A stretch of DNA of 64,000 nucleotides. Source: Martelella lutilitoris (lineage in GTDB: Bacteria > Pseudomonadota > Alphaproteobacteria > Rhizobiales > Rhizobiaceae). The position numbers were made by a program, and so were the translations under genes. Under the pieces are notes generated by a model. The model made no database searches. It was not told where the DNA came from and saw only the letters and a list, made by a program, of their open reading frames with translations. The number at the start of each line of letters is the position of its first letter. Position 1 is the first letter of the stretch. This document shows positions 1-64,000 of this stretch, piece after piece. The DNA lies in the NCBI RefSeq assembly GCF_016598595.1, contig NZ_CP066786.1:3495501-3559500 (forward strand), given 5' to 3'.

Positions 1-237
1 GCGAGAATCGCAGACTTTCCCGGTCGTGCAAATGAGGAAAGCCAACGAAAGCCGAGAAATCAAGCGATCTTGCTCTGCCCATGCCGTCAGGCGGGACAAA
101 AGCTCCGAAAAAGCCCCCGGGACTGTCATTGGAAGAAAAAAATCCGGATTTCTGAACGCCCCCCGGCTACGCTGCTGCGGGCCCAAAAAATAAGCTGAGT
201 CAATAATTTGTGCATCGCAACACAGACGCTCTGGCCG

Positions 238-315
238 TCATTGACGGGCGATCAAGTCTAAATCCCTGTTCTTCCCGCAAAAAAGCCGCTTGCATTGGTT
301 CAGGTATTCGTTCAT
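238..315 (-). CDS. Possible small protein, 25 aa
   Basis: A short ORF reads MNEYLNQCKRLFCGKNRDLD and ends LIARQ. It has a strong Shine-Dalgarno (GGAGAG) about 5 bases before the ATG. It is polar, with two cysteines five residues apart (LNQCKRLFCG), and has no membrane segment. I do not recognise it. The only support is the ribosome binding site and its location in an otherwise empty stretch, so it may be chance. Confidence 0.25.
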   Translation of the reverse strand: MNEYLNQCKRLFCGKNRDLDLIARQ

Positions 316-379
316 CTTCTCTCCAGTTCCAGAGGGGATGAAAACAAACACGCGCCCAAGAGCGCGACTTGAAAACGAT

Positions 380-442
380 AGAAACGCCGGCGCGACGGGC
401 TTTGAAAGTCTATGTTTTCGCCCCGGCGTTTCTATTTTTTTC
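380..442 (+). terminator. Intrinsic terminator-like hairpin with T-run
   Basis: The arms at 380-390 and 423-433 are perfectly complementary over 11 bp (AGAAACGCCGG / CCGGCGTTTCT). The loop is 32 nt, and a run of seven T follows directly. The T-run is on the plus strand only, so it would end a plus-strand transcript starting left of 380. It could be the end of a small RNA or of an mRNA from outside the window. Confidence 0.55.
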
Positions 443-589
443 TCCCCCACCCTTCCTCGCCCCACGAGAGACATGCTTTTCGACTGACTGCCTTTCGGAC
501 AAGGCGTCGAGTCGAGCGGGGCGGCTTGGCCATTGGCGTTTCGCGCAATCTCCACTATCTAGGCACTGAGTGAGAACAGGAAGGCAGCC

Positions 590-1720
590 ATGAACGCGAT
601 CAGCAAGGAACAGGTTCTGAAGAGCCTAGAAACCGTCACGCTTGCCGACGGCAAGCCCCTGTCTTTCAGCGGCCTCGTCTCCGACATCTTCATCGCTGAC
701 GGCAAGATCTATTTCTCGCTGAACGTTCCCGCCGACAAGGTTGAGGCCTACGAGCCGGTGCGTCTTGCCGCGCAAAAGGCCGCCGAAGCGCTGCCCGGCG
801 CGCGCCAGGCGCTGGTGACGCTGACGGCCGAAAAGCCTGCCGGACAGAAAGGCGAGCGCCCCGATGCCAGACAGAAACCCGATGCGCCGAAAGAGGGCGC
901 CGGCGGAAAGGGCCAGTCCAAGCCCGAAATTCCCGGCATCGGCTCCATCATCGCCGTCGCCTCCGGCAAGGGCGGCGTCGGCAAGTCCACCACCTCGGTC
1001 AACCTTGCGCTCGGCCTTGCGGCGGAAGGCCTCAGGGTCGGACTTCTGGATGCCGACATCTACGGCCCGTCCATTCCCCGGTTGATGGGCCTTTCCGGGC
1101 GGCCGATGCAGGGGCCCGGCCGCACCATCATGCCGATGGAGAAATACGGCCTCAAGGTGATGTCGATCGGCTTTCTGGTCGACGAGGGCACCGCCGTCAT
1201 CTGGCGCGGGCCGATGGTGCAATCGGCGCTGATGCAGATGCTGCGCGAGGTTGCCTGGGGCGAACTCGACGTGCTCGTCGTCGACATGCCGCCCGGCACC
1301 GGCGACGCGCAACTGACCATGGCCCAGCAGGTGCCGCTTGCCGGGAGCGTGGTCGTCTCCACGCCGCAGGACCTGGCACTCATTGACGCGCGCAAGGCGA
1401 TCGCCATGTTCAACAAGGTCTCCGTGCCGGTGCTCGGCATCGTCGAAAACATGAGCGCCTTCATCTGCCCGAATTGCGGCGAAACACACCATATCTTCGG
1501 CCATGGGGGCGCGAAGGCGGAAGCCGAGAAGATCGGCGTCCCCTTCCTGGGTGAAGTGCCGCTGGCGATGGACATCCGCGCCACCTCGGATGCCGGAACA
1601 CCGGTGGTTGCCGGCGAACCGGACGGCCCGCACGCAAAAGCCTATCGCGCCATCGCCGCGGGGACCAAGGCCGGCCTTGCGGCCAAAACCAGCAAGGGTC
1701 CGTCGATCGTGTTCGATTGA
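590..1720 (+). CDS. Mrp/ApbC-family Fe-S cluster carrier ATPase
   Basis: The 376-aa protein fits Mrp/NBP35-type P-loop ATPases that deliver Fe-S clusters to target proteins in the cytoplasm. Residues 5-80 form the N-terminal MIP18 (DUF59) domain. A low-complexity linker rich in Lys, Gly and Pro runs from about 81 to 115. The deviant Walker A GKGGVGKST lies at 126-134. The CPNC pair near residue 285 is the expected Fe-S-bridging CxxC at the dimer interface. Length and domain order are normal. It stands alone, with nagA converging on it 7 bases downstream. Confidence 0.93.
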   Translation: MNAISKEQVLKSLETVTLADGKPLSFSGLVSDIFIADGKIYFSLNVPADKVEAYEPVRLAAQKAAEALPGARQALVTLTAEKPAGQKGERPDARQKPDAPKEGAGGKGQSKPEIPGIGSIIAVASGKGGVGKSTTSVNLALGLAAEGLRVGLLDADIYGPSIPRLMGLSGRPMQGPGRTIMPMEKYGLKVMSIGFLVDEGTAVIWRGPMVQSALMQMLREVAWGELDVLVVDMPPGTGDAQLTMAQQVPLAGSVVVSTPQDLALIDARKAIAMFNKVSVPVLGIVENMSAFICPNCGETHHIFGHGGAKAEAEKIGVPFLGEVPLAMDIRATSDAGTPVVAGEPDGPHAKAYRAIAAGTKAGLAAKTSKGPSIVFD

Positions 1721-1727
1721 GGCGTCA

Positions 1728-2882
1728 TCAACCGGCGGCGAAAACGCATGCGCCGCCGACATAGGTGGCTTTCAGCGAAAGGTCTTCGCCAAGCAGCACG
1801 AAATCGGCATCGGCACCATCGGCAAGCCGGCCCTTGCGGCCCGCGCCCACGGCATCGGCCGGGTAAAGCGAGGCCATGCGCAAGGCCTCCTCCAGGGGCA
1901 CGCCAAGCATCCTGTGGCAATTGCGCACGCAGGTCAGCATGTCGGTATCCGCCCCGGCCAGCGTGCCGTCTTCCAGCGTGAGCCGGCCGTCGCGACGGTA
2001 GATCGTGCGGCCGTTGAGGGTGAAGCTTTCCATATCCGTTCCGGTAACCGACATGGCGTCGGTCACGAGAAAAATGCGACCCGGCCCCTTCTTCGCCCTG
2101 AGTGCAATCCCCATGGCCACGGGATCTACATGATAGCCGTCGGCGATCAGCCCGCAGGAGAACGCGCCATCGGACAGAGCGGCGCCGACAAGGCCCGGCT
2201 CCCGATGGCCGAGCGGGCTCATCGCGTTGAAGAGATGGGTCGCCATGGACGCGCCCGCCAGGCGGTATTCGCGCGCGGTGGCGCAGCTTGTCGCGGTGTG
2301 GCCGAGGCTGACGGTGAACCCGGCTTCGACAAGCCGGGCAACCTGCTGGCGCCTGACGCTTTCCGGGGCAACCGTTGTGAGCGCCACGCCGAAGGCGCCT
2401 GCATGTGCGACGAGGAAATCGCAATCATCTTCATCCATGGATCGGATCAACGCCGGATCATGCGTGCCCTTCCTGGCGAGCGAGAGATGCGGGCCTTCCA
2501 GATGGAGGCCGAGAAAGCCCGGCACGCCCGCGTCAAACGCAGCCCGCCCCGCCGCAGCGGCCTTCTCGACGGTTTCGCGCGTGTCGGTGATCAGCGTCGG
2601 CAGAAGCGATGTGGTGCCGAATTGCTGGTGGGCCCTGCAGATGGTTTCGATGCCGGAAAGGCTCGGATCGTTGTTGAACAGCACCCCGCCGCCGCCATTG
2701 ACCTGGAGATCGACAAAACCCGGCGCCAGGATCAACCCGTCGGCGCGGATGATTTCCGCGTCCGGCGGCACACGACGCTCTGCCGCAAGTCCTTCAACGC
2801 CGGTCTGCGAAAAGACCAGAGCCATGCCATCGTGAAAACGCTCGCCGTCGAAAAGCCTGGCGCCGCAAACCGCCTTTTTCAT
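1728..2882 (-). CDS. nagA: N-acetylglucosamine-6-phosphate deacetylase
   Basis: This 384-aa amidohydrolase-superfamily enzyme removes acetate from GlcNAc-6-phosphate to give glucosamine-6-phosphate in the cytoplasm. The metal and substrate residues can be seen: HLEGP at 127-131, LGHT, THLFNAM, DGYHVDP and the catalytic Asp in LVTDAM. The length is typical. It is the last gene of a minus-strand operon (GntR, SIS protein, nagA) and begins 1 base after the stop of the SIS gene, so the two are probably translationally coupled. Together they route amino sugars into central metabolism. Confidence 0.93.
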   Translation of the reverse strand: MKKAVCGARLFDGERFHDGMALVFSQTGVEGLAAERRVPPDAEIIRADGLILAPGFVDLQVNGGGGVLFNNDPSLSGIETICRAHQQFGTTSLLPTLITDTRETVEKAAAAGRAAFDAGVPGFLGLHLEGPHLSLARKGTHDPALIRSMDEDDCDFLVAHAGAFGVALTTVAPESVRRQQVARLVEAGFTVSLGHTATSCATAREYRLAGASMATHLFNAMSPLGHREPGLVGAALSDGAFSCGLIADGYHVDPVAMGIALRAKKGPGRIFLVTDAMSVTGTDMESFTLNGRTIYRRDGRLTLEDGTLAGADTDMLTCVRNCHRMLGVPLEEALRMASLYPADAVGAGRKGRLADGADADFVLLGEDLSLKATYVGGACVFAAG

Positions 2883-2883
2883 C

Positions 2884-3936
2884 TCACTCGGTCTCCGTCA
2901 CCTTGTTGAGCGCGACCGGCTGGTCGGGATTGAAGCCGCGGGCGCGCGAAAGCTGCTCGATGAAGCTGTAATAAGGCACGATCAGGGCGAGCGCATCGGT
3001 CAGCGGATGACCGGTCGCCACAAAGGGAAGCCGCACGGCCCCGCCTTCAGCCATGTCCGAGGACAGGAACACGGCCGCTCCCTTTTGCGCCATGCCGGAT
3101 GCGGTTTTGGCGATCGCGGCCTCCGCCTTGTCGCGCGCGGCAAAGGCGATCACGGGAAAACGCGCCTCCACCAGCGAGACCGGCCCGTGCAGCACTTCGG
3201 CGGAGGAATAGGCCTCGGCGTGAAGCTCGGAGGTTTCCTTGCATTTCAGCGCCGCCTCGCTGGCGATGGCAAAGCTCGGGCCACGCCCCAGCACATAGAG
3301 CGACTGCGCGTCCTTCAGCAAACCCGTCAGCGGCGACCAGTCGCAGGCAAGCGCCTTTTCAAGATCCTCGGGCAATCGACCCAGCGCCTTCCTGAGGCCC
3401 GCATCATCGGCCCATTCGGCAAGCACGCCGAGCCCGGCGATGATCGAATTGACGTAGGACTTGGTGGCGGCGACGGCCTTTTCCGGTCCGGCGGCAATAT
3501 CGATCGGCTGATCGGCCGCTTCTGCCAGCGGCGAGGCGATGGTGTTGACCAGCGCAAGCGTCAGCGCGCCGCCGGCCCGCGCGGCGTTGGCAAGCGCGAC
3601 GATATCCGGACTTTTGCCCGATTGCGAAATCGAGATCGCCGCAGCCGAGCCCATCTTCAGCGGCGCGTCATAGATCGAGGCGAGCGACGGGCCGAGCGAG
3701 GCGACGGGCACGCCCACCGTCAACTCGATCGCGTATTTGAGGAACAGCGCCGCGTGATCGGAGGAGCCGCGCGCGACCGTGACGACAACACCGGGATCTT
3801 TTGCCGCAAGCGCCCTGCCGGCCTCGGCGAAGGCCTTGCCGCTGCCATCGAGCAGCCGTGCGGCGGCAGCCGGAATTTCGTTGATCTCACGGCGCATATG
3901 GGTTTCGTCGGTCATCACAAGGTCTCTTTGTTGCAT
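2884..3936 (-). CDS. SIS-domain glucosamine-6-phosphate deaminase/isomerase-like protein
   Basis: This 350-aa protein has two SIS (sugar isomerase) domains and no N-terminal glutaminase domain. That is the layout of AgaS / NagB-II type enzymes, which convert glucosamine-6-phosphate to fructose-6-phosphate plus ammonia. Phosphosugar-binding stretches such as VARGSSDHAA and SQSGKSPD are visible, as is VAATKSYVN. The context with nagA supports the deaminase role over glutamine-dependent synthesis. The start at 3936 is preceded by AGGGG 7 bases upstream; an internal ATG at 3915 is the alternative. Confidence 0.85.
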   Translation of the reverse strand: MQQRDLVMTDETHMRREINEIPAAAARLLDGSGKAFAEAGRALAAKDPGVVVTVARGSSDHAALFLKYAIELTVGVPVASLGPSLASIYDAPLKMGSAAAISISQSGKSPDIVALANAARAGGALTLALVNTIASPLAEAADQPIDIAAGPEKAVAATKSYVNSIIAGLGVLAEWADDAGLRKALGRLPEDLEKALACDWSPLTGLLKDAQSLYVLGRGPSFAIASEAALKCKETSELHAEAYSSAEVLHGPVSLVEARFPVIAFAARDKAEAAIAKTASGMAQKGAAVFLSSDMAEGGAVRLPFVATGHPLTDALALIVPYYSFIEQLSRARGFNPDQPVALNKVTETE

Positions 3937-3940
3937 CGCC

Positions 3941-4690
3941 TCACCCCTCTTCGGAGTAGGTCAGCTCGGCGACAAGGTCGTAGATATCGCTTCGGTAGAA
4001 GGATCGGGTGAATTCTATGGCGCGGCCGGCGGCATCAAATCCGGTGCGGTCGATCGCCAGGGCCGGCGCGCCGGCGGGAACTTCCAGAAGCCCGGCCTGC
4101 TCATCGCTCAGAATGGTTGCGGTGATACGCTCATCGGCGCGTTGAAGGCGAATGCCGCGTTCGGTAAGCGCGGCGTAGAGCGACGGGCCGATGGCTGCCG
4201 GCGCCTCCAGAATGTCGCCCGGAAGCGCCGTGTATTCGAGCGCCATCGGCCGGTCGTCGGCAAAGCGGATGCGGCTGAGGCGGGCGATGCGCGCGCCCGG
4301 CGCGATATCGAGCGCCTCAGCCTCTTCGGCCGATGCCGGCTGGAGCGCGCGTTCCAGCCAGAACGAATGCGGCTCCATGCCGCGCGCCTTGATATCCTCG
4401 GTAAAGGATGTCAGGCGCTTGAGTTTCTGTTCGATGCGGACGGCGGGACGGGCGACGAAGGTCCCCGCCCCGCGCCGGCGGTTCAGAATCCCCTCGCCCG
4501 TCAGTTCGGCAATCGCCCGGCGAACCGTGACCCGGCTGACGCCGAGCCGCACGGCAAGATCGCGTTCCGGCGGCAGAGCGGCGCCGCCCTCGAGCGCGCC
4601 GCGGGCAATCGCCGCGCGAATACCGGCCTTCAGCCGCCGGTAAAGCGGGCCTGTTCCCGAAAGATCAATGTCATCAAACAGCGCCTGCAT
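3941..4690 (-). CDS. GntR-family (HutC/UTRA) repressor, probable NagR
   Basis: The 249-aa regulator has an N-terminal winged-helix GntR domain (about 10-75, with LAVRLGVSRVTVRRAIAEL) and a C-terminal UTRA ligand domain (about 90-235). UTRA regulators of nag operons sense phosphorylated amino sugars. It is the first gene of the nagA operon, so autoregulation is likely. A direct repeat suited to such a regulator lies 30-50 bp upstream of its start and is listed separately. Confidence 0.88.
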   Translation of the reverse strand: MQALFDDIDLSGTGPLYRRLKAGIRAAIARGALEGGAALPPERDLAVRLGVSRVTVRRAIAELTGEGILNRRRGAGTFVARPAVRIEQKLKRLTSFTEDIKARGMEPHSFWLERALQPASAEEAEALDIAPGARIARLSRIRFADDRPMALEYTALPGDILEAPAAIGPSLYAALTERGIRLQRADERITATILSDEQAGLLEVPAGAPALAIDRTGFDAAGRAIEFTRSFYRSDIYDLVAELTYSEEG

Positions 4691-4720
4691 CTCGCACTCG
4701 ATTCATCTTTCGCAAAACTA

Positions 4721-4738
4721 ATACCAATCAGATACCAA
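4721..4738. promoter_or_regulatory. Direct repeat, candidate operator of the GntR regulator
   Basis: Two ATACCAA copies (4721-4727 and 4732-4738) lie 11 bp apart, one helical turn, just upstream of the GntR/nagA operon. On the minus strand they read TTGGTAT-N4-TTGGTAT. HutC-subfamily GntR proteins commonly bind motifs containing TGGT(A/C)T. The position fits repression of the nag operon and possibly of the divergent LysR gene. No experimental support. Confidence 0.4.
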
Positions 4739-4840
4739 ATTGCAAGCCATGCCGGTCGCGAAAACGCGGGAACAGCCATGGCGGGGCTTGCGGTCCGGCA
4801 GATGACCGGCTCATATGGCAAATTCGAACGGGAAGGACGC

Positions 4841-5761
4841 ATGCAGCTACAGGCCATCATCTATTTCAACGAACTTGTGCGCTCGCGCTCCATCCGCCAG
4901 GCCGCCGAGGCGCTTGGCGTTTCGCCCATGGCCGTCAGCCGCCAGCTCGAAAATCTCGAGGCCTATTTCGATGCGCCGCTGGTGGAACGCGGCGCGCGCG
5001 GGATCGTGCTGACTGCGGCAGGCAGCCTGCTTGCCGAACGCACGCTCGGCGTCATACGCGACCTTGAAAGCGCCCGGCAGGTGATCGACGACCTGCGCGA
5101 CCTGAAGGCCGGCCATGTCTCGCTTCATGTCAACGGCGCGGTGATCAGCGCGATCCTCGCCCCGGCGCTCGCCGAATTCTATGCGCTCTACCCCGCGATC
5201 TCGATCGCGGTCACGGTATCGTCCGCCGAGGCCGCGATCCGCGCCGTTGCCGCCGGCGAGACCGATCTGGCGGTGACGATGTTTTCGCCGAAGGACGGCG
5301 AAACGGAAACGCTGATCGAACTGCCCGTTCTGCACCAGCCGGTGATGGCGCCCGACCATCCGCTCGCCGCGGAGGCGACGGTGACGCTCGCGGCCATACG
5401 CGACCATGCCGTCGCCATGCCGGATCGCGCCTTCAGCATTCGCCGCGATTTTGACGCGCGCCAGCGCGCCGCCGGGCTTGAGCCGATGGACGCGACCTTC
5501 GAGACCTCATCGCTGGAACTGCAGAAGGAACTGGCGCGCAGCGGTGCCGCCGTCCTCATCCTGCCGGCCATGACGGTGGCGCGCGAAATCCGCGAAAAAG
5601 CGCTCGTCGTCCGCCCCTTCGAGAAACGGGCCGAGATCTCCACGGACATCAGGCTGGTCCGACCCGACGGTCCGACGCCGACCTTCGCGGCGAAACGCCT
5701 TGCGGACTTCCTGAAGACCTTCCTGCGCGCCCATGACAGGCGCGTTCAGCCGGGGGACTGA
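4841..5761 (+). CDS. LysR-family transcriptional regulator
   Basis: The 306-aa protein has an N-terminal LysR helix-turn-helix (residues 5-62, with RQAAEALGVSPMAVSRQLEN) and a C-terminal periplasmic-binding-like effector domain. The same frame is open upstream to 3779, but homology to LysR starts at the ATG at 4841, so that start is used. It lies just before a peptide-type ABC importer on the same strand, which it probably controls. The 120-bp gap between them holds a palindrome and a promoter. Confidence 0.9.
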   Translation: MQLQAIIYFNELVRSRSIRQAAEALGVSPMAVSRQLENLEAYFDAPLVERGARGIVLTAAGSLLAERTLGVIRDLESARQVIDDLRDLKAGHVSLHVNGAVISAILAPALAEFYALYPAISIAVTVSSAEAAIRAVAAGETDLAVTMFSPKDGETETLIELPVLHQPVMAPDHPLAAEATVTLAAIRDHAVAMPDRAFSIRRDFDARQRAAGLEPMDATFETSSLELQKELARSGAAVLILPAMTVAREIREKALVVRPFEKRAEISTDIRLVRPDGPTPTFAAKRLADFLKTFLRAHDRRVQPGD

Positions 5762-5773
5762 GGATGTCAGTGA

Positions 5774-5844
5774 AACGATTATCGTTACACATACAACGTT
5801 TTTCATGTTAACTGTTTACACTTCGTCTCCGAGCGCGGTATAGA
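5774..5844 (+). promoter_or_regulatory. Promoter and palindrome upstream of the peptide-type ABC operon
   Basis: A sigma70-like promoter is visible: TTTACA at 5815-5820, an 18-bp spacer and TATAGA at 5839-5844. Upstream, at 5774-5786, lies the palindrome AACGA-TTA-TCGTT. Its position about 30 bp before the -35 box suits an activator site for the LysR protein encoded immediately upstream. The link to that LysR is inference. Confidence 0.45.
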
Positions 5845-5881
5845 CCCTCCCAGTTCGATCCACGGGAGAGGATTTTAGACC

Positions 5882-7381
5882 ATGAACAAATGTTTCGGCG
5901 CCCGCGCCCTTCTTGCTGCCTCCGTCTTCACCGGCCTGATCGCCGGCGCGCCGGCCTTCGCCGAGGCGAAGACGGACCTCGTGCTCGCCATGAGCACCGA
6001 ACCGACAGGACTCGACCCGACAGCCGCGGCTCCCGTCGCCATCGGCCAGGTCGTCTGGCAGAATGTCTTCGAGGGTCTGGTCGCCATCAACGAGGACGGC
6101 GGGATCGTGCCGCAACTCGCGAATGCCTGGACGGTTTCCGATGACGGCCTGACCTACACATTCGACCTTCAGGACGGCGTCACCTTCCACAATGGCAAGG
6201 CCTTTGATGCCGAGACGGCGAAGTTTGCGATCGACCGCATCCTCGCCGAGGGTTCCGTCAATCCGCAAAAGGCGCTCTACAGCGCGATCGAGAGCGTGGA
6301 AACGCCTGATGCCGATACGCTTGTGCTGCATCTCTCCCGGCCCGCCTTCGACCTCCTCTACTGGCTCGGCTTTCCCGCCGCCGTGATGGTGGAGCCGACG
6401 AGCGTCGAGACAAACGCCACCGACCCTGTCGGCACCGGCCCCTTCGCTTTCGCCGAATGGCGCAAGGGCAATGAGGTGAAGCTTTCCGCCTGGCCCGATT
6501 ACTGGGGAGACAAGCCGGCGCTCGAGAACGTCACATTCCGCTTCATCGCCGATCCGCAGGCCCAGGCGGCAGCCCTCAATTCCGGCGGCGTCGACGCCAT
6601 TCCGGAATTCACCGCGCCCGAACTCGTCAGCCAGTTCGAGACGAAGGATGAATTCGAGGTCGTGCCCGGCACCACCGGCATGGAGGTCGTCGCCGGCATG
6701 AACAATGCCGAGCCGCCCTTCGATGACGCCCGCGTGCGCCGGGCGCTGATGATGATGCTCGACAGGCAGGCGATCGTCGAGGCCGCCAATTCCGGCTTCG
6801 GCACCCCGATCGGCAGCCATTTCTCGCCATCGGATGCCGGCCATGAAGACCTGACCGGCGTTCTGCCCTACGACCCGGAGAAGGCAAAGGCGCTTCTGGC
6901 CGAGGCCGGCTATGGCGACGGGCTCTCCTTCACCATGAAGGTGCCGAACCGCACCTATGCAGAGCGCGCGGCGGAAATCATGCAGGCCTATTTTGCGCAG
7001 GGCGGCGTGACGATGACGATCGAAACCTCCGAATTCCCGGCGACCTGGATCAAGGACGTGTTCAAGGATACGAACTACGACATGACCATTATCGGTCATG
7101 CCGAGCCGCTCGATATCGGCATCTATGCCCGCCACCCCTACTATTTCAATTATGACAATCCCGATTTCGACGCAACCATGACGGACATCGCCAACGCGAC
7201 GGATGAGAACGCCCGGCTCGAAGGCTATCGCAAGGCCCAGGAGATCCTGGCCGAGGATGTACCCGCGCTCTTCCTTTATGCCTGGCCCAAGATCGGCATC
7301 TGGAAGGCCGGACTTGAGGGTATGTGGCGGAACGAGCCGGTTCCCTCCAATGATGTGACGGACGCCCGCTGGAGCGAATAG
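5882..7381 (+). CDS. ABC transporter substrate-binding protein, peptide/opine/nickel family
   Basis: This 499-aa periplasmic solute-binding protein belongs to SBP family 5 (DppA/OppA-like). The signal peptide is at residues 1-28, with likely cleavage after AFA. The typical early motif with TGLDPTAAAP and the domain pattern with DVTFHNGKAFDAE-like sequence are present (here DGVTFHNGKAF). It is the first gene of a five-gene importer operon. The substrate may be a di- or oligopeptide, an opine or a similar compound; the sequence does not decide. Confidence 0.9.
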   Translation: MNKCFGARALLAASVFTGLIAGAPAFAEAKTDLVLAMSTEPTGLDPTAAAPVAIGQVVWQNVFEGLVAINEDGGIVPQLANAWTVSDDGLTYTFDLQDGVTFHNGKAFDAETAKFAIDRILAEGSVNPQKALYSAIESVETPDADTLVLHLSRPAFDLLYWLGFPAAVMVEPTSVETNATDPVGTGPFAFAEWRKGNEVKLSAWPDYWGDKPALENVTFRFIADPQAQAAALNSGGVDAIPEFTAPELVSQFETKDEFEVVPGTTGMEVVAGMNNAEPPFDDARVRRALMMMLDRQAIVEAANSGFGTPIGSHFSPSDAGHEDLTGVLPYDPEKAKALLAEAGYGDGLSFTMKVPNRTYAERAAEIMQAYFAQGGVTMTIETSEFPATWIKDVFKDTNYDMTIIGHAEPLDIGIYARHPYYFNYDNPDFDATMTDIANATDENARLEGYRKAQEILAEDVPALFLYAWPKIGIWKAGLEGMWRNEPVPSNDVTDARWSE

Positions 7382-7383
7382 AC

Positions 7384-8364
7384 TTGGCGCAAGCCGCAGA
7401 ACTTTCAAAACGCAGGAAGGGCGCGCCGGCACGGCTGGCGCGCCGTTTCGCCTTTCTGCTCGCAAGCCTTCTCGCCGTTTCCTTCCTCATCTTCGCGGTG
7501 ATGGCGGCCGTACCGGGCGATCCGGCGGAGATCATGCTGGGTACATCGGCAGCACCCGATACGCTTGCAGCCCTTCGCCACCAGCTCGGCCTCGACCAGC
7601 CGTTTCTCCTTCGCTATCTCGACTGGCTCTTCGGCGTGCTGACGGGCGATCTCGGCAATTCCTACACCTATTCCACGCCGGTCGGCGCATTGATTGCCGA
7701 GCGCCTTGCCGTCACGCTGCCGCTTGCCGGCCTTGCCATTCTCCTCTCGCTCGCCGTATCCGTGCCGCTCGGCGTGCTGGCCGCCGCCCGCCCCAATGGC
7801 CCGGTCGATCTCCTTGCGACGCTCTTTGCCCAGGTCGGCATCGCCGTGCCCAATTTCTGGATCGGGTTGCTGCTGATCCTCGGCGTGGCGCTGACCTTCG
7901 GCTGGTTTCCGGCCGGCGGTTTTCCGGGTTGGGAGGCGGGCATTCTTCCGGCTCTCAACGCGCTGGCGCTGCCCGCGATCGCGCTCGCCATACCGCAGGC
8001 CGCCGTGCTGATGCGGGTGACCAGGACAGCGGTCATCGAACTAACCGGCGAGGATTTCGTGCGCACCGCCCGCGCCAAGGGCGCGACGCCCGCCTACGCG
8101 CTCTGGCGTCATGTGGCGCCGAACGCGCTGATCCCGGTCGTCACCATGCTCGGCCTGCAGATCTCCGTGCTGATTGCCGGCACGGTGCTGGTGGAAAACG
8201 TCTTCGCCCTGCCGGGCATGGGCACGCTTGCCTATCAGGCGCTGGCCCAGCGCGACCTGATCGTGGTGCAGAATGTCGCTCTCTTCTTCGCGGCGATCGT
8301 CATGGGGCTGAACTTCGCAGTCGACGCGCTCTATGCCGTCATCGATCCGAGGCTGAGGCGATGA
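7384..8364 (+). CDS. ABC transporter permease, DppB-like
   Basis: The 326-aa inner-membrane permease has six predicted transmembrane segments. The first is at about residues 18-40, after a basic N-terminus, and the EAA-type cytoplasmic loop (FVRTARAKGATPAYALWRHV) comes after the fourth. It starts with TTG two bases after the stop of the binding-protein gene. Its 3' end overlaps the next permease by ATGA, so it is translationally coupled to its DppC-like partner. Confidence 0.92.
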   Translation: MAQAAELSKRRKGAPARLARRFAFLLASLLAVSFLIFAVMAAVPGDPAEIMLGTSAAPDTLAALRHQLGLDQPFLLRYLDWLFGVLTGDLGNSYTYSTPVGALIAERLAVTLPLAGLAILLSLAVSVPLGVLAAARPNGPVDLLATLFAQVGIAVPNFWIGLLLILGVALTFGWFPAGGFPGWEAGILPALNALALPAIALAIPQAAVLMRVTRTAVIELTGEDFVRTARAKGATPAYALWRHVAPNALIPVVTMLGLQISVLIAGTVLVENVFALPGMGTLAYQALAQRDLIVVQNVALFFAAIVMGLNFAVDALYAVIDPRLRR

Positions 8365-9179
8365 AACGTCTTCCCCTTTCCCTTCTGGTCGGAGGCGCGA
8401 TCACCGCGCTGTTCGTGGCGACGGCAATTCTCAGCCGCTTCTGGACGCCGGCCGATCCGGCGATGATCAACATACCGGCCCGGCTAAAACCGCCAGGTCC
8501 GGGCGGGTTTCTGGGCGCCGATCACTTCGGCCGCGACGAGGCCTCGATGATCATGGCAGGGGCCTGGACTTCGCTCAGCATCGCCTTTTCCGGCGTTTTC
8601 ATCGGCGGCTTTTTCGGCACTGCGCTCGGCACGGCGGCAGCAGCCATGCGCGGCCGTCTCGAGGCCGTGGTCATGCGCGTCAATGACGTGATCTTCGCCT
8701 TTCCGCCGGTGCTTTCCGCGCTTCTGCTTGCTGCCGTTCTCGGCGGCGGGCCGACAACGACGATCACCGCCATCGCCCTCTTCATGGTGCCGGTCTTCGC
8801 CCGGGTCACGCGCGGAGCCGCCCTGCAGATTGCCGCCCGCGACTATATCCTCGCCGCCCGCATGGCCGGGAAATCCGGCCTGCGCATCGCGCTCGAACAT
8901 GTGCTTCCGAACATTGCGGCGCAGATCATCGTGCAGTTCGCCATCCAGACGGGGCTTGCGATCCTGACGGAAGCGGGGCTTTCCTTCCTCGGCCTCGGCG
9001 TATCGCCGCCAACGCCCTCCTGGGGCCGGATGTTGGCGGAGGCGCAGACCTACCTTGCCACCGCGCCGCATATGGCGCTTGCCCCGGGCCTTGCCATCTC
9101 GCTTGCCGTTCTCGGCCTCAATCTCCTGGGCGACGGACTCGGCGAATTGGCCGACCCGCGCCGAAGGAGCAGCCGATGA
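8361..9179 (+). CDS. ABC transporter permease, DppC-like
   Basis: The 272-aa inner-membrane permease starts at the ATG overlapping the stop of the DppB-like gene. The frame is open further upstream, but that part is not conserved in character. The first transmembrane helix is at about 5-25. The conserved loop (ARMAGKSGLRIALEHVLPN) that contacts the ATPases and the C-terminal segment FLGLGVSPPTPSWGRML are typical of DppC/OppC. Its stop overlaps the following ATPase start (ATGA). Confidence 0.92.
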   Translation: MKRLPLSLLVGGAITALFVATAILSRFWTPADPAMINIPARLKPPGPGGFLGADHFGRDEASMIMAGAWTSLSIAFSGVFIGGFFGTALGTAAAAMRGRLEAVVMRVNDVIFAFPPVLSALLLAAVLGGGPTTTITAIALFMVPVFARVTRGAALQIAARDYILAARMAGKSGLRIALEHVLPNIAAQIIVQFAIQTGLAILTEAGLSFLGLGVSPPTPSWGRMLAEAQTYLATAPHMALAPGLAISLAVLGLNLLGDGLGELADPRRRSSR

Positions 9180-9979
9180 TGCTGGAGATCGAAAGGCTGA
9201 CGGTCGGCTTTCAGACGCGCGACGGTCTAAAGCAGGTGCTCCACGGCGTCGACCTTTCCCTTTCTCGGGGCGAGACGCTGGGCGTTGTCGGGGAGAGCGG
9301 CTCCGGCAAATCCATGCTGGCGCTGGCGACGATCGGGCTTCTGCCGCGCGGCGCTTCGACCTCCGGGGCAATCCGCCTTTTCGGCGATGACCTGCTTTCG
9401 CTCTCCGAACGGCAGATGAGCGCGGTCCGGGGCGAGAAGATCGGCATGATCTTCCAGGAGCCGATGACCGCGCTCAATCCGGCCATGACCGTCGGCAGCC
9501 AGATCGCCGAGGCCTTGCGTCTTCATCGCGAAATTTCCCGCAGCGATGCGCGAAGCGAAGCGCTGCGCCTGATGGAAATGGTGCGGATCGCCAGAGCCCG
9601 GGACAGATTAAAGTCCTACCCGCACGAGCTCTCCGGCGGCGAACGACAGCGCGTCGGCATCGCCATCGCGCTGGCGCTGAAGCCGGCGCTGCTGATCGCC
9701 GACGAGCCGACCACGGCGCTCGATGTGACGGTCCAGGCGGAAATCCTCGACATTCTCGATCAGCTGGTGCGCGAGCTCGGCATCGGCCTGTTGCTGATCT
9801 CCCATGATTTCGGCGTGATCGCCCGCATGGCGGACCGGGTCATGGTGATGCAGGGCGGGCGCGTGATGGAGACCGGGACGGCGGAAGGCGTTATTCGCCG
9901 GCCACAGCACGCCTATACGAGGAAGCTCCTGTCATCCCTGCCCCGTCGCGTGCGCGCCGGACTGGGAGACCTGTCATGA
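9176..9979 (+). CDS. ABC transporter ATP-binding protein, DppD-like
   Basis: The 267-aa cytoplasmic ATPase has Walker [10 protein letters not shown], the Q-loop [11 protein letters not shown], the signature [12 protein letters not shown], Walker [13 protein letters not shown] and the H-loop ISHDFG. These are the DppD/OppD subtype features. It lacks the longer C-terminal oligopeptide extension of about 60 residues with Fe-S cysteines found in many DppD proteins, so it is compact. It overlaps both neighbours by 4 bases. Confidence 0.92.
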
Positions 9980-10758
9980 CCCCGCTTCTGCGCGCTGAAA
10001 ACCTATGCCGCCGCTATGGCGCCGACGGGACTGCAGCCCTTGACGATGTCTCGATCAGCCTTGAGGCCGGCGAAATCCTCGGCATCGTCGGGGAAAGCGG
10101 GTCCGGCAAGTCCACCCTTGCCCGCCTTGTCATGGCGCTCGACCGGCCGTCATCGGGCAAGGTGTTTTTCGGGGCCCATCAGATCACCGCGCTTTCCGCG
10201 CGAGAGCTTCGCCCCTTGCGCCGCGATTTCCAGATGGTGTTTCAGGACCCTTATGGTTCGCTCGATCCGCGCCACACGGTCGGCCGGATCATCGGCGAGC
10301 CGCTTGGCCTTGAGGAAAACGCCCCGCGCGGAGCAAAGCGGCGGCAGAGGATCGCCGCGCTTCTGGAAGAGGTGGGGCTGAGCGCGAGCGACATTGACCG
10401 CTACCCCCATCAGTTTTCCGGCGGGCAGCGCCAGCGCATCGCCATTGCCAGGGCGCTGATCACGCGGCCGAAGCTGCTGGTGGCCGACGAGCCGACCTCC
10501 GCGCTCGACGTCACGGTTCAGGCCCAGATCCTCAAATTGCTCTTGAGGATGCGGGCCGATCATGGCGTCTCGATCCTGCTGATCACCCACGATATCGGCG
10601 TCATCGACGAGATCTGCGACCGGGTGGCGGTGATGCATGCCGGGCGGGTCGTCGAAGCCGGTCCCTTGCGCAAGGTGCTGGACAATCCGCGCGAGGCCTA
10701 TACCCGCCGCCTGCTTTCCGCCGAGCCGACGCTTGCACAGCTCAAACACCGGACATGA
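9976..10758 (+). CDS. ABC transporter ATP-binding protein, DppF-like
   Basis: The 260-aa ATPase is the partner of the DppD-like subunit. Walker A is GESGSGKST, the Q-loop is MVFQDPYGSLDPR, the signature is FSGGQRQRIAIARAL and Walker B is LLVADEPTSALD. The QDPYGSLDPR motif is diagnostic of the DppF/OppF side. It ends the operon, with a hairpin terminator 5-30 bases after the stop. Confidence 0.92.
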   Translation: MTPLLRAENLCRRYGADGTAALDDVSISLEAGEILGIVGESGSGKSTLARLVMALDRPSSGKVFFGAHQITALSARELRPLRRDFQMVFQDPYGSLDPRHTVGRIIGEPLGLEENAPRGAKRRQRIAALLEEVGLSASDIDRYPHQFSGGQRQRIAIARALITRPKLLVADEPTSALDVTVQAQILKLLLRMRADHGVSILLITHDIGVIDEICDRVAVMHAGRVVEAGPLRKVLDNPREAYTRRLLSAEPTLAQLKHRT

Positions 10759-10762
10759 GAAA

Positions 10763-10788
10763 GCCCGGCCTGTTGGTCCAGACCGGGC
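10763..10788 (+). terminator. Hairpin after the peptide-type ABC operon
   Basis: GCCCGG (10763-10768) pairs with CCGGGC (10783-10788) across a 14-nt loop. It lies directly after the last ATPase gene and before the convergent SDR gene, so it may serve both. There is no long T-run, so termination efficiency is uncertain. Confidence 0.45.
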
Positions 10789-10827
10789 CTTGATCACGAC
10801 AGGAATGTCGCGGGAGAGAGCTTTTTG

Positions 10828-11592
10828 TCAGTCGGCGGTCATGCCGCCATCGACGGGCAGACGCACGCCGGTGACGAATTTCGCCTGATCGCTGGCGAGA
10901 TAGATCACGGCATCGGCGATCTCGTCGGGTTCGGCATAGCGCTGCAGCGGAATGCTGGCGGCAAACCCCTTCTTCGCCTCGCCGCCATGGCCTGGCGCAA
11001 ACCCTTCCTCCAGCGAACGCATCATCCGCGTTTCGACAGGCGAGGGATGGATCGAATTGACCCTGATGCCGTCGCGCGCGCCCTCGAGGGCAGCGGTGCG
11101 CATCAGTCCGACCAGCGCGTGTTTGGAGGTGATATAAGCGGATACATCCGGCGTACCGCCAAGGCCTGCCACCGACGACATGATCACCACATTGCCCTTC
11201 GTCTTCTTCAGCTCGGGCATGGCATATTTCAGGCCGAGGAAGATGCCGCGCACATTGACCGCCAGCACCTTGTCGAACATCTCGATCGGGTAATCGGTAA
11301 TCGGCTTGACCACGCCCTCAATGCCGGCATTGGCGATGAGGATATCGAGCTTGCCGAACTTTTCGACCGCGGCCGTGACATAGGCCTGCGTCTGCTCCGG
11401 ATCGGTGACGTCGGCCACCGCATAGGCCGCCTTGTCATGACCGAGTTCGGCGACCGCATCCTTCAGCGCATCCTCGTCGAGGTCGACCAGCAGCACCTTC
11501 GCGCCTTCGGCGGTCATGCGCTTGGCCGTGGCGATCCCGATCCCGCCGGAACCGCCCGTGATGATGGCCACCTTGTCCTTCAGTTGAGCCAT
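10828..11592 (-). CDS. Short-chain dehydrogenase/reductase
   Basis: The 254-aa SDR oxidoreductase has the Rossmann motif TGGSGGIG near the N-terminus, the NANAG-type motif (IANAGIEG), a catalytic Ser in SSVAG and the Y-x3-K pair in SAYITSKHA. The C-terminus (VTGVRLPVDGGMTAD) is typical of classical SDRs. The ATG at 11592 is chosen because GGGAGG lies 8 bases upstream and the MAQLKDKVAI start fits the family. Substrate unknown; it stands alone on the minus strand. Confidence 0.88.
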   Translation of the reverse strand: MAQLKDKVAIITGGSGGIGIATAKRMTAEGAKVLLVDLDEDALKDAVAELGHDKAAYAVADVTDPEQTQAYVTAAVEKFGKLDILIANAGIEGVVKPITDYPIEMFDKVLAVNVRGIFLGLKYAMPELKKTKGNVVIMSSVAGLGGTPDVSAYITSKHALVGLMRTAALEGARDGIRVNSIHPSPVETRMMRSLEEGFAPGHGGEAKKGFAASIPLQRYAEPDEIADAVIYLASDQAKFVTGVRLPVDGGMTAD

Positions 11593-11711
11593 TTCAGCCT
11601 CCCATGATTGTCCCATCTAAATGTGGGAAGTAAATGGTTCGCAGACAAGAACAATGACGGATTTGTAATGCTGAAACCGTTGGCTTCCAGACCGTTGACG
11701 AGCCCGAACGA

Positions 11712-12611
11712 TCAGGCCTTCGGGGCGAACGCAGCTTCCAGGCTTTCGACAAAGCGCCGCACTCGGGCCGCCGGTTTTCGTCCGGCCAGATAGAGCGCAT
11801 GAACCGGGCGTTTCGGCGTCTCGTAGTCTTCAAACAGCCGAACCAGCCGGCCCGCCTTCAGTTCCTCTCGGAGAATCGCTTCCGCCCCGAAGGCGATGGC
11901 CCGTCCTTCAAGCGCGGCGTGCATCAGCACGCGCCAGTCATTGCTGAAAAGGCGACCATCGACGCGCGTCTCATGGCTCCGGCCGTCCCGCGCGAATGTC
12001 CAGTGGCAGAGCGTATTCCCCGCCCGTTGCCCGAAGATCAGACACTGATGTTCGCTGAGTTTTTCCGGCGTTTCAGGGTACCCGTGACGCGCCAGATAAG
12101 CCGGCGCCGCGCAGGCGATCAGATGATAAAAACCGAGCGGCACGCTACTGAGCCCCGCATTGGCGGGCGCACCGATGCGGATCGTCACATCGTAGCCTTC
12201 CTCGACCGGGTCCACAAAACGATCATCCAGCGTCAGTTCCACCTGAACGTCGGGATAGCGGTCCAGAAACGCGCTGACTACAGGCGGCAACGCCAACCCG
12301 CCAAACGTTCTCGGCGCATTGACCCGCAACAAGCCACTGGGATGGCGATGCATGTCGGTGGCCAGATTTTCCGCTGCCTCCGTCTCCGCCAGAATGACCT
12401 TGCACCGTTCATAGAAGGCTCGCCCGGTATCCGTCAGGTCCTGTCTTCGTGTCGTGCGATGAATGAGGGTGGCGCCCACACGATCTTCCAGAAAACGGAT
12501 ATGCTTGGAGACCATTTGCGGCGAGATGCCCATAGCATCGGCAGCGGCTGCAAACGAGCCAAGATCCGCCGCTTTGACATAGACGGCCATGCTGGTGATC
12601 CGATCCAACAT
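11712..12611 (-). CDS. LysR-family transcriptional regulator
   Basis: The 299-aa regulator has an N-terminal HTH (residues 1-60, with FAAAADAMGISPQMVSKHIRF) and an effector domain of the AaeR/DhcR-like type (DVQVELTLDDRFVDPVEEGYDV). It is divergent from the NAD(P)-binding reductase gene at 12710, with about 100 bp between them. This is the classical LysR arrangement, so that gene is its most likely target. Confidence 0.9.
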   Translation of the reverse strand: MLDRITSMAVYVKAADLGSFAAAADAMGISPQMVSKHIRFLEDRVGATLIHRTTRRQDLTDTGRAFYERCKVILAETEAAENLATDMHRHPSGLLRVNAPRTFGGLALPPVVSAFLDRYPDVQVELTLDDRFVDPVEEGYDVTIRIGAPANAGLSSVPLGFYHLIACAAPAYLARHGYPETPEKLSEHQCLIFGQRAGNTLCHWTFARDGRSHETRVDGRLFSNDWRVLMHAALEGRAIAFGAEAILREELKAGRLVRLFEDYETPKRPVHALYLAGRKPAARVRRFVESLEAAFAPKA

Positions 12612-12709
12612 TATCCCCTCTCAGTTGTTTCTGAACAACAGTAAAAGCGATTTAAGAACAAATGGTAGCGTATTACACGGAGGTATCACCAACTCAATTG
12701 GAGAAAACC

Positions 12710-13336
12710 ATGAAGATCGGAATTATCGGCGCGGGCTATGTCGGGCGCACGATCGCCGCCAAGGCCGTGGAAACCGGACATACCGTCATGATCAGCAATT
12801 CGAGGGGGCCGCAGACCCTGTTCAGCCTGCAGGGCGCAATCGGATGTGAGACCGGCACGGTCGATGAGACCGCCGCATTCGGAGACGCCGTCGTCATCGC
12901 CATTCCGCTTTCAGCGATCGATACCCTGCCCGCCGAAAGGCTCGCCGGCAAGATCGTGATCGACGCCGTGAACTACTATTTCGAGCGTGACGGCCATATC
13001 GACGCACTCGACAAAGGCGAGACAACGACAAGTGAGCTTCTGGCAGCCAGGCTTCCCGGCGCGCGCGTCGTCAAGGCCTTCAACGCCATACGCATGATCG
13101 ATGTTGAACCCGCCTCACGCCCCGAAGGCGCGCCGGATCGCCTCGCCTTGCCGCTTGCAGGTGATGACGAAGCGGCAAAAGCCGAAGTGGCAGCGCTCTA
13201 CAACGCATTCGGATTTGACCCGCTCGACGCCGGAACGCTTTCGGAAAGCTGGCGTTTCGAGCGCGACCGTCCGGCCTATTGTAATCTGAAGCCAAGGGAA
13301 GAACTGGCGCGCACCCTGGCGGAAACCGTTCGCTGA
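12710..13336 (+). CDS. NAD(P)-binding reductase, F420-dependent oxidoreductase-like domain
   Basis: The 208-aa protein has an N-terminal Rossmann fold (MKIGIIGAGYVGRTIAAKA). It resembles the NADP oxidoreductase / coenzyme F420-dependent family, which in proteobacteria use NADP. Motifs such as VVKAFNAIRM and the substrate loop are in the expected order. The start at 12710 follows a GGAG ribosome binding site about 7 bases upstream. The divergent LysR probably regulates it. The reaction is not known. Confidence 0.8.
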   Translation: MKIGIIGAGYVGRTIAAKAVETGHTVMISNSRGPQTLFSLQGAIGCETGTVDETAAFGDAVVIAIPLSAIDTLPAERLAGKIVIDAVNYYFERDGHIDALDKGETTTSELLAARLPGARVVKAFNAIRMIDVEPASRPEGAPDRLALPLAGDDEAAKAEVAALYNAFGFDPLDAGTLSESWRFERDRPAYCNLKPREELARTLAETVR

Positions 13337-13354
13337 ACGTTTAAGTAAACGCGC

Positions 13355-13395
13355 GCCCGAACGCCATCAGAACTAAGGTACGATGGCGTTCGGGC
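13355..13395. terminator. Bidirectional terminator between the reductase and lysS
   Basis: GCCCGAACGCCATC (13355-13368) and GATGGCGTTCGGGC (13382-13395) form a perfect 14-bp stem with a 13-nt loop. It lies between convergent genes, so it can end both transcripts. Confidence 0.7.
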
Positions 13396-13406
13396 CAATC
13401 TCAGCC

Positions 13407-14894
13407 TCAGTCCTTGTGGCGGCGGGCCGGGAAGAGGATGACGTCGCGGATCGAGGGACCGTCGGTCAGAAGCATGATCAGACGGTCGATGCCGATGCCA
13501 AGTCCGCCCGCCGGCGGCATGCCGTGGTCCATGGCGTTGAGGAAATCGTCGTCCAGCCTTTTTTCCATCTCGCCACGGGCATGGGCCTGCTCAAGCTGCT
13601 CGACCATGCGGCGGCGCTGCTCGACCGGATCATTGAGCTCGGAGAACGCATTGCCGAGTTCCCAGCCGTTCACATAAGTCTCGAAGCGTTCCACCAGACG
13701 CGGCTCGCCCGGCACTTCCTTGGCAAAGGGCGAGATGTCCTTCGGGAAGTGGGTGACGTGGCAGGGCTGGATCAGCGATTCTTCCAGTTTCTCCTCGAAG
13801 ATGAAGGCCAGGCACTCGCCCCAGGTCCAGTCGCCCTCGACCTCGAAGCCGGCCGCTTCAGCGGCCTCACGGGCTTCCTCGTCGGTCGCGATCGACAGGA
13901 AGTCGATGCCGGTCGCTTCCTTCACCGCATCCGGCATCGGCACCCGCTTGAACGGACCGGTGAAGTCCAGCTCGATCTCGCCGAACTTGACCTTGGCGCT
14001 GTCATGGAGCGTCATGGCGAGCGTCTCGAACATGCGCTCGACAATGCCCATCATGTCCTCGTAATCGGCATAGGCCCAGTAACACTCCATCATGGTGAAC
14101 TCGGGATTGTGCCGGGTGGAGACGCCCTCGTTGCGGAAGTTGCGGTTGACCTCGAACACCTTGTCGGTGAGCCCCGAGACCAGAATACGCTTCAGGTAGA
14201 GCTCCGGCGCGATGCGGAGATACATGTCCATGTCGAGCGCGTTGTGGTGCGTCTTGAACGGATCGGCCGACGCGCCGCCATAGATCGACTGCAGCATCGG
14301 CGTCTCAACTTCCATGAACCCCTCGCCTTCGAGGAAACGGCGGACGCCCGAGAGGATCTTCGAGCGCTGGATGAAACGCAGCTTCGAATCCTCATTGCTC
14401 ATGATGTCGAGATAGCGCTGGCGGTAACGCGTCTCGATATCGGCGAGCCCGTGATATTTCTCCGGCATCGGCTTCAATGCCTTGGTGAGCATGGTGATCT
14501 CATGCGCATTGATGGTCAGCTCGCCGCGCTTGGTGCGGCGGACGACGCCGGTGACGCCGACAATATCGGCGAGATCGACCAGCGACCACATTTCCCGCAC
14601 CTCTTCCGGCGTTGTGTCCTTATGGGAAAAGATCTGGATCTTGCCCGAGGCATCGCGCAGGTCAACGAACATGCCGGAATTGCGCATGGAATAGACGCGG
14701 CCGGCAACGGTGACGACATCCTCCGTCATCGTGTCGTCGGGAAGGTCGGCGTATTTTTCCGCCAATTCCGCATTGGTGATCGTGCGGTGGAAATGGGCCG
14801 GATAGACGTCGCCGATCTTCTCGCGCAGGATTTCGAGCTTCTGCGCGCGCACTTCCGTGGCGTCAGAGGAGAGTTCTTCGGATTTCTTGTTCAT
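13407..14894 (-). CDS. lysS: Lysyl-tRNA synthetase, class II
   Basis: The 495-aa enzyme charges tRNA-Lys. The N-terminal OB-fold anticodon domain spans about 55-150 (VVTVAGRVYSMRNSGMFVDL). Class II motif 2 is in RNFRNEGVSTRHNPEFTMME and motif 3 in GGLGIGIDRLIMLLT near the C-terminus. Many alphaproteobacteria carry class I LysRS instead, so the class II form is of some interest. The ATG at 14894 is chosen over the one 36 bases upstream, which would overlap gltX; the gap to the gltX stop is then 1 base. Confidence 0.95.
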   Translation of the reverse strand: MNKKSEELSSDATEVRAQKLEILREKIGDVYPAHFHRTITNAELAEKYADLPDDTMTEDVVTVAGRVYSMRNSGMFVDLRDASGKIQIFSHKDTTPEEVREMWSLVDLADIVGVTGVVRRTKRGELTINAHEITMLTKALKPMPEKYHGLADIETRYRQRYLDIMSNEDSKLRFIQRSKILSGVRRFLEGEGFMEVETPMLQSIYGGASADPFKTHHNALDMDMYLRIAPELYLKRILVSGLTDKVFEVNRNFRNEGVSTRHNPEFTMMECYWAYADYEDMMGIVERMFETLAMTLHDSAKVKFGEIELDFTGPFKRVPMPDAVKEATGIDFLSIATDEEAREAAEAAGFEVEGDWTWGECLAFIFEEKLEESLIQPCHVTHFPKDISPFAKEVPGEPRLVERFETYVNGWELGNAFSELNDPVEQRRRMVEQLEQAHARGEMEKRLDDDFLNAMDHGMPPAGGLGIGIDRLIMLLTDGPSIRDVILFPARRHKD

Positions 14895-14895
14895 C

Positions 14896-16362
14896 TTACT
14901 TCTTTGCCTCTTCTGCGACCATGCCTGCAACGACGGCCTCGGCGTTCTTCAGGCGCTGGCGCACCACGGCGCGGCCGAGGATTGCCATACTGTCAAACAG
15001 CGGCAGCGAACGCGAGGAACCGGACATGGCAACGAACAACGGCGCGACGACAGTGCGCAGCTTCTTGTCCATGTCATCCGCAAGCTGGCGCAGCGCCTCT
15101 TCCACGGTCGTCGCGTTCCATTCGGTAAGCTTTTCCAGTACGGGCTGGACGGCCTTGAGGATTTCCAGAATTTCTTCCGGATTGGTCTTCTTGATCTTCG
15201 AAAACGCTTCCGGCGCCGGCACCATGTCCGACTGCAGCAGGAAGCCCATCAGCGCCGGGAGTTCGCCAAGCTTGGTGATCCGGCTCTGGGAGAGTTTCAG
15301 CCCGTCCTTCAGCCTTGCGTTCTCCGAAGCCCAAGCGGCGACGCGGAGGATAAAATCCTCTTCCGACAGCGTTTCGCGCAGGAACCGGCCATTCAGCCAT
15401 TCAAGCTTCTGCGTGTCGAAGACGGCGCCGGACTTGTTGAGGTTATCCTGATCGAACTTCTCGATCAGCTCATCCATCGACATCAGTTCCTCGCCCTCGG
15501 CGATCTGGATGAAGAACAGGCCGAGGAAGTTCATCAGCGCTTCCGGCAGATAGCCGAGCGCCGAGTAATAGGAGATCGAGGTCGGATTCTTGCGCTTCGA
15601 CAGTTTCGACTTGTCGGGATTGCGCATCAGCGGCAGATGGAAGAATTTCGGCGGTTCCAGGCCGAGATAGGTATAGAGCAGGATGTGCTTCGGCACCGAG
15701 GCCAGCCATTCCTCGCCGCGCGCCACATGGGTGATTTTCATCAGGTGGTCGTCAACGACATTCGCCATGTGATAGGTCGGCATGCCGTCGGCCTTCAGCA
15801 GAACCTGCATGTCAACCGCATCCCACGGGATCTCGACATCGCCGTAGACGCCGTCGGTGAACTTGCACGCGCCCTCTTCCGGGATCTTCATGCGTACGAC
15901 ATTGGGCTCGCCCGCCTCGATGCGGGCTTTCACCTCTTCGGCCTTCAGATGCATGCAGAGCCCGTCATATTTCGGGGCGCGGCCCTCGGCGCGCTGGCCG
16001 GCGCGCATGCGCTCCAGCCGTTCGGGCGTGCAGAAGCAGTGGAAGGCATGGCCTTCTTCCACCAGCCTGTCGACGAAGGGTTTGTAGATGTCCTTGCGGT
16101 CGGACTGACGATAGGGACCATAGTCGCCGCCGACATCGGGGCCCTCATCCCATTCAAGCCCGCACCATTTCAGCGCGTCGAGCACGTTCTTCTCATATTC
16201 GGGCGTCGAGCGCGAAGCGTCCGTGTCCTCGATACGCAAAATGAAGGTGCCGCCCATCTTCTTGGCGTAGAGATAGTTGAAAAGCGCCGTATAGGCTGTG
16301 CCGACATGCGGCTCGCCGGTGGGAGAAGGCGCTATGCGCAGGCGGGGGCCGGTTGTGCTCAT
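14896..16362 (-). CDS. gltX: Glutamyl-tRNA synthetase
   Basis: The 488-aa class I synthetase has the HIGH-type signature in PSPTGEPHVGTAY at the N-terminus and the KMSKS-type signature as KLSKRKNPTS. A C-terminal anticodon-binding helical domain follows. Length is normal. It is upstream of and tightly joined to lysS on the minus strand, so both probably share one transcript. It may charge tRNA-Gln as well in organisms with GatCAB; this is family knowledge and not visible here. Confidence 0.95.
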   Translation of the reverse strand: MSTTGPRLRIAPSPTGEPHVGTAYTALFNYLYAKKMGGTFILRIEDTDASRSTPEYEKNVLDALKWCGLEWDEGPDVGGDYGPYRQSDRKDIYKPFVDRLVEEGHAFHCFCTPERLERMRAGQRAEGRAPKYDGLCMHLKAEEVKARIEAGEPNVVRMKIPEEGACKFTDGVYGDVEIPWDAVDMQVLLKADGMPTYHMANVVDDHLMKITHVARGEEWLASVPKHILLYTYLGLEPPKFFHLPLMRNPDKSKLSKRKNPTSISYYSALGYLPEALMNFLGLFFIQIAEGEELMSMDELIEKFDQDNLNKSGAVFDTQKLEWLNGRFLRETLSEEDFILRVAAWASENARLKDGLKLSQSRITKLGELPALMGFLLQSDMVPAPEAFSKIKKTNPEEILEILKAVQPVLEKLTEWNATTVEEALRQLADDMDKKLRTVVAPLFVAMSGSSRSLPLFDSMAILGRAVVRQRLKNAEAVVAGMVAEEAKK

Positions 16363-16533
16363 CGTGTTCGTCCATGCTGCCGGCCGGATCGGGTGACGGT
16401 CATATCCGGCCGAAAGAGTTCTTCCAGTGCTGAAATTCGCTGAAGCCGCAAGGCATCCATGGCCCGTCAGTCAAGGCGGCTCTGTCTGGCCTGCCTTAGG
16501 CCATATTCAACCCTTTCCGTCAAGCCGTCAGGC

Positions 16534-17319
16534 TCAATGGCCGGCCGACCCGCCTTCCGTGGCGGGCTTTTCGCCGCCAGCGGCGCGGTCAAGCCTGCGT
16601 TTGCGCCGCGCCAGCATGTTGAGAAACTCCACAAGGCCCGAAAACGCCATCGCGGCATAGACATATCCCTTGGGCACGTGGAAACCGAGCCCGTCTGCGA
16701 TCAGCGTCATCCCGATCATCAGCAGGAAGGCAAGCGCCAGCATGACGATGGTGGGGTTGGCCTCGATGAAGCGGGCAAGCGGACCGGAGGCGACCAGCAT
16801 CAGCGTGACGGCGACGACGACGGCAATCACCATGATCTGCAGATGATCGGTCATGCCGACGGCGGTAATGATGCTGTCTATCGAGAACACCAGATCAAGC
16901 AGCAGAATCTGGAAAATCGCCGCCGAAAAGCCGGCCTTGACCGCACCCCCGACAATGTCGCCGGGCCCGTCCTCGGGGTCGACGCTGTGGTGGATTTCCT
17001 TCGTCGCCTTCCAGACCAGAAACAGGCCGCCGGCGATCAGGATGATATCCTTCCAGGAGAAATCATGGCCAAAGGCCGAAAACACCGGTTCAGTCAGTTG
17101 CACGATAAAGGCGACGGTCGCCAGCAGCAACAGCCGGAACACCAGCGCCAGACCGAGACCGATCCGCCGCGCGGCCTGCCGCCTGTTTGCCGGCAACTTG
17201 TTGGTGAGGATGGATATGAAGACGAGGTTGTCGATGCCGAGCACGACTTCCATGATGATCAGCGTTACAAGCGCTGCCCAGGCTTCGGGCTGGACGGCGA
17301 GGGCCAATAGATCGGTCAC
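16534..17319 (-). CDS. TerC-family integral membrane protein
   Basis: The 261-aa protein has seven or so hydrophobic segments and the TerC hallmark [18 protein letters not shown] in the first, with a second Asp-bearing segment ([17 protein letters not shown]). The family includes YgdQ/YkoY-type proteins linked to metal (manganese) homeostasis and tellurite resistance. The conserved acidic residues in the membrane fit cation transport. It is monocistronic; no neighbour suggests a more specific role. Confidence 0.88.
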
Positions 17320-17510
17320 TCAATTCTCCTCATCTGCCCCGCACGGGCGTTCGCTGCAGGTATGGCGCTGTTCAATACATCGGTTCGCCGCGGCAATCCA
17401 TATCCGCGCGCTCACGCTTTTCTGTCATCAACGCCGATGTCCCGATCCGGGTTCCTGGCGTCTCTCGGCTTGACAGGCCGGCGGGGGAGGCGCATTAGCA
17501 TCGCCATAAA

Positions 17511-17528
17511 TCGAACTCGCCAGTTCGA
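17511..17528. promoter_or_regulatory. Perfect palindrome upstream of the EmrAB-like operon
   Basis: TCGAACT-CGCC-AGTTCGA (7-bp arms, 4-bp centre) lies 58 bp before the emrA-like start. A TTGACA -35-like box at 17470-17475 with CATTAG 17 bp further puts the palindrome at the likely transcription start. This is where a repressor of TetR type would act. A related sequence lies upstream of the TetR gene (21175-21191). Confidence 0.45.
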
Positions 17529-17586
17529 ATTGTCAATTGCCAAAGCTGGACACCCTCCCATGTTCAGCCGAGAAAGGCCTTTCAGC

Positions 17587-18717
17587 ATGAGCAATGATCA
17601 CGAGGACAGTCACGCCGCTGCGGAACAGGCTCCGGCAAAGAAGTCGGGCGGCGCGCGCAGGATCATCTTTACCGTTATCGGCGTTGCCGTCATCGCCGGC
17701 GCCGTCTGGTTCGGTTATCAATGGTGGACGGAGGGCCGCTTCATCGTTTCCACCGACGATGCCTATATCGAGGGTGACATCGCGACGATTTCGCCGAAGG
17801 TCTCCGGCTACGTCGAAAGCGTCGCTGTCACGAACAACCAGAAGGTCAACAAGGGAGACCTTCTGGTCAAGATCGATGACGGCGACTACCAGAACGCGCT
17901 CGCCCAGGCCGAAGCGCAGCTCAACGCGCAGAACGTGGCGCTGAAGGCGACCGAGGCGCAGATTGCCGGCGCCAAGGCCCAGCTTAATCAGGCTCAGGCC
18001 AATCGCGACGCGCTCGACCCGCAGATCGAGAATGCGAAGAGCGCCTTCGAGCGCGCCAACACGCTGAAGGAAAAGGGCGCTGCCACCGTCGCCGCCTTTG
18101 ACGATGCCAAGGCGCAGGTCGACCAGCTGAAGGCCCAGGTCGAGGCCGCCAATGCCGCAATCGAGGTGGCGAAATCGAACATCAATACCGCCGAGGCCCA
18201 GCTTGCCCAGCAGCAGGCGGCGTTGAAGGAACGCCGGCTTGCCGTTGACATGGCCAAGCGCAATCTCGCCTTCACCGAGATCAGGGCTCCGTTTGACGGC
18301 GTCTTCGGCAACCGTAACGTCCAGGTCGGCGACCTCGTTTCCTCCGGCGCCCGCCTCGGCGCGCTGGTGCCGACAGAGGACCTCTATATCGTCGCCAATT
18401 TCAAGGAAACGGACCTTGATCGCCTAGGCATCGGCGAAGAGGTTCATGTCAGCGTCGACGCCTTCAAGGATGATGACTTCACCGGCAAGGTCGTTTCCTT
18501 CTCGCCGGCCTCGGGCGCGGTCTTCGCGCTCCTGCCGCCGCAAAACGCGACCGGCAATTTCACCAAGGTCGTCCAGCGCATTCCGGTGCATATTTCCATT
18601 CCGCAGGAGATGCTCGACCGGGGCTATCTGAAGGCCGGTCTTTCGGTCACTGCCGAAGCCGACAGCCGCACCGCGCCCGACGGCACGCTCGGCAAGGTCG
18701 TCGCCGGCAACCGCTAA
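17587..18717 (+). CDS. Membrane fusion protein of an EmrAB-type efflux pump
   Basis: The 376-aa HlyD/EmrA-family periplasmic adaptor has a short cytoplasmic N-terminus and one transmembrane helix at about 22-43 (RRIIFTVIGVAVIAGAVWFG). A split lipoyl-like domain flanks a long coiled-coil hairpin rich in Ala, Gln and Lys (about 105-225), followed by a beta-barrel. The ATG at 17587 is chosen; the frame extends upstream to 17362 without domain content. It pairs with the MFS gene 40 bases downstream. Confidence 0.9.
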   Translation: MSNDHEDSHAAAEQAPAKKSGGARRIIFTVIGVAVIAGAVWFGYQWWTEGRFIVSTDDAYIEGDIATISPKVSGYVESVAVTNNQKVNKGDLLVKIDDGDYQNALAQAEAQLNAQNVALKATEAQIAGAKAQLNQAQANRDALDPQIENAKSAFERANTLKEKGAATVAAFDDAKAQVDQLKAQVEAANAAIEVAKSNINTAEAQLAQQQAALKERRLAVDMAKRNLAFTEIRAPFDGVFGNRNVQVGDLVSSGARLGALVPTEDLYIVANFKETDLDRLGIGEEVHVSVDAFKDDDFTGKVVSFSPASGAVFALLPPQNATGNFTKVVQRIPVHISIPQEMLDRGYLKAGLSVTAEADSRTAPDGTLGKVVAGNR

Positions 18718-18757
18718 CGGACAAAGGCCGAGCGTCCTCCCTCCGGACAGGTGAACC

Positions 18758-20362
18758 ATGACAGAGATTGCCGAAAGCACAGCCCGCAGCGAGAACGCGC
18801 CGGCGACACCTCCACAGGCGCCTTCGGAGCACGTCAGCGCCCGCACATGGGCGGCCTTCGTCATCATGGCCTTCGGCATGTTCATGGCGATCCTCGACAT
18901 CCAGATCGTCGCGTCCGCGCTGACCGACATCCAGGCCGGCATTTCCGCAAGCGCGGACGAGATCGCCTGGGTGCAGACCTCCTATCTGATCGCCGAAGTG
19001 ATCATGATACCGCTGTCGGGCATTCTGGCGCGGATCTTTTCCACGCGCGTGGTGTTTTCGGTTTCCGCCGCCGCCTTTACCGCCTGCAGCGCGCTTTGCG
19101 CCACGGCCACTTCGATCGACCAGATGATCATCTACCGGGCTTTGCAGGGTTTCATGTCGGGCGGCCTGGTGCCGGCCGTCTTTGCCGTTGCATTCACCGC
19201 CTTCCCGCCATCCAAACGCTCGACCGTCATTCCCGTTGTGGGTCTCGTGGCGACCATGGCGCCGACCATCGGCCCGACGGTCGGCGGCTACCTCGTCGAT
19301 GCCTTTTCCTGGCATTGGCTGTTCCTGATCAATGTCGTGCCCGGCATACTGGTGACGATCGGGGCCTGGCTGCTGATCGACTTCGACAGGCCCGACTATT
19401 CGATCATCAAGCACTTCGACTGGTTCGGGCTCATCGCCATGGCCCTCTTCCTCGGCTCGCTTGAGTATTTTCTCGAGGAAGGCAATATCGAAGGCTGGTT
19501 CCAGGCTGATGTCATCCGCTACGCCTTCGTCATCATGGTCGGCGCCGGCATCGCCTTCTTCTACCGTTCCTTCACCAGCAGGTATCCGGTGGTCGATCTG
19601 AGGGCATTCGGCAATTTCAACTTCGCCGTCGGGTCGATCTTCTCCTTCTCGCTCGGCATCGGGCTTTATGGCCTCGTCTATCTCTTCCCGCTCTATATGG
19701 CGCGCATTCGCGGCTATGACGCACTCATGATCGGCGAAACGATGTTCGTCACCGGCGCATTCATGATGGCGACCGCACCGGTTGCCGGAATCCTGCAAAA
19801 CAAGCTCGACCCGCGGGTGATGATGGGCATCGGCCTTGGCCTCTTCGCGCTCTGCACCTGGCAGATGACGCATATCACCGCCGAATGGGACTATTGGGAA
19901 CTGTTCTGGCCGCAGGCCGGACGCGGCGTGGCGCTGATGATCTCGATGATCCCGGTTTCCAATATCGCGCTCGGCACGCTGCCGCCGCAGGACGTCAAGA
20001 ACGCGTCCGGCCTGTTCAATCTGACGCGGAACCTCGGCGGCGCGGTCGGGCTTGCGATCATCAACACCCTGTTGAGTCGGCGCGACGACTTCCACTACGA
20101 TCGACTTGCCGCAAGCGTCGATGCGGCAAGCCGGACGACGCAGGAATGGGTTGGCACGCTTCAGGGGCTTTATTCCAGCCACGGCCTTGACGGCGAGAAG
20201 GCAGCGCTTCTGCAGCTTGGCCGGATGGTCTCGCAACAGGCCTGGCTGCTCGCCTTCATCGATGTCTTCGTGCTGCTGACCGTGCTGTTTGCCTTCCTGA
20301 CCCTCTGCATTTTTGTCGTGCGCAAGCCGAAGGAGGATGCAGGCGGGGGCGCGGGCCACTGA
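18758..20362 (+). CDS. MFS drug exporter, DHA2 (EmrB/QacA) family
   Basis: The 534-aa inner-membrane protein has 14 predicted transmembrane segments. The DHA2 motif LDIQIVASALTDIQ is in helix 1, and motif C-like glycine/proline patterns (MAPTIGPTVGGYLVD) are in helix 5. With the EmrA-like adaptor it would form a proton-driven tripartite efflux pump for hydrophobic toxicants. The gene converges on the TetR gene with only 16 bases between them. Confidence 0.92.
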   Translation: MTEIAESTARSENAPATPPQAPSEHVSARTWAAFVIMAFGMFMAILDIQIVASALTDIQAGISASADEIAWVQTSYLIAEVIMIPLSGILARIFSTRVVFSVSAAAFTACSALCATATSIDQMIIYRALQGFMSGGLVPAVFAVAFTAFPPSKRSTVIPVVGLVATMAPTIGPTVGGYLVDAFSWHWLFLINVVPGILVTIGAWLLIDFDRPDYSIIKHFDWFGLIAMALFLGSLEYFLEEGNIEGWFQADVIRYAFVIMVGAGIAFFYRSFTSRYPVVDLRAFGNFNFAVGSIFSFSLGIGLYGLVYLFPLYMARIRGYDALMIGETMFVTGAFMMATAPVAGILQNKLDPRVMMGIGLGLFALCTWQMTHITAEWDYWELFWPQAGRGVALMISMIPVSNIALGTLPPQDVKNASGLFNLTRNLGGAVGLAIINTLLSRRDDFHYDRLAASVDAASRTTQEWVGTLQGLYSSHGLDGEKAALLQLGRMVSQQAWLLAFIDVFVLLTVLFAFLTLCIFVVRKPKEDAGGGAGH

Positions 20363-20378
20363 CCGTATTTGGCGGAAT

Positions 20379-21071
20379 TCAGATGCCGGCGGAATAGCGG
20401 CTCAGGAAGAGCGTGACGGCGTTTTCCGCCATCTCCGAAATCTCCGCCTCGGTGGGCGGCGCTTCCATCAGACCGAACAGACGGCGTTTCCAGAGATGCC
20501 CGGTTGAAAGCTCGAGAAGCTGGACGGCGGCAACGCGTGGATCGTCGGCCCGAAGCTCGCCTGTTCGGGTCCGTTCGACAACGAAGGCTGTCAGCGTGTC
20601 CACGAGATTGTCCGGATGGTCGCCAAAAAAGGCGCGCACAAGTTCGGGAAAGCGCTCGGCGACGCCGATGGCGATCCGCATCGCCTTCACCGTCTCCTCG
20701 CAAGTCATGCCGGTGGCGAGGCGCGCGGAGAAGCGCTTCAGTATATCGTCAACCGGGCCTTCCGCACTGAGAGTCGCCCTGAGATCCTCGAATATCCGCT
20801 GCTTGGCCTCGAGAATGATGGTCTGGAACAGTTCGCCCTTGTTTTCGAAATAGACGTAGATCGTCCCCTTGGAAACGCCCGCGGCGCGGGTGATGTCGTT
20901 CATGCTGGCGGCATCGAAGCCGACATTCATGAACACCTGCCGCGCGCCCTCCACGATCTGCCGGCGCTTGACCGGGTCTTCGCCTGCCGCATGCCGGCCC
21001 ATTCGCCGCAGAGCGCAGCGCGCCGCCTCGTCCCGCCGACAGAACCTGTTTTTTGATTTCCCGAAACCCAT
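20379..21071 (-). CDS. TetR-family transcriptional repressor
   Basis: The 230-aa regulator has a TetR HTH at about 35-85 (AASMNDITRAAGVSKGTIYVYFENK) and a C-terminal ligand-binding helical domain. A basic N-terminal tail of about 30 residues precedes the HTH; internal starts such as the Met before GRHAAGEDP are possible. Its position at the 3' end of the efflux genes suggests it represses them. Confidence 0.88.
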   Translation of the reverse strand: MGFGKSKNRFCRRDEAARCALRRMGRHAAGEDPVKRRQIVEGARQVFMNVGFDAASMNDITRAAGVSKGTIYVYFENKGELFQTIILEAKQRIFEDLRATLSAEGPVDDILKRFSARLATGMTCEETVKAMRIAIGVAERFPELVRAFFGDHPDNLVDTLTAFVVERTRTGELRADDPRVAAVQLLELSTGHLWKRRLFGLMEAPPTEAEISEMAENAVTLFLSRYSAGI

Positions 21072-21174
21072 TTCAACCCACTCGCCAGCGCAATACCAGA
21101 CAACGGAAATGCGCCGTCAGCCTTTCGCGTTTTTCTAGGGATACGCTGAGGCCCGGCGCATTTCAATCATTTAG

Positions 21175-21191
21175 TGAACTGAGCGGTTCGA
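21175..21191. promoter_or_regulatory. Imperfect palindrome related to the emr operator
   Basis: TGAACT-GAGC-GGTTCGA resembles the perfect TCGAACT-CGCC-AGTTCGA at 17511-17528 in both half-sites and spacing. It lies about 104 bp upstream of the TetR start, at the 3' end of hslO. It could be the autoregulatory site of the TetR protein. Weak by itself. Confidence 0.3.
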
Positions 21192-22181
21192 TCAGGCTTC
21201 CCGGACTTCTTCCGGCGAGTAGACGTAGGGCGTCGAGCAGAACTCGCAGGTGACCGTGATCTTGCCGTCCTCAATGCTGTCGTCGATCTCCTCGGCCGTG
21301 AAGCCCTTGAGAACGCCGAGAATGCGCTCGCGCGAGCAGCTGCACCGATCGTAGACGCCCTGGGCCGGATAGACCGTCACGCCGCGCTCGTGGAACAGGC
21401 GATAAAGCAGGCGTTCGGCGCCGACTTCCGGATCGGTCATCTCGTCGAGATCGATCGTCTCGACCAGCGCCTGCGCTTCCGCCCATGCGTCATCGGGGGC
21501 ATGAGACAGCGTGCCGTCATCCCCGTCGCCGCCGTGCAGATCGGGCTGGCGCATGCGCCCCGCCTCCTCGGGGAGGAACTGCGCCACCAGGCCGCCCGCG
21601 CGCCAGCGTTCGCGCGGCTGGCCTTCATCGTCGCGATCAAGCAGCTTGGCAACGCCGAGCCTGACTGCCGTCGGGATCTGCTCCGACTGGCGGAAATAGC
21701 CCATGGCGATCATTTCCAACGAACTGCCGTCAAGCTCGACAATGCCCTGATAGGGCTGCATGAAACTGCCCTGGTCGATGGTAAAGGCGAGCACGCCGCG
21801 ACCGAGCAGGTCCTCCGGCGCCGCCTTGCCGGCCGCAACCGCCGCCTCCAGCGTCTCTTCGCTGAAGCGGGCGTAGCCGCGCAGCGCGTCCGGCGTCGAG
21901 AAGTCGGCGACCAGCAGATCGACGGGGCCGTCGCTCTTGGTCTGCACGGTGAACTTGCCCGTAAATTTCAGCGACGTGCCGATCAACGCCGTCAGCACGA
22001 CGACCTCGGCGAGAAGCCGGGCAACGGGCTCCGGGTAGTCATGGCGCGACAGGATCGCGTCGAGCAGCGGTCCGAGCTGGACCGTGCGGCCGCGCACATC
22101 GAGCGCATCCACCTGGAAGGGCACAACCATGTCGTCTCCGGCGAAACCGAGTTCGCCGAGTTGCTGTTTCAGATCCTGCAT
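21192..22181 (-). CDS. hslO: Hsp33-type redox-regulated chaperone
   Basis: The 329-aa cytoplasmic chaperone is activated by oxidative unfolding of a C-terminal zinc domain. The zinc ligands are in CSC (YDRCSCSRERI) and CEFC (VTCEFCSTPY) near the C-terminus, as in Hsp33. The start at 22181 follows GGAG 8 bases upstream; the longer frame is not supported. It follows argF on the minus strand; argD-argF-hslO is a recurrent rhizobial gene order. Confidence 0.94.
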   Translation of the reverse strand: MQDLKQQLGELGFAGDDMVVPFQVDALDVRGRTVQLGPLLDAILSRHDYPEPVARLLAEVVVLTALIGTSLKFTGKFTVQTKSDGPVDLLVADFSTPDALRGYARFSEETLEAAVAAGKAAPEDLLGRGVLAFTIDQGSFMQPYQGIVELDGSSLEMIAMGYFRQSEQIPTAVRLGVAKLLDRDDEGQPRERWRAGGLVAQFLPEEAGRMRQPDLHGGDGDDGTLSHAPDDAWAEAQALVETIDLDEMTDPEVGAERLLYRLFHERGVTVYPAQGVYDRCSCSRERILGVLKGFTAEEIDDSIEDGKITVTCEFCSTPYVYSPEEVREA

Positions 22182-22221
22182 ATTTCGTCTCCTTCCCCCC
22201 TTTGCGGGGGAGGCCGGCAGC
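22182..22221 (-). other. Hairpin in the argF-hslO gap
   Basis: On the minus strand a C-run and G-run (TCCCCC, GCAA loop, GGGGGGA) form a hairpin just before the hslO ribosome binding site. It could tune hslO translation or mRNA stability after argF. No T-run, so it is not a classical terminator. Confidence 0.3.
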
Positions 22222-23142
22222 TCAGTCGATAGCTCCGAGACACCAGGCCAGTACGGATTTCTGGGCGTGAAGCCGGTTTTCGGCCTCATCGAACACGACC
22301 GATTGCGGTCCGTCCATCACCTCGTCTGTCACTTCCTCGCCGCGATGGGCCGGCAGGCAGTGCATGAAGATCGCATTGTCATTGGCCCGCCTCATCAGAT
22401 CGGCATTGACCTGATAGGGCTGGAACACATTATGTCCGCGCGCCTTGTGCTCCTGGTTCATCGAGACCCAGGTGTCGGTCACCACGCAGTCGACGCCCTC
22501 GACTGCATCCTTGGCATCCTCGAAGAAGGTCACGTCAGCCCCTTCCTTGCGCGCCCAGTCGACAAAGCGGCCGTCAGGCTCGGAGCCGGGCGGCACGGCG
22601 ATGTTGACGCGGTACTTGAACCGCGCCGCGCCCTCGAGGAAGGAGTGCAGCACATTGTTGCCGTCGCCGGTCCAGGCAATGGTCTTGCCGGCCACCGGGC
22701 CCAGATGCTCCTCGAAGGTCTGCAGATCGGCCATGATCTGGCAGGGATGGGTTGCATCGGTCAGCCCGTTGATCACCGGCACGGTCGCGTATTCAGCAAG
22801 CTCCAGCAGCCGCGCGTGGTCTGTCGTGCGGATCATGATCGCGTCGACATACCGCGACAGCACGCGGGCCGTATCGCCGATCGTCTCGGCCCGGCCGAGC
22901 TGCATGTCCTTGCCCGACAGCACCAGCGTATCGCCGCCGAGCTGGCGCATGCCGACATCGAAGGATACGCGGGTGCGCGTCGACGGCTTCTCGAAGATCA
23001 TCGCCAGCATCTTGCCGGCAAGCGGCTTGTCGGCGGTTCCCGCCTTCTGCGCTGCCTTGCGGGTCGCCGCGTCGTCCAGAATGTCCCGCAATGCGGATGC
23101 CGAAACGGCGGAGAGGTCGAGAAAATGTCTCGGAGAGGACAT
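22222..23142 (-). CDS. argF: Ornithine carbamoyltransferase
   Basis: The 306-aa enzyme makes citrulline from ornithine and carbamoyl phosphate in arginine synthesis. The carbamoyl-phosphate motif STRTR is at 54-58, with HPCQ in [10 protein letters not shown] and the ornithine-site HCLPAHRG near the C-terminus. The ATG at 23142 is used; the frame is open to 23325 within argD but without homology. It lies 22 bases after argD in the same operon. Confidence 0.96.
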
Positions 23143-23164
23143 GGAACTAACTCTTTCTAATGCT

Positions 23165-24355
23165 TCAGGCGGACCGGGCGGGCGAGAGCTTCGCCGCAGC
23201 GCGCGAGAGCCGCGCGAGCCCTTCCCGGACGTCCTCGTCACGGACGGTGAGCGGCGGCAGCAGGCGCACGACATTGTCGCCGGCGGGCACCGACAGCAGC
23301 TTCTCGTCACGCATCGCCGCAGCAAGCTCGCCGGCCGGCACCTTTGCCTTGACGCCGACCATCAGGCCTTCGCCGCGGATTTCTTCGATCACGTCGGGAT
23401 AGCGGTCCTTCAGTTCGGCGAGCCCCTGGCGGAACAGAAGGCCCATTTCGCGGACATGGGCAAGAAAACCCTCTTCCAGCACGACATCGAGAACGGCATT
23501 GCCGACGGCCATGGCCAGCGGATTGCCGCCGAATGTCGTGCCATGCACACCCGGCACCATGCCCGAGGCCGCCTCGTCGCTTGCAAGGCAGGCCCCGACC
23601 GGGAAACCGCCGCCGATCCCCTTGGCGATCGCCATGATATCGGGCTCGACGCCGGTCTGCTGGTAGGCAAACAGCGTTCCCGTCCGCCCGACGCCGGTCT
23701 GGACCTCGTCGAAGATCAGCAACAGACCCAGTTCATCGCAGATCTCGCGCAATGCCTTGAGGAACGCCTTGTCGACGCTGCGCACGCCGCCCTCACCCTG
23801 GATCGGCTCGATCATCAGCGCGGCGGTCGTCTCGCCGATCGTCTCCTTCAGCAGGTCGATATCACCGGCCGGAATCTGGACGAAGCCCGGCGCCTTCGGC
23901 CCGAAGCCCTCCATATACTTGGCCTGGCCGCCGGCAGCGATGGTTGCCAGCGTGCGCCCGTGAAAGGCGCCCTCGAAGGTAATGATGTCGATCTTTTCCG
24001 GATGCCCCTTGGCAAAGTGGTAGCGTCGCGCGGTCTTGATCGCGGTCTCGAGCGCCTCCGCGCCGGAATTGTTGAAGAACACCTTGTCGGCAAAGGTTTC
24101 GGCCGTCAGCCGTTCGGCGAGCCTTTCCTGGCCCGAGACCTCGTAGAGGTTCGAGACATGCCAGAGCTTCTCGGCCTGATCCTTAAGCGCCTCCACCAGA
24201 TGCGGATGGGCATGGCCGAGGGAATTGACCGCGACGCCGGCGGCGAAATCGAGATATCGCTCGCCCTTGTCCGTCACAAGCCATACGCCCTCGCCGCGCT
24301 CGAACCGGAGCGGTATTCTGGCGAATGTGTTGAAGAGCGGCGATGATGCGGACAT
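23165..24355 (-). CDS. argD: Acetylornithine aminotransferase
   Basis: The 396-aa class III PLP aminotransferase converts N-acetylglutamate semialdehyde to N-acetylornithine, and may also act in lysine synthesis. The family motif [14 protein letters not shown] and the PLP-lysine segment [14 protein letters not shown] are present. The ATG at 24355 is chosen over a TTG 9 bases upstream. It is the first gene of argD-argF-hslO, with a good promoter 95-125 bp upstream. Confidence 0.95.
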
Positions 24356-24426
24356 GGTGATCAAGCTCCCGGCAAGGACGATATGCCAGCCAGTTTCAGT
24401 CTGGGGCGGTTGCAGAAATTAAAAAT

Positions 24427-24479
24427 GCCGCCTCAGGCGGCGGCTTGGCATATATTGTCATCTCCGACCCCAATGTCAA
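24427..24479 (-). promoter_or_regulatory. argD promoter with promoter-proximal hairpin
   Basis: On the minus strand TTGACA (24474-24479) is followed by a 17-bp spacer and AATATA (24451-24456), a strong sigma70 match. Immediately downstream a compact hairpin GCCGCC-TGA-GGCGGC (24427-24441) is followed by ATTTTTAATTT. The hairpin would sit at the very 5' end of the transcript. It may stabilise the mRNA or act on initially transcribed RNA; at this position it is unlikely to be a normal terminator. Confidence 0.55.
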
Positions 24480-24563
24480 CAAAGGCGGTGCGGCGCCGAA
24501 GGATGGCGCGCACGGCAAATGATGAATTCGAAAAACACCAAGTTGGGGAAAACCGCGAAAAAG

Positions 24564-24710
24564 GATTCCGGCGATTCGCTGTCGCCTTGCCACGATAGTG
24601 CCATGGGCCTAACTTAAGTCCCAACAGAGAACTGCAGGCGGCGGATCTGATCACCCGGATTGGCGACACTTTCCTGTTTCGGAGGCATTCCGGAGCACGG
24701 CGACCGATTC
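24564..24710 (+). promoter_or_regulatory. Three GANTC methylation sites upstream of gcrA
   Basis: GATTC occurs at 24564-24568, 24573-24577 and 24706-24710. In alphaproteobacteria GANTC is methylated by CcrM, and GcrA acts at methylated GANTC promoters. The paired sites 9 bp apart and one close to the start suggest cell-cycle-coupled expression of gcrA. The sites are seen; the regulation is inferred from the family. Confidence 0.5.
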
Positions 24711-24736
24711 CGCCCGCAAACAGCCGGAGATTACCC

Positions 24737-25297
24737 ATGAGCTGGACAGACGAGCGCGTTGAAAAACTCAAACAACTCTGGTCCGAGGGGCTGAGCGCGA
24801 GCCAGATCGCCAATCAGCTCGGCGGCGTGAGCCGCAATGCCGTCATCGGCAAGGTGCACCGTCTGGCGCTGCCGGGCCGCGCCAAGAGCGGCGGCTCGGC
24901 GCCGTCTGCCGCCACCCGCGCCACAGCCCGCAACACCGCGCCGCCGCGTGCGCCGAACTTCGCCTCGCGCGCCGCCGGCCGCAAGCCTTCGGAAACGCCG
25001 GTATCGGCGCCGAGTGCGCCGCGTACCGCCGGCGCCACTGCGCTGAAACAGGAGATCGTCGCCGAGGCCGAGGCCGCGCCCGAGCAGAAGACCGCGCCCG
25101 ACAACAATGTCGTGCCGATCATGCGCAAGATCGCGCTGACCGACCTGACGGAACGGACCTGCAAATGGCCGGTCGGCGATCCCACCCAGGAGGACTTCTA
25201 CTTCTGCGGCTGCGAGTCGCCGGAAAACTCGCCCTATTGCAAATACCACGCAAAGCTTGCCTATCAGCCTGTCAGCGATCGTCGCCGGGCCGGCTGA
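24737..25297 (+). CDS. gcrA: GcrA cell cycle regulator
   Basis: The 186-aa protein is a sigma70-associated global regulator of the alphaproteobacterial cell cycle. Residues 1-45 form the conserved DNA-binding N-terminus (MSWTDERVEKLKQLWSEGLS, with SQIANQLGG following). A variable Ala/Pro/Arg-rich linker covers about 50-110. The conserved C-terminal Cys-rich block contains CKWPVGDP and FYFCGCES, then CKYHAKLAYQP. Length and order are typical of Rhizobiales GcrA. Confidence 0.96.
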   Translation: MSWTDERVEKLKQLWSEGLSASQIANQLGGVSRNAVIGKVHRLALPGRAKSGGSAPSAATRATARNTAPPRAPNFASRAAGRKPSETPVSAPSAPRTAGATALKQEIVAEAEAAPEQKTAPDNNVVPIMRKIALTDLTERTCKWPVGDPTQEDFYFCGCESPENSPYCKYHAKLAYQPVSDRRRAG

Positions 25298-25322
25298 ACC
25301 GGACGCTTCAGAAACCAACGGA

Positions 25323-25357
25323 AAAAGGCCCTCGCGGCGATGCTGCGAGGGCCTTTT
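25323..25357. terminator. Strong terminator after gcrA
   Basis: AAAAGGCCCTCGC (25323-25335) pairs with GCGAGGGCCTTTT (25345-25357): a perfect 13-bp stem with a 9-nt loop and flanking A and T runs. It sits between gcrA and the convergent GNAT gene and can work in both directions. Confidence 0.85.
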
Positions 25358-25376
25358 GGCATCCGGGAAAAATGGA

Positions 25377-25976
25377 TCAGGCGGCCCGCCGAAGCGGTTT
25401 GACCCGAGCCGAGGGCGCTTTGCCGCCGGTGGCGACAAGAAGGCCCGCCGCGCCGGAAAGAAAACCCTCCGTCAGCTCAAGGCCGAGGAAACGGCGGCGC
25501 TCGAACGGGCCCGGCATGACGAGATGCTCCGCCTTTTCGGCGGCAAAGCCGAAACGCTGGTAGTATTCCGGATCGCCGACCAGCAGGATCGCGCCGTGGC
25601 CGCGGGCTTCAGCCGCAGCAATCGCCGCGCGCATCAGGGCCGAACCGACGCCCTTGCCGTTTGCGCAGGGGTCGACGGCCAGCGGGCCGAGCAGCAGCGC
25701 AGGCACGGCGCGACCGGCAGCATCCACGCCAGCATCGACATGCCAGAGCCGGACCGTGCCGATCAGGACGCCGCACTCATCGCGGGCGACAAGCGCCAGG
25801 CCTTCGGCCGGCAGCCGGTTGCGGCGGAGCTTTTCCGACGATTTCTTCCTGCGCATCGGCCCCATGGCGCGATCGAGAAGGTTTTCCCGCGCGACGGCAT
25901 CGGACCCGGCTTCCTCGCCGATGGTGAAGGCCGGTGCGTCAACGACGAGAACAGTGTCCTGAAAGAAAGGGGCCAT
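25377..25976 (-). CDS. GNAT-family N-acetyltransferase
   Basis: The 199-aa protein has an N-terminal GNAT fold with the acetyl-CoA loop region in LAVDPCANGKGVGSALMRAA and the following ILLVGDPEYYQRFGF. This matches the predicted N-acetyltransferase family YhbS. Substrate unknown. It is transcribed in the same direction as the decarboxylase gene upstream but separated from it by a hairpin, so probably a separate unit. Confidence 0.85.
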   Translation of the reverse strand: MAPFFQDTVLVVDAPAFTIGEEAGSDAVARENLLDRAMGPMRRKKSSEKLRRNRLPAEGLALVARDECGVLIGTVRLWHVDAGVDAAGRAVPALLLGPLAVDPCANGKGVGSALMRAAIAAAEARGHGAILLVGDPEYYQRFGFAAEKAEHLVMPGPFERRRFLGLELTEGFLSGAAGLLVATGGKAPSARVKPLRRAA

Positions 25977-26040
25977 CAGACCAATCCCCTAAAAAACAGC
26001 CTCAAAAGACCGGCAGCGACTGCCGCGCCGGCGTGCTACC

Positions 26041-26072
26041 GAGACTGCGGCCGCAGGGAGGGCCGCAGTCTC
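26041..26072 (-). terminator. Hairpin after the decarboxylase gene
   Basis: GAGACTGCGGCC (26041-26052) and GGCCGCAGTCTC (26061-26072) form a perfect 12-bp stem with an 8-nt loop, about 30 bases after the decarboxylase stop. There is no T-run, so it may be a processing or stability element as well as a terminator. Confidence 0.55.
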
Positions 26073-26100
26073 ACTTCACACCCGTCATCCGAAGAGGTCT

Positions 26101-27234
26101 TCAGATGACGTAGGACTTGAGCGGTTCGAAGCCGTTGAAGGCGACGGAGGCATAGGTCGTCGTATAGGCGCCGGTGCCTTCGATCAGAACCTCGTCGCCG
26201 ATCGTCAGCGTGATCGGCAGCGGATACATGGTCTTCTCGTACATCACGTCGGCGCTGTCGCAGGTCGGGCCGGCCAAGACGCAGGGCTCCATCTCGTCGC
26301 CGTCGCGATCCGTGCGGATCGGGTAGCGGATGGCTTCGTCCATGGTCTCTGCGAGACCGCCGAACTTGCCGATGTCGAGGAACACCCAGCGATGTTTGTC
26401 ATCGTCGGATTTCTTCGAGATCAGGACAACTTCCGACTTGATCACGCCGGCATTGCCGACCATGCCGCGGCCCGGCTCGATGATCGTCTTCGGCAACTGG
26501 TTGCCGAAGTGACGCGAAAGGGCTGCGAAGATCGCCTGGCCGTAGGCTTCCGCCGTCGGCACGTCGCGCAGATACTTGGTCGGGAAGCCGCCGCCCATAT
26601 TGACCATCTGCAGGTAGATGCCCTGCTTGGCAAGCTGGGCGAAGACGCGCTTGGCATCCGCCAGAGCCGCATCCCAGGCTTCGAGCTTGGTCATCTGCGA
26701 GCCGACATGGAAGGACACCCCGTAGCTTTCCAGTCCCAGCTGATGGGCATAGACCAGCACGTCGACGGCCATCGGCGGAACGCAGCCGAACTTGCGCGAC
26801 AGCGGCCATTCGGCGCCCTCGCCATCGGTCAGCACGCGGCAGAACACACGGGCGCCGGGGGCGGCGCGGGCGATCTTTTCGACTTCCTCATGGCAATCGA
26901 CAGCAAAGAGCTTGACGCCGAGCGCATGGGCGCGGGCAATATCGCGCTCCTTCTTGATGGTGTTGCCAAAGGAGATACGGTCGGCACCGGCGCCTGCCTC
27001 AAGGGCCATTTCGATTTCAGCCACGGAGGCGCAATCGAAGTTGGAGCCGAGGCTGGCGAGAAGCTCAAGGATCTGCGGCGCGGGGTTGGCCTTGACCGCA
27101 TAATAGATGGCGCTGTCGGGCAGCGCCCGGCGGAATGCCGTGTAGTTGTCGCGCACGATTTCGCGATCGACGACCAGGCAAGGGCCTTCGGGACGGCGGG
27201 TCTTGAAGAATTCCGCGATACGTTCGGTGGTCAT
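26101..27234 (-). CDS. Ornithine/lysine decarboxylase, fold-type III PLP enzyme
   Basis: The 377-aa enzyme decarboxylates ornithine (or lysine) to putrescine (or cadaverine) in polyamine synthesis. PLP would bind Lys48 (YYAVKANPAP). Other motifs are GGGFPTKY, the phosphate-binding EPGRGMVGNAG and the catalytic Cys at about 325 (GPTCDSADV) from the other subunit. The size matches rhizobial ODC/LdcA rather than the large E. coli SpeF. The ATG at 27234 has a G-rich ribosome binding site 6-13 bases upstream. A long structured leader precedes it. Confidence 0.92.
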   Translation of the reverse strand: MTTERIAEFFKTRRPEGPCLVVDREIVRDNYTAFRRALPDSAIYYAVKANPAPQILELLASLGSNFDCASVAEIEMALEAGAGADRISFGNTIKKERDIARAHALGVKLFAVDCHEEVEKIARAAPGARVFCRVLTDGEGAEWPLSRKFGCVPPMAVDVLVYAHQLGLESYGVSFHVGSQMTKLEAWDAALADAKRVFAQLAKQGIYLQMVNMGGGFPTKYLRDVPTAEAYGQAIFAALSRHFGNQLPKTIIEPGRGMVGNAGVIKSEVVLISKKSDDDKHRWVFLDIGKFGGLAETMDEAIRYPIRTDRDGDEMEPCVLAGPTCDSADVMYEKTMYPLPITLTIGDEVLIEGTGAYTTTYASVAFNGFEPLKSYVI

Positions 27235-27235
27235 G

Positions 27236-27630
27236 GTAACCCCCTTCTTTCGAAGCAATGACCCTGAAGCTAGGGTCGACAAAGGGCGCATCGACCCGCG
27301 CACGAACCCGGCCGGTGGAGACCCCGGGGACCGTTTGCGGCGACCGCTCAAGATTGAACAAGCCTTGCGGCTTATCCGGCTTTGTCTGCCTTGGATTGGA
27401 AGGGTATCCCGACCGCACTTCCGGCAATGATGGTATGTGCCTCTTTAGTACCCCGGCTGTTGGAAAGCCGGGAGACACCAGAAAGGCCCGCACCGTCGTT
27501 GCTTCAAGATGTCCTCGCTTGACCGGTTGGCCGGAGAAGCGACTGGAGGGGTTAATTCCAGGTACCTTACCGATGATCCTCACCATTCGAGGGTTCGGCG
27601 GACACCCACAGGCACGCGCGACTTTGGGCA
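27236..27630 (-). promoter_or_regulatory. Long structured 5' leader of the decarboxylase, candidate speF RNA element
   Basis: About 390 bases lie between an AT-rich promoter-like stretch (TAATAT near 27640) and the ATG. On the minus strand I see a 7-bp hairpin (arms 27466-27472 and 27452-27458), a GNRA-loop hairpin AAGCC-GCAA-GGCTT (27360-27373), and two overlapping helices near the ribosome binding site. Helix A pairs 27291-27297 with 27273-27279; helix B pairs 27272-27277 with 27260-27265. They cannot form together. Alphaproteobacteria are known to have a conserved speF RNA motif in front of this gene; I have not matched it base by base. Confidence 0.55.
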
Positions 27631-27714
27631 AGCGGAGAGATATTAAAATCACTCTTGAAAATCAAGTGGGTGAACCCCAAAATCCTCTTATCCAAGATCG
27701 CATTCGTGCTATCT

Positions 27715-27732
27715 GTTTGACAAAGCTCAAAC
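27715..27732. promoter_or_regulatory. Palindrome GTTTGA-N6-TCAAAC in the odc/LysR gap
   Basis: A perfect palindrome with 6-bp arms lies 30 bp before the LysR start. Its core TTGA-N6-TCAA (27717-27730) equals the FNR/FixK-type consensus, but its position right before a LysR gene also fits a LysR autoregulatory site. The two readings cannot be separated by sequence alone. Confidence 0.45.
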
Positions 27733-27762
27733 AAATTTCCCCGCCAGCCAACAGGAGCGGCC

Positions 27763-28674
27763 ATGGACACCCTGACGCGAATGCGCGCCTTCATCGATGT
27801 GGTCGAAGCCGAAGGCTTTTCCGCCGCCGCGCGCAAGACCGGACGCTCGAAGGCGCTGCTTTCCAAATATGTGCGCGAGCTCGAGGACGACCTTGGCGCC
27901 CTGCTCCTGAACCGCACGACGCGGCAGTTCTCGCTGACGGAGGCAGGCCATATCTATTTCCGCCGCGCCGCCGAGATTGTTCAGGAGGTCGACAATCTCT
28001 CCGACGCGGTGCGCGCCAACAACACGGATTTGCGCGGCAGACTGCGGATTTCGGTTCCGCGCACCTTTGTCGATGCGCCGGCCGGCCAGTCCCTGATCGA
28101 TTTCGCCAAGGCGCATAACGAGCTGACGCTTGAGATCGTCGCCGAGGACCGGTTCGTCGATCTCGTCGAGGAAGGCTACGATGTCGCGGTGCGGATCACC
28201 CGGCTCGAGGATTCCACCATGATCGCCCGCAAGCTCGCCGATTCGATCAACCGGGTCTGCGCCTCGCCCGCCTATCTGGCAAGCCTCGAAAAGCCGCTCG
28301 ACAAGCCCGCCGACCTTGCCCACCACCCGGTGATCGTCGACACCAATCCGAAATCCTTCAACACGCTCCGTTTCATCAATCCGCAGGACGGCACCGGTTT
28401 CAGCGTGCCGATCCACGGGCCGATCGAGGTCAACTCGCCGATGGTGACCATGCGCGGAGCGCTGTCGGGCCTTGGCATCGCGCTCCTGCCCGACTTTGTT
28501 GCCCGCCGGGCAATCGACAGCGGCGAACTCGTTTCGCTCTTCGACGAGTATCTGCCGCAGCATTCCGGCATTTACGCCGTGTTCCCGCACCGGCGCTATC
28601 TGCCGGTGAAGGTTCGCTCCTTCGTGGACTTCCTGTCGAAGTGGTTCCGGGAAAACGACTGTGAAAAGCACTGA
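27763..28674 (+). CDS. LysR-family transcriptional regulator
   Basis: The 303-aa protein has an N-terminal HTH (residues 3-62, with FSAAARKTGRSKALLSKYVRE) and a LysR effector domain with EIVAEDRFVDLVEEGYDVAV. This is the same subgroup as the LysR at 11712. It is divergent from the decarboxylase leader and separated from the downstream DUF1007 gene by about 75 bp. The target is unclear. Confidence 0.9.
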   Translation: MDTLTRMRAFIDVVEAEGFSAAARKTGRSKALLSKYVRELEDDLGALLLNRTTRQFSLTEAGHIYFRRAAEIVQEVDNLSDAVRANNTDLRGRLRISVPRTFVDAPAGQSLIDFAKAHNELTLEIVAEDRFVDLVEEGYDVAVRITRLEDSTMIARKLADSINRVCASPAYLASLEKPLDKPADLAHHPVIVDTNPKSFNTLRFINPQDGTGFSVPIHGPIEVNSPMVTMRGALSGLGIALLPDFVARRAIDSGELVSLFDEYLPQHSGIYAVFPHRRYLPVKVRSFVDFLSKWFRENDCEKH

Positions 28675-28750
28675 GCCGGCACGTTTCTGACTCAATTGTG
28701 ATTCAGTAAGACAAAGATCGGCAGAATGCCGCCATCCAGGGGACCAGATC

Positions 28751-29392
28751 TTGAGATTGAAAGCCGCATTTTACGGCCTCCTTGTTACGATCGGAGCTGC
28801 AGGCCCTGCGCTCGCGCATCCGCATGTCTTCGTCGATGCACGGCTCGAAGTGGTTGCCGATCAGGACGGCAATGTCGCGGCGCTGCAGAATGTCTGGCGG
28901 TTCGACGAATTTTTTTCGTCCTCCGTCATTCTCGACTATGACACCAACATGGACAATCGGCTGACCGGCGACGAACTGACCGAGATCGGCGAAACCGTGC
29001 GGCAGTCGCTTGCAGAATACAACTACTATACGCAGATCACCGATAACGGCGAGGAGGTTAAGCTTGCCATGCCCGACGTTATCCATGCCGACATGACGGA
29101 CGGACAGCTGTTGCTCTTCTTCGCCGCAAAGCCGGAAAAGCCGCTGCCGCTGTCGGGTCATCTGACTTTCGGCGTCTACGATCCGACGATGTACACCGCG
29201 ATCGATTTTCGCAACGACACCGATCTGGTGACCGAGGGGGCGGCCTTCGACAAGTGCAAGAAGAACATTCTGAGACCCGACGCCGACCAGATCCTCTCGG
29301 AAAACGCCGATAGTCTCACGGCGGCCTTCTTCAATGACCCCACGGATATGAGCAAACTGTTTGCCACCAAGCTGGATATCACATGCGACTAG
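28751..29392 (+). CDS. DUF1007 family periplasmic protein
   Basis: The 213-aa protein has a signal peptide (about 1-20, ending in GPALAHPH) followed by the conserved HPHVFVDARLEVV start typical of DUF1007. It then has an EF-hand-like stretch DTNMDNRLTGDEL (about 61-73). Family members are found with NicO/HupE-type nickel or cobalt transporters, and here the next gene is such a transporter, overlapping by 10 bases. The start is TTG at 28751. It may bind or deliver the metal in the periplasm; that role is inferred. Confidence 0.88.
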   Translation: MRLKAAFYGLLVTIGAAGPALAHPHVFVDARLEVVADQDGNVAALQNVWRFDEFFSSSVILDYDTNMDNRLTGDELTEIGETVRQSLAEYNYYTQITDNGEEVKLAMPDVIHADMTDGQLLLFFAAKPEKPLPLSGHLTFGVYDPTMYTAIDFRNDTDLVTEGAAFDKCKKNILRPDADQILSENADSLTAAFFNDPTDMSKLFATKLDITCD

Positions 29393-30450
29393 CCCGTCCC
29401 TTTTTCGCCGTTGTCCTGATGGTCCTCGCCTTTGTCGCCGGCGCGAAATTCGCCGCCGCCCAGTCGCCGCTCGGCATCGGCGCCTCGGAACCGTCCTTCT
29501 CCTCCTCCTTCGGTCCCTTCCAGGGCGTTCTGATCACCATCAATCACTACCAGCAGCAATTCTACCGGGCGCTCACCGGCGCTCTGAAGGCCATGCACGA
29601 TGATCCGGTCAAGGTGCTCGGCCTGGTCGGGCTTTCCTTTGCCTATGGCATTTTCCATGCCGCGGGCCCCGGCCACGGCAAGGCGGTGATCTCCTCCTAC
29701 ATGATCGCCAACGAAACGGAACTGAAGCGCGGCATCCTCATTTCGCTGCTTTCGTCGCTGGCCCAGGGGATCATGGCCGTGCTTCTGGTCGGGGCCGCCT
29801 ATCTGCTGTTGCGCGGCACCGCCGTTTCCATGGGCGACGCCACGCTGTTCATGGAACGGGCGAGCTTCCTGCTGGTCGCCGGCTTCGGCGCTTGGCTCGT
29901 GTTCGCCAAGTCGCGGCCGCTGTTCTCCGGCCACGGCACGCAAACGATGGCCCTTGCCGGAGCGGGCGGCGATCATCACGGACACAATCATGGGCACGGG
30001 CACGCCGACCACCATAATCATGACGACCACCATCACGCGGCGCATGATCACCATGACCATGTCCACGGCCCCGATTGCGGCTGCGGCCACGCCCACATGC
30101 CGGAACCGTCAATGCTTGGGGCCAAGGATTTTGACTGGAAGGGCGCAAGTGCTGCTATTCTCGCCATCGGCATGCGTCCCTGCTCCGGCGCGCTGATCGT
30201 GCTCACCTTCGCGCTGCTGAACGGCCTGATCCTCGGCGGCATCGCCTCGGTCTTCGCCATGGCGATCGGCACGGCGATCACGGTCTCGGCGCTCGCCATC
30301 ATCGCCGTCTCCGCGAAAGGGCTCGCCATAAGGCTGGCCGGCCCCGGCTCCGGCCGCGCCACGGCCATAGGCCGCGTAATCGAGATCGGCGGCGCGCTGC
30401 TGGTGATGCTGATGGGGCTGACCCTTTTTGCCGCTTCGATGGCCGGCTGA
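29383..30450 (+). CDS. NicO/RcnA-like nickel/cobalt transporter with His-rich loop
   Basis: The 355-aa inner-membrane protein belongs to the NicO (HoxN/RcnA-like) superfamily. It has a signal-like first helix, a FHAAGPGHGKAVISSY motif in the membrane and a later GMRPCSGALIVL motif, both characteristic. Between helices, about residues 198-243, is a very His-rich cytoplasmic or periplasmic loop (over 20 His) ending in CGCGHAHMPE. It probably exports or buffers nickel or cobalt. It forms an operon with the DUF1007 gene. Confidence 0.9.
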   Translation: MRLARPFFAVVLMVLAFVAGAKFAAAQSPLGIGASEPSFSSSFGPFQGVLITINHYQQQFYRALTGALKAMHDDPVKVLGLVGLSFAYGIFHAAGPGHGKAVISSYMIANETELKRGILISLLSSLAQGIMAVLLVGAAYLLLRGTAVSMGDATLFMERASFLLVAGFGAWLVFAKSRPLFSGHGTQTMALAGAGGDHHGHNHGHGHADHHNHDDHHHAAHDHHDHVHGPDCGCGHAHMPEPSMLGAKDFDWKGASAAILAIGMRPCSGALIVLTFALLNGLILGGIASVFAMAIGTAITVSALAIIAVSAKGLAIRLAGPGSGRATAIGRVIEIGGALLVMLMGLTLFAASMAG

Positions 30451-30455
30451 GCCTT

Positions 30456-31367
30456 TCAGGCGTCGGCTGCGTATCCCACCAGCGCCGCCCCTTCACGACC
30501 GTAGAGAAAGCCGTTGGAAAGCGGGACATTCGGATAGATCGCGTTAAGCCGCGCCTTTGCCTCCCTGGCATCGATCCGGCCGTCGAGCGCGGCGCGATAC
30601 ACCTCGGCGACCGCCGCCATATCGCAGTCCTGGGGCGAAAGCCGGAAACGCCGGATACCCGCCCGCCGCAGTTCGTCCAGCTCGCCGATCAGCGACTGGC
30701 AGGTGTGCGACATGGTCTGGACCCCGTTGAGGCTGAGGAACGGCTGGCGATCGAGCGTGCGCACGTCAAGTCCGTCAGGCTCTTCGCCGCAGACGAAACT
30801 GCAATTGTCCTTGATCTTGCCCTTGGAGCGCGCATGGGCGCATCGGGCGGAGATCGCCAGCGGTACGCGGCCGAAAGCGAAGACCTCGAGTTCGATCCCC
30901 GGATCGTCACCGGCGATGGCCGCAATCGAGCTCATCGGCAATTCGGGCGGCAGGCAGAGCGCGGTCGCGCCCCGCGTCTTCAACAGCCGCGCCGTGGCGC
31001 CATTATAGACATTGACCAGCGGGCCAACCGTATGCGGCCTGCTGTCGAGATACATGAAGGCGGAGAGATCATTCACCTCGATCAGCCGGTCGGTCTCTTC
31101 GGCGATTGCGCGCAACTTCTTCGTCTCGCGCATCAGCGTCACCAGCGCATAGGTGGAGATCACCACTTCCTTGCCGGCGGCCTCCAGTCGTTCGATCACT
31201 TCGTCCATATGCGGATCGATGAAATGCTGGCGCTTGGAACAGACCGTCTCGCCGACAATGATGCGGGAGACCGGCGCTTCGTCGGCGATGCGGAAATAGA
31301 AGTCGCGCCATTTGGGACCGTCCCAGAGATAATAGACAGGGCCGAGCGTGAGTTGCGTGTTGGTCAT
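30456..31367 (-). CDS. ubiV: UbiV, U32-family protein for O2-independent ubiquinone synthesis
   Basis: The 303-aa protein belongs to the U32 peptidase-like family and is of the UbiV (YhbV) subtype. With UbiU it forms a heterodimer carrying [4Fe-4S] clusters that performs oxygen-independent hydroxylation in ubiquinone synthesis. Candidate cluster cysteines are in GETVCSKRQ and in ARCAHARSKGKIKDNCSFVC. The neighbours UbiU, UbiT and UbiD make the assignment firm. It is the last gene of the ubiTUV operon, 12 bases after ubiU. Confidence 0.92.
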   Translation of the reverse strand: MTNTQLTLGPVYYLWDGPKWRDFYFRIADEAPVSRIIVGETVCSKRQHFIDPHMDEVIERLEAAGKEVVISTYALVTLMRETKKLRAIAEETDRLIEVNDLSAFMYLDSRPHTVGPLVNVYNGATARLLKTRGATALCLPPELPMSSIAAIAGDDPGIELEVFAFGRVPLAISARCAHARSKGKIKDNCSFVCGEEPDGLDVRTLDRQPFLSLNGVQTMSHTCQSLIGELDELRRAGIRRFRLSPQDCDMAAVAEVYRAALDGRIDAREAKARLNAIYPNVPLSNGFLYGREGAALVGYAADA

Positions 31368-31379
31368 GCGATCTCCTCC

Positions 31380-32357
31380 TTATCGCCACTTCTTCTCATA
31401 GGCGCCCGATGTCGTCTTCTGCCCTTCCGACAGGCCGCGCAGCCCCGAAAGAAGCGCGGCCCTTCGTTCCGGCTCGGCATCGAGCGCGGCCTTGAGCGTT
31501 GAAACGACTTCGGCCACATAGGCCTTGCCGCGCTGGCGCCCTTCGATCTTGAGCGCCGAAACCCCTGCCGCGCGCAGCGCATCGATCTCGCTCATGACAT
31601 CGAGCGAGACCGGATCCTCGAACGCATAGCCACAGGCCTCGCCGATATCGAACCGGCCCTTGCAGAGCGTCGGGTAGCCGGCGGGCTCGCCCTGGCCGAA
31701 ACGGTTGATCGTGTAACCGCCGAGCTCGGAGACCATCTCGTTGCCCTCCCGGCGGTAACGCACGTGGCTTGCGGGCGAGCAGACGCCATGCATGTTCGGC
31801 GACTTGCCGGTGGCATAGGAGGAGAGCGAGCATCGCCCCTCGGCCATGACGCAGAGCCCGCCGAAAACGAAGACCTCGATCTCGCAGTTGACGGCCCTCG
31901 AAATCCCGGCGATGTCGCCAATCGTCAGCGTGCGGGGCAGCACCACCCGCTTGGCGCCGAAAGCCTGGACCAAAAAGCTGATCGCGTCCGCATTGGAGGC
32001 CGAGGCCTGCACCGAGACATGAAGGCGCTGCTCGGGCAGATTTTCCGCCACATAGGCCATCAGCCCCATATCCGCCAGGATCAGGGCGTCGGCGCCGAGC
32101 CTCGAGGCATCCCGCGCGCCCTCGTACCAGATATCTTCCGCCCCGGCGCGCATGAAGGTGTTGAGCGCGACCAGAACCTTCGTGCCGTGACGGTGGGCAT
32201 GGGCGATCGCCTCGCCCAGTTCCTCGCGCGAGAAATTGAGGCCCGGAAAGTTGCGCGCATTGGTCTCGTCGCGGAAACCGCAATAGACGGCGTCCGCGCC
32301 GGCATCGACGGCGGCGCGAAAGGCGGAGGGGGTCCCCGCGGGGCAGATCAGCTCCAT
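31380..32357 (-). CDS. ubiU: UbiU, U32-family protein for O2-independent ubiquinone synthesis
   Basis: The 325-aa U32-family protein is of the UbiU (YhbU) subtype and the partner of UbiV. The N-terminus MELICPAGTPSAFRAAVDAG is typical. Cluster-type cysteines are in EGRCSLSSY, MHGVCSPASH and LCKGRFDIGEAC. It overlaps ubiT by 10 bases, which indicates one mRNA. The complex replaces the O2-dependent hydroxylases when oxygen is absent. Confidence 0.93.
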   Translation of the reverse strand: MELICPAGTPSAFRAAVDAGADAVYCGFRDETNARNFPGLNFSREELGEAIAHAHRHGTKVLVALNTFMRAGAEDIWYEGARDASRLGADALILADMGLMAYVAENLPEQRLHVSVQASASNADAISFLVQAFGAKRVVLPRTLTIGDIAGISRAVNCEIEVFVFGGLCVMAEGRCSLSSYATGKSPNMHGVCSPASHVRYRREGNEMVSELGGYTINRFGQGEPAGYPTLCKGRFDIGEACGYAFEDPVSLDVMSEIDALRAAGVSALKIEGRQRGKAYVAEVVSTLKAALDAEPERRAALLSGLRGLSEGQKTTSGAYEKKWR

Positions 32358-32854
32358 GAACGCGGCTCCTCGAACAGAACCTTGCCGCGGATACGCGCCG
32401 CCGTACGGGCAACGACCGGGGCGAAGGGACCGGCAAGCGTCGAAAGATCGGTCGGCAGGTCGATGTCGCAGTCATCAAGCGCGTTTCTCAGCGCCAGCAT
32501 GGCTTCCATGTCGCCCGAGATCGCCAGGTCGCGCGAGAAGAACAGCGCATCGCCGTCCAGCCGGCCTTCCATCAGCGCCAGCAACATGAAGAACGGCCCT
32601 TCGACGGACGCATCGGCGCCATCTGCCGCATCGCCGCGCAGCACGGTCACCTCTTCATCCGCGGGCGCGACGACGAAGACGAAAGGCAGGTCGATCGGCC
32701 GAAAGGCGTAGCGCTTGGACTTGTGCTCGCCCAGACGTTCGAACAGGCCGGGGTGGCGGCGGACCAGCCGCTGCAGCAGCATGTTGGCGGTGCGCTCGGC
32801 AATCGGAACCGGCACAAGATCGAACGGGATTGCGAGTGCTGGCGGGAATCTCAT
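32348..32854 (-). CDS. ubiT: UbiT, SCP2 lipid-binding accessory factor
   Basis: The 168-aa protein has an SCP2 (sterol carrier) domain, with AADGADASVEGPFFMLLALMEG in the centre and FFSRDLAISGDMEAMLALRNALDD following. UbiT is the anaerobic counterpart of the UbiJ lipid-binding scaffold. It is the first gene of the ubiTUV operon, divergent from ubiD, with an FNR/FixK-like box in between. Confidence 0.9.
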   Translation of the reverse strand: MRFPPALAIPFDLVPVPIAERTANMLLQRLVRRHPGLFERLGEHKSKRYAFRPIDLPFVFVVAPADEEVTVLRGDAADGADASVEGPFFMLLALMEGRLDGDALFFSRDLAISGDMEAMLALRNALDDCDIDLPTDLSTLAGPFAPVVARTAARIRGKVLFEEPRSWS

Positions 32855-32915
32855 CAGTTCTGCCTTTTGTTAAGCCGCGATGGCTGCAAACTATCGGCAG
32901 CGGGGCTGCTTCGAT

Positions 32916-32929
32916 TTGAGCTAGCGCAA
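32916..32929. promoter_or_regulatory. FNR/FixK-type box between ubiT and ubiD
   Basis: TTGA-GCTAGC-GCAA matches the rhizobial FixK-type consensus TTG(A/C)-N6-(T/G)CAA. It lies 62 bp upstream of the ubiT start and 35 bp upstream of the ubiD start. An oxygen-responsive CRP/FNR regulator at this site would explain coordinated anaerobic expression of the ubiquinone module. The match is seen; the binding protein is not in the window. Confidence 0.5.
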
Positions 32930-32963
32930 AGACCCGAGCTTTTGCGAACGTCAATGAAACAAC

Positions 32964-34457
32964 ATGAAAAAAGACACGCCGCCGCACCGTTATGACGGGC
33001 TCCAGGACTTCCTCGAAACGCTTGAACGCCGTGGCCGGCTGAAACGGATTACAAGGCCGGTCGCGCTGAAACACGAAATCACGGAGATCCACAGGCGGGT
33101 GCTCGCAAAAGGCGGCCCGGCGCTGATGTTCGAAAAGCCGGTGGACGATAACGGAAGAATCAGCGCGATCCCGCTCGTCACCAACCTCTTCGGAACGCGC
33201 GAGCGGATCGAATGGGGGTTCGGTCTGGCCGAAGGCGGAATCGGCGAACTGGCCACGCTTCTGAGCGAGCTGAAATCCCCCCATCCGCCGGCAAGCCTGA
33301 AGGATGCAATGGGAAGCCTTCCGCTTCTGCGCTCGGCGCTTTCGCTTGGCGTGAAGGAAGAAAGCCGTCCGCCCTGCCAGGAGATCGTCTGGCGCGGCGC
33401 GGATATCGATCTTGGCCGCCTGCCGGTGCAATGGTGCTGGCCCGGCGAACCGGCGCCGCTCGTCACATGGCCGCTGGTGATCACCCGCGAATGCGCGGGC
33501 GCCGGCCCCGCCAATGTCGGCGTCTACCGCATGCAGGTGCTCGGCCGGAATCGTCTGATCATGCGCTGGCTCGAACAGCGCGGCGGCGCAAAGCATTTCC
33601 GCTCGTGGAAAAAAGACGGCAAGGACATGCCGGTGGCGATTGCCATCGGCGCGGATCCGGCCACGATCCTTTCCGCTGTCATGCCGCTGCCGGAGGACAT
33701 GGGCGAACTCGATTTCGCCGGTGTGCTCAGAGGCCGCAAGACGCGTATCGCCCCTGCCCTCACCCAGCCGCTTTCCGTGCCCGCCAATGCGGAAATCGTG
33801 CTGGAAGGCACGGTCTCAGTGACCGAGGAGGCCGATGAAGGTCCCTACGGCGACCACACCGGCTATTTCAATGCGGTCGAGCGGTTTCCCGTCGTCACGC
33901 TTTCGGCCATCACCATGCGCAAAAAACCGGTCTACCTGTCGACCTTCACCGGACGCCCGCCGGACGAACCCTCCGTGCTGGGCGAAGCGATGACGGAGCT
34001 CTTCATCCCGCTGGTCAGGCAGCAGTTTCCCGAGATCACCGACATCTATCTGCCGCCGGAGGCCTGCTCCTACCGCGCCATCGTCGCCTCGATCGACAAG
34101 CGCTATCCCGGACAGGCCCGGCGGGTGATGATGGGGCTCTGGTCGATGCTCTCGCAATTCAACATGACCAAGCTGATCATCATCGTTGATCCCGACATCA
34201 ATGTCAGACGCTGGGATGATGTGATGTGGGCGCTTTCCACCCGTTTCGACGCCTCGCGCGACACGCTCATTCTGGAGAGCACGCCGGTGGACTATCTCGA
34301 CTTCGCCTCGCCCAAACCGGGGCTCGGCGGCAAGCTCGGCCTTGATGCAACGAACAAGATCGGTCCGGAAACGAGCCGCGAATGGGGCGCGGTGTTGACG
34401 ATGTCGGAGTCGGTAAAGGGCAGCGTCGACCGGATGTGGCAGGAGCTGGGGCTTTGA
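32964..34457 (+). CDS. ubiD: 3-octaprenyl-4-hydroxybenzoate carboxy-lyase
   Basis: The 497-aa prFMN-dependent decarboxylase removes the carboxylate of the polyprenyl-hydroxybenzoate ring in ubiquinone synthesis. It has the same length as E. coli UbiD by my recollection. Family motifs are EEADEGPYGDHTGYF and STFTGRPPDEPSVLG, then FPEITDIYLPPEACSYR and LDATNKIG. The location beside ubiTUV suggests it is used together with them under low oxygen, and a second decarboxylation route may exist elsewhere. Confidence 0.95.
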   Translation: MKKDTPPHRYDGLQDFLETLERRGRLKRITRPVALKHEITEIHRRVLAKGGPALMFEKPVDDNGRISAIPLVTNLFGTRERIEWGFGLAEGGIGELATLLSELKSPHPPASLKDAMGSLPLLRSALSLGVKEESRPPCQEIVWRGADIDLGRLPVQWCWPGEPAPLVTWPLVITRECAGAGPANVGVYRMQVLGRNRLIMRWLEQRGGAKHFRSWKKDGKDMPVAIAIGADPATILSAVMPLPEDMGELDFAGVLRGRKTRIAPALTQPLSVPANAEIVLEGTVSVTEEADEGPYGDHTGYFNAVERFPVVTLSAITMRKKPVYLSTFTGRPPDEPSVLGEAMTELFIPLVRQQFPEITDIYLPPEACSYRAIVASIDKRYPGQARRVMMGLWSMLSQFNMTKLIIIVDPDINVRRWDDVMWALSTRFDASRDTLILESTPVDYLDFASPKPGLGGKLGLDATNKIGPETSREWGAVLTMSESVKGSVDRMWQELGL

Positions 34458-34475
34458 GGGGAGCGGGGCGGCCGA

Positions 34476-35228
34476 TCAGATTCCGGCGCCCTGGTTTTCG
34501 TAGTTCGCCATGCCTTCCAGAAACTCCGCAACGAAGGGGCTTGCCGGCGAGCGGACGAGTTCCTCCGCCGTTCCGAACTGCTCGATCCGGCCTTCCGACA
34601 TGACGGCGATGCGATCGGCGATCTCGAAGGCCTCCTCCTGATCGTGGGTCACCAGAATAGCGGAAATGCCCACCCGCCGTTGCAGCTCCAGCAGCGCCGA
34701 ACGCAACCCCTTGCGGATCTTGGTATCAAGCGCGGAAAACGGCTCGTCCAGCAGAAGCAGGCGCGGCTCGATGGCCAGCGCGCGTGCAAGCGCCACACGC
34801 TGGCGCTGACCGCCGGAAAGCTGCGAGGGATAACGGTCTGCCAGATGGCCGATCTCCGCCATGTCGAGCAGCGTTTTCACCCGTTCGCCGATCTCCGAGC
34901 GTGACGGGCGACGCCCGCGCGGACGCATCTTCAGCCCGAAGGCGGTGTTGTCGGCGACGCTCATATGCTCGAACAGCGCATAGCTCTGGAACACCATGCC
35001 GAAGCGGCGCAGCCGCGCCTCCAGCCCGGTAATGTCCTCGCCCTCCATCGATAGCCTGCCGCTGTCGGCAAACTGCAAGCCGGCGATGATCCGCAGAAGC
35101 GTGGTCTTGCCCGAACCCGAAGGCCCCAGAAGCGCGACGAATTCGCCGGGGGCAACATCCAGGTTGACGGCATCCAGTACACGATTGCTGCCATAGGATT
35201 TCGATATGTTTTCGATCTCAAGACCCAT
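34476..35228 (-). CDS. Sulfate ABC transporter ATP-binding protein, short form
   Basis: The 250-aa ATPase has Walker A GPSGSGKTT, the Q-loop MVFQSYALFEH, the signature LSGGQRQRVALARAL and Walker B LLLLDEPFSALD. Context with two CysT/CysW permeases and a sulfate-binding protein assigns it to CysA function. Typical CysA is 330-365 aa with a C-terminal TOBE-type regulatory domain; this protein stops just after the ATPase core, at NYENQGAGI. It is the last gene of the minus-strand operon. Confidence 0.88.
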   Translation of the reverse strand: MGLEIENISKSYGSNRVLDAVNLDVAPGEFVALLGPSGSGKTTLLRIIAGLQFADSGRLSMEGEDITGLEARLRRFGMVFQSYALFEHMSVADNTAFGLKMRPRGRRPSRSEIGERVKTLLDMAEIGHLADRYPSQLSGGQRQRVALARALAIEPRLLLLDEPFSALDTKIRKGLRSALLELQRRVGISAILVTHDQEEAFEIADRIAVMSEGRIEQFGTAEELVRSPASPFVAEFLEGMANYENQGAGI

Positions 35229-35248
35229 GATCGGTCTCCCGGTTGAAC

Positions 35249-36097
35249 TCAGTGCACATGTGGATGCCGCGCCTCGATCACCGATCGCAGGATCAGGGTG
35301 AGAACGGCGATCACGGCAAGGATGGTGGCGGCGGCGAAGGCGCCTGTCACGTTGTAATCATCATAGAGAAGCTGGACCTGCAGCGGCAGCGTCATGGTTT
35401 CTCCGCGAATATTGCCGGAAACGACGCTGACCGCGCCGAATTCGCCGATGACGCGGGCATTCGCCAGGATCGCGCCATAAAGCAGCGCCCAGCGGATATT
35501 GGGCAGCGTCACATAGAAGAAGGTCTGCCAGCCATTTGCGCCGAGCGTCAACGCCGCCTCTTCCTGATCGCGCCCGGTAATCTCCATCAGCGGGATCAGT
35601 TCACGCGCGACGAAGGGGCAGGTGACGAACAGCGAGACCAGAACGATGCCGGTCAGATTGAACATCAGCTGCACGTTCCACTGGTCGAGGAACCCGCCGA
35701 CAAGCCCGGTCGAGCCATAGACGAGCAGATAGCAAAGACCGGCCACGATCGGCGAGATCGAAAACGGCAACTCGATAATGGTGACGAGCGCGCGACGCCC
35801 GGGAAAGCGGAACCGCGTGATCGCCCAGGCGGCCGAGATGCCGAAGACGATGTTGACCGGCAGCGCGATCAGCGCCGTGATCACCGTCAGCCTTATCGCA
35901 TGCAGCGTTTCCGGCTCGTTGATGCTGGCGACATAGGCACCGATCCCTTCGGAAAAGGCGCGGACGAAGATCGCAAGGCTCGGCAGGCCCATCACCAACG
36001 CGGCAAAGGCAACGGCGATGATGACGAGCACGAAACGCCGCGCCCGGCGGCGGCGCACCAGGGCGCGAACCTGCGGATGCATGGTCTCAGTCGCCAT
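35249..36097 (-). CDS. cysW: Sulfate ABC transporter permease CysW
   Basis: The 282-aa inner-membrane permease has about six helices and the sulfate/thiosulfate permease loop EEAALTLGANGWQTFFYVTLP. The periplasmic EGIGAYVASINEPETLHAIR segment is typical of CysW. It follows the CysT gene after 3 bases and precedes the ATPase after 20. Confidence 0.92.
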   Translation of the reverse strand: MATETMHPQVRALVRRRRARRFVLVIIAVAFAALVMGLPSLAIFVRAFSEGIGAYVASINEPETLHAIRLTVITALIALPVNIVFGISAAWAITRFRFPGRRALVTIIELPFSISPIVAGLCYLLVYGSTGLVGGFLDQWNVQLMFNLTGIVLVSLFVTCPFVARELIPLMEITGRDQEEAALTLGANGWQTFFYVTLPNIRWALLYGAILANARVIGEFGAVSVVSGNIRGETMTLPLQVQLLYDDYNVTGAFAAATILAVIAVLTLILRSVIEARHPHVH

Positions 36098-36100
36098 TGC

Positions 36101-36958
36101 TCAGACTCCCCTCTTCAGATGCCGTCCGGCGCGACCGGTCGCGATGTTGGCGGCAATCAGCACCGCGAGCGCCAGCAGAAGCAGCGTTCCGGCAATCGCG
36201 CTTGCGGCGGGGAAATCATATTCATCGAGGCGGATCATGATCAGGAGCGAGGCGATCTCGGTCTTGTAGGGCATGTTGCCGGCGATGAAGATCACCGCGC
36301 CGAATTCGCCCAGCGAGCGGGCGAAGGCAAGCGAAGCACCCATGATGAAGCTTGGCCAGAGCTGGGGAAAGATGATGTGGCGGAAGACCTGAATGTCGCT
36401 GGCGCCCAGCGTCTGCGCGGCCTCTTCCAGATCAGTGCGCAAGCTCTCCATGACCGGCTGAACGGTTCTGACCCCGAAAGGCACGGAGGTGAAGGTCATG
36501 GCGATCGCGATGCCCCACCAGGTATAGGCGACCTTGATGTTCATCTCCGCCAGCAGCATGCCCATCCAGCCATTGCGGTCGTAGAGCGCGACGAGCGCGA
36601 TGCCCGCAACGGCCGTCGGCAATGCGAAGGGAAGGTCTATCAAGGCATCCAGCAGGCGCTTGCCCGGAAATCTGTAGCGCACGATCACCCAGGCGAGCAG
36701 CAGGCCGAAACAGGCATTGAATACCGTTGCCGTCAGCGCCGCCGAGATCGTTACCCGGAAGGCGGCAAGCGTACGGTCCGACGAGATAATACGCCAGTAA
36801 TCGCCAAACCCGAGTTGCCCGAGCTGGAAGAACAGGGCGCTCAGCGGCAGCAGGATGATCAGGCAGGTAAACAGCAGCGTGACGCCAAGTGTCAGCCCGA
36901 AACCGGGCATGACGCTGCGGTTCGCGCGCCTGTTTGCAATCGGCATGGTGAAAGTCAT
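36101..36958 (-). CDS. cysT: Sulfate ABC transporter permease CysT
   Basis: The 285-aa inner-membrane permease starts MPGFGLTLGVTLLF-like after a short basic tail (MPIANRRANRSVMPGFG within residues 5-22). The CysT-typical loop is LEEAAQTLGASDIQVFRHI. It pairs with CysW. The sulfate-binding protein gene lies 328 bp upstream on the same strand behind a repeat element, so it may be transcribed separately or joined by read-through. Confidence 0.92.
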   Translation of the reverse strand: MTFTMPIANRRANRSVMPGFGLTLGVTLLFTCLIILLPLSALFFQLGQLGFGDYWRIISSDRTLAAFRVTISAALTATVFNACFGLLLAWVIVRYRFPGKRLLDALIDLPFALPTAVAGIALVALYDRNGWMGMLLAEMNIKVAYTWWGIAIAMTFTSVPFGVRTVQPVMESLRTDLEEAAQTLGASDIQVFRHIIFPQLWPSFIMGASLAFARSLGEFGAVIFIAGNMPYKTEIASLLIMIRLDEYDFPAASAIAGTLLLLALAVLIAANIATGRAGRHLKRGV

Positions 36959-37285
36959 GATGGCCTTTGGAAGGTGATGCCGAGGGTTCTAGCAATTACT
37001 GTGTGACGGTGCGCTGTTGACAGGTCACCGGAGAAGACTTTGCCACAAAAACGGTAAAACAGATCAGCCGCCATCCGACAATCGACTTTTCGACAGATCC
37101 CGTATCTATCAACGTGTCATGCTCGGGCTTGACCCGAGCATCCAGGCCGCTCGGAAAGCCTTGCCTGGACCCTCGGGTCAAGCCCGAGGGTGACGCGTGG
37201 CGGGAGCGGGGTGCGATATGCCACTGAACGCCAGAACAGCGCCGCCCTGCAAGTGTGTCAGACGGCGCTCCTCACCAAGTTCGAT
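36959..37285. other. Gap between the sulfate-binding protein and permease genes
   Basis: This 327-bp gap in the sulfate operon holds the palindromic repeat listed at 37116-37194. The remainder has no coding signal. Confidence 0.5.
37116..37194. repeat. Large inverted repeat (rhizobial intergenic element)
   Basis: Two arms, each itself near-palindromic (CTCGGGCTTGACCCGAG at left and CTCGGGTCAAGCCCGAG at right), face each other: GTCATGCTCGGGCTTGACC runs in from the left and GTCACCCTCGGGCTTGACC is the reverse of the right end. The inner flank CCAGGC/GCCTGG also matches. This style is common in Rhizobiales intergenic regions. It may act as an mRNA stem between the binding-protein and permease genes. 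Confidence 0.7.
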
Positions 37286-38293
37286 TTACCGCGCTGCCTG
37301 GATCTGGTCCAGCACGCCGCCGTCGCTGAAATGGGTTTCGTTGGCCTCACCCCAGCCGCCGAAAATCTCTTCCACCGTCACCAGCTTCACCTCCGGGAAC
37401 TTGTCGGCATATTCGGCCTTCACTTCCGGATTGTGGACGCGGTTGTTGAAGGAGGCGACGATTTCCTGGCCTTGCTTGCTGTAAAGGAATTCGAGATAGG
37501 CGTTGGAAACGTCGACAGTACCGCGTTCTTCGGCGACCTTTTCGACCACGGCAACCGGGAACTCGGCCAGGAGCGAGATCGAGGGCACGACGCGCTGATA
37601 TTCATCCTCGCCATACTGGGCGCGGATGTTTTCGACTTCCGCCTCGAAGGTGATCAGCACGTCGCCGATGCCGCGCTCGACAAAGGTCGTTGTTGCGCCG
37701 CGGCCGCCGGTATCGAAGACGGCGACATTGCCCAGAACATCGCCAACGAATTCGCGCGCCTTGGCATCATCGCCATCAAACTTTTCGAGCGCATAGGCAT
37801 AGGCCGCCAGATAGGTGTAGCGGGCATTGCCCGAGGTCTTCGGATTGGGAAAGACGAGTTGAACATCCTCGCGAGCGAGATCGTCCCAGTCCTTGATGTC
37901 CTTCGGATTGCCTTCGCGCACCAGGAAGGCCGGCAGCGAGTAATAGGGCGATGCATTGTTCGGCAGGGCCTGCTGCCAGTCCTCGGCGACGAAGCCGTTG
38001 TCGGCGAGAATCTGCACGTCGAGCACCTGATTGAAGGTCACGAGATCGGCCTTCAGCCCCTGAAGGATGGCGCGGGCCTGCTTGGAGGAGCCCGCATGGG
38101 ACTGCTTGATGGTCACATCCTGCCCGCTCTCGTTTTTCCAGTACTCGGCGAAAGCCGGATTGATCGTCGCGTAAAGCTCGCGCGCGATATCATAGGACAC
38201 GTTGAGGATTTCCACCTGTTCCTCGGCCTTTGCGGGCGCACCGGCGGTCAGGAGGAGAGCGGCGCCAAGCGCGGCGAAAAGTGTCTTTTTCAT
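37286..38293 (-). CDS. Sulfate-binding periplasmic protein
   Basis: The 335-aa binding protein has a signal peptide at 1-23 (ends GAPAKAEE). Motifs of the Sbp/CysP family include ILNVSYDIARELY, the QSHAGSSKQARAIL loop and DWDDLARED, then PKTSGNARYTYLAAYAYAL. It delivers sulfate or thiosulfate to the CysT/CysW permease. The gene is first in order on the minus strand. Confidence 0.93.
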   Translation of the reverse strand: MKKTLFAALGAALLLTAGAPAKAEEQVEILNVSYDIARELYATINPAFAEYWKNESGQDVTIKQSHAGSSKQARAILQGLKADLVTFNQVLDVQILADNGFVAEDWQQALPNNASPYYSLPAFLVREGNPKDIKDWDDLAREDVQLVFPNPKTSGNARYTYLAAYAYALEKFDGDDAKAREFVGDVLGNVAVFDTGGRGATTTFVERGIGDVLITFEAEVENIRAQYGEDEYQRVVPSISLLAEFPVAVVEKVAEERGTVDVSNAYLEFLYSKQGQEIVASFNNRVHNPEVKAEYADKFPEVKLVTVEEIFGGWGEANETHFSDGGVLDQIQAAR

Positions 38294-38745
38294 TGGGAAA
38301 CCATTTTCTCGTGTTTCGAACTGTGGCGAAATCTAGAAAAGTTGATCCCCCAATCCAAGAAAACCGTTCGCCTCAATGCGCGTTGATTGGAAAATTAAAT
38401 TCAATCTTTTGCGATTTGCCGTCCGTTGTTTCCGCGCAGATGCGCGCGGGTTGCGCAAGCGCCGGCCAGCCCCCTGACCTGCTCCCCCGGACCGGCTGCC
38501 GGAAGAACGCCTCTGCCCGCGACCGCCCCGACAGCCGAGGACGGACGAACCGGAGCGCCCTGAAAAGAAAAGCGGCGCATGGCAGTGATCTCCGGTCGAG
38601 CGACGCTCTCATGCAGATCATCGCCATGCGCCCAAAACAGCGAGTTTCGGTTCCGCCTTCGGCCGGTCTTGAGGACCGGTGCCGGCAGAACCTACTGCTC
38701 GTATTTTCTGATATTCATAGGTTATGAAATGGCGTTTTTGAATTT

Positions 38746-38982
38746 CTACTGAAATAAATCGTAAAACAGCATTGGTAATAAAAATAACAGGAAGACAAGA
38801 AAGAAAAAACAGAACAACCTGAAAGGCCAGCGCCAATTGTAAACAGGCGTTCCTTGATAACACCGCCCGCAGGAAGATGCCCCGAAACGTAGTCGGTGCC
38901 CACAGGAACAGGTAAAAAGGCGCAACGTCTTTCGGCCGGAAGCGCTGGATCTTGACGGCTGGAATCTGGCGTTGAAAGTCAT
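38746..38982 (-). CDS. Small zinc-ribbon membrane protein, hypothetical
   Basis: The 78-aa ORF shows a clear order. A basic N-terminus comes first, then a four-cysteine zinc-ribbon-like motif CSCGHRLRFGASSCGRC (about 27-43), then a short amphipathic stretch (YQGTPVYNWRWPF). A strongly hydrophobic C-terminal helix follows (FCFFFLVFLLFLLPMLFYDL). Such a combination rarely arises by chance, although the ribosome binding site is poor and the exact start is uncertain. Function unknown. Confidence 0.5.
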   Translation of the reverse strand: MTFNARFQPSRSSASGRKTLRLFTCSCGHRLRFGASSCGRCYQGTPVYNWRWPFRLFCFFFLVFLLFLLPMLFYDLFQ

Positions 38983-39274
38983 GTTTCTGATGGGTGCACG
39001 AAGGTGGGCCCGCGGCCACGGCCTGTCCGTTCGACGTCAGTAAAAGGCGCACGCCCGAGGCGCCGGGCCGACGGGATGACGGTGAAACCTGACGGGCTGA
39101 CGCCAGGCGCGGCGACGCAATCGAGAACGGCGGCGACGCCCCGTGGTCCGGAGGGATGCGCAAAATGCAATTCGGCATCCGGTGGGAAACGCGCGGCGTC
39201 GCCCCTGTCCAAAGTCTGGCAATTCATATCGTCTGCCCCTGATAGCCATGAGTTTGCCTAGAGCGCCGTGCTTT

Positions 39275-39298
39275 CCGAAAATCGATTCCGATTTTCGG
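39275..39298. repeat. Palindrome CCGAAAATCG-ATTC-CGATTTTCGG
   Basis: A perfect 10-bp stem with a 4-nt loop, embedded in a stretch with GAGCGC/GCGCTGGAGC ends. It resembles mosaic intergenic palindromes common in Rhizobiales genomes. Confidence 0.6.
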
Positions 39299-39444
39299 GC
39301 CGATGCGCTGGAGCACCGGGAATCGCTGCCCGGTGGATCGATTTCCTGACTAAAGGAAGGAAAACGCCATGTATCGCTCGCACGTCCCTAATCATATGCC
39401 GAACGTCCTGAAATGGCTTTTCCGGCACCAAGGTTCGGTCGGCG

Positions 39445-40506
39445 TCAGGGACGCGTGAACCATTCGGACCAGACATATTTTGTCGCGGGTGAGGTTGTCA
39501 CCGGCGCCGCGGCTGCATGTCGCTGCCGCCGAGCCTCCCCCGGCGTCATTCCGTATTGTCGGCGAAAAGCCCTGATGAAGGCGCTTTCGGACTGGAACCC
39601 GACCGCCGTTGCGATGATGTTGATATTGGGTTGCGGCGCCAGCGGATCGGTGAGCTTGTGATAGGCTGCGGCCAGGCGCCGCTGACGCACGAAGGCAGCG
39701 ACCCCGCCATGGGGTTCGAAATGGGCATAGAGGCGGGTGCGCGAGACGCCGAACCGGGCGGCGATGTCCTCAACCGTCAGCTTGTCGCTCTCGAGGTTGT
39801 CATCGATATGCTGGCGCACGTCCTGCATCAGGCTGTGCCGCAACAGAGCCTTCTGGTCACAGGTAAGATCGCTGCCTCCATTGATAACGGCAGCGAGGAA
39901 ATGAACGAGTGCCGAAAAAACCCGGGGGCCATCCTGCGCCTGCATGGCGGGAGCCATGCGATAGACTTCCGTCACGTGCGAGCGGAACAAGCGGGCGAGC
40001 GGCATGTCGCGGCGGACGCGACGATAATGCAGCCCATCGGGATCATGCAGCAACGGAGCAAGCCGGTTGCGCGGAACCGCAAGCGCCATGAGGTCAAAGT
40101 CCTCGTTGACGGTATCAAGCGGCTCGGCATTGTCGAAAATGCAGATGTCGCCGGCGTCAAGCGTGATATCCCCGCCAGGCGCGCGGGCATGGCACCGCCC
40201 TCTTCGGAAAATCTGAACCATGTAATTGTCGATGCCGTCACGGCCGATCTGCGTGCGGCTGCGGGCGAAGGCCTGCCGAACGCTCATGCAGCGCCCCAGC
40301 GTGCCGATCCCGAGCATGAAACTGTCCACCTCAACCCGAAACGGATCACCGGCCCCCTGATCCAGAGTGGGCACGTAAAGCTGGCTCATGGCCTCCCGCC
40401 ACTGGCCGTAATCGGTGCTCGAAAAGAAATCGCGCGGGACTAAATCCTCACCTGCCGGCTTGGTTCTGGTCTCTTCTGGCAAAAGCGTCTCCCCCGGTGA
40501 CGGCAT
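39445..40506 (-). CDS. AraC-family transcriptional regulator
   Basis: The 353-aa regulator has an N-terminal cupin-like sensor (about 50-200, with HARAPGGDITLDAGDICIFD) and a C-terminal double HTH (LTVEDIAARFGVSRTRLYAH and later INIIATAVGFQSESAFIRAF). The ATG at 40506 is chosen; the longer frame to 40722 lacks domain content. It lies downstream of the sugar importer operon on the same strand, separated by 300 bp, and may regulate other genes. Confidence 0.85.
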   Translation of the reverse strand: MPSPGETLLPEETRTKPAGEDLVPRDFFSSTDYGQWREAMSQLYVPTLDQGAGDPFRVEVDSFMLGIGTLGRCMSVRQAFARSRTQIGRDGIDNYMVQIFRRGRCHARAPGGDITLDAGDICIFDNAEPLDTVNEDFDLMALAVPRNRLAPLLHDPDGLHYRRVRRDMPLARLFRSHVTEVYRMAPAMQAQDGPRVFSALVHFLAAVINGGSDLTCDQKALLRHSLMQDVRQHIDDNLESDKLTVEDIAARFGVSRTRLYAHFEPHGGVAAFVRQRRLAAAYHKLTDPLAPQPNINIIATAVGFQSESAFIRAFRRQYGMTPGEARRQRHAAAAPVTTSPATKYVWSEWFTRP

Positions 40507-40806
40507 GACTGCCGACGCATATTCCCTCTCCCCCCAATTTGAGGAAAGATAAACCCAAGTGCAAGCGGCCCCGGCGTTCGGCAGGCCGCAACCGTTTGGG
40601 AAAACGGGCGACAACCGGCTTTGCCCGCGACGTGTTCGATCCATGACGGCATGTCGATGACGGCGCATAGGCACTCGAAAGCAGTAAGCATTGGTACACT
40701 GCGGATTCCACTCCGCCATCACACCGCTTTTTCCAACGCTTTGAAAAGACCGTACCGCGCTGCAAGAGAGACCTCCCGTCAGCCAAACGCAATAGAGGCT
40801 TCGTGT
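40507..40806. other. 300-bp gap between the AraC gene and the ABC ATPase
   Basis: No coding signal, strong hairpin with T-run, or clear operator seen here. It presumably holds the AraC promoter. Confidence 0.4.
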
Positions 40807-41940
40807 TCAAGCTGAGCGAAATCCATCCACGCCGCCCAACACTTTCGGACGGTTGATCCTGGAAAACGCCGTACCTCTATCATCAAAGAGATGCAAAGCG
40901 TCCGGCTGAAAGGTAACAGGGTATGCGCCCCCGCGGCTCCAGAACGTATCACCGCTTGCTTTCACCATCAGCGACTGCCCCCCTGCCCCCTGCAACTGCA
41001 GCATGGCATGATCGCCAATATTCTCTGCAACCTCGATAGCGCAGGCAAAACCACCAGCATCGCCAGCGGGGTCGATATGTTCCGGGCGGATGCCGATCGT
41101 CACCGCGTCGCCGGTGCGCGTATCAGAAGCAGGGCGAACCGGCACGGAAACCCGGGCAAATCCGGGAACCTCCACAATAATCGCGTCGGCTTCCACGGCG
41201 GCGATGGTCCCTTCGAGAAAGTTCATCTTCGGCGAACCTATGAAGCCCGCAACGAACAGGTTTTGCGGCAAGTGATAGAGCTCCAGCGGGGTGCCCACCT
41301 GCTGCACATCGCCATGGTCAAGCACCACGATCCGGTCGGCAAGCGTCATCGCCTCGATCTGGTCGTGGGTCACATAGGCCATGGTGGTGCCAAGGTCGTC
41401 ATGCAGTTTCGACAGCTCGAGCCGCATGTGGACGCGCAGCGCCGCGTCAAGGTTCGACAGCGGTTCGTCGAACAGGAACACCTGCGGGTCGCGGACGATC
41501 GCCCGACCGATGGCGACGCGCTGGCGTTGACCGCCCGAGAGTTGACTGGGGCGCCGTTCCAGCAGATGCTCGATGTGCAGAATGCCGGCCGCCGCGCGCA
41601 CCTTGCGGTCGATTTCATCCTTCGGGCGCTTGGCGAGCTTGAGGCCGAACGACATGTTTTCGTAGACGGTTTTGTGCGGATAGAGCGCATAGGACTGAAA
41701 CACCATGGCAATGCCGCGCGCCTTGGCCGGAATATCATTGCAGCGCTTCTCCCCGATCAACAGATCGCCGCCGCTGACCTCCTCCAGCCCGGCAATCATG
41801 CGCAGCAGCGTGGATTTACCGCAGCCGGAAGGGCCGACAAAAACGATGAACTCGCCGTCGCGCACCTCAAGGTCAATGCCCTTGATGACTTCCAGCGCAC
41901 CGTAGGACTTGCTCAGATTTTTCAGGGTAAAGCCGGCCAT
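40807..41940 (-). CDS. ABC sugar importer ATP-binding protein, UgpC/MalK type
   Basis: The 377-aa ATPase has Walker A GPSGCGKST, the Q-loop MVFQSYALYPH, the signature LSGGQRQRVAIGRAI and Walker B FLFDEPLSNLD. A C-terminal TOBE/regulatory domain (about 235-377) contains GIRPEHIDP. This is the CUT1 sugar-importer type. The ATG at 41940 is chosen. It lies 29 bases after the sulfatase gene and serves the permeases at 43408 and 44240. Confidence 0.92.
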   Translation of the reverse strand: MAGFTLKNLSKSYGALEVIKGIDLEVRDGEFIVFVGPSGCGKSTLLRMIAGLEEVSGGDLLIGEKRCNDIPAKARGIAMVFQSYALYPHKTVYENMSFGLKLAKRPKDEIDRKVRAAAGILHIEHLLERRPSQLSGGQRQRVAIGRAIVRDPQVFLFDEPLSNLDAALRVHMRLELSKLHDDLGTTMAYVTHDQIEAMTLADRIVVLDHGDVQQVGTPLELYHLPQNLFVAGFIGSPKMNFLEGTIAAVEADAIIVEVPGFARVSVPVRPASDTRTGDAVTIGIRPEHIDPAGDAGGFACAIEVAENIGDHAMLQLQGAGGQSLMVKASGDTFWSRGGAYPVTFQPDALHLFDDRGTAFSRINRPKVLGGVDGFRSA

Positions 41941-41969
41941 TGGTTTCCTCCTCGGCTGTTTCGCGTCTG

Positions 41970-43397
41970 TCAGGGCCGCGCGTCGAAGACAACGCCATTG
42001 CCGGTGATGAACTGGTTTGAATAAGGGTAGAAATGCTTCTCGAAGGGCATGCGCGGGGTGGCGGCATAGCGCACGGCGAACTCCTCCGGCCTGAAAAAGG
42101 CCTCGGCCGCCGCCCGCAGATCCGCCTTCAGCGCCGCCTCTCCCGGCGCCCGGGAGAGATCGTTCCACTCGTCGGGATCATCGGCGAGGTTGTAGAGCTC
42201 CTCGCAGCCGTCCAGGTAGAGGCAGTATTTCCAGTCGCCGCGGCGCAGCATGCAACCGGCGTGGTCCGGCTGCTTCAGTACGGCGCTCTCGCAGAAAAGG
42301 TTCCGCTCCGGCGGCCCGCCCCCGGCAAGAACCGGCGCGAGGTCCAAGCCTTCCAAACCCTCGGGCGGAGAAATCCCCGCCGCGGCGCAAAGGGTCGGGT
42401 AAAGGTCTATCAGTCCGGCAAGCGCATTCGTCCGGCTCCCGGGCTCTGCCACGCCGGGCCAGCGGATAATCAGCGGAACACGGGCGGAATCCTCATAGAA
42501 GACGGTCTTCTGCCAGAGCCCCCGCCGCGCCGCCATCTCACCGTGATCGGAGGCGTAGATGACGATCGTATCCTCGAAGAGACCGAGATAGTCGATCACA
42601 TCCAGAAGCCGGCCGACGGCATCGTCGACCCATTCGACGCAACCGTAATAGGCAGCCAGCGCCCGGGCATTCACCGCATCATCGCCCCGGTGATGCGCCG
42701 TGCCGCTCGCCGCTGCCGCTTTCTGCACAAAGGCGGGCGCGCGGGTAAGCCAGTCGGGGTCATAGTCCGGCAGTTCCACCCTGCCCGCGAAACGCTCGAA
42801 GAAGCGACGCGGCGGGTTGATCGGAAAATGCGGTTTGTCGAAATGGACGGCCAGAAAGAACGGCGCATCTCCCGGTCGTCCCGCATGGCCCTGCAGCCAT
42901 TTGGCCGCCTCGCTGACGCAGATCTCCGTTTGCGTCATGGCAAGCGGAATGCCCGACGGGCCGGCATCGCCTAGAATATCGCCGAGACCGGATTCGTTTG
43001 GGTGGCGGGCGGGATCCGGCTGGTGAGCCTGGCCGTAGAGATCGCCATAGGGGCGTTCCTGAAAGCCCTGGAATTGCTCGCCGTTGAAATGCGTCTTGCC
43101 CACAAGCGCCGTGCGGTATCCGGCGTCGCCGAGCGCGCGCGCCAGCGTTGGGCCGTTGGCGGGCAGGATGTGGCGGTTGTCGTAAATGCCGGTCGTGCGG
43201 CAATATTTCCCGGTCAGAAGGCTCGCCCGGCTGGGCACGCAGAGCGGGTTCTGGCAATAGGCATTGTCGAAACGCATGCCGCCCGCGGCCAGGCGATCGA
43301 GCGACGGGGTTTCGACCGGCGTCTCCGCGCAATCGCCCATCGCACGCACGCTGTGCTGGTCGGAAAACAGGAAGAGGATATTGGGTTTCTTCTGCAT
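41970..43397 (-). CDS. Type I sulfatase (formylglycine-dependent), no signal peptide
   Basis: The 475-aa enzyme is a sulfate ester hydrolase of the alkaline-phosphatase superfamily. The activation motif C-V-P-S-R-A-S-L-L-T-G has its Cys at residue 53, which must be converted to formylglycine. Other active-site segments are NILFLFSDQHS, LVGKTHFNG and ASDHGEMAA. No signal peptide is visible, so it should act in the cytoplasm. It lies between the permease and ATPase genes of the importer (gaps of 10 and 29 bases), so desulfation follows uptake. Confidence 0.92.
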   Translation of the reverse strand: MQKKPNILFLFSDQHSVRAMGDCAETPVETPSLDRLAAGGMRFDNAYCQNPLCVPSRASLLTGKYCRTTGIYDNRHILPANGPTLARALGDAGYRTALVGKTHFNGEQFQGFQERPYGDLYGQAHQPDPARHPNESGLGDILGDAGPSGIPLAMTQTEICVSEAAKWLQGHAGRPGDAPFFLAVHFDKPHFPINPPRRFFERFAGRVELPDYDPDWLTRAPAFVQKAAAASGTAHHRGDDAVNARALAAYYGCVEWVDDAVGRLLDVIDYLGLFEDTIVIYASDHGEMAARRGLWQKTVFYEDSARVPLIIRWPGVAEPGSRTNALAGLIDLYPTLCAAAGISPPEGLEGLDLAPVLAGGGPPERNLFCESAVLKQPDHAGCMLRRGDWKYCLYLDGCEELYNLADDPDEWNDLSRAPGEAALKADLRAAAEAFFRPEEFAVRYAATPRMPFEKHFYPYSNQFITGNGVVFDARP

Positions 43398-43407
43398 GAC
43401 GTCTCCC

Positions 43408-44247
43408 TCAGGCCTTGACCGCGCCGCCGAGCCGGAGTCCGCCCTTTTGCAGCGGCTTCTGGATCAGGAAATAGACGAGCAGCGTGGGCGCCGTATATAG
43501 CAGCGCGAAGGCGGCGAGCTGGCCATACATGGCCTCCCCATATTCCCCGAAGAAACTGTAGAGCGAGACGGCCATCGGATAATTGTCGCGGCTTTGCAGC
43601 AGGATGAAGGGCACGAAGAAATTGCCCCAGTTCTCGATGAAGGACAGAATGAAGATGGTTGCGATCCCCGGCGCCAGGAGCGGCACGACGATATAGGCAA
43701 CGCCTTCCATGCGGGATGCCCCTTCCGTCCACGCCGCCTCTTCCAGATCGGTCGGAATGGCATCCATAAAGCCCTTCATCAGCCAGACCGCAAAGGGAAG
43801 CTCCGCCGCCGTGCGGAAGACGATGACGCCCGCAAGCGTATCGACGAGGCCGATATGGACGAACATCACATAGATCGGCACCATGATGGCGGTGATCGGC
43901 AGCGCGCTGGCAAAGACGATCGTGTAGATATACTGCTTTCCGTAGCGCAGCCTGTAGCGCGACAACGGATAGCCGGCGAAGAGCGCGAGGATGACCACCA
44001 GGCAGGACGTCCCGGCCGAAATGATGACGCTGTTCATGAAGGGCCGGATCGCGACATCCTCCGTCAGGATCGCGCCGAAATTCGTCAGGCTCCAGCGGGC
44101 CGGCAGTTGAATGGCAAGCGTCGCCTCGGCATCGAAGGCGGCCAGCACCATCCACACCATCGGCACGACGAAGGCGATGGCAACGAAGGTGAGCGCGATA
44201 TCGGCGGCCAGCCGGTCGCGGGTCTTGGCCTTGGCGAGATTAGCCAT
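43408..44247 (-). CDS. ABC sugar importer permease, MalG type
   Basis: The 279-aa inner-membrane permease has about six helices. The EAA-loop is EEAAWTEGASRMEGVAYIVVP, typical of CUT1 MalG-like subunits, and the C-terminus ends LQKGGLRLGGAVKA. The ATG at 44247 overlaps the previous permease stop by 8 bases, which couples their translation. Confidence 0.92.
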   Translation of the reverse strand: MANLAKAKTRDRLAADIALTFVAIAFVVPMVWMVLAAFDAEATLAIQLPARWSLTNFGAILTEDVAIRPFMNSVIISAGTSCLVVILALFAGYPLSRYRLRYGKQYIYTIVFASALPITAIMVPIYVMFVHIGLVDTLAGVIVFRTAAELPFAVWLMKGFMDAIPTDLEEAAWTEGASRMEGVAYIVVPLLAPGIATIFILSFIENWGNFFVPFILLQSRDNYPMAVSLYSFFGEYGEAMYGQLAAFALLYTAPTLLVYFLIQKPLQKGGLRLGGAVKA

Positions 44248-45148
44248 TGCGCGCTTCTCCCACTTTGAACAGACGGACATAGATGAGGGAGGCGATGACG
44301 CCGAAGCCGAGCAGCAGGACGGCGATTGACGAGCCGTAGCCGATAAGGCCGAAATCATAGGCCTGATTGTACATCAGGAGCGGCAGCGTTTCCGAGCGCG
44401 TGCCGGGCCCGCCCGCCGTGGTGATCCAGATGATACCGAACACGCCGAGCGTGTTGAGCGTGGTCAGCACTACATTGATGGCAATCACCGGGCGGATGAT
44501 CGGCAGGATGACGCCGAAGATCGATTGCATGCGCCCTGCCCCGTCGATCTCGGCGGCTTCAAGCACTTCGCTCGAGACATCCTGAAGCGCCGCGGAGTAG
44601 ACGAGCATCGAGAAGGCACAGCCGCGCCAGATGTTGATGATGATCACCGCGGCAAGCGGCGCCGTCAGAAGCCATTGCTGGTGGGCAAAGCCGAAAATAT
44701 CGAAAATCTGGTTCATGCCGGATTCGTCGCCGCGCAGGAATGTGTACCAGAGAAAGCCCGCAACGACTTCCGGCACCACCCAGGCGGTGATGACGATGAC
44801 CGAGGCAAGGCTCTGGATGGCGGGCGTCGCCATTTGCCGCACATAGGCAATGCAGAAGCCGACAATGTTCTGCCCGGCAACGGAGAGGCCGACGAACACC
44901 GCCGTCCGCCCGAGCGCCGCCCAGGTGCGCGGATCGGTGAACAGGTAGTAGTAGTTCTCGAAGCCGATGAAGGCCGGATTGCGGGCCGCATAGCCCGACA
45001 GTCCGAGATTGGTCATGGATGTGTAGATGGCCCAGATGATCGGCACCAGAAAGAAGGCGACGATCATCAGGGTGGCCGGGGCAAGCGGCACAATGCGCAT
45101 CAGCACTGCTGCCGGCCCTTGGCTCGTTCCGCTTGCCCCTTGCGCCAT
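44240..45148 (-). CDS. ABC sugar importer permease, MalF type
   Basis: The 302-aa inner-membrane permease has the N-terminal helix LAPATLMIVAFFLVPIIWAI and an EAA-loop LEAAEIDGAGRMQSIFGVILP. The start at 45148 lies 1 base after the binding-protein stop. It forms the channel with the MalG-type subunit. Confidence 0.92.
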   Translation of the reverse strand: MAQGASGTSQGPAAVLMRIVPLAPATLMIVAFFLVPIIWAIYTSMTNLGLSGYAARNPAFIGFENYYYLFTDPRTWAALGRTAVFVGLSVAGQNIVGFCIAYVRQMATPAIQSLASVIVITAWVVPEVVAGFLWYTFLRGDESGMNQIFDIFGFAHQQWLLTAPLAAVIIINIWRGCAFSMLVYSAALQDVSSEVLEAAEIDGAGRMQSIFGVILPIIRPVIAINVVLTTLNTLGVFGIIWITTAGGPGTRSETLPLLMYNQAYDFGLIGYGSSIAVLLLGFGVIASLIYVRLFKVGEARNG

Positions 45149-45149
45149 G

Positions 45150-46499
45150 TCAGTTCGCTTTTTCGACGTTCGACGAGCCGGCAAGGCGGGTGAGCTGGCG
45201 GTCGAAGCGGCCGGCGGCGTCTTCGACGCTGTCTCCGCCCACCGTCACGGCCTCCATCGTCTCCTGGATGAGGGAGGAGACCTGCGGATAGATTTCCAGC
45301 GCCGGGCGGAAATTGGTCACCTCAACCAGCGAGGAGAAGAAACCGGCGGTCGGATTGGTTTCGAGATAGGTCTCGTCCGCGATGACGTCCTTGCGCACGC
45401 CGATCGATCCGGCGCGAATGGCATAGGTCAGGCTGTTTTCGAAATTGGCGACCGTGGTCATGAAATCGAAGGCGAGATTCTTGTCCTCGGTCTTCGGGCT
45501 CATGGCGATGGTCCAGCCGCCGGACATGGAGGTGAAGCCGTTGCCCTGGCCATTCTGCGTCGGAATCTTGGCCATGCCGAGCGTCTCGTTCCACGCCGCC
45601 CAGGGCGCGGTGCCGCCCTCGATCCAGCGCGCCCAGATCCAGTTGCCGTCGATGAACATGGCAACCTTGCCCTCGGGCACGCGCTGTTCGACCAGAACGT
45701 TCTGGAAGCTCGAATCCTGAAGATCGGTATCGGACACGAGATAGCCGTTGTCATAGGCGGTCTTCAGAAAGGCCAGCGCATCGCGGAAGCCCTTCGAGCC
45801 GACGACCCATTTCTGCGTTTCCGGATCGAAAAGCGTTGCCGAAAGCCCGCCCGGCGTGCCGGAGATCAGGTTCATGAGACCCCGCATCGTGCTCGCCTCG
45901 TTGCCGGCCTTCGTCACATAGATATTGATCGGATCGACGCCGGGGAGGTTTTCCTTCACCTTGGCCGCGGCATCGAGAATGTCCTGCCAGGTCTTCGGCT
46001 GCCAGTCAGCCCCCACTCCGGCCTTTTCGAGAAGGTCCTTGTTGTACCAGATGGCCTGGGTGTCGGTGCCGAGCGGAATGCCGTAAACCTTGCCGTCGAC
46101 GAAAGACTTGCCGTTCTGGACCGCGATCTGGGAGAACTGATCCCACTCGTCCCATCCGGAGAGCCGCTCGTCCAGCGGCTCGAGATAGCCCGCGGCGGCA
46201 TCCGCGGTAATCTGGAAACCATCCTCATAGATGATGTCTGGCGCCGTCGATGCCGACTGGTTCATCAGCGAAACCTTGGTGTAGTAGTCGCGCGCCGACG
46301 AACTGATCGCGTTGAGCTCGATCGTGTCGCCGGGGTGTTCGGCTTCGAATTCGGCCTTGGCCGCCTCCATGACCGCCGACACATAGGGCGATTCGCGATA
46401 GACAACGGACAATTCCTCCGCCTGCGCCAGGGCAGGTAGACCACAGGCAAAGCCAGCGGCCAGCAGCGTTGACAGCTTCAATTGAGCACGCAAGTTCAT
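45150..46499 (-). CDS. ABC sugar importer substrate-binding protein
   Basis: The 449-aa periplasmic protein of SBP family 1 (MalE/UgpB-like) has a signal peptide at 1-27 (ends PALAQAEE). Motifs include PDIIYEDGFQITADAAAGYL and GIPLGTDTQAIWYNKDLLEK, plus the GKVAMFIDGNWIWARWIEGG pocket region. It is the first gene of the minus-strand operon with two permeases, sulfatase and ATPase. A LacI-type operator lies just upstream. Substrate probably a sulfated oligosaccharide or glycoside (inference). Confidence 0.92.
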   Translation of the reverse strand: MNLRAQLKLSTLLAAGFACGLPALAQAEELSVVYRESPYVSAVMEAAKAEFEAEHPGDTIELNAISSSARDYYTKVSLMNQSASTAPDIIYEDGFQITADAAAGYLEPLDERLSGWDEWDQFSQIAVQNGKSFVDGKVYGIPLGTDTQAIWYNKDLLEKAGVGADWQPKTWQDILDAAAKVKENLPGVDPINIYVTKAGNEASTMRGLMNLISGTPGGLSATLFDPETQKWVVGSKGFRDALAFLKTAYDNGYLVSDTDLQDSSFQNVLVEQRVPEGKVAMFIDGNWIWARWIEGGTAPWAAWNETLGMAKIPTQNGQGNGFTSMSGGWTIAMSPKTEDKNLAFDFMTTVANFENSLTYAIRAGSIGVRKDVIADETYLETNPTAGFFSSLVEVTNFRPALEIYPQVSSLIQETMEAVTVGGDSVEDAAGRFDRQLTRLAGSSNVEKAN

Positions 46500-46521
46500 A
46501 TTGTTTCCTCCCTAAAAGACC

Positions 46522-46535
46522 TGCAAACGATATCA
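46522..46535. promoter_or_regulatory. LacI-type operator upstream of the sugar importer
   Basis: TGCAAACGATATCA matches 11-12 of 14 positions of the LacI-family half-palindrome pattern TGNAANCGNTTNCA, with the central CG. It lies 23 bp before the binding-protein start. Together with the second site at 46673-46686 it brackets the divergent promoters of the sugar locus. Confidence 0.5.
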
Positions 46536-46672
46536 CATATTTTTCGCTGGTCAACAAAGCCTCTCACCAAATTTCACGCTCTATCCGCAAATTCCGCCTT
46601 AAAACTAGCCTTTTATGGGACTTCTCTTTGACGTATTGACTAAATTTGAGGCGCGTGCCAATGATGTGGACA

Positions 46673-46686
46673 TGCAATCGTTACCA
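46673..46686. promoter_or_regulatory. LacI-type operator upstream of the ROK gene
   Basis: TGCAATCGTTACCA has the same layout as the site at 46522 (TGCAANCGNTNNCA) and lies 11 bp before the ROK start. Both probably bind the LacI-family protein encoded at 51669, which ends this gene cluster. Confidence 0.5.
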
Positions 46687-46696
46687 GATAAGTGAT

Positions 46697-47683
46697 ATGG
46701 CAGAACAAAGAGACACTATGACGCCCGTCGTCCTGGCGGTGGATATCGGGGCCACCAAGATCGCCGTCGGCCTCGTGCATGCCGATGGCGCAATCGCCTT
46801 TCAGTCTCGCGAGCGCTCGCCGGTCAGGGCGGCGCCGAGCCTGGCGCTGATCGAGCGGCTCGGCAGGGCAGCCGAGGCCCACGCCAGAAGGAACGGGCTC
46901 GCCATAGAGGGAACGGGCATCGCCTGCGGCGGACCGCTCGACCTCGAAAAAGGCTTGGTCCTGTCCCCGCCCAACCTGCCGGACTGGGATCGCATACCGC
47001 TGACAGAGCAGATGGAAACCAGCTTCGGCGCGAAGGCCTATCTGCAGAATGACGCGGCGGCGGGCGCAATCGCCACGGCGCTCTGGGACAATCCCGACGC
47101 GGTGAGGGACGTGACCTATATCACCGTGTCTTCGGGGATTGGCTGCGGCGTCATCACCGATGGCTTTCTTTATACCGGCCACACCGGCAACGGGTCGGAG
47201 CTCGGCCACATCCCGCTGATTTACGATGGCCGCACCTGTAACTGCGGCCTGACGGGGTGTTTTGAAGCCTATGTCTCGGGAACATCGATCGGCAAGCGCT
47301 ATACCGAGGCCAAAGCCAAGGGCATGGCGACGCCGAGGCCCTATTCCGCGCGCAATGTCGCCGATGCGGCGCTTGCCGGCGACGAGGAGGCCCTTGCCTT
47401 CTGGCAGAGTTCGATGGGCATGCTTGCCCGTGCGGTGCGCGCGGCGGCCGATCTGTTCGATCCCGCCCTGCTGGTGATCGGCGGCGGCGTGACCGAGGCC
47501 GATGGAGAGCTCTTCGCGCCCGCGATGGCGCTCGTCGGCAGCAGCATGGCCGCCAGCGTCGGTCAACGACTGACGGTGCGCAAAACGGGCTTCGGCCGCA
47601 ATTCGGGCGTCGCCTCGGCGGCCGCCGTCGCATGGAACGAAATCGGCAGCGCCACGGGCGTCAAGGTGAGGATCAGAGAATGA
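46697..47683 (+). CDS. ROK-family sugar kinase
   Basis: The 328-aa protein is a ROK kinase. The phosphate-binding DIGAT motif is at 16-20, the catalytic Asp is in QNDAAAG (Asp119), and the zinc site is formed by His171 and Cys181, Cys183 and Cys188 (TCNCGLTGCFE). ROK kinases act on glucose, GlcNAc, ManNAc, fructose, mannose or allose; the sequence does not tell which. It overlaps the SIS gene by 4 bases (ATGA), so they are coupled. Confidence 0.88.
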   Translation: MAEQRDTMTPVVLAVDIGATKIAVGLVHADGAIAFQSRERSPVRAAPSLALIERLGRAAEAHARRNGLAIEGTGIACGGPLDLEKGLVLSPPNLPDWDRIPLTEQMETSFGAKAYLQNDAAAGAIATALWDNPDAVRDVTYITVSSGIGCGVITDGFLYTGHTGNGSELGHIPLIYDGRTCNCGLTGCFEAYVSGTSIGKRYTEAKAKGMATPRPYSARNVADAALAGDEEALAFWQSSMGMLARAVRAAADLFDPALLVIGGGVTEADGELFAPAMALVGSSMAASVGQRLTVRKTGFGRNSGVASAAAVAWNEIGSATGVKVRIRE

Positions 47684-48258
47684 CGGCAAGCCTGGAAGAG
47701 GAGATGGCGGCCCATTTTGCCATGGACGCGGAAATGCGGACTCGCCTTCCCGATATCATCGCCATCGCTGACGCGATCTGGCAGAGCGTCTGTGCGGGCG
47801 GCTGCGTCTATGTGTTCGGCAATGGCGGTTCGGCCGCGGAAGCGTTGCATTTCAGCGGCGAGCTGATCGGCCGCTACAAAACCAACCGGCGCCCCCTGCC
47901 CGCGACCTGCCTCTCCGCCGACGTTTCGGCGCTCACCTGTATCGGCAACGACTTCTCCTTCGATGCCGTTTTCGCCCGCCAGGTCACGGCCCTTGCCGGA
48001 CCGCGGGATATCGTCATTGCCTTTTCCACCAGTGGCCGGTCGGAAAACATCCGTTCAGGACTTGCCGCCGCCTGGGCAAAAGGGGCCAAAACCGTTCTCT
48101 TCACCGGCCAGAACGGTGCCGAAATCGCGAAGGATTGCAGCCTCGCCTTCATTTCACCCCACACGATGACCGCCCGCATTCAGGAAATGCACCAGCTTGC
48201 CATGCACCTGATCTGCGCCCGTCTGGAAACACTCGTCGCGGAGAGCGAAAATGTCTGA
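47680..48258 (+). CDS. SIS-domain phosphosugar isomerase, GmhA-like
   Basis: The 192-aa protein is a single SIS domain in the GmhA/DiaA mould. It has VFGNGGSAAEALHFSGELIG near residue 50 and FSTSGRSENIRSGL near 125. GmhA isomerises sedoheptulose-7-phosphate; in this catabolic setting another ketose/aldose phosphate pair is more likely. It overlaps the GH38 gene by 8 bases and the ROK gene by 4, so all three are one translation unit. Confidence 0.85.
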   Translation: MTASLEEEMAAHFAMDAEMRTRLPDIIAIADAIWQSVCAGGCVYVFGNGGSAAEALHFSGELIGRYKTNRRPLPATCLSADVSALTCIGNDFSFDAVFARQVTALAGPRDIVIAFSTSGRSENIRSGLAAAWAKGAKTVLFTGQNGAEIAKDCSLAFISPHTMTARIQEMHQLAMHLICARLETLVAESENV

Positions 48259-50749
48259 GCAGAAATCGCGTTTTGCCGCCATTCACATGGTCGGCCATGC
48301 CCATCTCGATCCCGTCTGGCTGTGGCGCTGGACAGAAGGCTATCAGGAGGCCCGCGCGACGCTGACAGCAGCCGTCGCGCTTCTTGAGGAATTCGAGGAC
48401 TACGTCTTCACCTTCGAACAGGTCGCGGTCGTGGAGTGGATCCGCGAGAGCGACCCCAAGCTTTTCTCCCGGCTTCGCGACCTCGTCGTTTCCGGGCGCA
48501 TCGCCATGGTCGGCGGCTGGTGGGTCGAACCGGACTGCAATCTGCCGAATCTCGAATCCTTCGTGCGCCAGGGTCTGATCGGCCAGCGCTATCTGCTTGA
48601 GCATTTCGGGGGCATCGCCAATGTCGGCCTCAATGCCGACCCCTTCGGCCACTCCGCGGCCCTGCCACAGGTGCTTGCCGGCCACCGGATCGCCTCTTAC
48701 TGCTTCCTGCGCCCCGGCCCGCACGAAATCGACATGCCGCACACGCTGTTTGAATGGCAAGGGCTGGGCGGCGCCTCGGTTGCCGCCTACCGGATCCCGC
48801 ATGAATACTGCACGACGGCGGAAAACGTCGACCGGCATATGGAATCCGCCATCAGCAAGATCGGCGCAGCGCTTGAGGACGAGGCCATGGTCTTCTATGG
48901 CGTCGGCAATCATGGCGGCGGCCCGACCCGGCGAAACCTGAAGAGCATCGAGGCGCTTGATGCAGACGGCCGGTTCGGCAGATTGATCATGTCCGGCCCC
49001 GACCGCTTTTTCGAGGAGCGCCGGAACAGCGGCAAGCCCATGCCGGTTCACGAGGGCGAGCTGCAGCGCCACGCCGCCGGGTGCTACGCGGCCTTTGCGA
49101 AGATCAAGCAGATGAATCTGAAGGCAGAAACAGCCCTTCTGGAGGCGGAGCGCTATGCCACGCTTTCCGCAGCCACACAGGGAGTCTCCTACCCCAGCGA
49201 AAAACTCGACGAGGCATGGAAGACGCTGCTCTTCAACCAGTTCCACGACATCCTGCCCGGAAGCTCGATCCTTCCCGCCTGCGAAGACGCGGTCCATGCC
49301 CTTGGCGGCGTGATCGCGACGGCGGACAGAGTCACCAACCGCGCCCTGCAGATCGCGGCCCGCGACGTCGCCATACCGGCAGACGAGGAAACACAGCCGC
49401 TCATCGTCTTCAACCCGCATCCGTTCGAAGCCGAGATCACCGCGGAACTGGAACTATCCTTCCTGCCGGGCAACTGGATTGTCAGCGCCGAGGATGGCGA
49501 GGAAACGCCCTGGCAGAAGATCAGGGCCGATGCCACCATCCGCGAGGAAGACATCTTCCGCGACCGCTATCGCGCCCGCATTGCCTTCCCCGCCAGGGTG
49601 CCGGCCTTTGGCCACAAGCTCTATCGCGTGCGCAGGACCGATGCGCCGCAAGCCATACCGCAGTTCCAGGCACGCGCTCACGGCACCACCATCGAAAACG
49701 CGCATCTGCGGGTGACGATCAACCCGCAGACCGGCTGGCTTGACGAATTCGTCACTCTTGCCGACGGGCAGGATCTTGCCCCTGCCAAAGGCGCCATCCA
49801 TACCGTCGTATCGGCCGATGGTTCCGACACCTGGGGCCACCGGGTGGAGACCTATGTGGGCCAGGGCCGCCAGTTCGAAGTCGAGAGCATCCACATCGAG
49901 GATGCCGGCCCCGTTCGCGCCTCGATCCGGGTCAATGCCCGCCTCGGACGATCGCGCCTGAGCGAGCTCTTCGTGCTCGACAGCAATGCCCGCTCGCTCG
50001 AAATCCGCACCGAAATCGACTGGCATGAAGAACTGCACCTTCTGAAGCTGCGCTACCCGACGGCTGTTTCGGCCGATACGGCCCGCTACCAGATGCAATA
50101 TGGCTATGTGGAGCGGCCCGCGGACGGTCTCGAATATCCCGGCCAGCGCTGGGTCAGCGTCGCCGGCGCGGATGGGAAGCGGATAAGCGTGATCAACAAT
50201 GCCAAATACGCCTATGACTGCGTCGACGGCGATATCGGCATCACCGCCGCGAGAAGCCCTGTCTTTGCCTGGCATGATCCCCGCGAGCTGCGTGACAACG
50301 AGCATTATAACTACCAGGATCAGGGCCTGCAGCGCTTCAGCGTCCGGCTCCTGCCCCAGACGGGCGATGATATGGACGAGGCGAGCCGGCTCGCCGAGAT
50401 GATGGTCATGCCGCCCCGGGTGATGATGGAAAGCTTCCATCCCGGAGACATGCCCGCGACGCGCGGGCTGATTTCCGGCCTTGAGGAAACGCCCGGCCTG
50501 CGGCTGACGGCGCTGAAACCCTGGGAAGATGATCCCTCGACGACCGTGATGCGCTTCGTCAACGACACGTCCGGCCCGATCGCGGCCCGGCTTGGGCTTG
50601 ACTTTGCCGGCGGCCATCTGCTTTCGCTCGCCCTCGAACCTTTCGAAATCCGTACGCTGGCCGTCACGCGCTCCGGCGAGATCATCACCCTCGATCTTCT
50701 CGAATTCGAACCCGACCGCAAACTTCACCTCCTGTCCGAAGGGATCTGA
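48251..50749 (+). CDS. Alpha-mannosidase, glycoside hydrolase family 38
   Basis: The 832-aa enzyme has an N-terminal catalytic domain with zinc ligands in GHAHLDPVW (His18, Asp20) and the predicted nucleophile Asp130 in LNADPFGHS. The middle and C-terminal beta domains of GH38 follow. No signal peptide is present, so it acts in the cytoplasm. Bacterial GH38 enzymes cleave alpha-mannosides, including mannosyl-glycerate in the phosphorylated form. The context with a cytoplasmic sulfatase suggests a sulfated mannose-containing substrate. Confidence 0.92.
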   Translation: MSEQKSRFAAIHMVGHAHLDPVWLWRWTEGYQEARATLTAAVALLEEFEDYVFTFEQVAVVEWIRESDPKLFSRLRDLVVSGRIAMVGGWWVEPDCNLPNLESFVRQGLIGQRYLLEHFGGIANVGLNADPFGHSAALPQVLAGHRIASYCFLRPGPHEIDMPHTLFEWQGLGGASVAAYRIPHEYCTTAENVDRHMESAISKIGAALEDEAMVFYGVGNHGGGPTRRNLKSIEALDADGRFGRLIMSGPDRFFEERRNSGKPMPVHEGELQRHAAGCYAAFAKIKQMNLKAETALLEAERYATLSAATQGVSYPSEKLDEAWKTLLFNQFHDILPGSSILPACEDAVHALGGVIATADRVTNRALQIAARDVAIPADEETQPLIVFNPHPFEAEITAELELSFLPGNWIVSAEDGEETPWQKIRADATIREEDIFRDRYRARIAFPARVPAFGHKLYRVRRTDAPQAIPQFQARAHGTTIENAHLRVTINPQTGWLDEFVTLADGQDLAPAKGAIHTVVSADGSDTWGHRVETYVGQGRQFEVESIHIEDAGPVRASIRVNARLGRSRLSELFVLDSNARSLEIRTEIDWHEELHLLKLRYPTAVSADTARYQMQYGYVERPADGLEYPGQRWVSVAGADGKRISVINNAKYAYDCVDGDIGITAARSPVFAWHDPRELRDNEHYNYQDQGLQRFSVRLLPQTGDDMDEASRLAEMMVMPPRVMMESFHPGDMPATRGLISGLEETPGLRLTALKPWEDDPSTTVMRFVNDTSGPIAARLGLDFAGGHLLSLALEPFEIRTLAVTRSGEIITLDLLEFEPDRKLHLLSEGI

Positions 50750-50751
50750 CC

Positions 50752-51639
50752 ATGGCCCGCCAACCCGAAATCTGGCCGCCTCTCCTCACCCCGTTTCTCG
50801 AAAACGGGGAGATTGATTTTGATGCCATTCAGGGCCTCGTCGATTTCTATGTCGCGCGCGGCGTTTCCGGCCTGCTGGTCACCGGACTTTCTGCCGAACC
50901 GCTCACGATGAACGATGCCGAGCGCGCCGCGGTTATCAGGGCCGCTGTCCGCGCGGTTGCGGGAAGGGTTCCCGTCGCCGCCTCGGTGTTTTGCAAGGAA
51001 GGCGAAGGCTGGCCTGAGGCAATTGCGCGCGTAAGGGCGATCGGCGGCGTCGATTGCGCCGTGCTTTTGACCGGACATCTGGTCGCGGAGGGCGAAAGCG
51101 ACGAGGCTTTTCTCGCATGCCTTGAGGCAATCATCGCAGATAGCAGCGGCGATCTCGGTCTCTACGAGGCGCCCCGCCCCTACAAGCGGCTGATCTCGGA
51201 CAGGGCTCTTGCCTGTGCGGCTGAGAGCGGACGCTTCATCTTTTTGAAGGATACATGCTGCGATCTTGCGCGAATCAAGAGCCGGATCGAGATTGTCGGC
51301 GGCAGCCGGCTGAAGCTTATGAACGCCGAGGTGGCAACATTTCGGGCCTCGTTCAAGGCCGGTGCGGACGGATTCTGCGGTCTCATGGCCAATGTGTTTC
51401 CGGACATGCTTGAGCGGGCGGCGACCGAGGAGACCGATGCGCTCTCACTGCTGCTGACTGCCGGAGATATGGCCCTGGAGCAGAGCTATCCCGGATCTGC
51501 CAAGGCACTGCTCAGCGAAAATTATGGGGTCGGCCTGACCAGTTTCTCACGCGTTTTGGGGCGGCTGACGACGCGCAGCGACTGCACCGGTCTTTTCGCT
51601 CTTGATGAATACTTCAACAGATACCAGAAAACGCGCTAA
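50752..51639 (+). CDS. DHDPS/NAL-family lyase or aldolase
   Basis: The 295-aa TIM-barrel protein belongs to the dihydrodipicolinate synthase / N-acetylneuraminate lyase family. The Schiff-base Lys166 (FIFLKDTCC) and Tyr138 (LGLYEAP) are present. The usual GTTGE loop reads TGLSAEP here (about 44-50), which is unlike true DapA. It follows the GH38 gene by 2 bases and probably handles a 2-keto acid from the sugar pathway; lyase and aldolase roles are both possible. Confidence 0.85.
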   Translation: MARQPEIWPPLLTPFLENGEIDFDAIQGLVDFYVARGVSGLLVTGLSAEPLTMNDAERAAVIRAAVRAVAGRVPVAASVFCKEGEGWPEAIARVRAIGGVDCAVLLTGHLVAEGESDEAFLACLEAIIADSSGDLGLYEAPRPYKRLISDRALACAAESGRFIFLKDTCCDLARIKSRIEIVGGSRLKLMNAEVATFRASFKAGADGFCGLMANVFPDMLERAATEETDALSLLLTAGDMALEQSYPGSAKALLSENYGVGLTSFSRVLGRLTTRSDCTGLFALDEYFNRYQKTR

Positions 51640-51668
51640 AAGAGCATTTTTGATGAGGCACGTACTCC

Positions 51669-52691
51669 ATGGCAGATAAGCGCGTCACGATCGGCGATAT
51701 CGCGGAGGCGGTCGGTCTTTCGACCTCGACCGTCTCGCGCGCGCTCAGCGGCAAAGGCTATGTCGCGGCAGACGTCAAGGCGCGCATCGTCGCGGCGGCG
51801 CAGAAGATCGGCTATGTGCCCGACCTCAATGCCCGCAATCTCAGGCAGGGCTCCAGCACACAGATCGGCCTCGTGGTCTCGAGCATTCTGGACCCTTTCT
51901 ATGCCGAACTTGCAACCGGTTTTCAGGAGGTTGCGCGAGCAGAGGGCTATGAGGTCATCCTGATCATCGATCGCGCCGATCCGAAGGAGCAGAAGGCGGC
52001 AGTGAAATCGCTGATCGCCATGGGTGTTTCGGCAATCGCGATCACGCCGGTCTCGGCCGAAGCGGTGGCGAGCGTGCGCGATTTCGGCCGACCGGTCCTG
52101 CAGATCGACCGCTCCGTCAGCGACGACAACGCCCTTGTCGCAGGCGACAACCGGGCCGGCGGCAAGATGGCGACCGAACATCTGATCGGCTTCGGCCATG
52201 AACGGATCGCACTCCTCATCGATCACGACGAGTGGACGACGGGGCGCGCGCGCATCGAGGGCTGGCGCGAAGCCTTCACGGAGCGCGGACTTGCCGTGCC
52301 GGACGACCTCATCTTCAAGCTCGGCTCCTCGGATGTAGAGATTACCGCCGGGCTCGACCGTTTTGTTGGCGCGCTGAAATCAAGGTCGATCACCGCGATC
52401 TTCTCGGCTAACAGCGTCGTCTCGCAACGCCTTTACGTGGCGCTTGGCAAGCACGGAGTGCGCGTTCCAGAAGATGTCTCGGTGGTGGCCTATGACGATG
52501 CGCTCTGGATGACGATGGTGACCCCGACCATCAGCGCCGTCAGCCAGCATGTCGAAGAAATGGGCCGTCATGCTGCGGAATTGCTCATCCGACAGATCGG
52601 CGCGGGCCGCAAGGGCCCTTGGCCCGTTCGTACCTTTGTTCAACCGAGCCTGATAGCGCGCTCCAGCGTGCTCGCTCTGCATAGCGGGTGA
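51669..52691 (+). CDS. LacI-family transcriptional repressor
   Basis: The 340-aa regulator has an N-terminal LacI HTH (TIGDIAEAVGLSTSTVSRAL) and a hinge with NLRQGSSTQIGLV. The C-terminal domain is a periplasmic-binding-like sugar domain. It is the last gene of the plus-strand half of the sugar locus. It likely represses both halves through the operators at 46522 and 46673. Confidence 0.92.
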   Translation: MADKRVTIGDIAEAVGLSTSTVSRALSGKGYVAADVKARIVAAAQKIGYVPDLNARNLRQGSSTQIGLVVSSILDPFYAELATGFQEVARAEGYEVILIIDRADPKEQKAAVKSLIAMGVSAIAITPVSAEAVASVRDFGRPVLQIDRSVSDDNALVAGDNRAGGKMATEHLIGFGHERIALLIDHDEWTTGRARIEGWREAFTERGLAVPDDLIFKLGSSDVEITAGLDRFVGALKSRSITAIFSANSVVSQRLYVALGKHGVRVPEDVSVVAYDDALWMTMVTPTISAVSQHVEEMGRHAAELLIRQIGAGRKGPWPVRTFVQPSLIARSSVLALHSG

Positions 52692-52775
52692 TGATCGAGC
52701 CCCAGGCTCTGACGCGGCAAAGACCGTGAGCGACGATACCGGCAAACCGCAGGCGCCGAAACACCGGCCGGCCGC

Positions 52776-53582
52776 TCAGTCGTGCCAACCAAGGCGCTGG
52801 GAGATCACACGCGCCTGATAGACGACGATCTTGGCCAGATCCGGGATTTCGTTTTCGGGAATCTGCCAGGCCGGGCCGTTGACGCTGATGCCGGCGAATA
52901 CGCGGCCGTTCTGATCGTGGATCGGAGCGCCGAGACATCGCAGTCCTGGCTGATGCTCCTCATTGTCCACGGCATAGCCCTTCTCGCGAATTTCGGCCAG
53001 AGCCCTTCGCAGATCATCGGGATCGGTCATTGTCTGGTCGGTGTAGCGTGACAGGCCCGCCGCAATCACACGCTCGACGGCGTCTTCCGTCTGAAATGCG
53101 AGGATCGCCTTGCCGATGCTCGTGCAATGCACCGGCGCGTTCTCGATCATGCCCGCTTTGGTATGGCTTTCGTTTCCGGTCCCCACACGATGGATGACAA
53201 CGGCCTGCATTCCATCGAAAACAGCCAGATGAACGGTCTGGCCGGTCATGTGCTGAAGAGATTCCATCATCGGCCGGGCTTCTCGGCGCACATCGAGATT
53301 GGCGAGCACGATATCGCCGAACTCGAACAGACGGAGCCCCAGGCGATAGCTGTCACGTTCCCTGTCCTGATCCAGAAACCCGACCTCCCGCATGGAAGCC
53401 ACAAGCCGGTGCGTCGTGCTCTTCGGAAACCCAGTCCGCTGGCATATCGTCGCAAGCGACAATGCACGGTCGTTGACCGAAAAGCACTCCAGGATGCGCA
53501 CCACCTTCGACAGCGACTTCAACCCCTCGTCGCCTCTGCTTTTCCCCCGTGCTGTCTGATCGTCTTTCATGATTACCCCCAA
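52776..53582 (-). CDS. IclR-family transcriptional regulator
   Basis: The 268-aa protein has an N-terminal winged HTH (about 22-80, with LATICQRTGFPKSTTHRLVAS) and a C-terminal IclR effector domain with GMQAVVIHRVGTGN and CTSIGKAILAF. It is divergent from the tripartite tricarboxylate transporter. Three CGGAAC-like boxes lie in the 410-bp gap between them and are the probable binding sites. Confidence 0.92.
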   Translation of the reverse strand: MGVIMKDDQTARGKSRGDEGLKSLSKVVRILECFSVNDRALSLATICQRTGFPKSTTHRLVASMREVGFLDQDRERDSYRLGLRLFEFGDIVLANLDVRREARPMMESLQHMTGQTVHLAVFDGMQAVVIHRVGTGNESHTKAGMIENAPVHCTSIGKAILAFQTEDAVERVIAAGLSRYTDQTMTDPDDLRRALAEIREKGYAVDNEEHQPGLRCLGAPIHDQNGRVFAGISVNGPAWQIPENEIPDLAKIVVYQARVISQRLGWHD

Positions 53583-53993
53583 AAGCGCTCCCTGAATCCG
53601 CTTGCCATAATAAGGGATTCAATCCTGCTATACGGAACATCTAAATCGTTTCAGACTCAAGATAGATTCAGAAACGAAGAAATTGAGAGACACCATAACC
53701 GATCTTCCTCACGCCGTAAATCCCACTATTCGGAACGTGATTCTTTTTTTTGGGATTTAAGTTGACAGACTTAGTCTCTGGTGAGAGCATTATTTCGCGG
53801 TACAGCGTTCCATTATGCGGTATTGCTAAAGGGAGGTTTGATCTGACGTTCAACGCCATTGCGATGTGGCGGGACCGTTTCCGAGTGGACGGGCGTCGGC
53901 GTCGCTGCCCGCGTCTAACAAAAGGGGATTCTGGACCGCAGGGCCTCGTCGGCTCTTTTCGTAACCCAAAGGGAAGATTGGGAGGAGAATTCA
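53583..53993. other. Regulatory gap between the IclR gene and tctC
   Basis: This 410-bp gap has three CGGAAC-like boxes (listed separately), a TTGACA at 53762-53767, and AT-rich blocks. The tctC ribosome binding site GGGAGGAG lies 4-12 bases before its ATG. No ORF with coding character is seen. Confidence 0.5.
53629..53817. promoter_or_regulatory. Three CGGAAC-type boxes, candidate IclR operators
   Basis: TATACGGAACAT (53629-53640), TATTCGGAACGT (53727-53738) and, on the other strand, CATAATGGAACGC (53805-53817) share the core TAnnCGGAAC or TAATGGAAC. IclR-type regulators bind motifs of this kind near their own gene. The first box lies 47 bp upstream of the IclR start and the last two are near the tctC side, so both directions may be controlled. 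Assignment is inference. Confidence 0.45.
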
Positions 53994-54956
53994 ATGAATA
54001 TTCTGAAGACGCTTCTGGCGACGACCGTGGTCGTCGTCGGCGGTATTTCGGCAGCGTGCGCCGAATACCCGGAACGGCCGATCACGCTGATCGTGCCCTG
54101 GGGCGCAGGCGGCGGAACGGATGCCACCGGACGGATCCTGGCAACGCTGATGGAAGAAGAGCTGGGCCAGCCGATCAATGTCGTCAACCGCACCGGCGGC
54201 GGCAGCGTCATCGGCCACAAGGCAATCGCCGACGCCGATCCCGACGGTTACACGCTGGGCATTATCACCACGGAACTGTCGATGTTCCATTGGCTCGGCA
54301 CATCCGAACTGACCTACAAGGATTTCACGCCGCTCGGCCTTTATAACGCCGACCCGTCCGCCGTGGTCGTCAGAACGGACGGCCCGTTCGACAGCATGGA
54401 CGCGCTTACCGCCGCGATCGAGGAAAATGCCGCGGCGATCCGGGCCGGCGGCGCCAATCAGGGCGGAGTCAATCATCTGGCCTATGTCACGCTGGTGAAC
54501 GAGCTTGACGGCGACAGGGCATTCTGGGTGCCGACCGAAGGCGCCGCTCCTGCCCTGCAATTGCTGGCATCCGGAGCGATCGATGTCGGCGTCGTCCAGC
54601 TTCCCGAGGCTCAGGGATTGATCGATGCCGGCGAACTCAAGGCGCTGTCGATCCTCGGCACCGAGCGCGATCCGGCACATCCGGACCTGCCGACCATCAA
54701 GGAAAGCACCGGTATCGACTTTCCGATCAATGGCTGGCGAGGCCTCGGCGGGCCAAGCGACCTCCCCGACAACGTCAGCGCGACGCTGATTGAGGTCATG
54801 GCCGATGTCGTCAGCAGCCCCGCATTCGCCGACCTGATGGCCAAGCGCTCCTACGGCGTCGTGTGGGAAGGCGGCGACGCCTTCGTCGACTACCTCGCCC
54901 AGCGTGACGAGGCCTTCGGCAAGGCCATGAACGCCGCCGGTCTCGTCAAGGACTGA
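53994..54956 (+). CDS. tctC: Tripartite tricarboxylate transporter substrate-binding protein TctC
   Basis: The 320-aa periplasmic protein of the Bug/TctC family has a signal peptide at 1-23 (ends AACAEYP). The conserved N-terminal ERPITLIVPWGAGGGTD segment and VNRTGGGSVIGHKAIADADP confirm the family. It feeds TctB/TctA. Substrates of the family are carboxylates; which one cannot be read here. A large stem-loop follows its stop. Confidence 0.9.
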   Translation: MNILKTLLATTVVVVGGISAACAEYPERPITLIVPWGAGGGTDATGRILATLMEEELGQPINVVNRTGGGSVIGHKAIADADPDGYTLGIITTELSMFHWLGTSELTYKDFTPLGLYNADPSAVVVRTDGPFDSMDALTAAIEENAAAIRAGGANQGGVNHLAYVTLVNELDGDRAFWVPTEGAAPALQLLASGAIDVGVVQLPEAQGLIDAGELKALSILGTERDPAHPDLPTIKESTGIDFPINGWRGLGGPSDLPDNVSATLIEVMADVVSSPAFADLMAKRSYGVVWEGGDAFVDYLAQRDEAFGKAMNAAGLVKD

Positions 54957-54972
54957 CGGACCGGACCGCGCC

Positions 54973-55043
54973 GCCGAAGGCACTCCATTCAACATCTGAA
55001 ACTCGGTTCTTTTCGGCCGTATCCCGGCCGGAGTGCCTTCGGC
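54973..55043 (+). other. Perfect 14-bp inverted repeat between tctC and tctB
   Basis: GCCGAAGGCACTCC (54973-54986) and GGAGTGCCTTCGGC (55030-55043) are perfectly complementary, with a 43-nt loop and no T-run after. It starts 16 bases after the tctC stop. Such a stem can stabilise the binding-protein mRNA and lower read-through into the membrane subunits, giving an excess of TctC. Confidence 0.6.
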
Positions 55044-55079
55044 CGTCTGCTCGCGACACCAACGGAAAGGAGTGAGGCC

Positions 55080-55583
55080 ATGAGTGACACCTCACCAGAA
55101 GACGACAATGCAGATCGCGTCGCCATCGGCGTTCCGGACACCGTCCTTGGATTGCTTTTTGTGATCGGCGGCGTGGTTCTGGCTGTCACCGGAACGCGGA
55201 TGGAAGGGCTCGGCGGCATGACGATCGGCGGGGGAACCCTGCCCATCATCATCGGCTGCGCCTTCGTTCTGGCGGGCGGCATCCTGGCGTTTCAGGGACG
55301 CGCGGAAATCGCGATGCTGCGTCGTCATGCGGCCGTGCTGTTCAAACGCGAGGATTTCACCTGGTTTCCGGCCACCGTGCTGGTGAGCCTTGGCCTCTAT
55401 ACCCTGCTTCTGGAATCCGTCGGCTTCCTGCCGCTTACCTTCCTGTTCATCCTGCTGATGATCCGCATCGGCGGCGGCGGCCTGGTACGCGGCAGCCTCT
55501 ATGCAGCATTTCTGACGATGTTCATCTACGTCCTCTTCGTCAACGGACTTCGCGTTCCGTTGCCGGTCGGCATTCTCGGGTGA
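55080..55583 (+). CDS. tctB: Tripartite tricarboxylate transporter TctB (small membrane subunit)
   Basis: The 167-aa protein has four hydrophobic segments (about 20-40, 48-68, 100-125 and 130-165), typical of TctB. It forms the membrane component with TctA. Twelve bases separate its stop from tctA. Confidence 0.85.
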   Translation: MSDTSPEDDNADRVAIGVPDTVLGLLFVIGGVVLAVTGTRMEGLGGMTIGGGTLPIIIGCAFVLAGGILAFQGRAEIAMLRRHAAVLFKREDFTWFPATVLVSLGLYTLLLESVGFLPLTFLFILLMIRIGGGGLVRGSLYAAFLTMFIYVLFVNGLRVPLPVGILG

Positions 55584-55595
55584 GGAGAAACGGCC

Positions 55596-57125
55596 ATGCA
55601 TGTCTTTCTCGAAGCAATCGAACTTGTCATCACGCCCTATACATTGCTGGTGATCTGCGCCGCAGCGACTTTCGGCCTTTTCGTCGGGGCCATTCCCGGC
55701 CTCACCGCCACGATGGCGACGGCGCTGCTTGTGCCTTTCTCCTTCTACATGGATCCGGTTCCCGCCATCGCAGCAATCGTGGCCTGCACCACGATGGCCA
55801 TCATTGCGGGCGACATTCCCGGAGCGTTGATGCGCATTCCCGGCACCCCGGCCTCCGCTGCCTATGTCGACGAGGCCTATGCCATGACCAAGGCCGGCCG
55901 GCCGGCGAAGGCGCTGGGCATTTCCATCTGCTCGTCTTCGGTTGGCGGCATGATCGGCTTTGTCGCCCTGCTCTTCATCGCGCCGGCCCTCGGCAAGATC
56001 GCACTGCAGTTTTCAAGTTTCGAATATTTCTGGCTGGCCATGCTGGGGCTGTCATGCGCGGCGCTGATCAGTTCGGGAAGCAAGGTCAAGGGTACGCTTT
56101 CGCTGCTTCTCGGCCTGTTCATCGCAACCGTCGGCCTCGACCCGCTGACGGCCACGCCCCGCTTTTCCTTCGGCTGGACGGAACTGATGGGCGGCATCAG
56201 CTTCATACCGGCCATGATCGGCATGTTCGCCCTGTCCGAAATCCTCCGGCACAAGGCCAGCGAGTCCGGCAAGCGCGAACCGATCATGAAGATCGGCAAC
56301 CCTCTTGCCGGTATGGTGGGCACGCTTTGGCGTCATAAGTTCAATGTGCTTCGCGGCAGCGCGTTCGGCACGGTGATCGGCGCTCTGCCCGGCGCCGGCG
56401 GCGATCTCGGCGCCTGGATTTCCTATGCCATCTCGAAGAAATTCTCGAAAACGCCGGAAAAATTCGGGACCGGACATTCCGAAGGACTGGTAGAGGCCTC
56501 CGCGACCAACAATGCCGCGCTGAGTTCGGCGTGGATCCCGGCCATGGTCTTCGGCATTCCCGGCGATGCTGTCACGGCCATTGCCGTAGGTGTTCTGGTG
56601 ATGAAGGGCATGAATCCGGGCCCGACAATCTTCGTCAACAATCCCCAGAACTTCTACGCGGTCATGATCGTCTTTGCGCTGGCGAACCTGCTGATCATCC
56701 CGCTCGGATGGCTTGCCGTACGCTTTTCGCGCTCGATCTTCCGCCTGTCGCGCACCTATCTCAACGCCTCCATTCTCGCCTTCTGCATCGTCGGCTCCTA
56801 CGCGGTCAACAACTCGGTCTTCGGTGTCGGCGTGATGCTGGCGATGGGCGTGATCGCCTTCATTCTCGAGAGCAAGGGGTTCCCGATCGCTCCAATTATC
56901 CTGGGCATCGTGATCGGGCCGCTCGTCGAGAAGAACTTCCTCACATCAATGATCATCGCCGACGGGAACTTCCTAGGCTTCTTCGAACGCCCGATCGCCG
57001 CCGGACTGGGCCTCTTCACGATCGCCATCTGGGTGCTGCCCCTGATCGTCAGAGGCGTCAGCCAAACCCGCAAGCTTGCCGGCGCGACCGGCGGGATCGC
57101 CAATACCGACCGGGGCTCGCAGTAA
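55596..57125 (+). CDS. tctA: Tripartite tricarboxylate transporter TctA (large membrane subunit)
   Basis: The 509-aa inner-membrane protein has about 11-12 helices. TctA family motifs are FGLFVGAIPGLTATMA near the N-terminus and the duplicate GALPGAGGDLGAWISYAISK, plus GTGHSEGLVEASATNNAA in the middle. It works with TctC and TctB. It is followed by a DHDPS-family gene after 110 bp. Confidence 0.92.
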   Translation: MHVFLEAIELVITPYTLLVICAAATFGLFVGAIPGLTATMATALLVPFSFYMDPVPAIAAIVACTTMAIIAGDIPGALMRIPGTPASAAYVDEAYAMTKAGRPAKALGISICSSSVGGMIGFVALLFIAPALGKIALQFSSFEYFWLAMLGLSCAALISSGSKVKGTLSLLLGLFIATVGLDPLTATPRFSFGWTELMGGISFIPAMIGMFALSEILRHKASESGKREPIMKIGNPLAGMVGTLWRHKFNVLRGSAFGTVIGALPGAGGDLGAWISYAISKKFSKTPEKFGTGHSEGLVEASATNNAALSSAWIPAMVFGIPGDAVTAIAVGVLVMKGMNPGPTIFVNNPQNFYAVMIVFALANLLIIPLGWLAVRFSRSIFRLSRTYLNASILAFCIVGSYAVNNSVFGVGVMLAMGVIAFILESKGFPIAPIILGIVIGPLVEKNFLTSMIIADGNFLGFFERPIAAGLGLFTIAIWVLPLIVRGVSQTRKLAGATGGIANTDRGSQ

Positions 57126-57235
57126 GGCGCGAGGAACCGGCAGCACGAAAAGAAAGGAGATGACGGAAAAGCAATACCGACGACACCCCCGTACCGGGAC
57201 AACCATCGTTTGGAAAACTCCAGAAAGAGACTGAA

Positions 57236-58156
57236 ATGTATAACAAGGACACTTACGGCCGCGTTCTCATCCCGCTCGTCACCCCTTACGGCGAAGACCA
57301 GAGCGTCGATCACGGCAAACTCGCGGCCCTCGCAACCCATCTGGTCGACAACGGCTTTGCCGACTCGCTTATCCTGTCAGGCACCACCGGCGAGTTTCAC
57401 ACACAGACATTCGCCGAACGGGTCGCCATTCTCGAAACGGTCAAAAAGGCGGTCGGCGGCCGCGTTCCGCTGATCGCCGGCGTCGGCTGCACCTCGACGA
57501 TCGAAACGATCGCGCTCGGCAAGGAAGCAGAGAAGCTGGGCTTCGACACGGTCATGGTCGTAGCGCCCTACTACACCAAGCCGGCGCAGCAGGAGATCCA
57601 CAACCACTTCGTCAAGGTTTCCGAATCGCTTCCGGCCCTCAACATCATGCTCTACAACATTCCGATCTTCACCGGCGTCAACATTGACCCCGATACGGTC
57701 GGCAAGCTTGCAGCGCTCGACAATATCGTGGCCATCAAGGAGGAGGCAGAACTCAATCCCAAACAAATGACCGCTTTCCTCAACGCCACGCCGGAAGACT
57801 TCATCGTCTATAATGGCGACGACACCATGGTTCTCGAAGCCTTCACGCAAGGCGGCGAAAAGCGGATCGGCGGTGTCGTATCCGGAGCTTCCCACGTAGT
57901 CGGCGACTATATTCGCAAGATGATCGACACTTTTCTGGCAGGCAATATTGCCGAGGCCGCGGCGATGCAGCGCAAGCTCTATCCGTTGCTGAAGGTCATG
58001 GGAATCAACGGTCGCACGAACCCGGTATGCCTCTGGAAAGAGGCCATCCGTCTGACCGGCGGGGATGCAGGCCTGCCGCGCCTGCCCCTGACCCCGGGCA
58101 CGCCAGAAGAAGTCGAAGCTGTTCGAAAAGCCCTTTCCGACTTCGGCATCCTCTGA
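57236..58156 (+). CDS. DHDPS-family lyase/aldolase
   Basis: The 306-aa TIM-barrel enzyme has the GTTGE loop (LSGTTGEFH), Tyr140 (LYNIP) and Schiff-base Lys168 (VAIKEEAEL). It could be a true dihydrodipicolinate synthase, but its place beside a carboxylate transporter and a second paralog favours a 2-keto acid lyase or dehydratase in a catabolic pathway. The other family member at 58251 shares about the same fold with different loops. Confidence 0.85.
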   Translation: MYNKDTYGRVLIPLVTPYGEDQSVDHGKLAALATHLVDNGFADSLILSGTTGEFHTQTFAERVAILETVKKAVGGRVPLIAGVGCTSTIETIALGKEAEKLGFDTVMVVAPYYTKPAQQEIHNHFVKVSESLPALNIMLYNIPIFTGVNIDPDTVGKLAALDNIVAIKEEAELNPKQMTAFLNATPEDFIVYNGDDTMVLEAFTQGGEKRIGGVVSGASHVVGDYIRKMIDTFLAGNIAEAAAMQRKLYPLLKVMGINGRTNPVCLWKEAIRLTGGDAGLPRLPLTPGTPEEVEAVRKALSDFGIL

Positions 58157-58169
58157 CGCAACCACCGGG

Positions 58170-58193
58170 AGAGGACGCTGGCGGGCGTCCTCT
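58170..58193 (+). terminator. Hairpin between the two DHDPS-family genes
   Basis: AGAGGACGC (58170-58178) and GCGTCCTCT (58185-58193) form a perfect 9-bp stem with a 6-nt loop, 14 bases after the first stop. No T-run follows, so it may act as an attenuator or mRNA-stabilising element rather than a full terminator. Confidence 0.4.
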
Positions 58194-58250
58194 TCTGGAG
58201 CCCCGAACCGATTTGACACAGCCAGCTGCAAGGCCACAGGACAACAGATA

Positions 58251-59141
58251 ATGAAAAAAGGTACATCATTCCACGGGATCATTCCACCCGTCGTCTCGAC
58301 CTTCACCAGAGACGAGGAGATCGATACGGCACTCTATCGCCGCGAGGTTCGCTACCTGCTGGATGCGGGCGTCCATGGCATTTCGCCCGGCGGGAGCACC
58401 GGCGAGGGCGCGGCCCTCACAAATGCCGAGCTGGTGCAGATGATCGAGATCATCAAATCGGAAAACCGTGCGGGCGTTCCCATCGTCGCCGGCGTCGCCC
58501 GCTGCTCCACCGCTGCGGCGATCGAAACCGCTATGGCGGCCAAGAAGGCCGGCGCGGATGCGCTTATGGTCACGCCGACATTCTACAATGTCCTGGTGCC
58601 GGACGCGGCCGGCAACAAGCGCTTTTACGGCGCAATTTCCGAGGCGGTCGGCCTGCCGATCATCATCTACAACGTCGTGCCGCAAAACGAGATCTCGTCC
58701 GAACTCTTTTCCGAGCTGCTCGACATCGAAAATGTCATCGGCGTCAAACAGAGCGTCGGCGGCATCATGGCCATGTACGACATGCGGATCGCCTGCGGCG
58801 ACCGCGGCATGGTTTATGCCGCGACCGACGAAATGCTCCATTCCTGTTTCGCGCTCGGCGCCGATGGCGCGATCTCTGCCATTCTGGCGCTTTTCCCCCG
58901 CCTTTCGGTTCGCATGTGGGACCTGACGCGGGCCGGAAAATACGACGAGGCGCTCAAGATTCAAAATCGCCTCTATCCCCTCTGGAAGATCGTGCGCGGA
59001 CCGCAATTTCCCGCCCGCATGAAGGCCGCAGCTGGGCTTCTCGGGCGCGATTGCGGCTTCTCGAAAAGCCCGATGTCCGACGTGCCGGAAGAACTGGTCG
59101 ACCGGATGTCGGCAATTCTGAAAGGCGTGAAAGACGAATAG
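58251..59141 (+). CDS. DHDPS-family lyase/aldolase, second paralog
   Basis: The 296-aa enzyme has the loop GGSTGEG (in place of GTTGE), Tyr140 (IIYNVVP) and Schiff-base Lys166 (VIGVKQSVGG). It is another member of the DapA/NAL family. Having two different copies next to the TctABC transporter suggests sequential or alternative reactions on keto acids brought in by it. Substrate unknown. Confidence 0.85.
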   Translation: MKKGTSFHGIIPPVVSTFTRDEEIDTALYRREVRYLLDAGVHGISPGGSTGEGAALTNAELVQMIEIIKSENRAGVPIVAGVARCSTAAAIETAMAAKKAGADALMVTPTFYNVLVPDAAGNKRFYGAISEAVGLPIIIYNVVPQNEISSELFSELLDIENVIGVKQSVGGIMAMYDMRIACGDRGMVYAATDEMLHSCFALGADGAISAILALFPRLSVRMWDLTRAGKYDEALKIQNRLYPLWKIVRGPQFPARMKAAAGLLGRDCGFSKSPMSDVPEELVDRMSAILKGVKDE

Positions 59142-59315
59142 ATACAGGAGATATTGCATGAAGCGGTGATGACAGGGGCAACCCGGAACTTTCAGGGGCT
59201 ACCGGGGGCCGGCGCGGGGACACGAGCGCATGATTTGCGAGAATTGGAGTTTCTTGCCCATGACCTTGAGGGGGTATTCAGGGGAAATGAAAGCACCCCT
59301 TCCTCCAAGTCATTA

Positions 59316-59336
59316 TTTCTATTGAAAAAATAGAAA
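59316..59336 (-). terminator. AT-rich hairpin after tRNA-Leu
   Basis: TTTCTATT (59316-59323) and AATAGAAA (59329-59336) pair across a short loop, within an A/T-run just after the tRNA 3' end on the minus strand (TTTTTCTATTTTTTC). It probably ends tRNA transcription. Confidence 0.5.
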
Positions 59337-59339
59337 AAG

Positions 59340-59424
59340 TGGTGCCCCTTGCCGGAATCGAACCAGCACTCCTTTCGGAACCTGATTTTGAGTCAGGCGC
59401 GTCTACCAGTTCCGCCAAAGGGGC
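59340..59424 (-). tRNA. tRNA-Leu (anticodon CAA)
   Basis: An 85-nt tRNA with an encoded CCA. The acceptor arms GCCCCTT and AAGGGGC pair, with A as discriminator. The anticodon stem CCTGA/TCAGG carries the loop CTCAAAA with CAA at positions 34-36, reading UUG. A long variable arm (TTCCGAAAGGA-like) is typical of leucine tRNAs, and the T-loop region GGTTCGATTCC is normal. Confidence 0.95.
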
Positions 59425-59609
59425 CCGCCGGCCGAGACCGGGTTGGGGCGAAATATACGGGGTACGGCCGTTGCGTCAACCGGGATTTTGATCCGGATCA
59501 TGCGAAAAGCCGGCATCACGCCGTAGTGAAGAATGGACAAGCGGCGCGGGATTTACCATCCTCCGGCAATATTCTAAATCCCTATCGCCAATCATTTCCG
59601 GATCATCCC

Positions 59610-60191
59610 ATGTTGCGCCGCCTTTACAACTGGACACTCTCCCTTGCCGCGACGCGCCACGCCGAACGCGCGCTCTTTGCCGTTTCCTTCGCCGAAAGCT
59701 CGTTTTTTCCCATCCCGCCGGATGTGCTGATGATCCCGATGGTGATCGCAAAACCGCTGAAATGGGTGCGTATTGCTCTCATCTGCACGCTGGCCTCGAT
59801 CCTCGGCGCGATCGGCGGCTACCTGATCGGCATGTTCCTGTTTGAGGCCGTCGGCCAGCCGATCCTCGCCTTTTACGGCAAGGAGCACTCCTTCGAACAG
59901 ATCGCCGAATGGTACAACACCTGGGGCGGCTGGGGCGTCCTCTTTGCCGCAATTACCCCCTTCCCCTACAAGGTGCTGACGATCTTTTCCGGCGCGACCG
60001 GGCTCAATTTCGGCATCTTCCTCCTGGTCAGCGTCATCGGCCGCTCGTTCCGCTTCTTCCTGATCGCCTTTCTGCTCAACCGCTACGGCGTGCCGATTCG
60101 CGATTTCATCGAGAAATATCTCGGCATTCTCTTCACCGTTTTCGTCGTGCTGCTGTTCGGCGGATTCTACCTCGTCAAATACGTCTTCTAG
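59610..60191 (+). CDS. DedA/YqaA-family membrane protein
   Basis: The 193-aa inner-membrane protein has the SNARE-associated (DedA-type) core: FAESSFFPIPPDVLMIPMV at about 28-46 and a glycine-rich segment around GAIGGYLIGMFLFEAVG. The family is linked to membrane and lipid homeostasis. The ATG at 59610 is used; the open frame to 59349 overlaps the tRNA. It lies 9 bases before dsbB on the same strand. Confidence 0.85.
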   Translation: MLRRLYNWTLSLAATRHAERALFAVSFAESSFFPIPPDVLMIPMVIAKPLKWVRIALICTLASILGAIGGYLIGMFLFEAVGQPILAFYGKEHSFEQIAEWYNTWGGWGVLFAAITPFPYKVLTIFSGATGLNFGIFLLVSVIGRSFRFFLIAFLLNRYGVPIRDFIEKYLGILFTVFVVLLFGGFYLVKYVF

Positions 60192-60200
60192 GTTCATCCC

Positions 60201-60719
60201 ATGCTCCCCCGCTTCATCACAGACAATCGCCTCGTCATCAGCCTCGTTCTGGTGACGCTCGGCATGGCCGTCTCGGTGCTATCTGCCCTCGGCTTCGAGC
60301 ATATCGGCGGTTACATTCCCTGCCATCTCTGCCTTCTGGAGCGTAAACCCTATTATATCGGCGTGCCCGTCGGCATTGTCGGGCTTCTTGCCGTCCGTTT
60401 CGGCTTTCTGCCGCGCCTCATCGGCAGACTGGCGCTCCTCGTCATCGCCGGGCTGATGGTCTGGGGCATGGTGATGGGCATCTATCATTCCGGCGTCGAA
60501 TGGCACTGGTGGGCAGGACCTTCGGATTGCTCGGGCTCGCTTTCCGGCATGACCACCGATGCAAGTTCGCTGCTGGCCGATCTCAACCGCGTGACCGGCC
60601 CGAAATGCGACGAGGCGGCGCTGCGCGTGCTCGGCCTGTCCTTTGCCGGCTGGAACGTCGTCGTCAGCGTCATCATCGCGGCCATCGCGCTCTGGGGCGT
60701 CCGCAGGACGACGCAGTAG
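60201..60719 (+). CDS. dsbB: Disulfide bond formation protein DsbB
   Basis: The 172-aa inner-membrane protein re-oxidises DsbA using quinone. The catalytic pair Cys41/Cys44 is in PCHLCLLER, and the second pair Cys110 and Cys136 lies in the periplasmic loop. Four transmembrane helices can be seen. Co-directional with the DedA-like gene. Confidence 0.92.
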   Translation: MLPRFITDNRLVISLVLVTLGMAVSVLSALGFEHIGGYIPCHLCLLERKPYYIGVPVGIVGLLAVRFGFLPRLIGRLALLVIAGLMVWGMVMGIYHSGVEWHWWAGPSDCSGSLSGMTTDASSLLADLNRVTGPKCDEAALRVLGLSFAGWNVVVSVIIAAIALWGVRRTTQ

Positions 60720-60825
60720 CGTCACGGCAGAAGTCCGGGCGTATTTTTCACGCCCGGTCCCCTTGATCCTCACCCCGCTATAGCTTCTACATTCATCTCC
60801 ATCTCAACCATGGAGGCAGCAAAGC

Positions 60826-61773
60826 ATGTCGGGGCATCATCACGCGCACGGTCACGGCGGCCACGAGGGGCATGGCGGGCACGGGCATTCCCATGCGCCG
60901 AAAAGCTTCGGCCGCGCCTTTGCCATCGGCATTTCCCTCAACATCATCTATGTGGCGCTGGAGGCGGTTTTCGGCGTCATCACCGGGTCGCTGGCGCTTC
61001 TGGCCGATGCCGGGCACAATCTTTCCGACGTTCTGGGACTCGTGCTAGCCTGGGGCGCGATCTGGCTTGCGGCGAAACCGCCGGGCGGCATCCGCACCTA
61101 CGGCTTCAAGCGCGCGCCGATCCTGGCCTCCCTTGCAAATGCCATCATCCTGATCGTCGCCGTCGGCGCCATCAGCTGGGAGGCGATCGGCCGGTTCTTC
61201 ACGCCCGAGCCGATCGAGACCGGCACGGTGATTTGGGTGGCAGCCGCCGGCGTGCTGGTCAACGGCTTCACCGCCTTTCTGTTTGCCTCCGGCAGCAAAT
61301 CGGACATCAACATTCGCGGCGCCTATCTTCATATGGCCGCCGATGCCGGCGTGACCGTCGGCGTCATCATCGCGGCTATCGTCATCAGCTTCACCGGCTG
61401 GGACTGGATCGATCCGGCCGTGAGCCTCCTTATCGGCATCGTCATCCTGGTCGGCACCTGGGGCCTGTTGCGCGATTCCACCCGCCTTGCCATGGACGCA
61501 GTGCCCGCCGGCATCGACATCGACGAGGTGCGCAGGCTTCTCGAAGGGGCCGACGGCGTCGACGAGGTCCACGACCTCCATATCTGGGCGCTCAGCACCA
61601 CAGAAACGGCGCTGACGGCGCATATCGTCTGCGCCGAGGGCTATCACCGCCCCCTGCTCACCTCGCTTCCAGAAGAGCTGCAAGAGCATTTCAAAATTGG
61701 CCATACCACACTGCAGATCGAAACCGCAGACACGGCCGAAAAATGCAGGCTGCGCCCCCCGGACGTGGTCTAA
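60826..61773 (+). CDS. Cation diffusion facilitator, His-rich N-terminus
   Basis: The 315-aa inner-membrane exporter is of the ZitB/DmeF/CzcD type for zinc, cobalt or nickel. The N-terminus (residues 1-25) is almost entirely His and Gly. The metal-site motif LADAGHNLSDVLGL is in helix 2, and HMAADAGVTVG plays the second role. A C-terminal cytoplasmic domain (DLHIWALSTTETALTAHI) follows. Metal identity unresolved; the NicO transporter at 29383 is another metal exporter in the window. Confidence 0.92.
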   Translation: MSGHHHAHGHGGHEGHGGHGHSHAPKSFGRAFAIGISLNIIYVALEAVFGVITGSLALLADAGHNLSDVLGLVLAWGAIWLAAKPPGGIRTYGFKRAPILASLANAIILIVAVGAISWEAIGRFFTPEPIETGTVIWVAAAGVLVNGFTAFLFASGSKSDINIRGAYLHMAADAGVTVGVIIAAIVISFTGWDWIDPAVSLLIGIVILVGTWGLLRDSTRLAMDAVPAGIDIDEVRRLLEGADGVDEVHDLHIWALSTTETALTAHIVCAEGYHRPLLTSLPEELQEHFKIGHTTLQIETADTAEKCRLRPPDVV

Positions 61774-61882
61774 AGCGTTTCCAGGGCATTTCGCAATCGG
61801 ATGGAACCATCTGACGCCCGCGAAAATGCGTCAAAACAAATGGGCAACGTGATTCCGCGTTTCCATGAAAGGCGGAACCGAT
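61774..61882. repeat. Rhizobial intergenic repeat with GATGG-AA-CCATC hairpin
   Basis: The gap between convergent genes has a GCGTTTCCAGGGC-type start and a GATGGAACCATC hairpin around 61800-61811, then GCGTTTCCATGAAAGGCGGAA. Such mosaic elements recur in Rhizobiales genomes. It may provide termination for both sides. Confidence 0.4.
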
Positions 61883-62950
61883 CTAGACGCGATCTCCGTC
61901 CCGATCAAAGAAGTGGAGACGGTCGGGCGGAAGCGACACCGTGATCTCGCCATCGAACTGAAGCGCGGCCCGGTCCTGGGTGAACATCTTGAGATCCTGA
62001 CCTCCGACATCGAGATGCACAATGATGCCGAAACCGGTCGGCTCGATGAGTTGGGTTTCGGCGGTGACAGCAGCGCTTTCCGCCGAACGCGCGACATGTT
62101 CCGGGCGGATGCCAAGCGTCATGGCGCTGCCATCCTCCATGCCGGGGCGCACCGGGAGCGCCACCTCGACGCCGCGATCGAGCGCCAGCACCGGCCCGTT
62201 CTCCTTCAGCCTCAGTTGACCCTCAAGAAAGTTCATGCCGGGCGAGCCGATGAAACCCGCGACAAAGCGGTTGACGGGGCGGTCGTAGAGATCGAGCGGG
62301 CTTCCCACCTGCTGGACGACGCCGCCATTCATGGCGACGATCCGGTCGGCAAGCGTCATCGCCTCAATCTGGTCGTGGGTCACGTAGATCGAGGTGGCGC
62401 CGATATTCTTGTGGAGCTGCTTGATTTCGGCGCGCATCTGCTCGCGCAGGCGCGCGTCCAGATTCGACAGCGGCTCGTCGAACAGGAAGGCCTTCGGCTC
62501 GCGCACGATGGCGCGCCCCATGGCGACGCGCTGGCGCTGGCCGCCGGACAGCGCGCGCGGGCGGCGTTCGAGAAGCGGATCGAGGCCGAGGGTCGTCGCC
62601 GCCCTGCCGACAACGGACTTGATAGTTTTGCGCGGCGTTCTGCGCAGGCGCAGGCTGTAGCTCATATTGTCGGCGACGCTCATATGCGGGTAAAGCGCGT
62701 AGGACTGGAACACCATGGCGATATCGCGATCCTTGGGCGCCAGATCGTTGACCCGCCTGCCGGCAATGGCGATATCGCCGCCGGTAATCTCCTCAAGTCC
62801 GGCAATCATGCGCAACAGCGTCGATTTACCACAACCGGAAGGGCCGACAAGAACGACGAATTCGCCATCCTCGATGTTGAGGTCGACGCCGTGGAGCACC
62901 GGGGTTCTGCCATAGCTCTTGCGCACGTCCGATATATCGATGGAAGCCAT
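61883..62950 (-). CDS. ABC sugar importer ATP-binding protein, UgpC/MalK type
   Basis: The 355-aa ATPase has Walker A GPSGCGKST, the Q-loop MVFQSYALYPH, the signature LSGGQRQRVAMGRAI, Walker B FLFDEPLSNLD and a C-terminal TOBE domain with GIRPEHVA. It is the last gene of another CUT1 importer whose permeases follow upstream at 62964 and 63802. Confidence 0.92.
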   Translation of the reverse strand: MASIDISDVRKSYGRTPVLHGVDLNIEDGEFVVLVGPSGCGKSTLLRMIAGLEEITGGDIAIAGRRVNDLAPKDRDIAMVFQSYALYPHMSVADNMSYSLRLRRTPRKTIKSVVGRAATTLGLDPLLERRPRALSGGQRQRVAMGRAIVREPKAFLFDEPLSNLDARLREQMRAEIKQLHKNIGATSIYVTHDQIEAMTLADRIVAMNGGVVQQVGSPLDLYDRPVNRFVAGFIGSPGMNFLEGQLRLKENGPVLALDRGVEVALPVRPGMEDGSAMTLGIRPEHVARSAESAAVTAETQLIEPTGFGIIVHLDVGGQDLKMFTQDRAALQFDGEITVSLPPDRLHFFDRDGDRV

Positions 62951-62963
62951 TTTGGAAGTCCTT

Positions 62964-63797
62964 TCAGCCTTTGACGGCGCCTGCGGTCAGGCCTTTGACG
63001 AGATAGCGCTGGATTGCCAGGAAGAAGATGCAGGCGGGTATGAGGGCGAGCACGCCGGCGGCCATCATCTGACCGAAGTCGACGGAGAACTTGGACACGA
63101 AGGTGAGCAGGCCGACCGGAAAGGTCGCCGCGCTGTTGCCCGAAATCAGCATCAGGGCAAACAGAAGCTCGCTCCAGGCCGCGGTGAAGACGAAGCCGAG
63201 CGTGGCGGCGATGCCCGGCAGGGTGAGCGGCAGGATGATCTGGCGAAACGCCTTGAACCGCGTGGCCCCGTCGATCATCGCCGCTTCCTCGAGGTCCTTC
63301 GGAATGCCGTCGAAGAAGGATTGCATCAGGAAGGTGGCGAAGGGCACGTTGAAGGCGGTATAGACGATGATCAGGCCCGCCAGCGTGTCGGTCAGCCCGA
63401 GCGGCGACAGAAGCTTGAAGATCGGCGCCACCAGCATGACCAGCGGAAACATCTGGGTGATCAGCAACAACGCCACGATCCAGTATTTGGTCTTGAAGGC
63501 AAAGCGCGACAGCGCATAGCCGGCGAGCGAGGCAACGATGGTGACGGCGATGGCGGTGGAGCCGGAAACGATGACGCTGTTTCTGAAGAACAGCGGGAAA
63601 TCGGAATGACGCAGCACGAAGTCGAAATGTTCGAACGTCATGCGCGACGGCCACATCCGGACCCCTTCGCTGTAGAGCAGCCTGTTGGGCGTTACCGCCA
63701 CTTTCAACAGCCAGTAGAGCGGGAACAGCGCAAAGGCGACATAGGCGAGGATTGCGAGGCGGTGGGCTGCCGTGAGGGCTATTCTTTTCGGTCGCAT
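62964..63797 (-). CDS. ABC sugar importer permease, MalG type
   Basis: The 277-aa inner-membrane permease has the EAA-loop EEAAMIDGATRFKAFRQIILP and about six helices. It lies 13 bases before the ATPase gene and 4 bases after the partner permease, so all three form one operon. Confidence 0.92.
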   Translation of the reverse strand: MRPKRIALTAAHRLAILAYVAFALFPLYWLLKVAVTPNRLLYSEGVRMWPSRMTFEHFDFVLRHSDFPLFFRNSVIVSGSTAIAVTIVASLAGYALSRFAFKTKYWIVALLLITQMFPLVMLVAPIFKLLSPLGLTDTLAGLIIVYTAFNVPFATFLMQSFFDGIPKDLEEAAMIDGATRFKAFRQIILPLTLPGIAATLGFVFTAAWSELLFALMLISGNSAATFPVGLLTFVSKFSVDFGQMMAAGVLALIPACIFFLAIQRYLVKGLTAGAVKG

Positions 63798-63801
63798 CGT
63801 C

Positions 63802-64000
63802 TCAGCCCTTGTTCAGCAATGTCTGGCGCAAAAGGATGATCAGCAGGGCATAGGCCAGAAGCAGCACCAGCAGCACGAGCGCAATCGCCGAGGCATAGCC
63901 GAAATCGAGCTTGCGGAAGGCCTGGGTGAAGATGTAGCTCGCCACGATCTGGGTGCGGTTTGCCGGCCCGCCGGAGGTCATCACCACGATGAGATCGGCG
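63802..64000 (-). CDS. ABC sugar importer permease, MalF type, partial
   Basis: Only the C-terminal 65 or so residues lie in the window; the gene continues past position 64000. The visible part (VVMTSGGPANRTQIVASYIF and ALVLLVLLLAYALLIILL) is typical of the last two helices of MalF-type permeases. Partial because of the window edge, not broken. Confidence 0.85.
   Translation of the reverse strand, partial: ADLIVVMTSGGPANRTQIVASYIFTQAFRKLDFGYASAIALVLLVLLLAYALLIILLRQTLLNKG

Follow-up and report, generated by a model that had tools for sequence, protein, structure and literature searches.

A conserved ten-gene cassette of Martelella lutilitoris that probably imports a small sulfated mannoside and dismantles it in the cytoplasm

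Sulfated sugars form a large pool of marine carbon. In the diatom sulfated-mannan pathway, desulfation is placed outside the cytoplasm in the available text of PMC13063451. A 64,000-nucleotide stretch of the genome of the marine bacterium Martelella lutilitoris (here called the window) raises the question of whether the sequence of events can be reversed, as its ABC importer operon contains a gene for a leaderless sulfatase and stands back to back with genes for a GH38 alpha-mannosidase and other sugar-processing enzymes. What does this locus take up, and where would sulfate and mannose be removed? Our reading, to which we assign a probability of about 0.6, is that it is one catabolic cassette, under LacI control, and serves the breakdown of a small sulfated alpha-mannoside or manno-oligosaccharide.

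Results

Gene content and conservation

The locus (40807..52691) comprises two compact operons that point away from each other and together hold ten genes (Table 1), rather than the eight counted in a preliminary description; the genes named there all lie at the positions and on the strands that it gave, and Pfam and NCBIfam confirm their families. The minus-strand operon encodes a CUT1 binding protein, two permeases, a sulfatase, and a MalK-type ATPase, and the plus-strand operon encodes a ROK kinase, a GmhA-like SIS isomerase, a GH38 enzyme, a DHDPS-family enzyme, and a LacI regulator. Because adjacent genes on either side overlap by a few bases or are separated by gaps of no more than ~30 bases, we read each side as a single operon. 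Start positions were revised for the ATPase (41940), the permeases (45148 and 44247), the SIS isomerase (47680), and the ROK kinase (46697 or 46718, instead of a TTG at 46646). The importer has the full CUT1 complement, i.e., a family 1 binding protein, two permeases, and a MalK/UgpC ATPase with a TOBE domain.

Table 1. Genes and operator-like sites of the cassette, in window coordinates
Feature	Position	Strand	Evidence
ABC ATPase, UgpC/MalK type	40807..41940	-	ABC_tran, OB_MalK, TOBE_2; NCBIfam UgpC 466 bits (cut-off 432)
Formylglycine-type S1 sulfatase, without leader	41970..43397	-	Pfam Sulfatase 175 bits; CVPSR motif, Cys53
ABC permease, MalG/GlcU type	43408..44247	-	BPD_transp_1; start 44247
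ABC permease, MalF/GlcT type	44240..45148	-	BPD_transp_1; start 45148
CUT1 solute-binding protein with leader	45150..46499	-	Pfam SBP_bac_1 and SBP_bac_8; hydrophobic N-terminus
Operator-like site by binding-protein gene	46522..46537	+	TGCAAACGATATCACA
Operator-like site by ROK gene	46673..46688	+	TGCAATCGTTACCAGA
ROK-family sugar kinase	46697..47683	+	Pfam ROK 191 bits; ELGH and CNCG motifs
SIS isomerase, GmhA-like	47680..48258	+	SIS_2; 181 residues aligned with phosphoheptose isomerase 2xbl
GH38 alpha-mannosidase, without leader	48251..50749	+	Three GH38 Pfam domains; Ams1-like
DHDPS-family class I lyase/aldolase	50752..51639	+	PF00701; Lys166 and Tyr138; model pLDDT 96.5
LacI-family regulator	51669..52691	+	LacI HTH and Peripla_BP_3

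The view of the set as one pathway depended on its staying together in relatives, and it does: the order and orientation of all ten genes are kept in each of seven loci compared at full length (L009, L010, L011, L012, L096, L139, and L140), five from Martelella, one from a Devosiaceae-type genome, and one from a Maritimibacter MAG, with identities of 54 to 80% in the two non-Martelella relatives. By sequence comparison, this conservation exceeds chance. Of 13 Martelella genomes, 6 carry orthologs of both the sulfatase and the GH38 enzyme and the other 7 carry neither, the sulfatase sits between permease and ATPase in all seven relatives, and the DHDPS gene is present in every full cassette seen (7/7 relatives). 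These patterns support the gene set as one conserved unit.

A sulfate/thiosulfate importer adjoins the cassette at 34476-38293; we do not count it as a part, since in three of the five Martelella relatives (L009, L010, and L011) another gene, which is LacI-like, is found on that side. No obvious secreted enzyme was found in the annotated stretches of the window, which we count against our main reading.

Shared operator-like sites

Comparison between lineages showed that a 16-base, CG-centred site occurs twice in the promoter region common to both operons, and the pair recurs in both distant lineages (Devosiaceae-type and Maritimibacter). A scan of the spacers for perfect palindromes returned nothing in seven of eight. 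A pattern built only from the two distant lineages recovers the two sites of the window, each at a single mismatch, and two sites arose in 0 of 100 shuffles; in the reverse test, with the window sites as query, two equally good sites arose in 0 of 2,000 shuffles of either distant spacer. Scanned over the genome, the site pattern has no match beyond the two in the window. The locus has its own LacI gene and conserved CG-centred sites ahead of both operons, and we take the conserved pair as evidence for a single regulon, in which the cassette LacI protein would bind these candidate sites.

The sulfatase

The catalytic core starts within a few residues of the N-terminus (MQKKPNILF). That the sulfatase and the GH38 enzyme both lack a visible signal peptide, as first described, is borne out by the absence of a hydrophobic leader; in the GH38 enzyme, the HAHLD motif already lies at residue 16. 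Leader calls for these two and for the binding protein come from simple hydropathy, without a signal-peptide program. An alternative start would not supply the sulfatase with a leader, as the open frame extends only 22 residues upstream, a hydrophilic stretch throughout.

All 45 aligned members keep residues Q14, C53, N74, K101, H190, and K297, which correspond to the catalytic set (Gln, Cys, Asn, Lys, His, and Lys) of choline sulfatase. The C-x-P-S-R motif of S1 formylglycine sulfatases is present, the genome encodes a formylglycine-generating enzyme (one FGE-sulfatase domain protein, 236 bits), and the structure model has a pLDDT of 91.7. On sequence grounds, the protein belongs to an uncharacterised S1 group, is predicted to hydrolyse a sulfate ester, and has wider relatives in Bacillota, Treponema, Planctomycetota, and others (53 to 61% identity among the matches listed).

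Choline sulfatase is the best NCBIfam and structural match, but we rejected this identity: the score is 265 bits versus a cut-off of 433 (TIGR03417), and the choline-binding Glu386 is not kept; it aligns with Gln376, which adjoins a gap and falls in a column that has no consensus. The NCBIfam PehA score is 142 bits versus a cut-off of 900. In fold comparison, phosphonate hydrolases come lower in the ranking than choline sulfatase and a number of carbohydrate sulfatases, with some rows within one Z unit; this comparison covers the listed subfamilies only and settles neither S1 subfamily nor substrate. Plasmid-borne relatives reach at most 39% identity; of three inspected, that of Paracoccus lies by a tripartite transporter, that of Halomontanus by a GH97 gene and more sulfatases, and that of Burkholderia stagnalis is without annotation. 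A search of viral contigs for sulfatase relatives found none, and a phage search yielded five records at 28 to 31% identity.

The catabolic enzymes

The GH38 protein is Ams1-like, with an alignment that runs across the HAHLD, DPFGHS, and FHDILPGS blocks, and it has three GH38 domains and the HxHxD, catalytic Asp, and FHD blocks; it is a predicted alpha-mannosidase. In the SIS protein, the H57, E61, Q168, and H171 region, presumably the active site, aligns with 2xbl and displays the H..xE and Q..H pattern. It is nearest in sequence to phosphoheptose isomerases, whose substrate has the manno configuration, as does mannose. A NagS-type GlcNAc-6-phosphate dehydratase was considered and set aside, as the cassette SIS protein matches GmhA instead; NagS is grouped with MurQ and confined to Streptomycetaceae in the available text of PMC12680351. 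The SIS, ROK, GH38, sulfatase, and DHDPS proteins each score below the NCBIfam cut-off of the nearest characterised family.

In 47 of 62 actinobacterial loci, ROK and SIS genes lie immediately upstream of a GH38 gene. The ROK-SIS-GH38 module extends beyond this cassette and is common in Actinobacteria, where it lacks a sulfatase of this group. No DHDPS gene was detected near it (0 of 62 loci with enough flank), and sulfatases at 33 to 36% identity occur in three of the 62, too few to lean on.

The Schiff-base Lys166 and catalytic Tyr138 of the DHDPS protein are invariant (36/36), placing it in the DHDPS/NAL class I aldolase superfamily, and its nearest solved folds include N-acetylneuraminate lyase, which cleaves a keto acid related to Kdo. 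The preliminary description made aldol cleavage a step of mannose breakdown, but this is not supported in detail: conversion of mannose-6-phosphate to fructose-6-phosphate requires no DHDPS-type enzyme, so the protein more likely acts on the remaining part of the glycoside or on a side product. Plasmid relatives (best identity, 39%) offered no further guide, five inspected examples being adjacent to other sugar kinases, a sialidase-like gene, or GH78, with no substrate named.

Discussion

The probable role of the cassette is to take up, as a whole molecule, a small sulfated sugar that contains mannose, and to strip sulfate and mannose from it in the cytoplasm. The CUT1 importer would bring in the intact sulfated mannoside, the formylglycine sulfatase would remove sulfate, and the GH38 enzyme would release mannose, which the ROK kinase would convert to mannose-6-phosphate and the GmhA-like isomerase to fructose-6-phosphate; the DHDPS-family enzyme may act on a side product or on what is left of the glycoside, possibly a keto acid. 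Until it binds an inducer, the LacI protein would repress both operons through the two candidate operators of the shared promoter region. We infer the substrate, its intact entry, the position of its sulfate, the order of steps, and the specificities of kinase and isomerase. Against this reading count the other esters that the sulfatase could hydrolyse, the scores of five of its enzymes below the nearest NCBIfam cut-offs, and a DHDPS enzyme without a place in plain mannose breakdown.

The sulfatase-family enzyme might instead be a phosphate mono- or diesterase or a phosphonate hydrolase, with import of a phosphorylated (e.g., phosphomannosyl) compound. We regard this as improbable given the fold ranking, the PehA score, and the retention of every one of the six choline-sulfatase residues given in the available text of PMC5870055. 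A sulfatase kept for sulfur scavenging or for some unrelated ester (e.g., choline-O-sulfate), and placed in a plain mannoside operon for co-regulation only, would suit the top choline-sulfatase match and the adjoining sulfate/thiosulfate importer, but it fits poorly with the sub-threshold score, the missing choline-binding Glu, the LacI-like gene on the importer side in three of five Martelella relatives, and the fixed permease-sulfatase-ATPase placement, and we consider it unlikely.

The resemblance of the SIS protein to phosphoheptose isomerases, the constant presence of the DHDPS gene, and its lyase-like fold would also accord with a sugar of LPS-core type, manno-heptose or Kdo-linked mannose: GH38 would cut the heptoside or mannosyl-Kdo, ROK would phosphorylate heptose, the GmhA-like enzyme would form sedoheptulose-7-phosphate, and the DHDPS enzyme would cleave Kdo. 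We give this little credence, as Actinobacteria, which lack LPS, carry the ROK-SIS-GH38 module with no DHDPS gene detected, and an LPS core gives no reason to expect a sulfatase. A further version, rather doubtful, has mannose joined to a Kdo-like 2-keto-3-deoxy acid in a small sulfated glycoside that is imported whole. The cytoplasmic sulfatase would then found a new S1 specificity, the GmhA-like enzyme would be a mannose-6-phosphate isomerase of a new kind, and cleavage of the released keto acid would fall to the DHDPS enzyme.

Should the sulfated-mannoside reading be true, marine Alphaproteobacteria would have a scavenger strategy in which import precedes desulfation inside the cell, a first function would be given to an S1 sulfatase group that is broad and uncharacterised, and a GmhA-type isomerase for mannose-6-phosphate would be suggested for a module common in Actinobacteria. 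The Kdo-like version, if true, would provide a complete import-then-desulfate route for a marine glycan fragment, of which no description was found in open-access papers. With one regulon indicated by the site pair, a direct test is simple, there being one inducer to find.

The initial impression that no characterised locus has this exact set agrees with a search of open-access papers. Among individual enzymes, the Sinorhizobium meliloti choline sulfatase BetC (6fny; available text of PMC5870055) has the fold and catalytic residues of the Martelella sulfatase at ~30% identity, whereas the latter does not conserve the choline-binding Glu and scores under the family cut-off. MngB-type mannosylglycerate hydrolases are also GH38 enzymes, but the Martelella protein is nearer in sequence to Ams1 and reaches 112 bits versus the MngB cut-off of 1,138 (PRK09819). 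The SIS protein has the fold and active-site blocks of GmhA but attains 156 of the 209 bits required (TIGR00441) and is encoded in a catabolic operon. Actinobacterial LacI-ROK-SIS-GH38 loci share the ROK, SIS, and GH38 enzymes in matching order and frequently include a LacI gene; they differ in their importer genes, in the undetected DHDPS gene, and in lacking a sulfatase of this group.

N-glycan breakdown in Streptococcus pneumoniae, as given in the available text of PMC5215778, employs the NgtS-P1-P2 importer, GH38, GH125, GH92, and ROK, and likewise combines CUT1-type import of mannose oligosaccharides with a GH38 enzyme and a ROK kinase. Its importer and glycosidase genes are at separate loci, and "sulfat-" does not occur in that text; Martelella, by contrast, has a single cassette that includes a sulfatase, a SIS isomerase, and a DHDPS enzyme, together with a LacI regulator of its own. 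The Polaribacter pathway for diatom C6-sulfated alpha-1,3-mannan (S1_51, GH195, GH92, and S1_11) resembles the proposed route in that a sulfated alpha-mannose compound is desulfated and mannose is released, but its sulfatases and mannosidases are outside the cell or periplasmic and belong to a 23-gene PUL, with GH38 and an ABC transporter unmentioned in the available text of PMC13063451, whereas in Martelella the leaderless enzymes stand behind an ABC importer.

Organization and conservation of the cassette

The gene families named in the preliminary description are all present in this 4.79-Mb genome, but its count of eight genes is superseded: the cassette (40807-52691) comprises ten. Because neighboring genes are separated by anything from an overlap of a few bases to about 30 bases, they are read as two divergent operons, whose first coding bases lie 197 bases apart.

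Coordinates of the cassette, its operator-like sites and flanking features
Feature	Position	Strand	Content
Minus side of cassette	from 46499 downwards	-	CUT1 solute-binding protein, two permeases, sulfatase, MalK/UgpC-type ATPase
Plus side of cassette	from 46697	+	ROK kinase, SIS isomerase, GH38, DHDPS-family enzyme, LacI regulator
Operator-like 16-base site	46522-46537		TGCAAACGATATCACA, in region 46500-46717
Operator-like 16-base site	46673-46688		TGCAATCGTTACCAGA, in region 46500-46717
Sulfate/thiosulfate ABC importer	34476-38293		Binding protein, CysT, CysW, short CysA-like ATPase
AraC-type regulator gene	39445-40722		
Cluster past cassette LacI	52776-59141		IclR regulator, TctCBA tripartite transporter, two more DHDPS-family genes
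Further DHDPS-family gene	57236-58156		
Further DHDPS-family gene	58251-59141		

The AraC-type gene separates the cassette from the sulfate/thiosulfate importer, of which all components except the ATPase score above NCBIfam cut-offs; three Martelella relatives instead carry a LacI-like gene on this side. The genes beyond the cassette LacI are probably a separate catabolic cluster.

The preliminary description treated the genes as one set, and the set holds together elsewhere: order and orientation are kept in all seven full-length relatives fetched, namely five Martelella loci, a locus from another family (L096) and a Maritimibacter metagenome-assembled genome (L012), the last two at 54-80% identity. 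Among 13 Martelella genomes, the same six carry the sulfatase and a GH38 ortholog (94-100% identity); of the seven without the sulfatase, two give no GH38 match at E <= 1e-40 and the remaining five contain only paralogs of GH38 (31-34%). This pattern would arise by chance once in 1716 if the genes were independent, but species within one genus do not count as independent, and the genes lie next to one another. In three further cases the longest-contig sizes of the nearest sulfatase, GH38 and DHDPS proteins coincide (12694, 15332 and 124771), and in one more (19223) those of sulfatase and DHDPS do; judged by size only, these matches suggest further copies of the cassette. In Psychromarinibacter and Granulosicoccus, GH38 and DHDPS share one replicon (which does not imply neighborhood), and none of the 120 sulfatases listed of 446 matches those replicon sizes.

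Trees of the sulfatase and of GH38 (121 proteins each), likewise suggested in that description, place each window protein in one clade with its nearest relatives (eight for the sulfatase, support 1.0; nine for GH38, support 0.98), with branching inside the two clades not identical. Spearman correlations of pairwise identities across seven members are 0.84 for sulfatase-GH38, 0.56 for sulfatase-DHDPS and 0.63 for GH38-DHDPS; Pearson coefficients come out higher, but depend on a single close Martelella pair.

A conserved pair of operator-like sites

The spacers of L012 (TGCAATCGTTACCACA and TGGAAACGTTGTCACA) and L096 (TGCAATCGTTATCACA and TGAAATCGTTGTCATA) each hold two sites corresponding to those in the window. 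CG-centered sites are typical of LacI-family operators. The combined pattern has no match in the whole genome outside the two window sites, which it fits by construction, and its reversed control matches nothing. A fair test has to be crossed, since the combined pattern includes the window sites. A pattern from the L012 and L096 lineages alone recovers the two window sites, each with a single mismatch; two sites appear in 0 of 100 shuffles. When the window sites serve as query and either spacer is shuffled, two equally good sites occur in 0 of 2000 shuffles, and the best single site alone in 0 of 2000 (L012) and 2 of 2000 (L096); the second L096 match is the second site read on the minus strand with a shift. 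From the conserved pair and the crossed tests, we take both operons to be governed by a single regulator, in the simplest case the cassette LacI protein.

Rarity of the cassette and a wider ROK-SIS-GH38 module

At E <= 1e-80, searches of 385 genomes of the class and of 398 of the phylum each recover the sulfatase from the query genome only, and searches of 121 genomes of the family of G056 (the source of L096) and of 292 of the Maritimibacter order each recover it from the centre genome only. At E <= 1e-100, a search of 397 genomes of the order finds GH38 in seven, at >60% identity in the query genome and G056 and 37-39% in the other five. Among the latter, L097 combines GH38, ROK and SIS with a CUT1 binding protein and permeases, but has no sulfatase of the cassette's group. 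A second GH38 gene of the query genome, outside the window (G000:C1:2149666-2150412), lies within a larger open frame of 1114 codons and is distant from the cassette GH38 (33%).

The best 80 of 173 GH38 relatives include 76 loci with actinobacterial titles, 62 of them with sufficient upstream sequence. ROK and SIS genes lie immediately upstream of GH38, in cassette order, in 47 of the 62; a DHDPS gene is detectable in none, and a sulfatase (33-36% identity) lies nearby in three. On these counts ROK-SIS-GH38 is a common unit, to which this sulfatase and the DHDPS gene are additions.

In two Microbacterium loci (L053, 6809; L060, 6874), LacI and ROK-SIS-GH38 flank another sulfatase (34-36%), which may have been paired with the module independently. 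Distant DHDPS relatives (38-39%) lie beside a sialidase-like gene on a Martelella plasmid (L146, 8001-11085) and, with a sialidase-like gene, an FGGY kinase and LacI between IS elements, on a Klebsiella plasmid (L147, 4695-12596), looking like an undescribed sugar cluster.

Location of the enzymes and proposed route

A leader is present on the cassette binding protein. The N-terminus of the sulfatase reads MQKKPNILF, and the GH38 HAHLD motif falls at residue 16. A pattern for the first core strand is matched in 105 of 120 listed sulfatase relatives (15 unmatched), starting within 16 residues in 103 and later in two. One formylglycine-generating enzyme is encoded in the genome.

In the proposed route, the substrate would be taken up intact, sulfate removed and mannose released (either could leave first), and the mannose phosphorylated and then isomerized to fructose-6-phosphate. 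Counted against this reading are the spread of the sulfatase's wider group over several phyla and the DHDPS gene, which shows that the substrate would have an additional part that the route does not name. To our knowledge, S1 or GH38 membership alone is insufficient to predict specificity.

The preliminary description knew of no characterized locus with this exact set, and searching the full text of open-access papers for the combination found none either, some of the listed papers being judged by title and abstract. In the Polaribacter pathway for diatom C6-sulfated alpha-1,3-mannan, a mannosidase frees mannose-6-sulfate ahead of the final sulfatase step (PMC13063451). By analogy, a scavenger might well feed on a mannose sulfate of this kind or on a small oligosaccharide.
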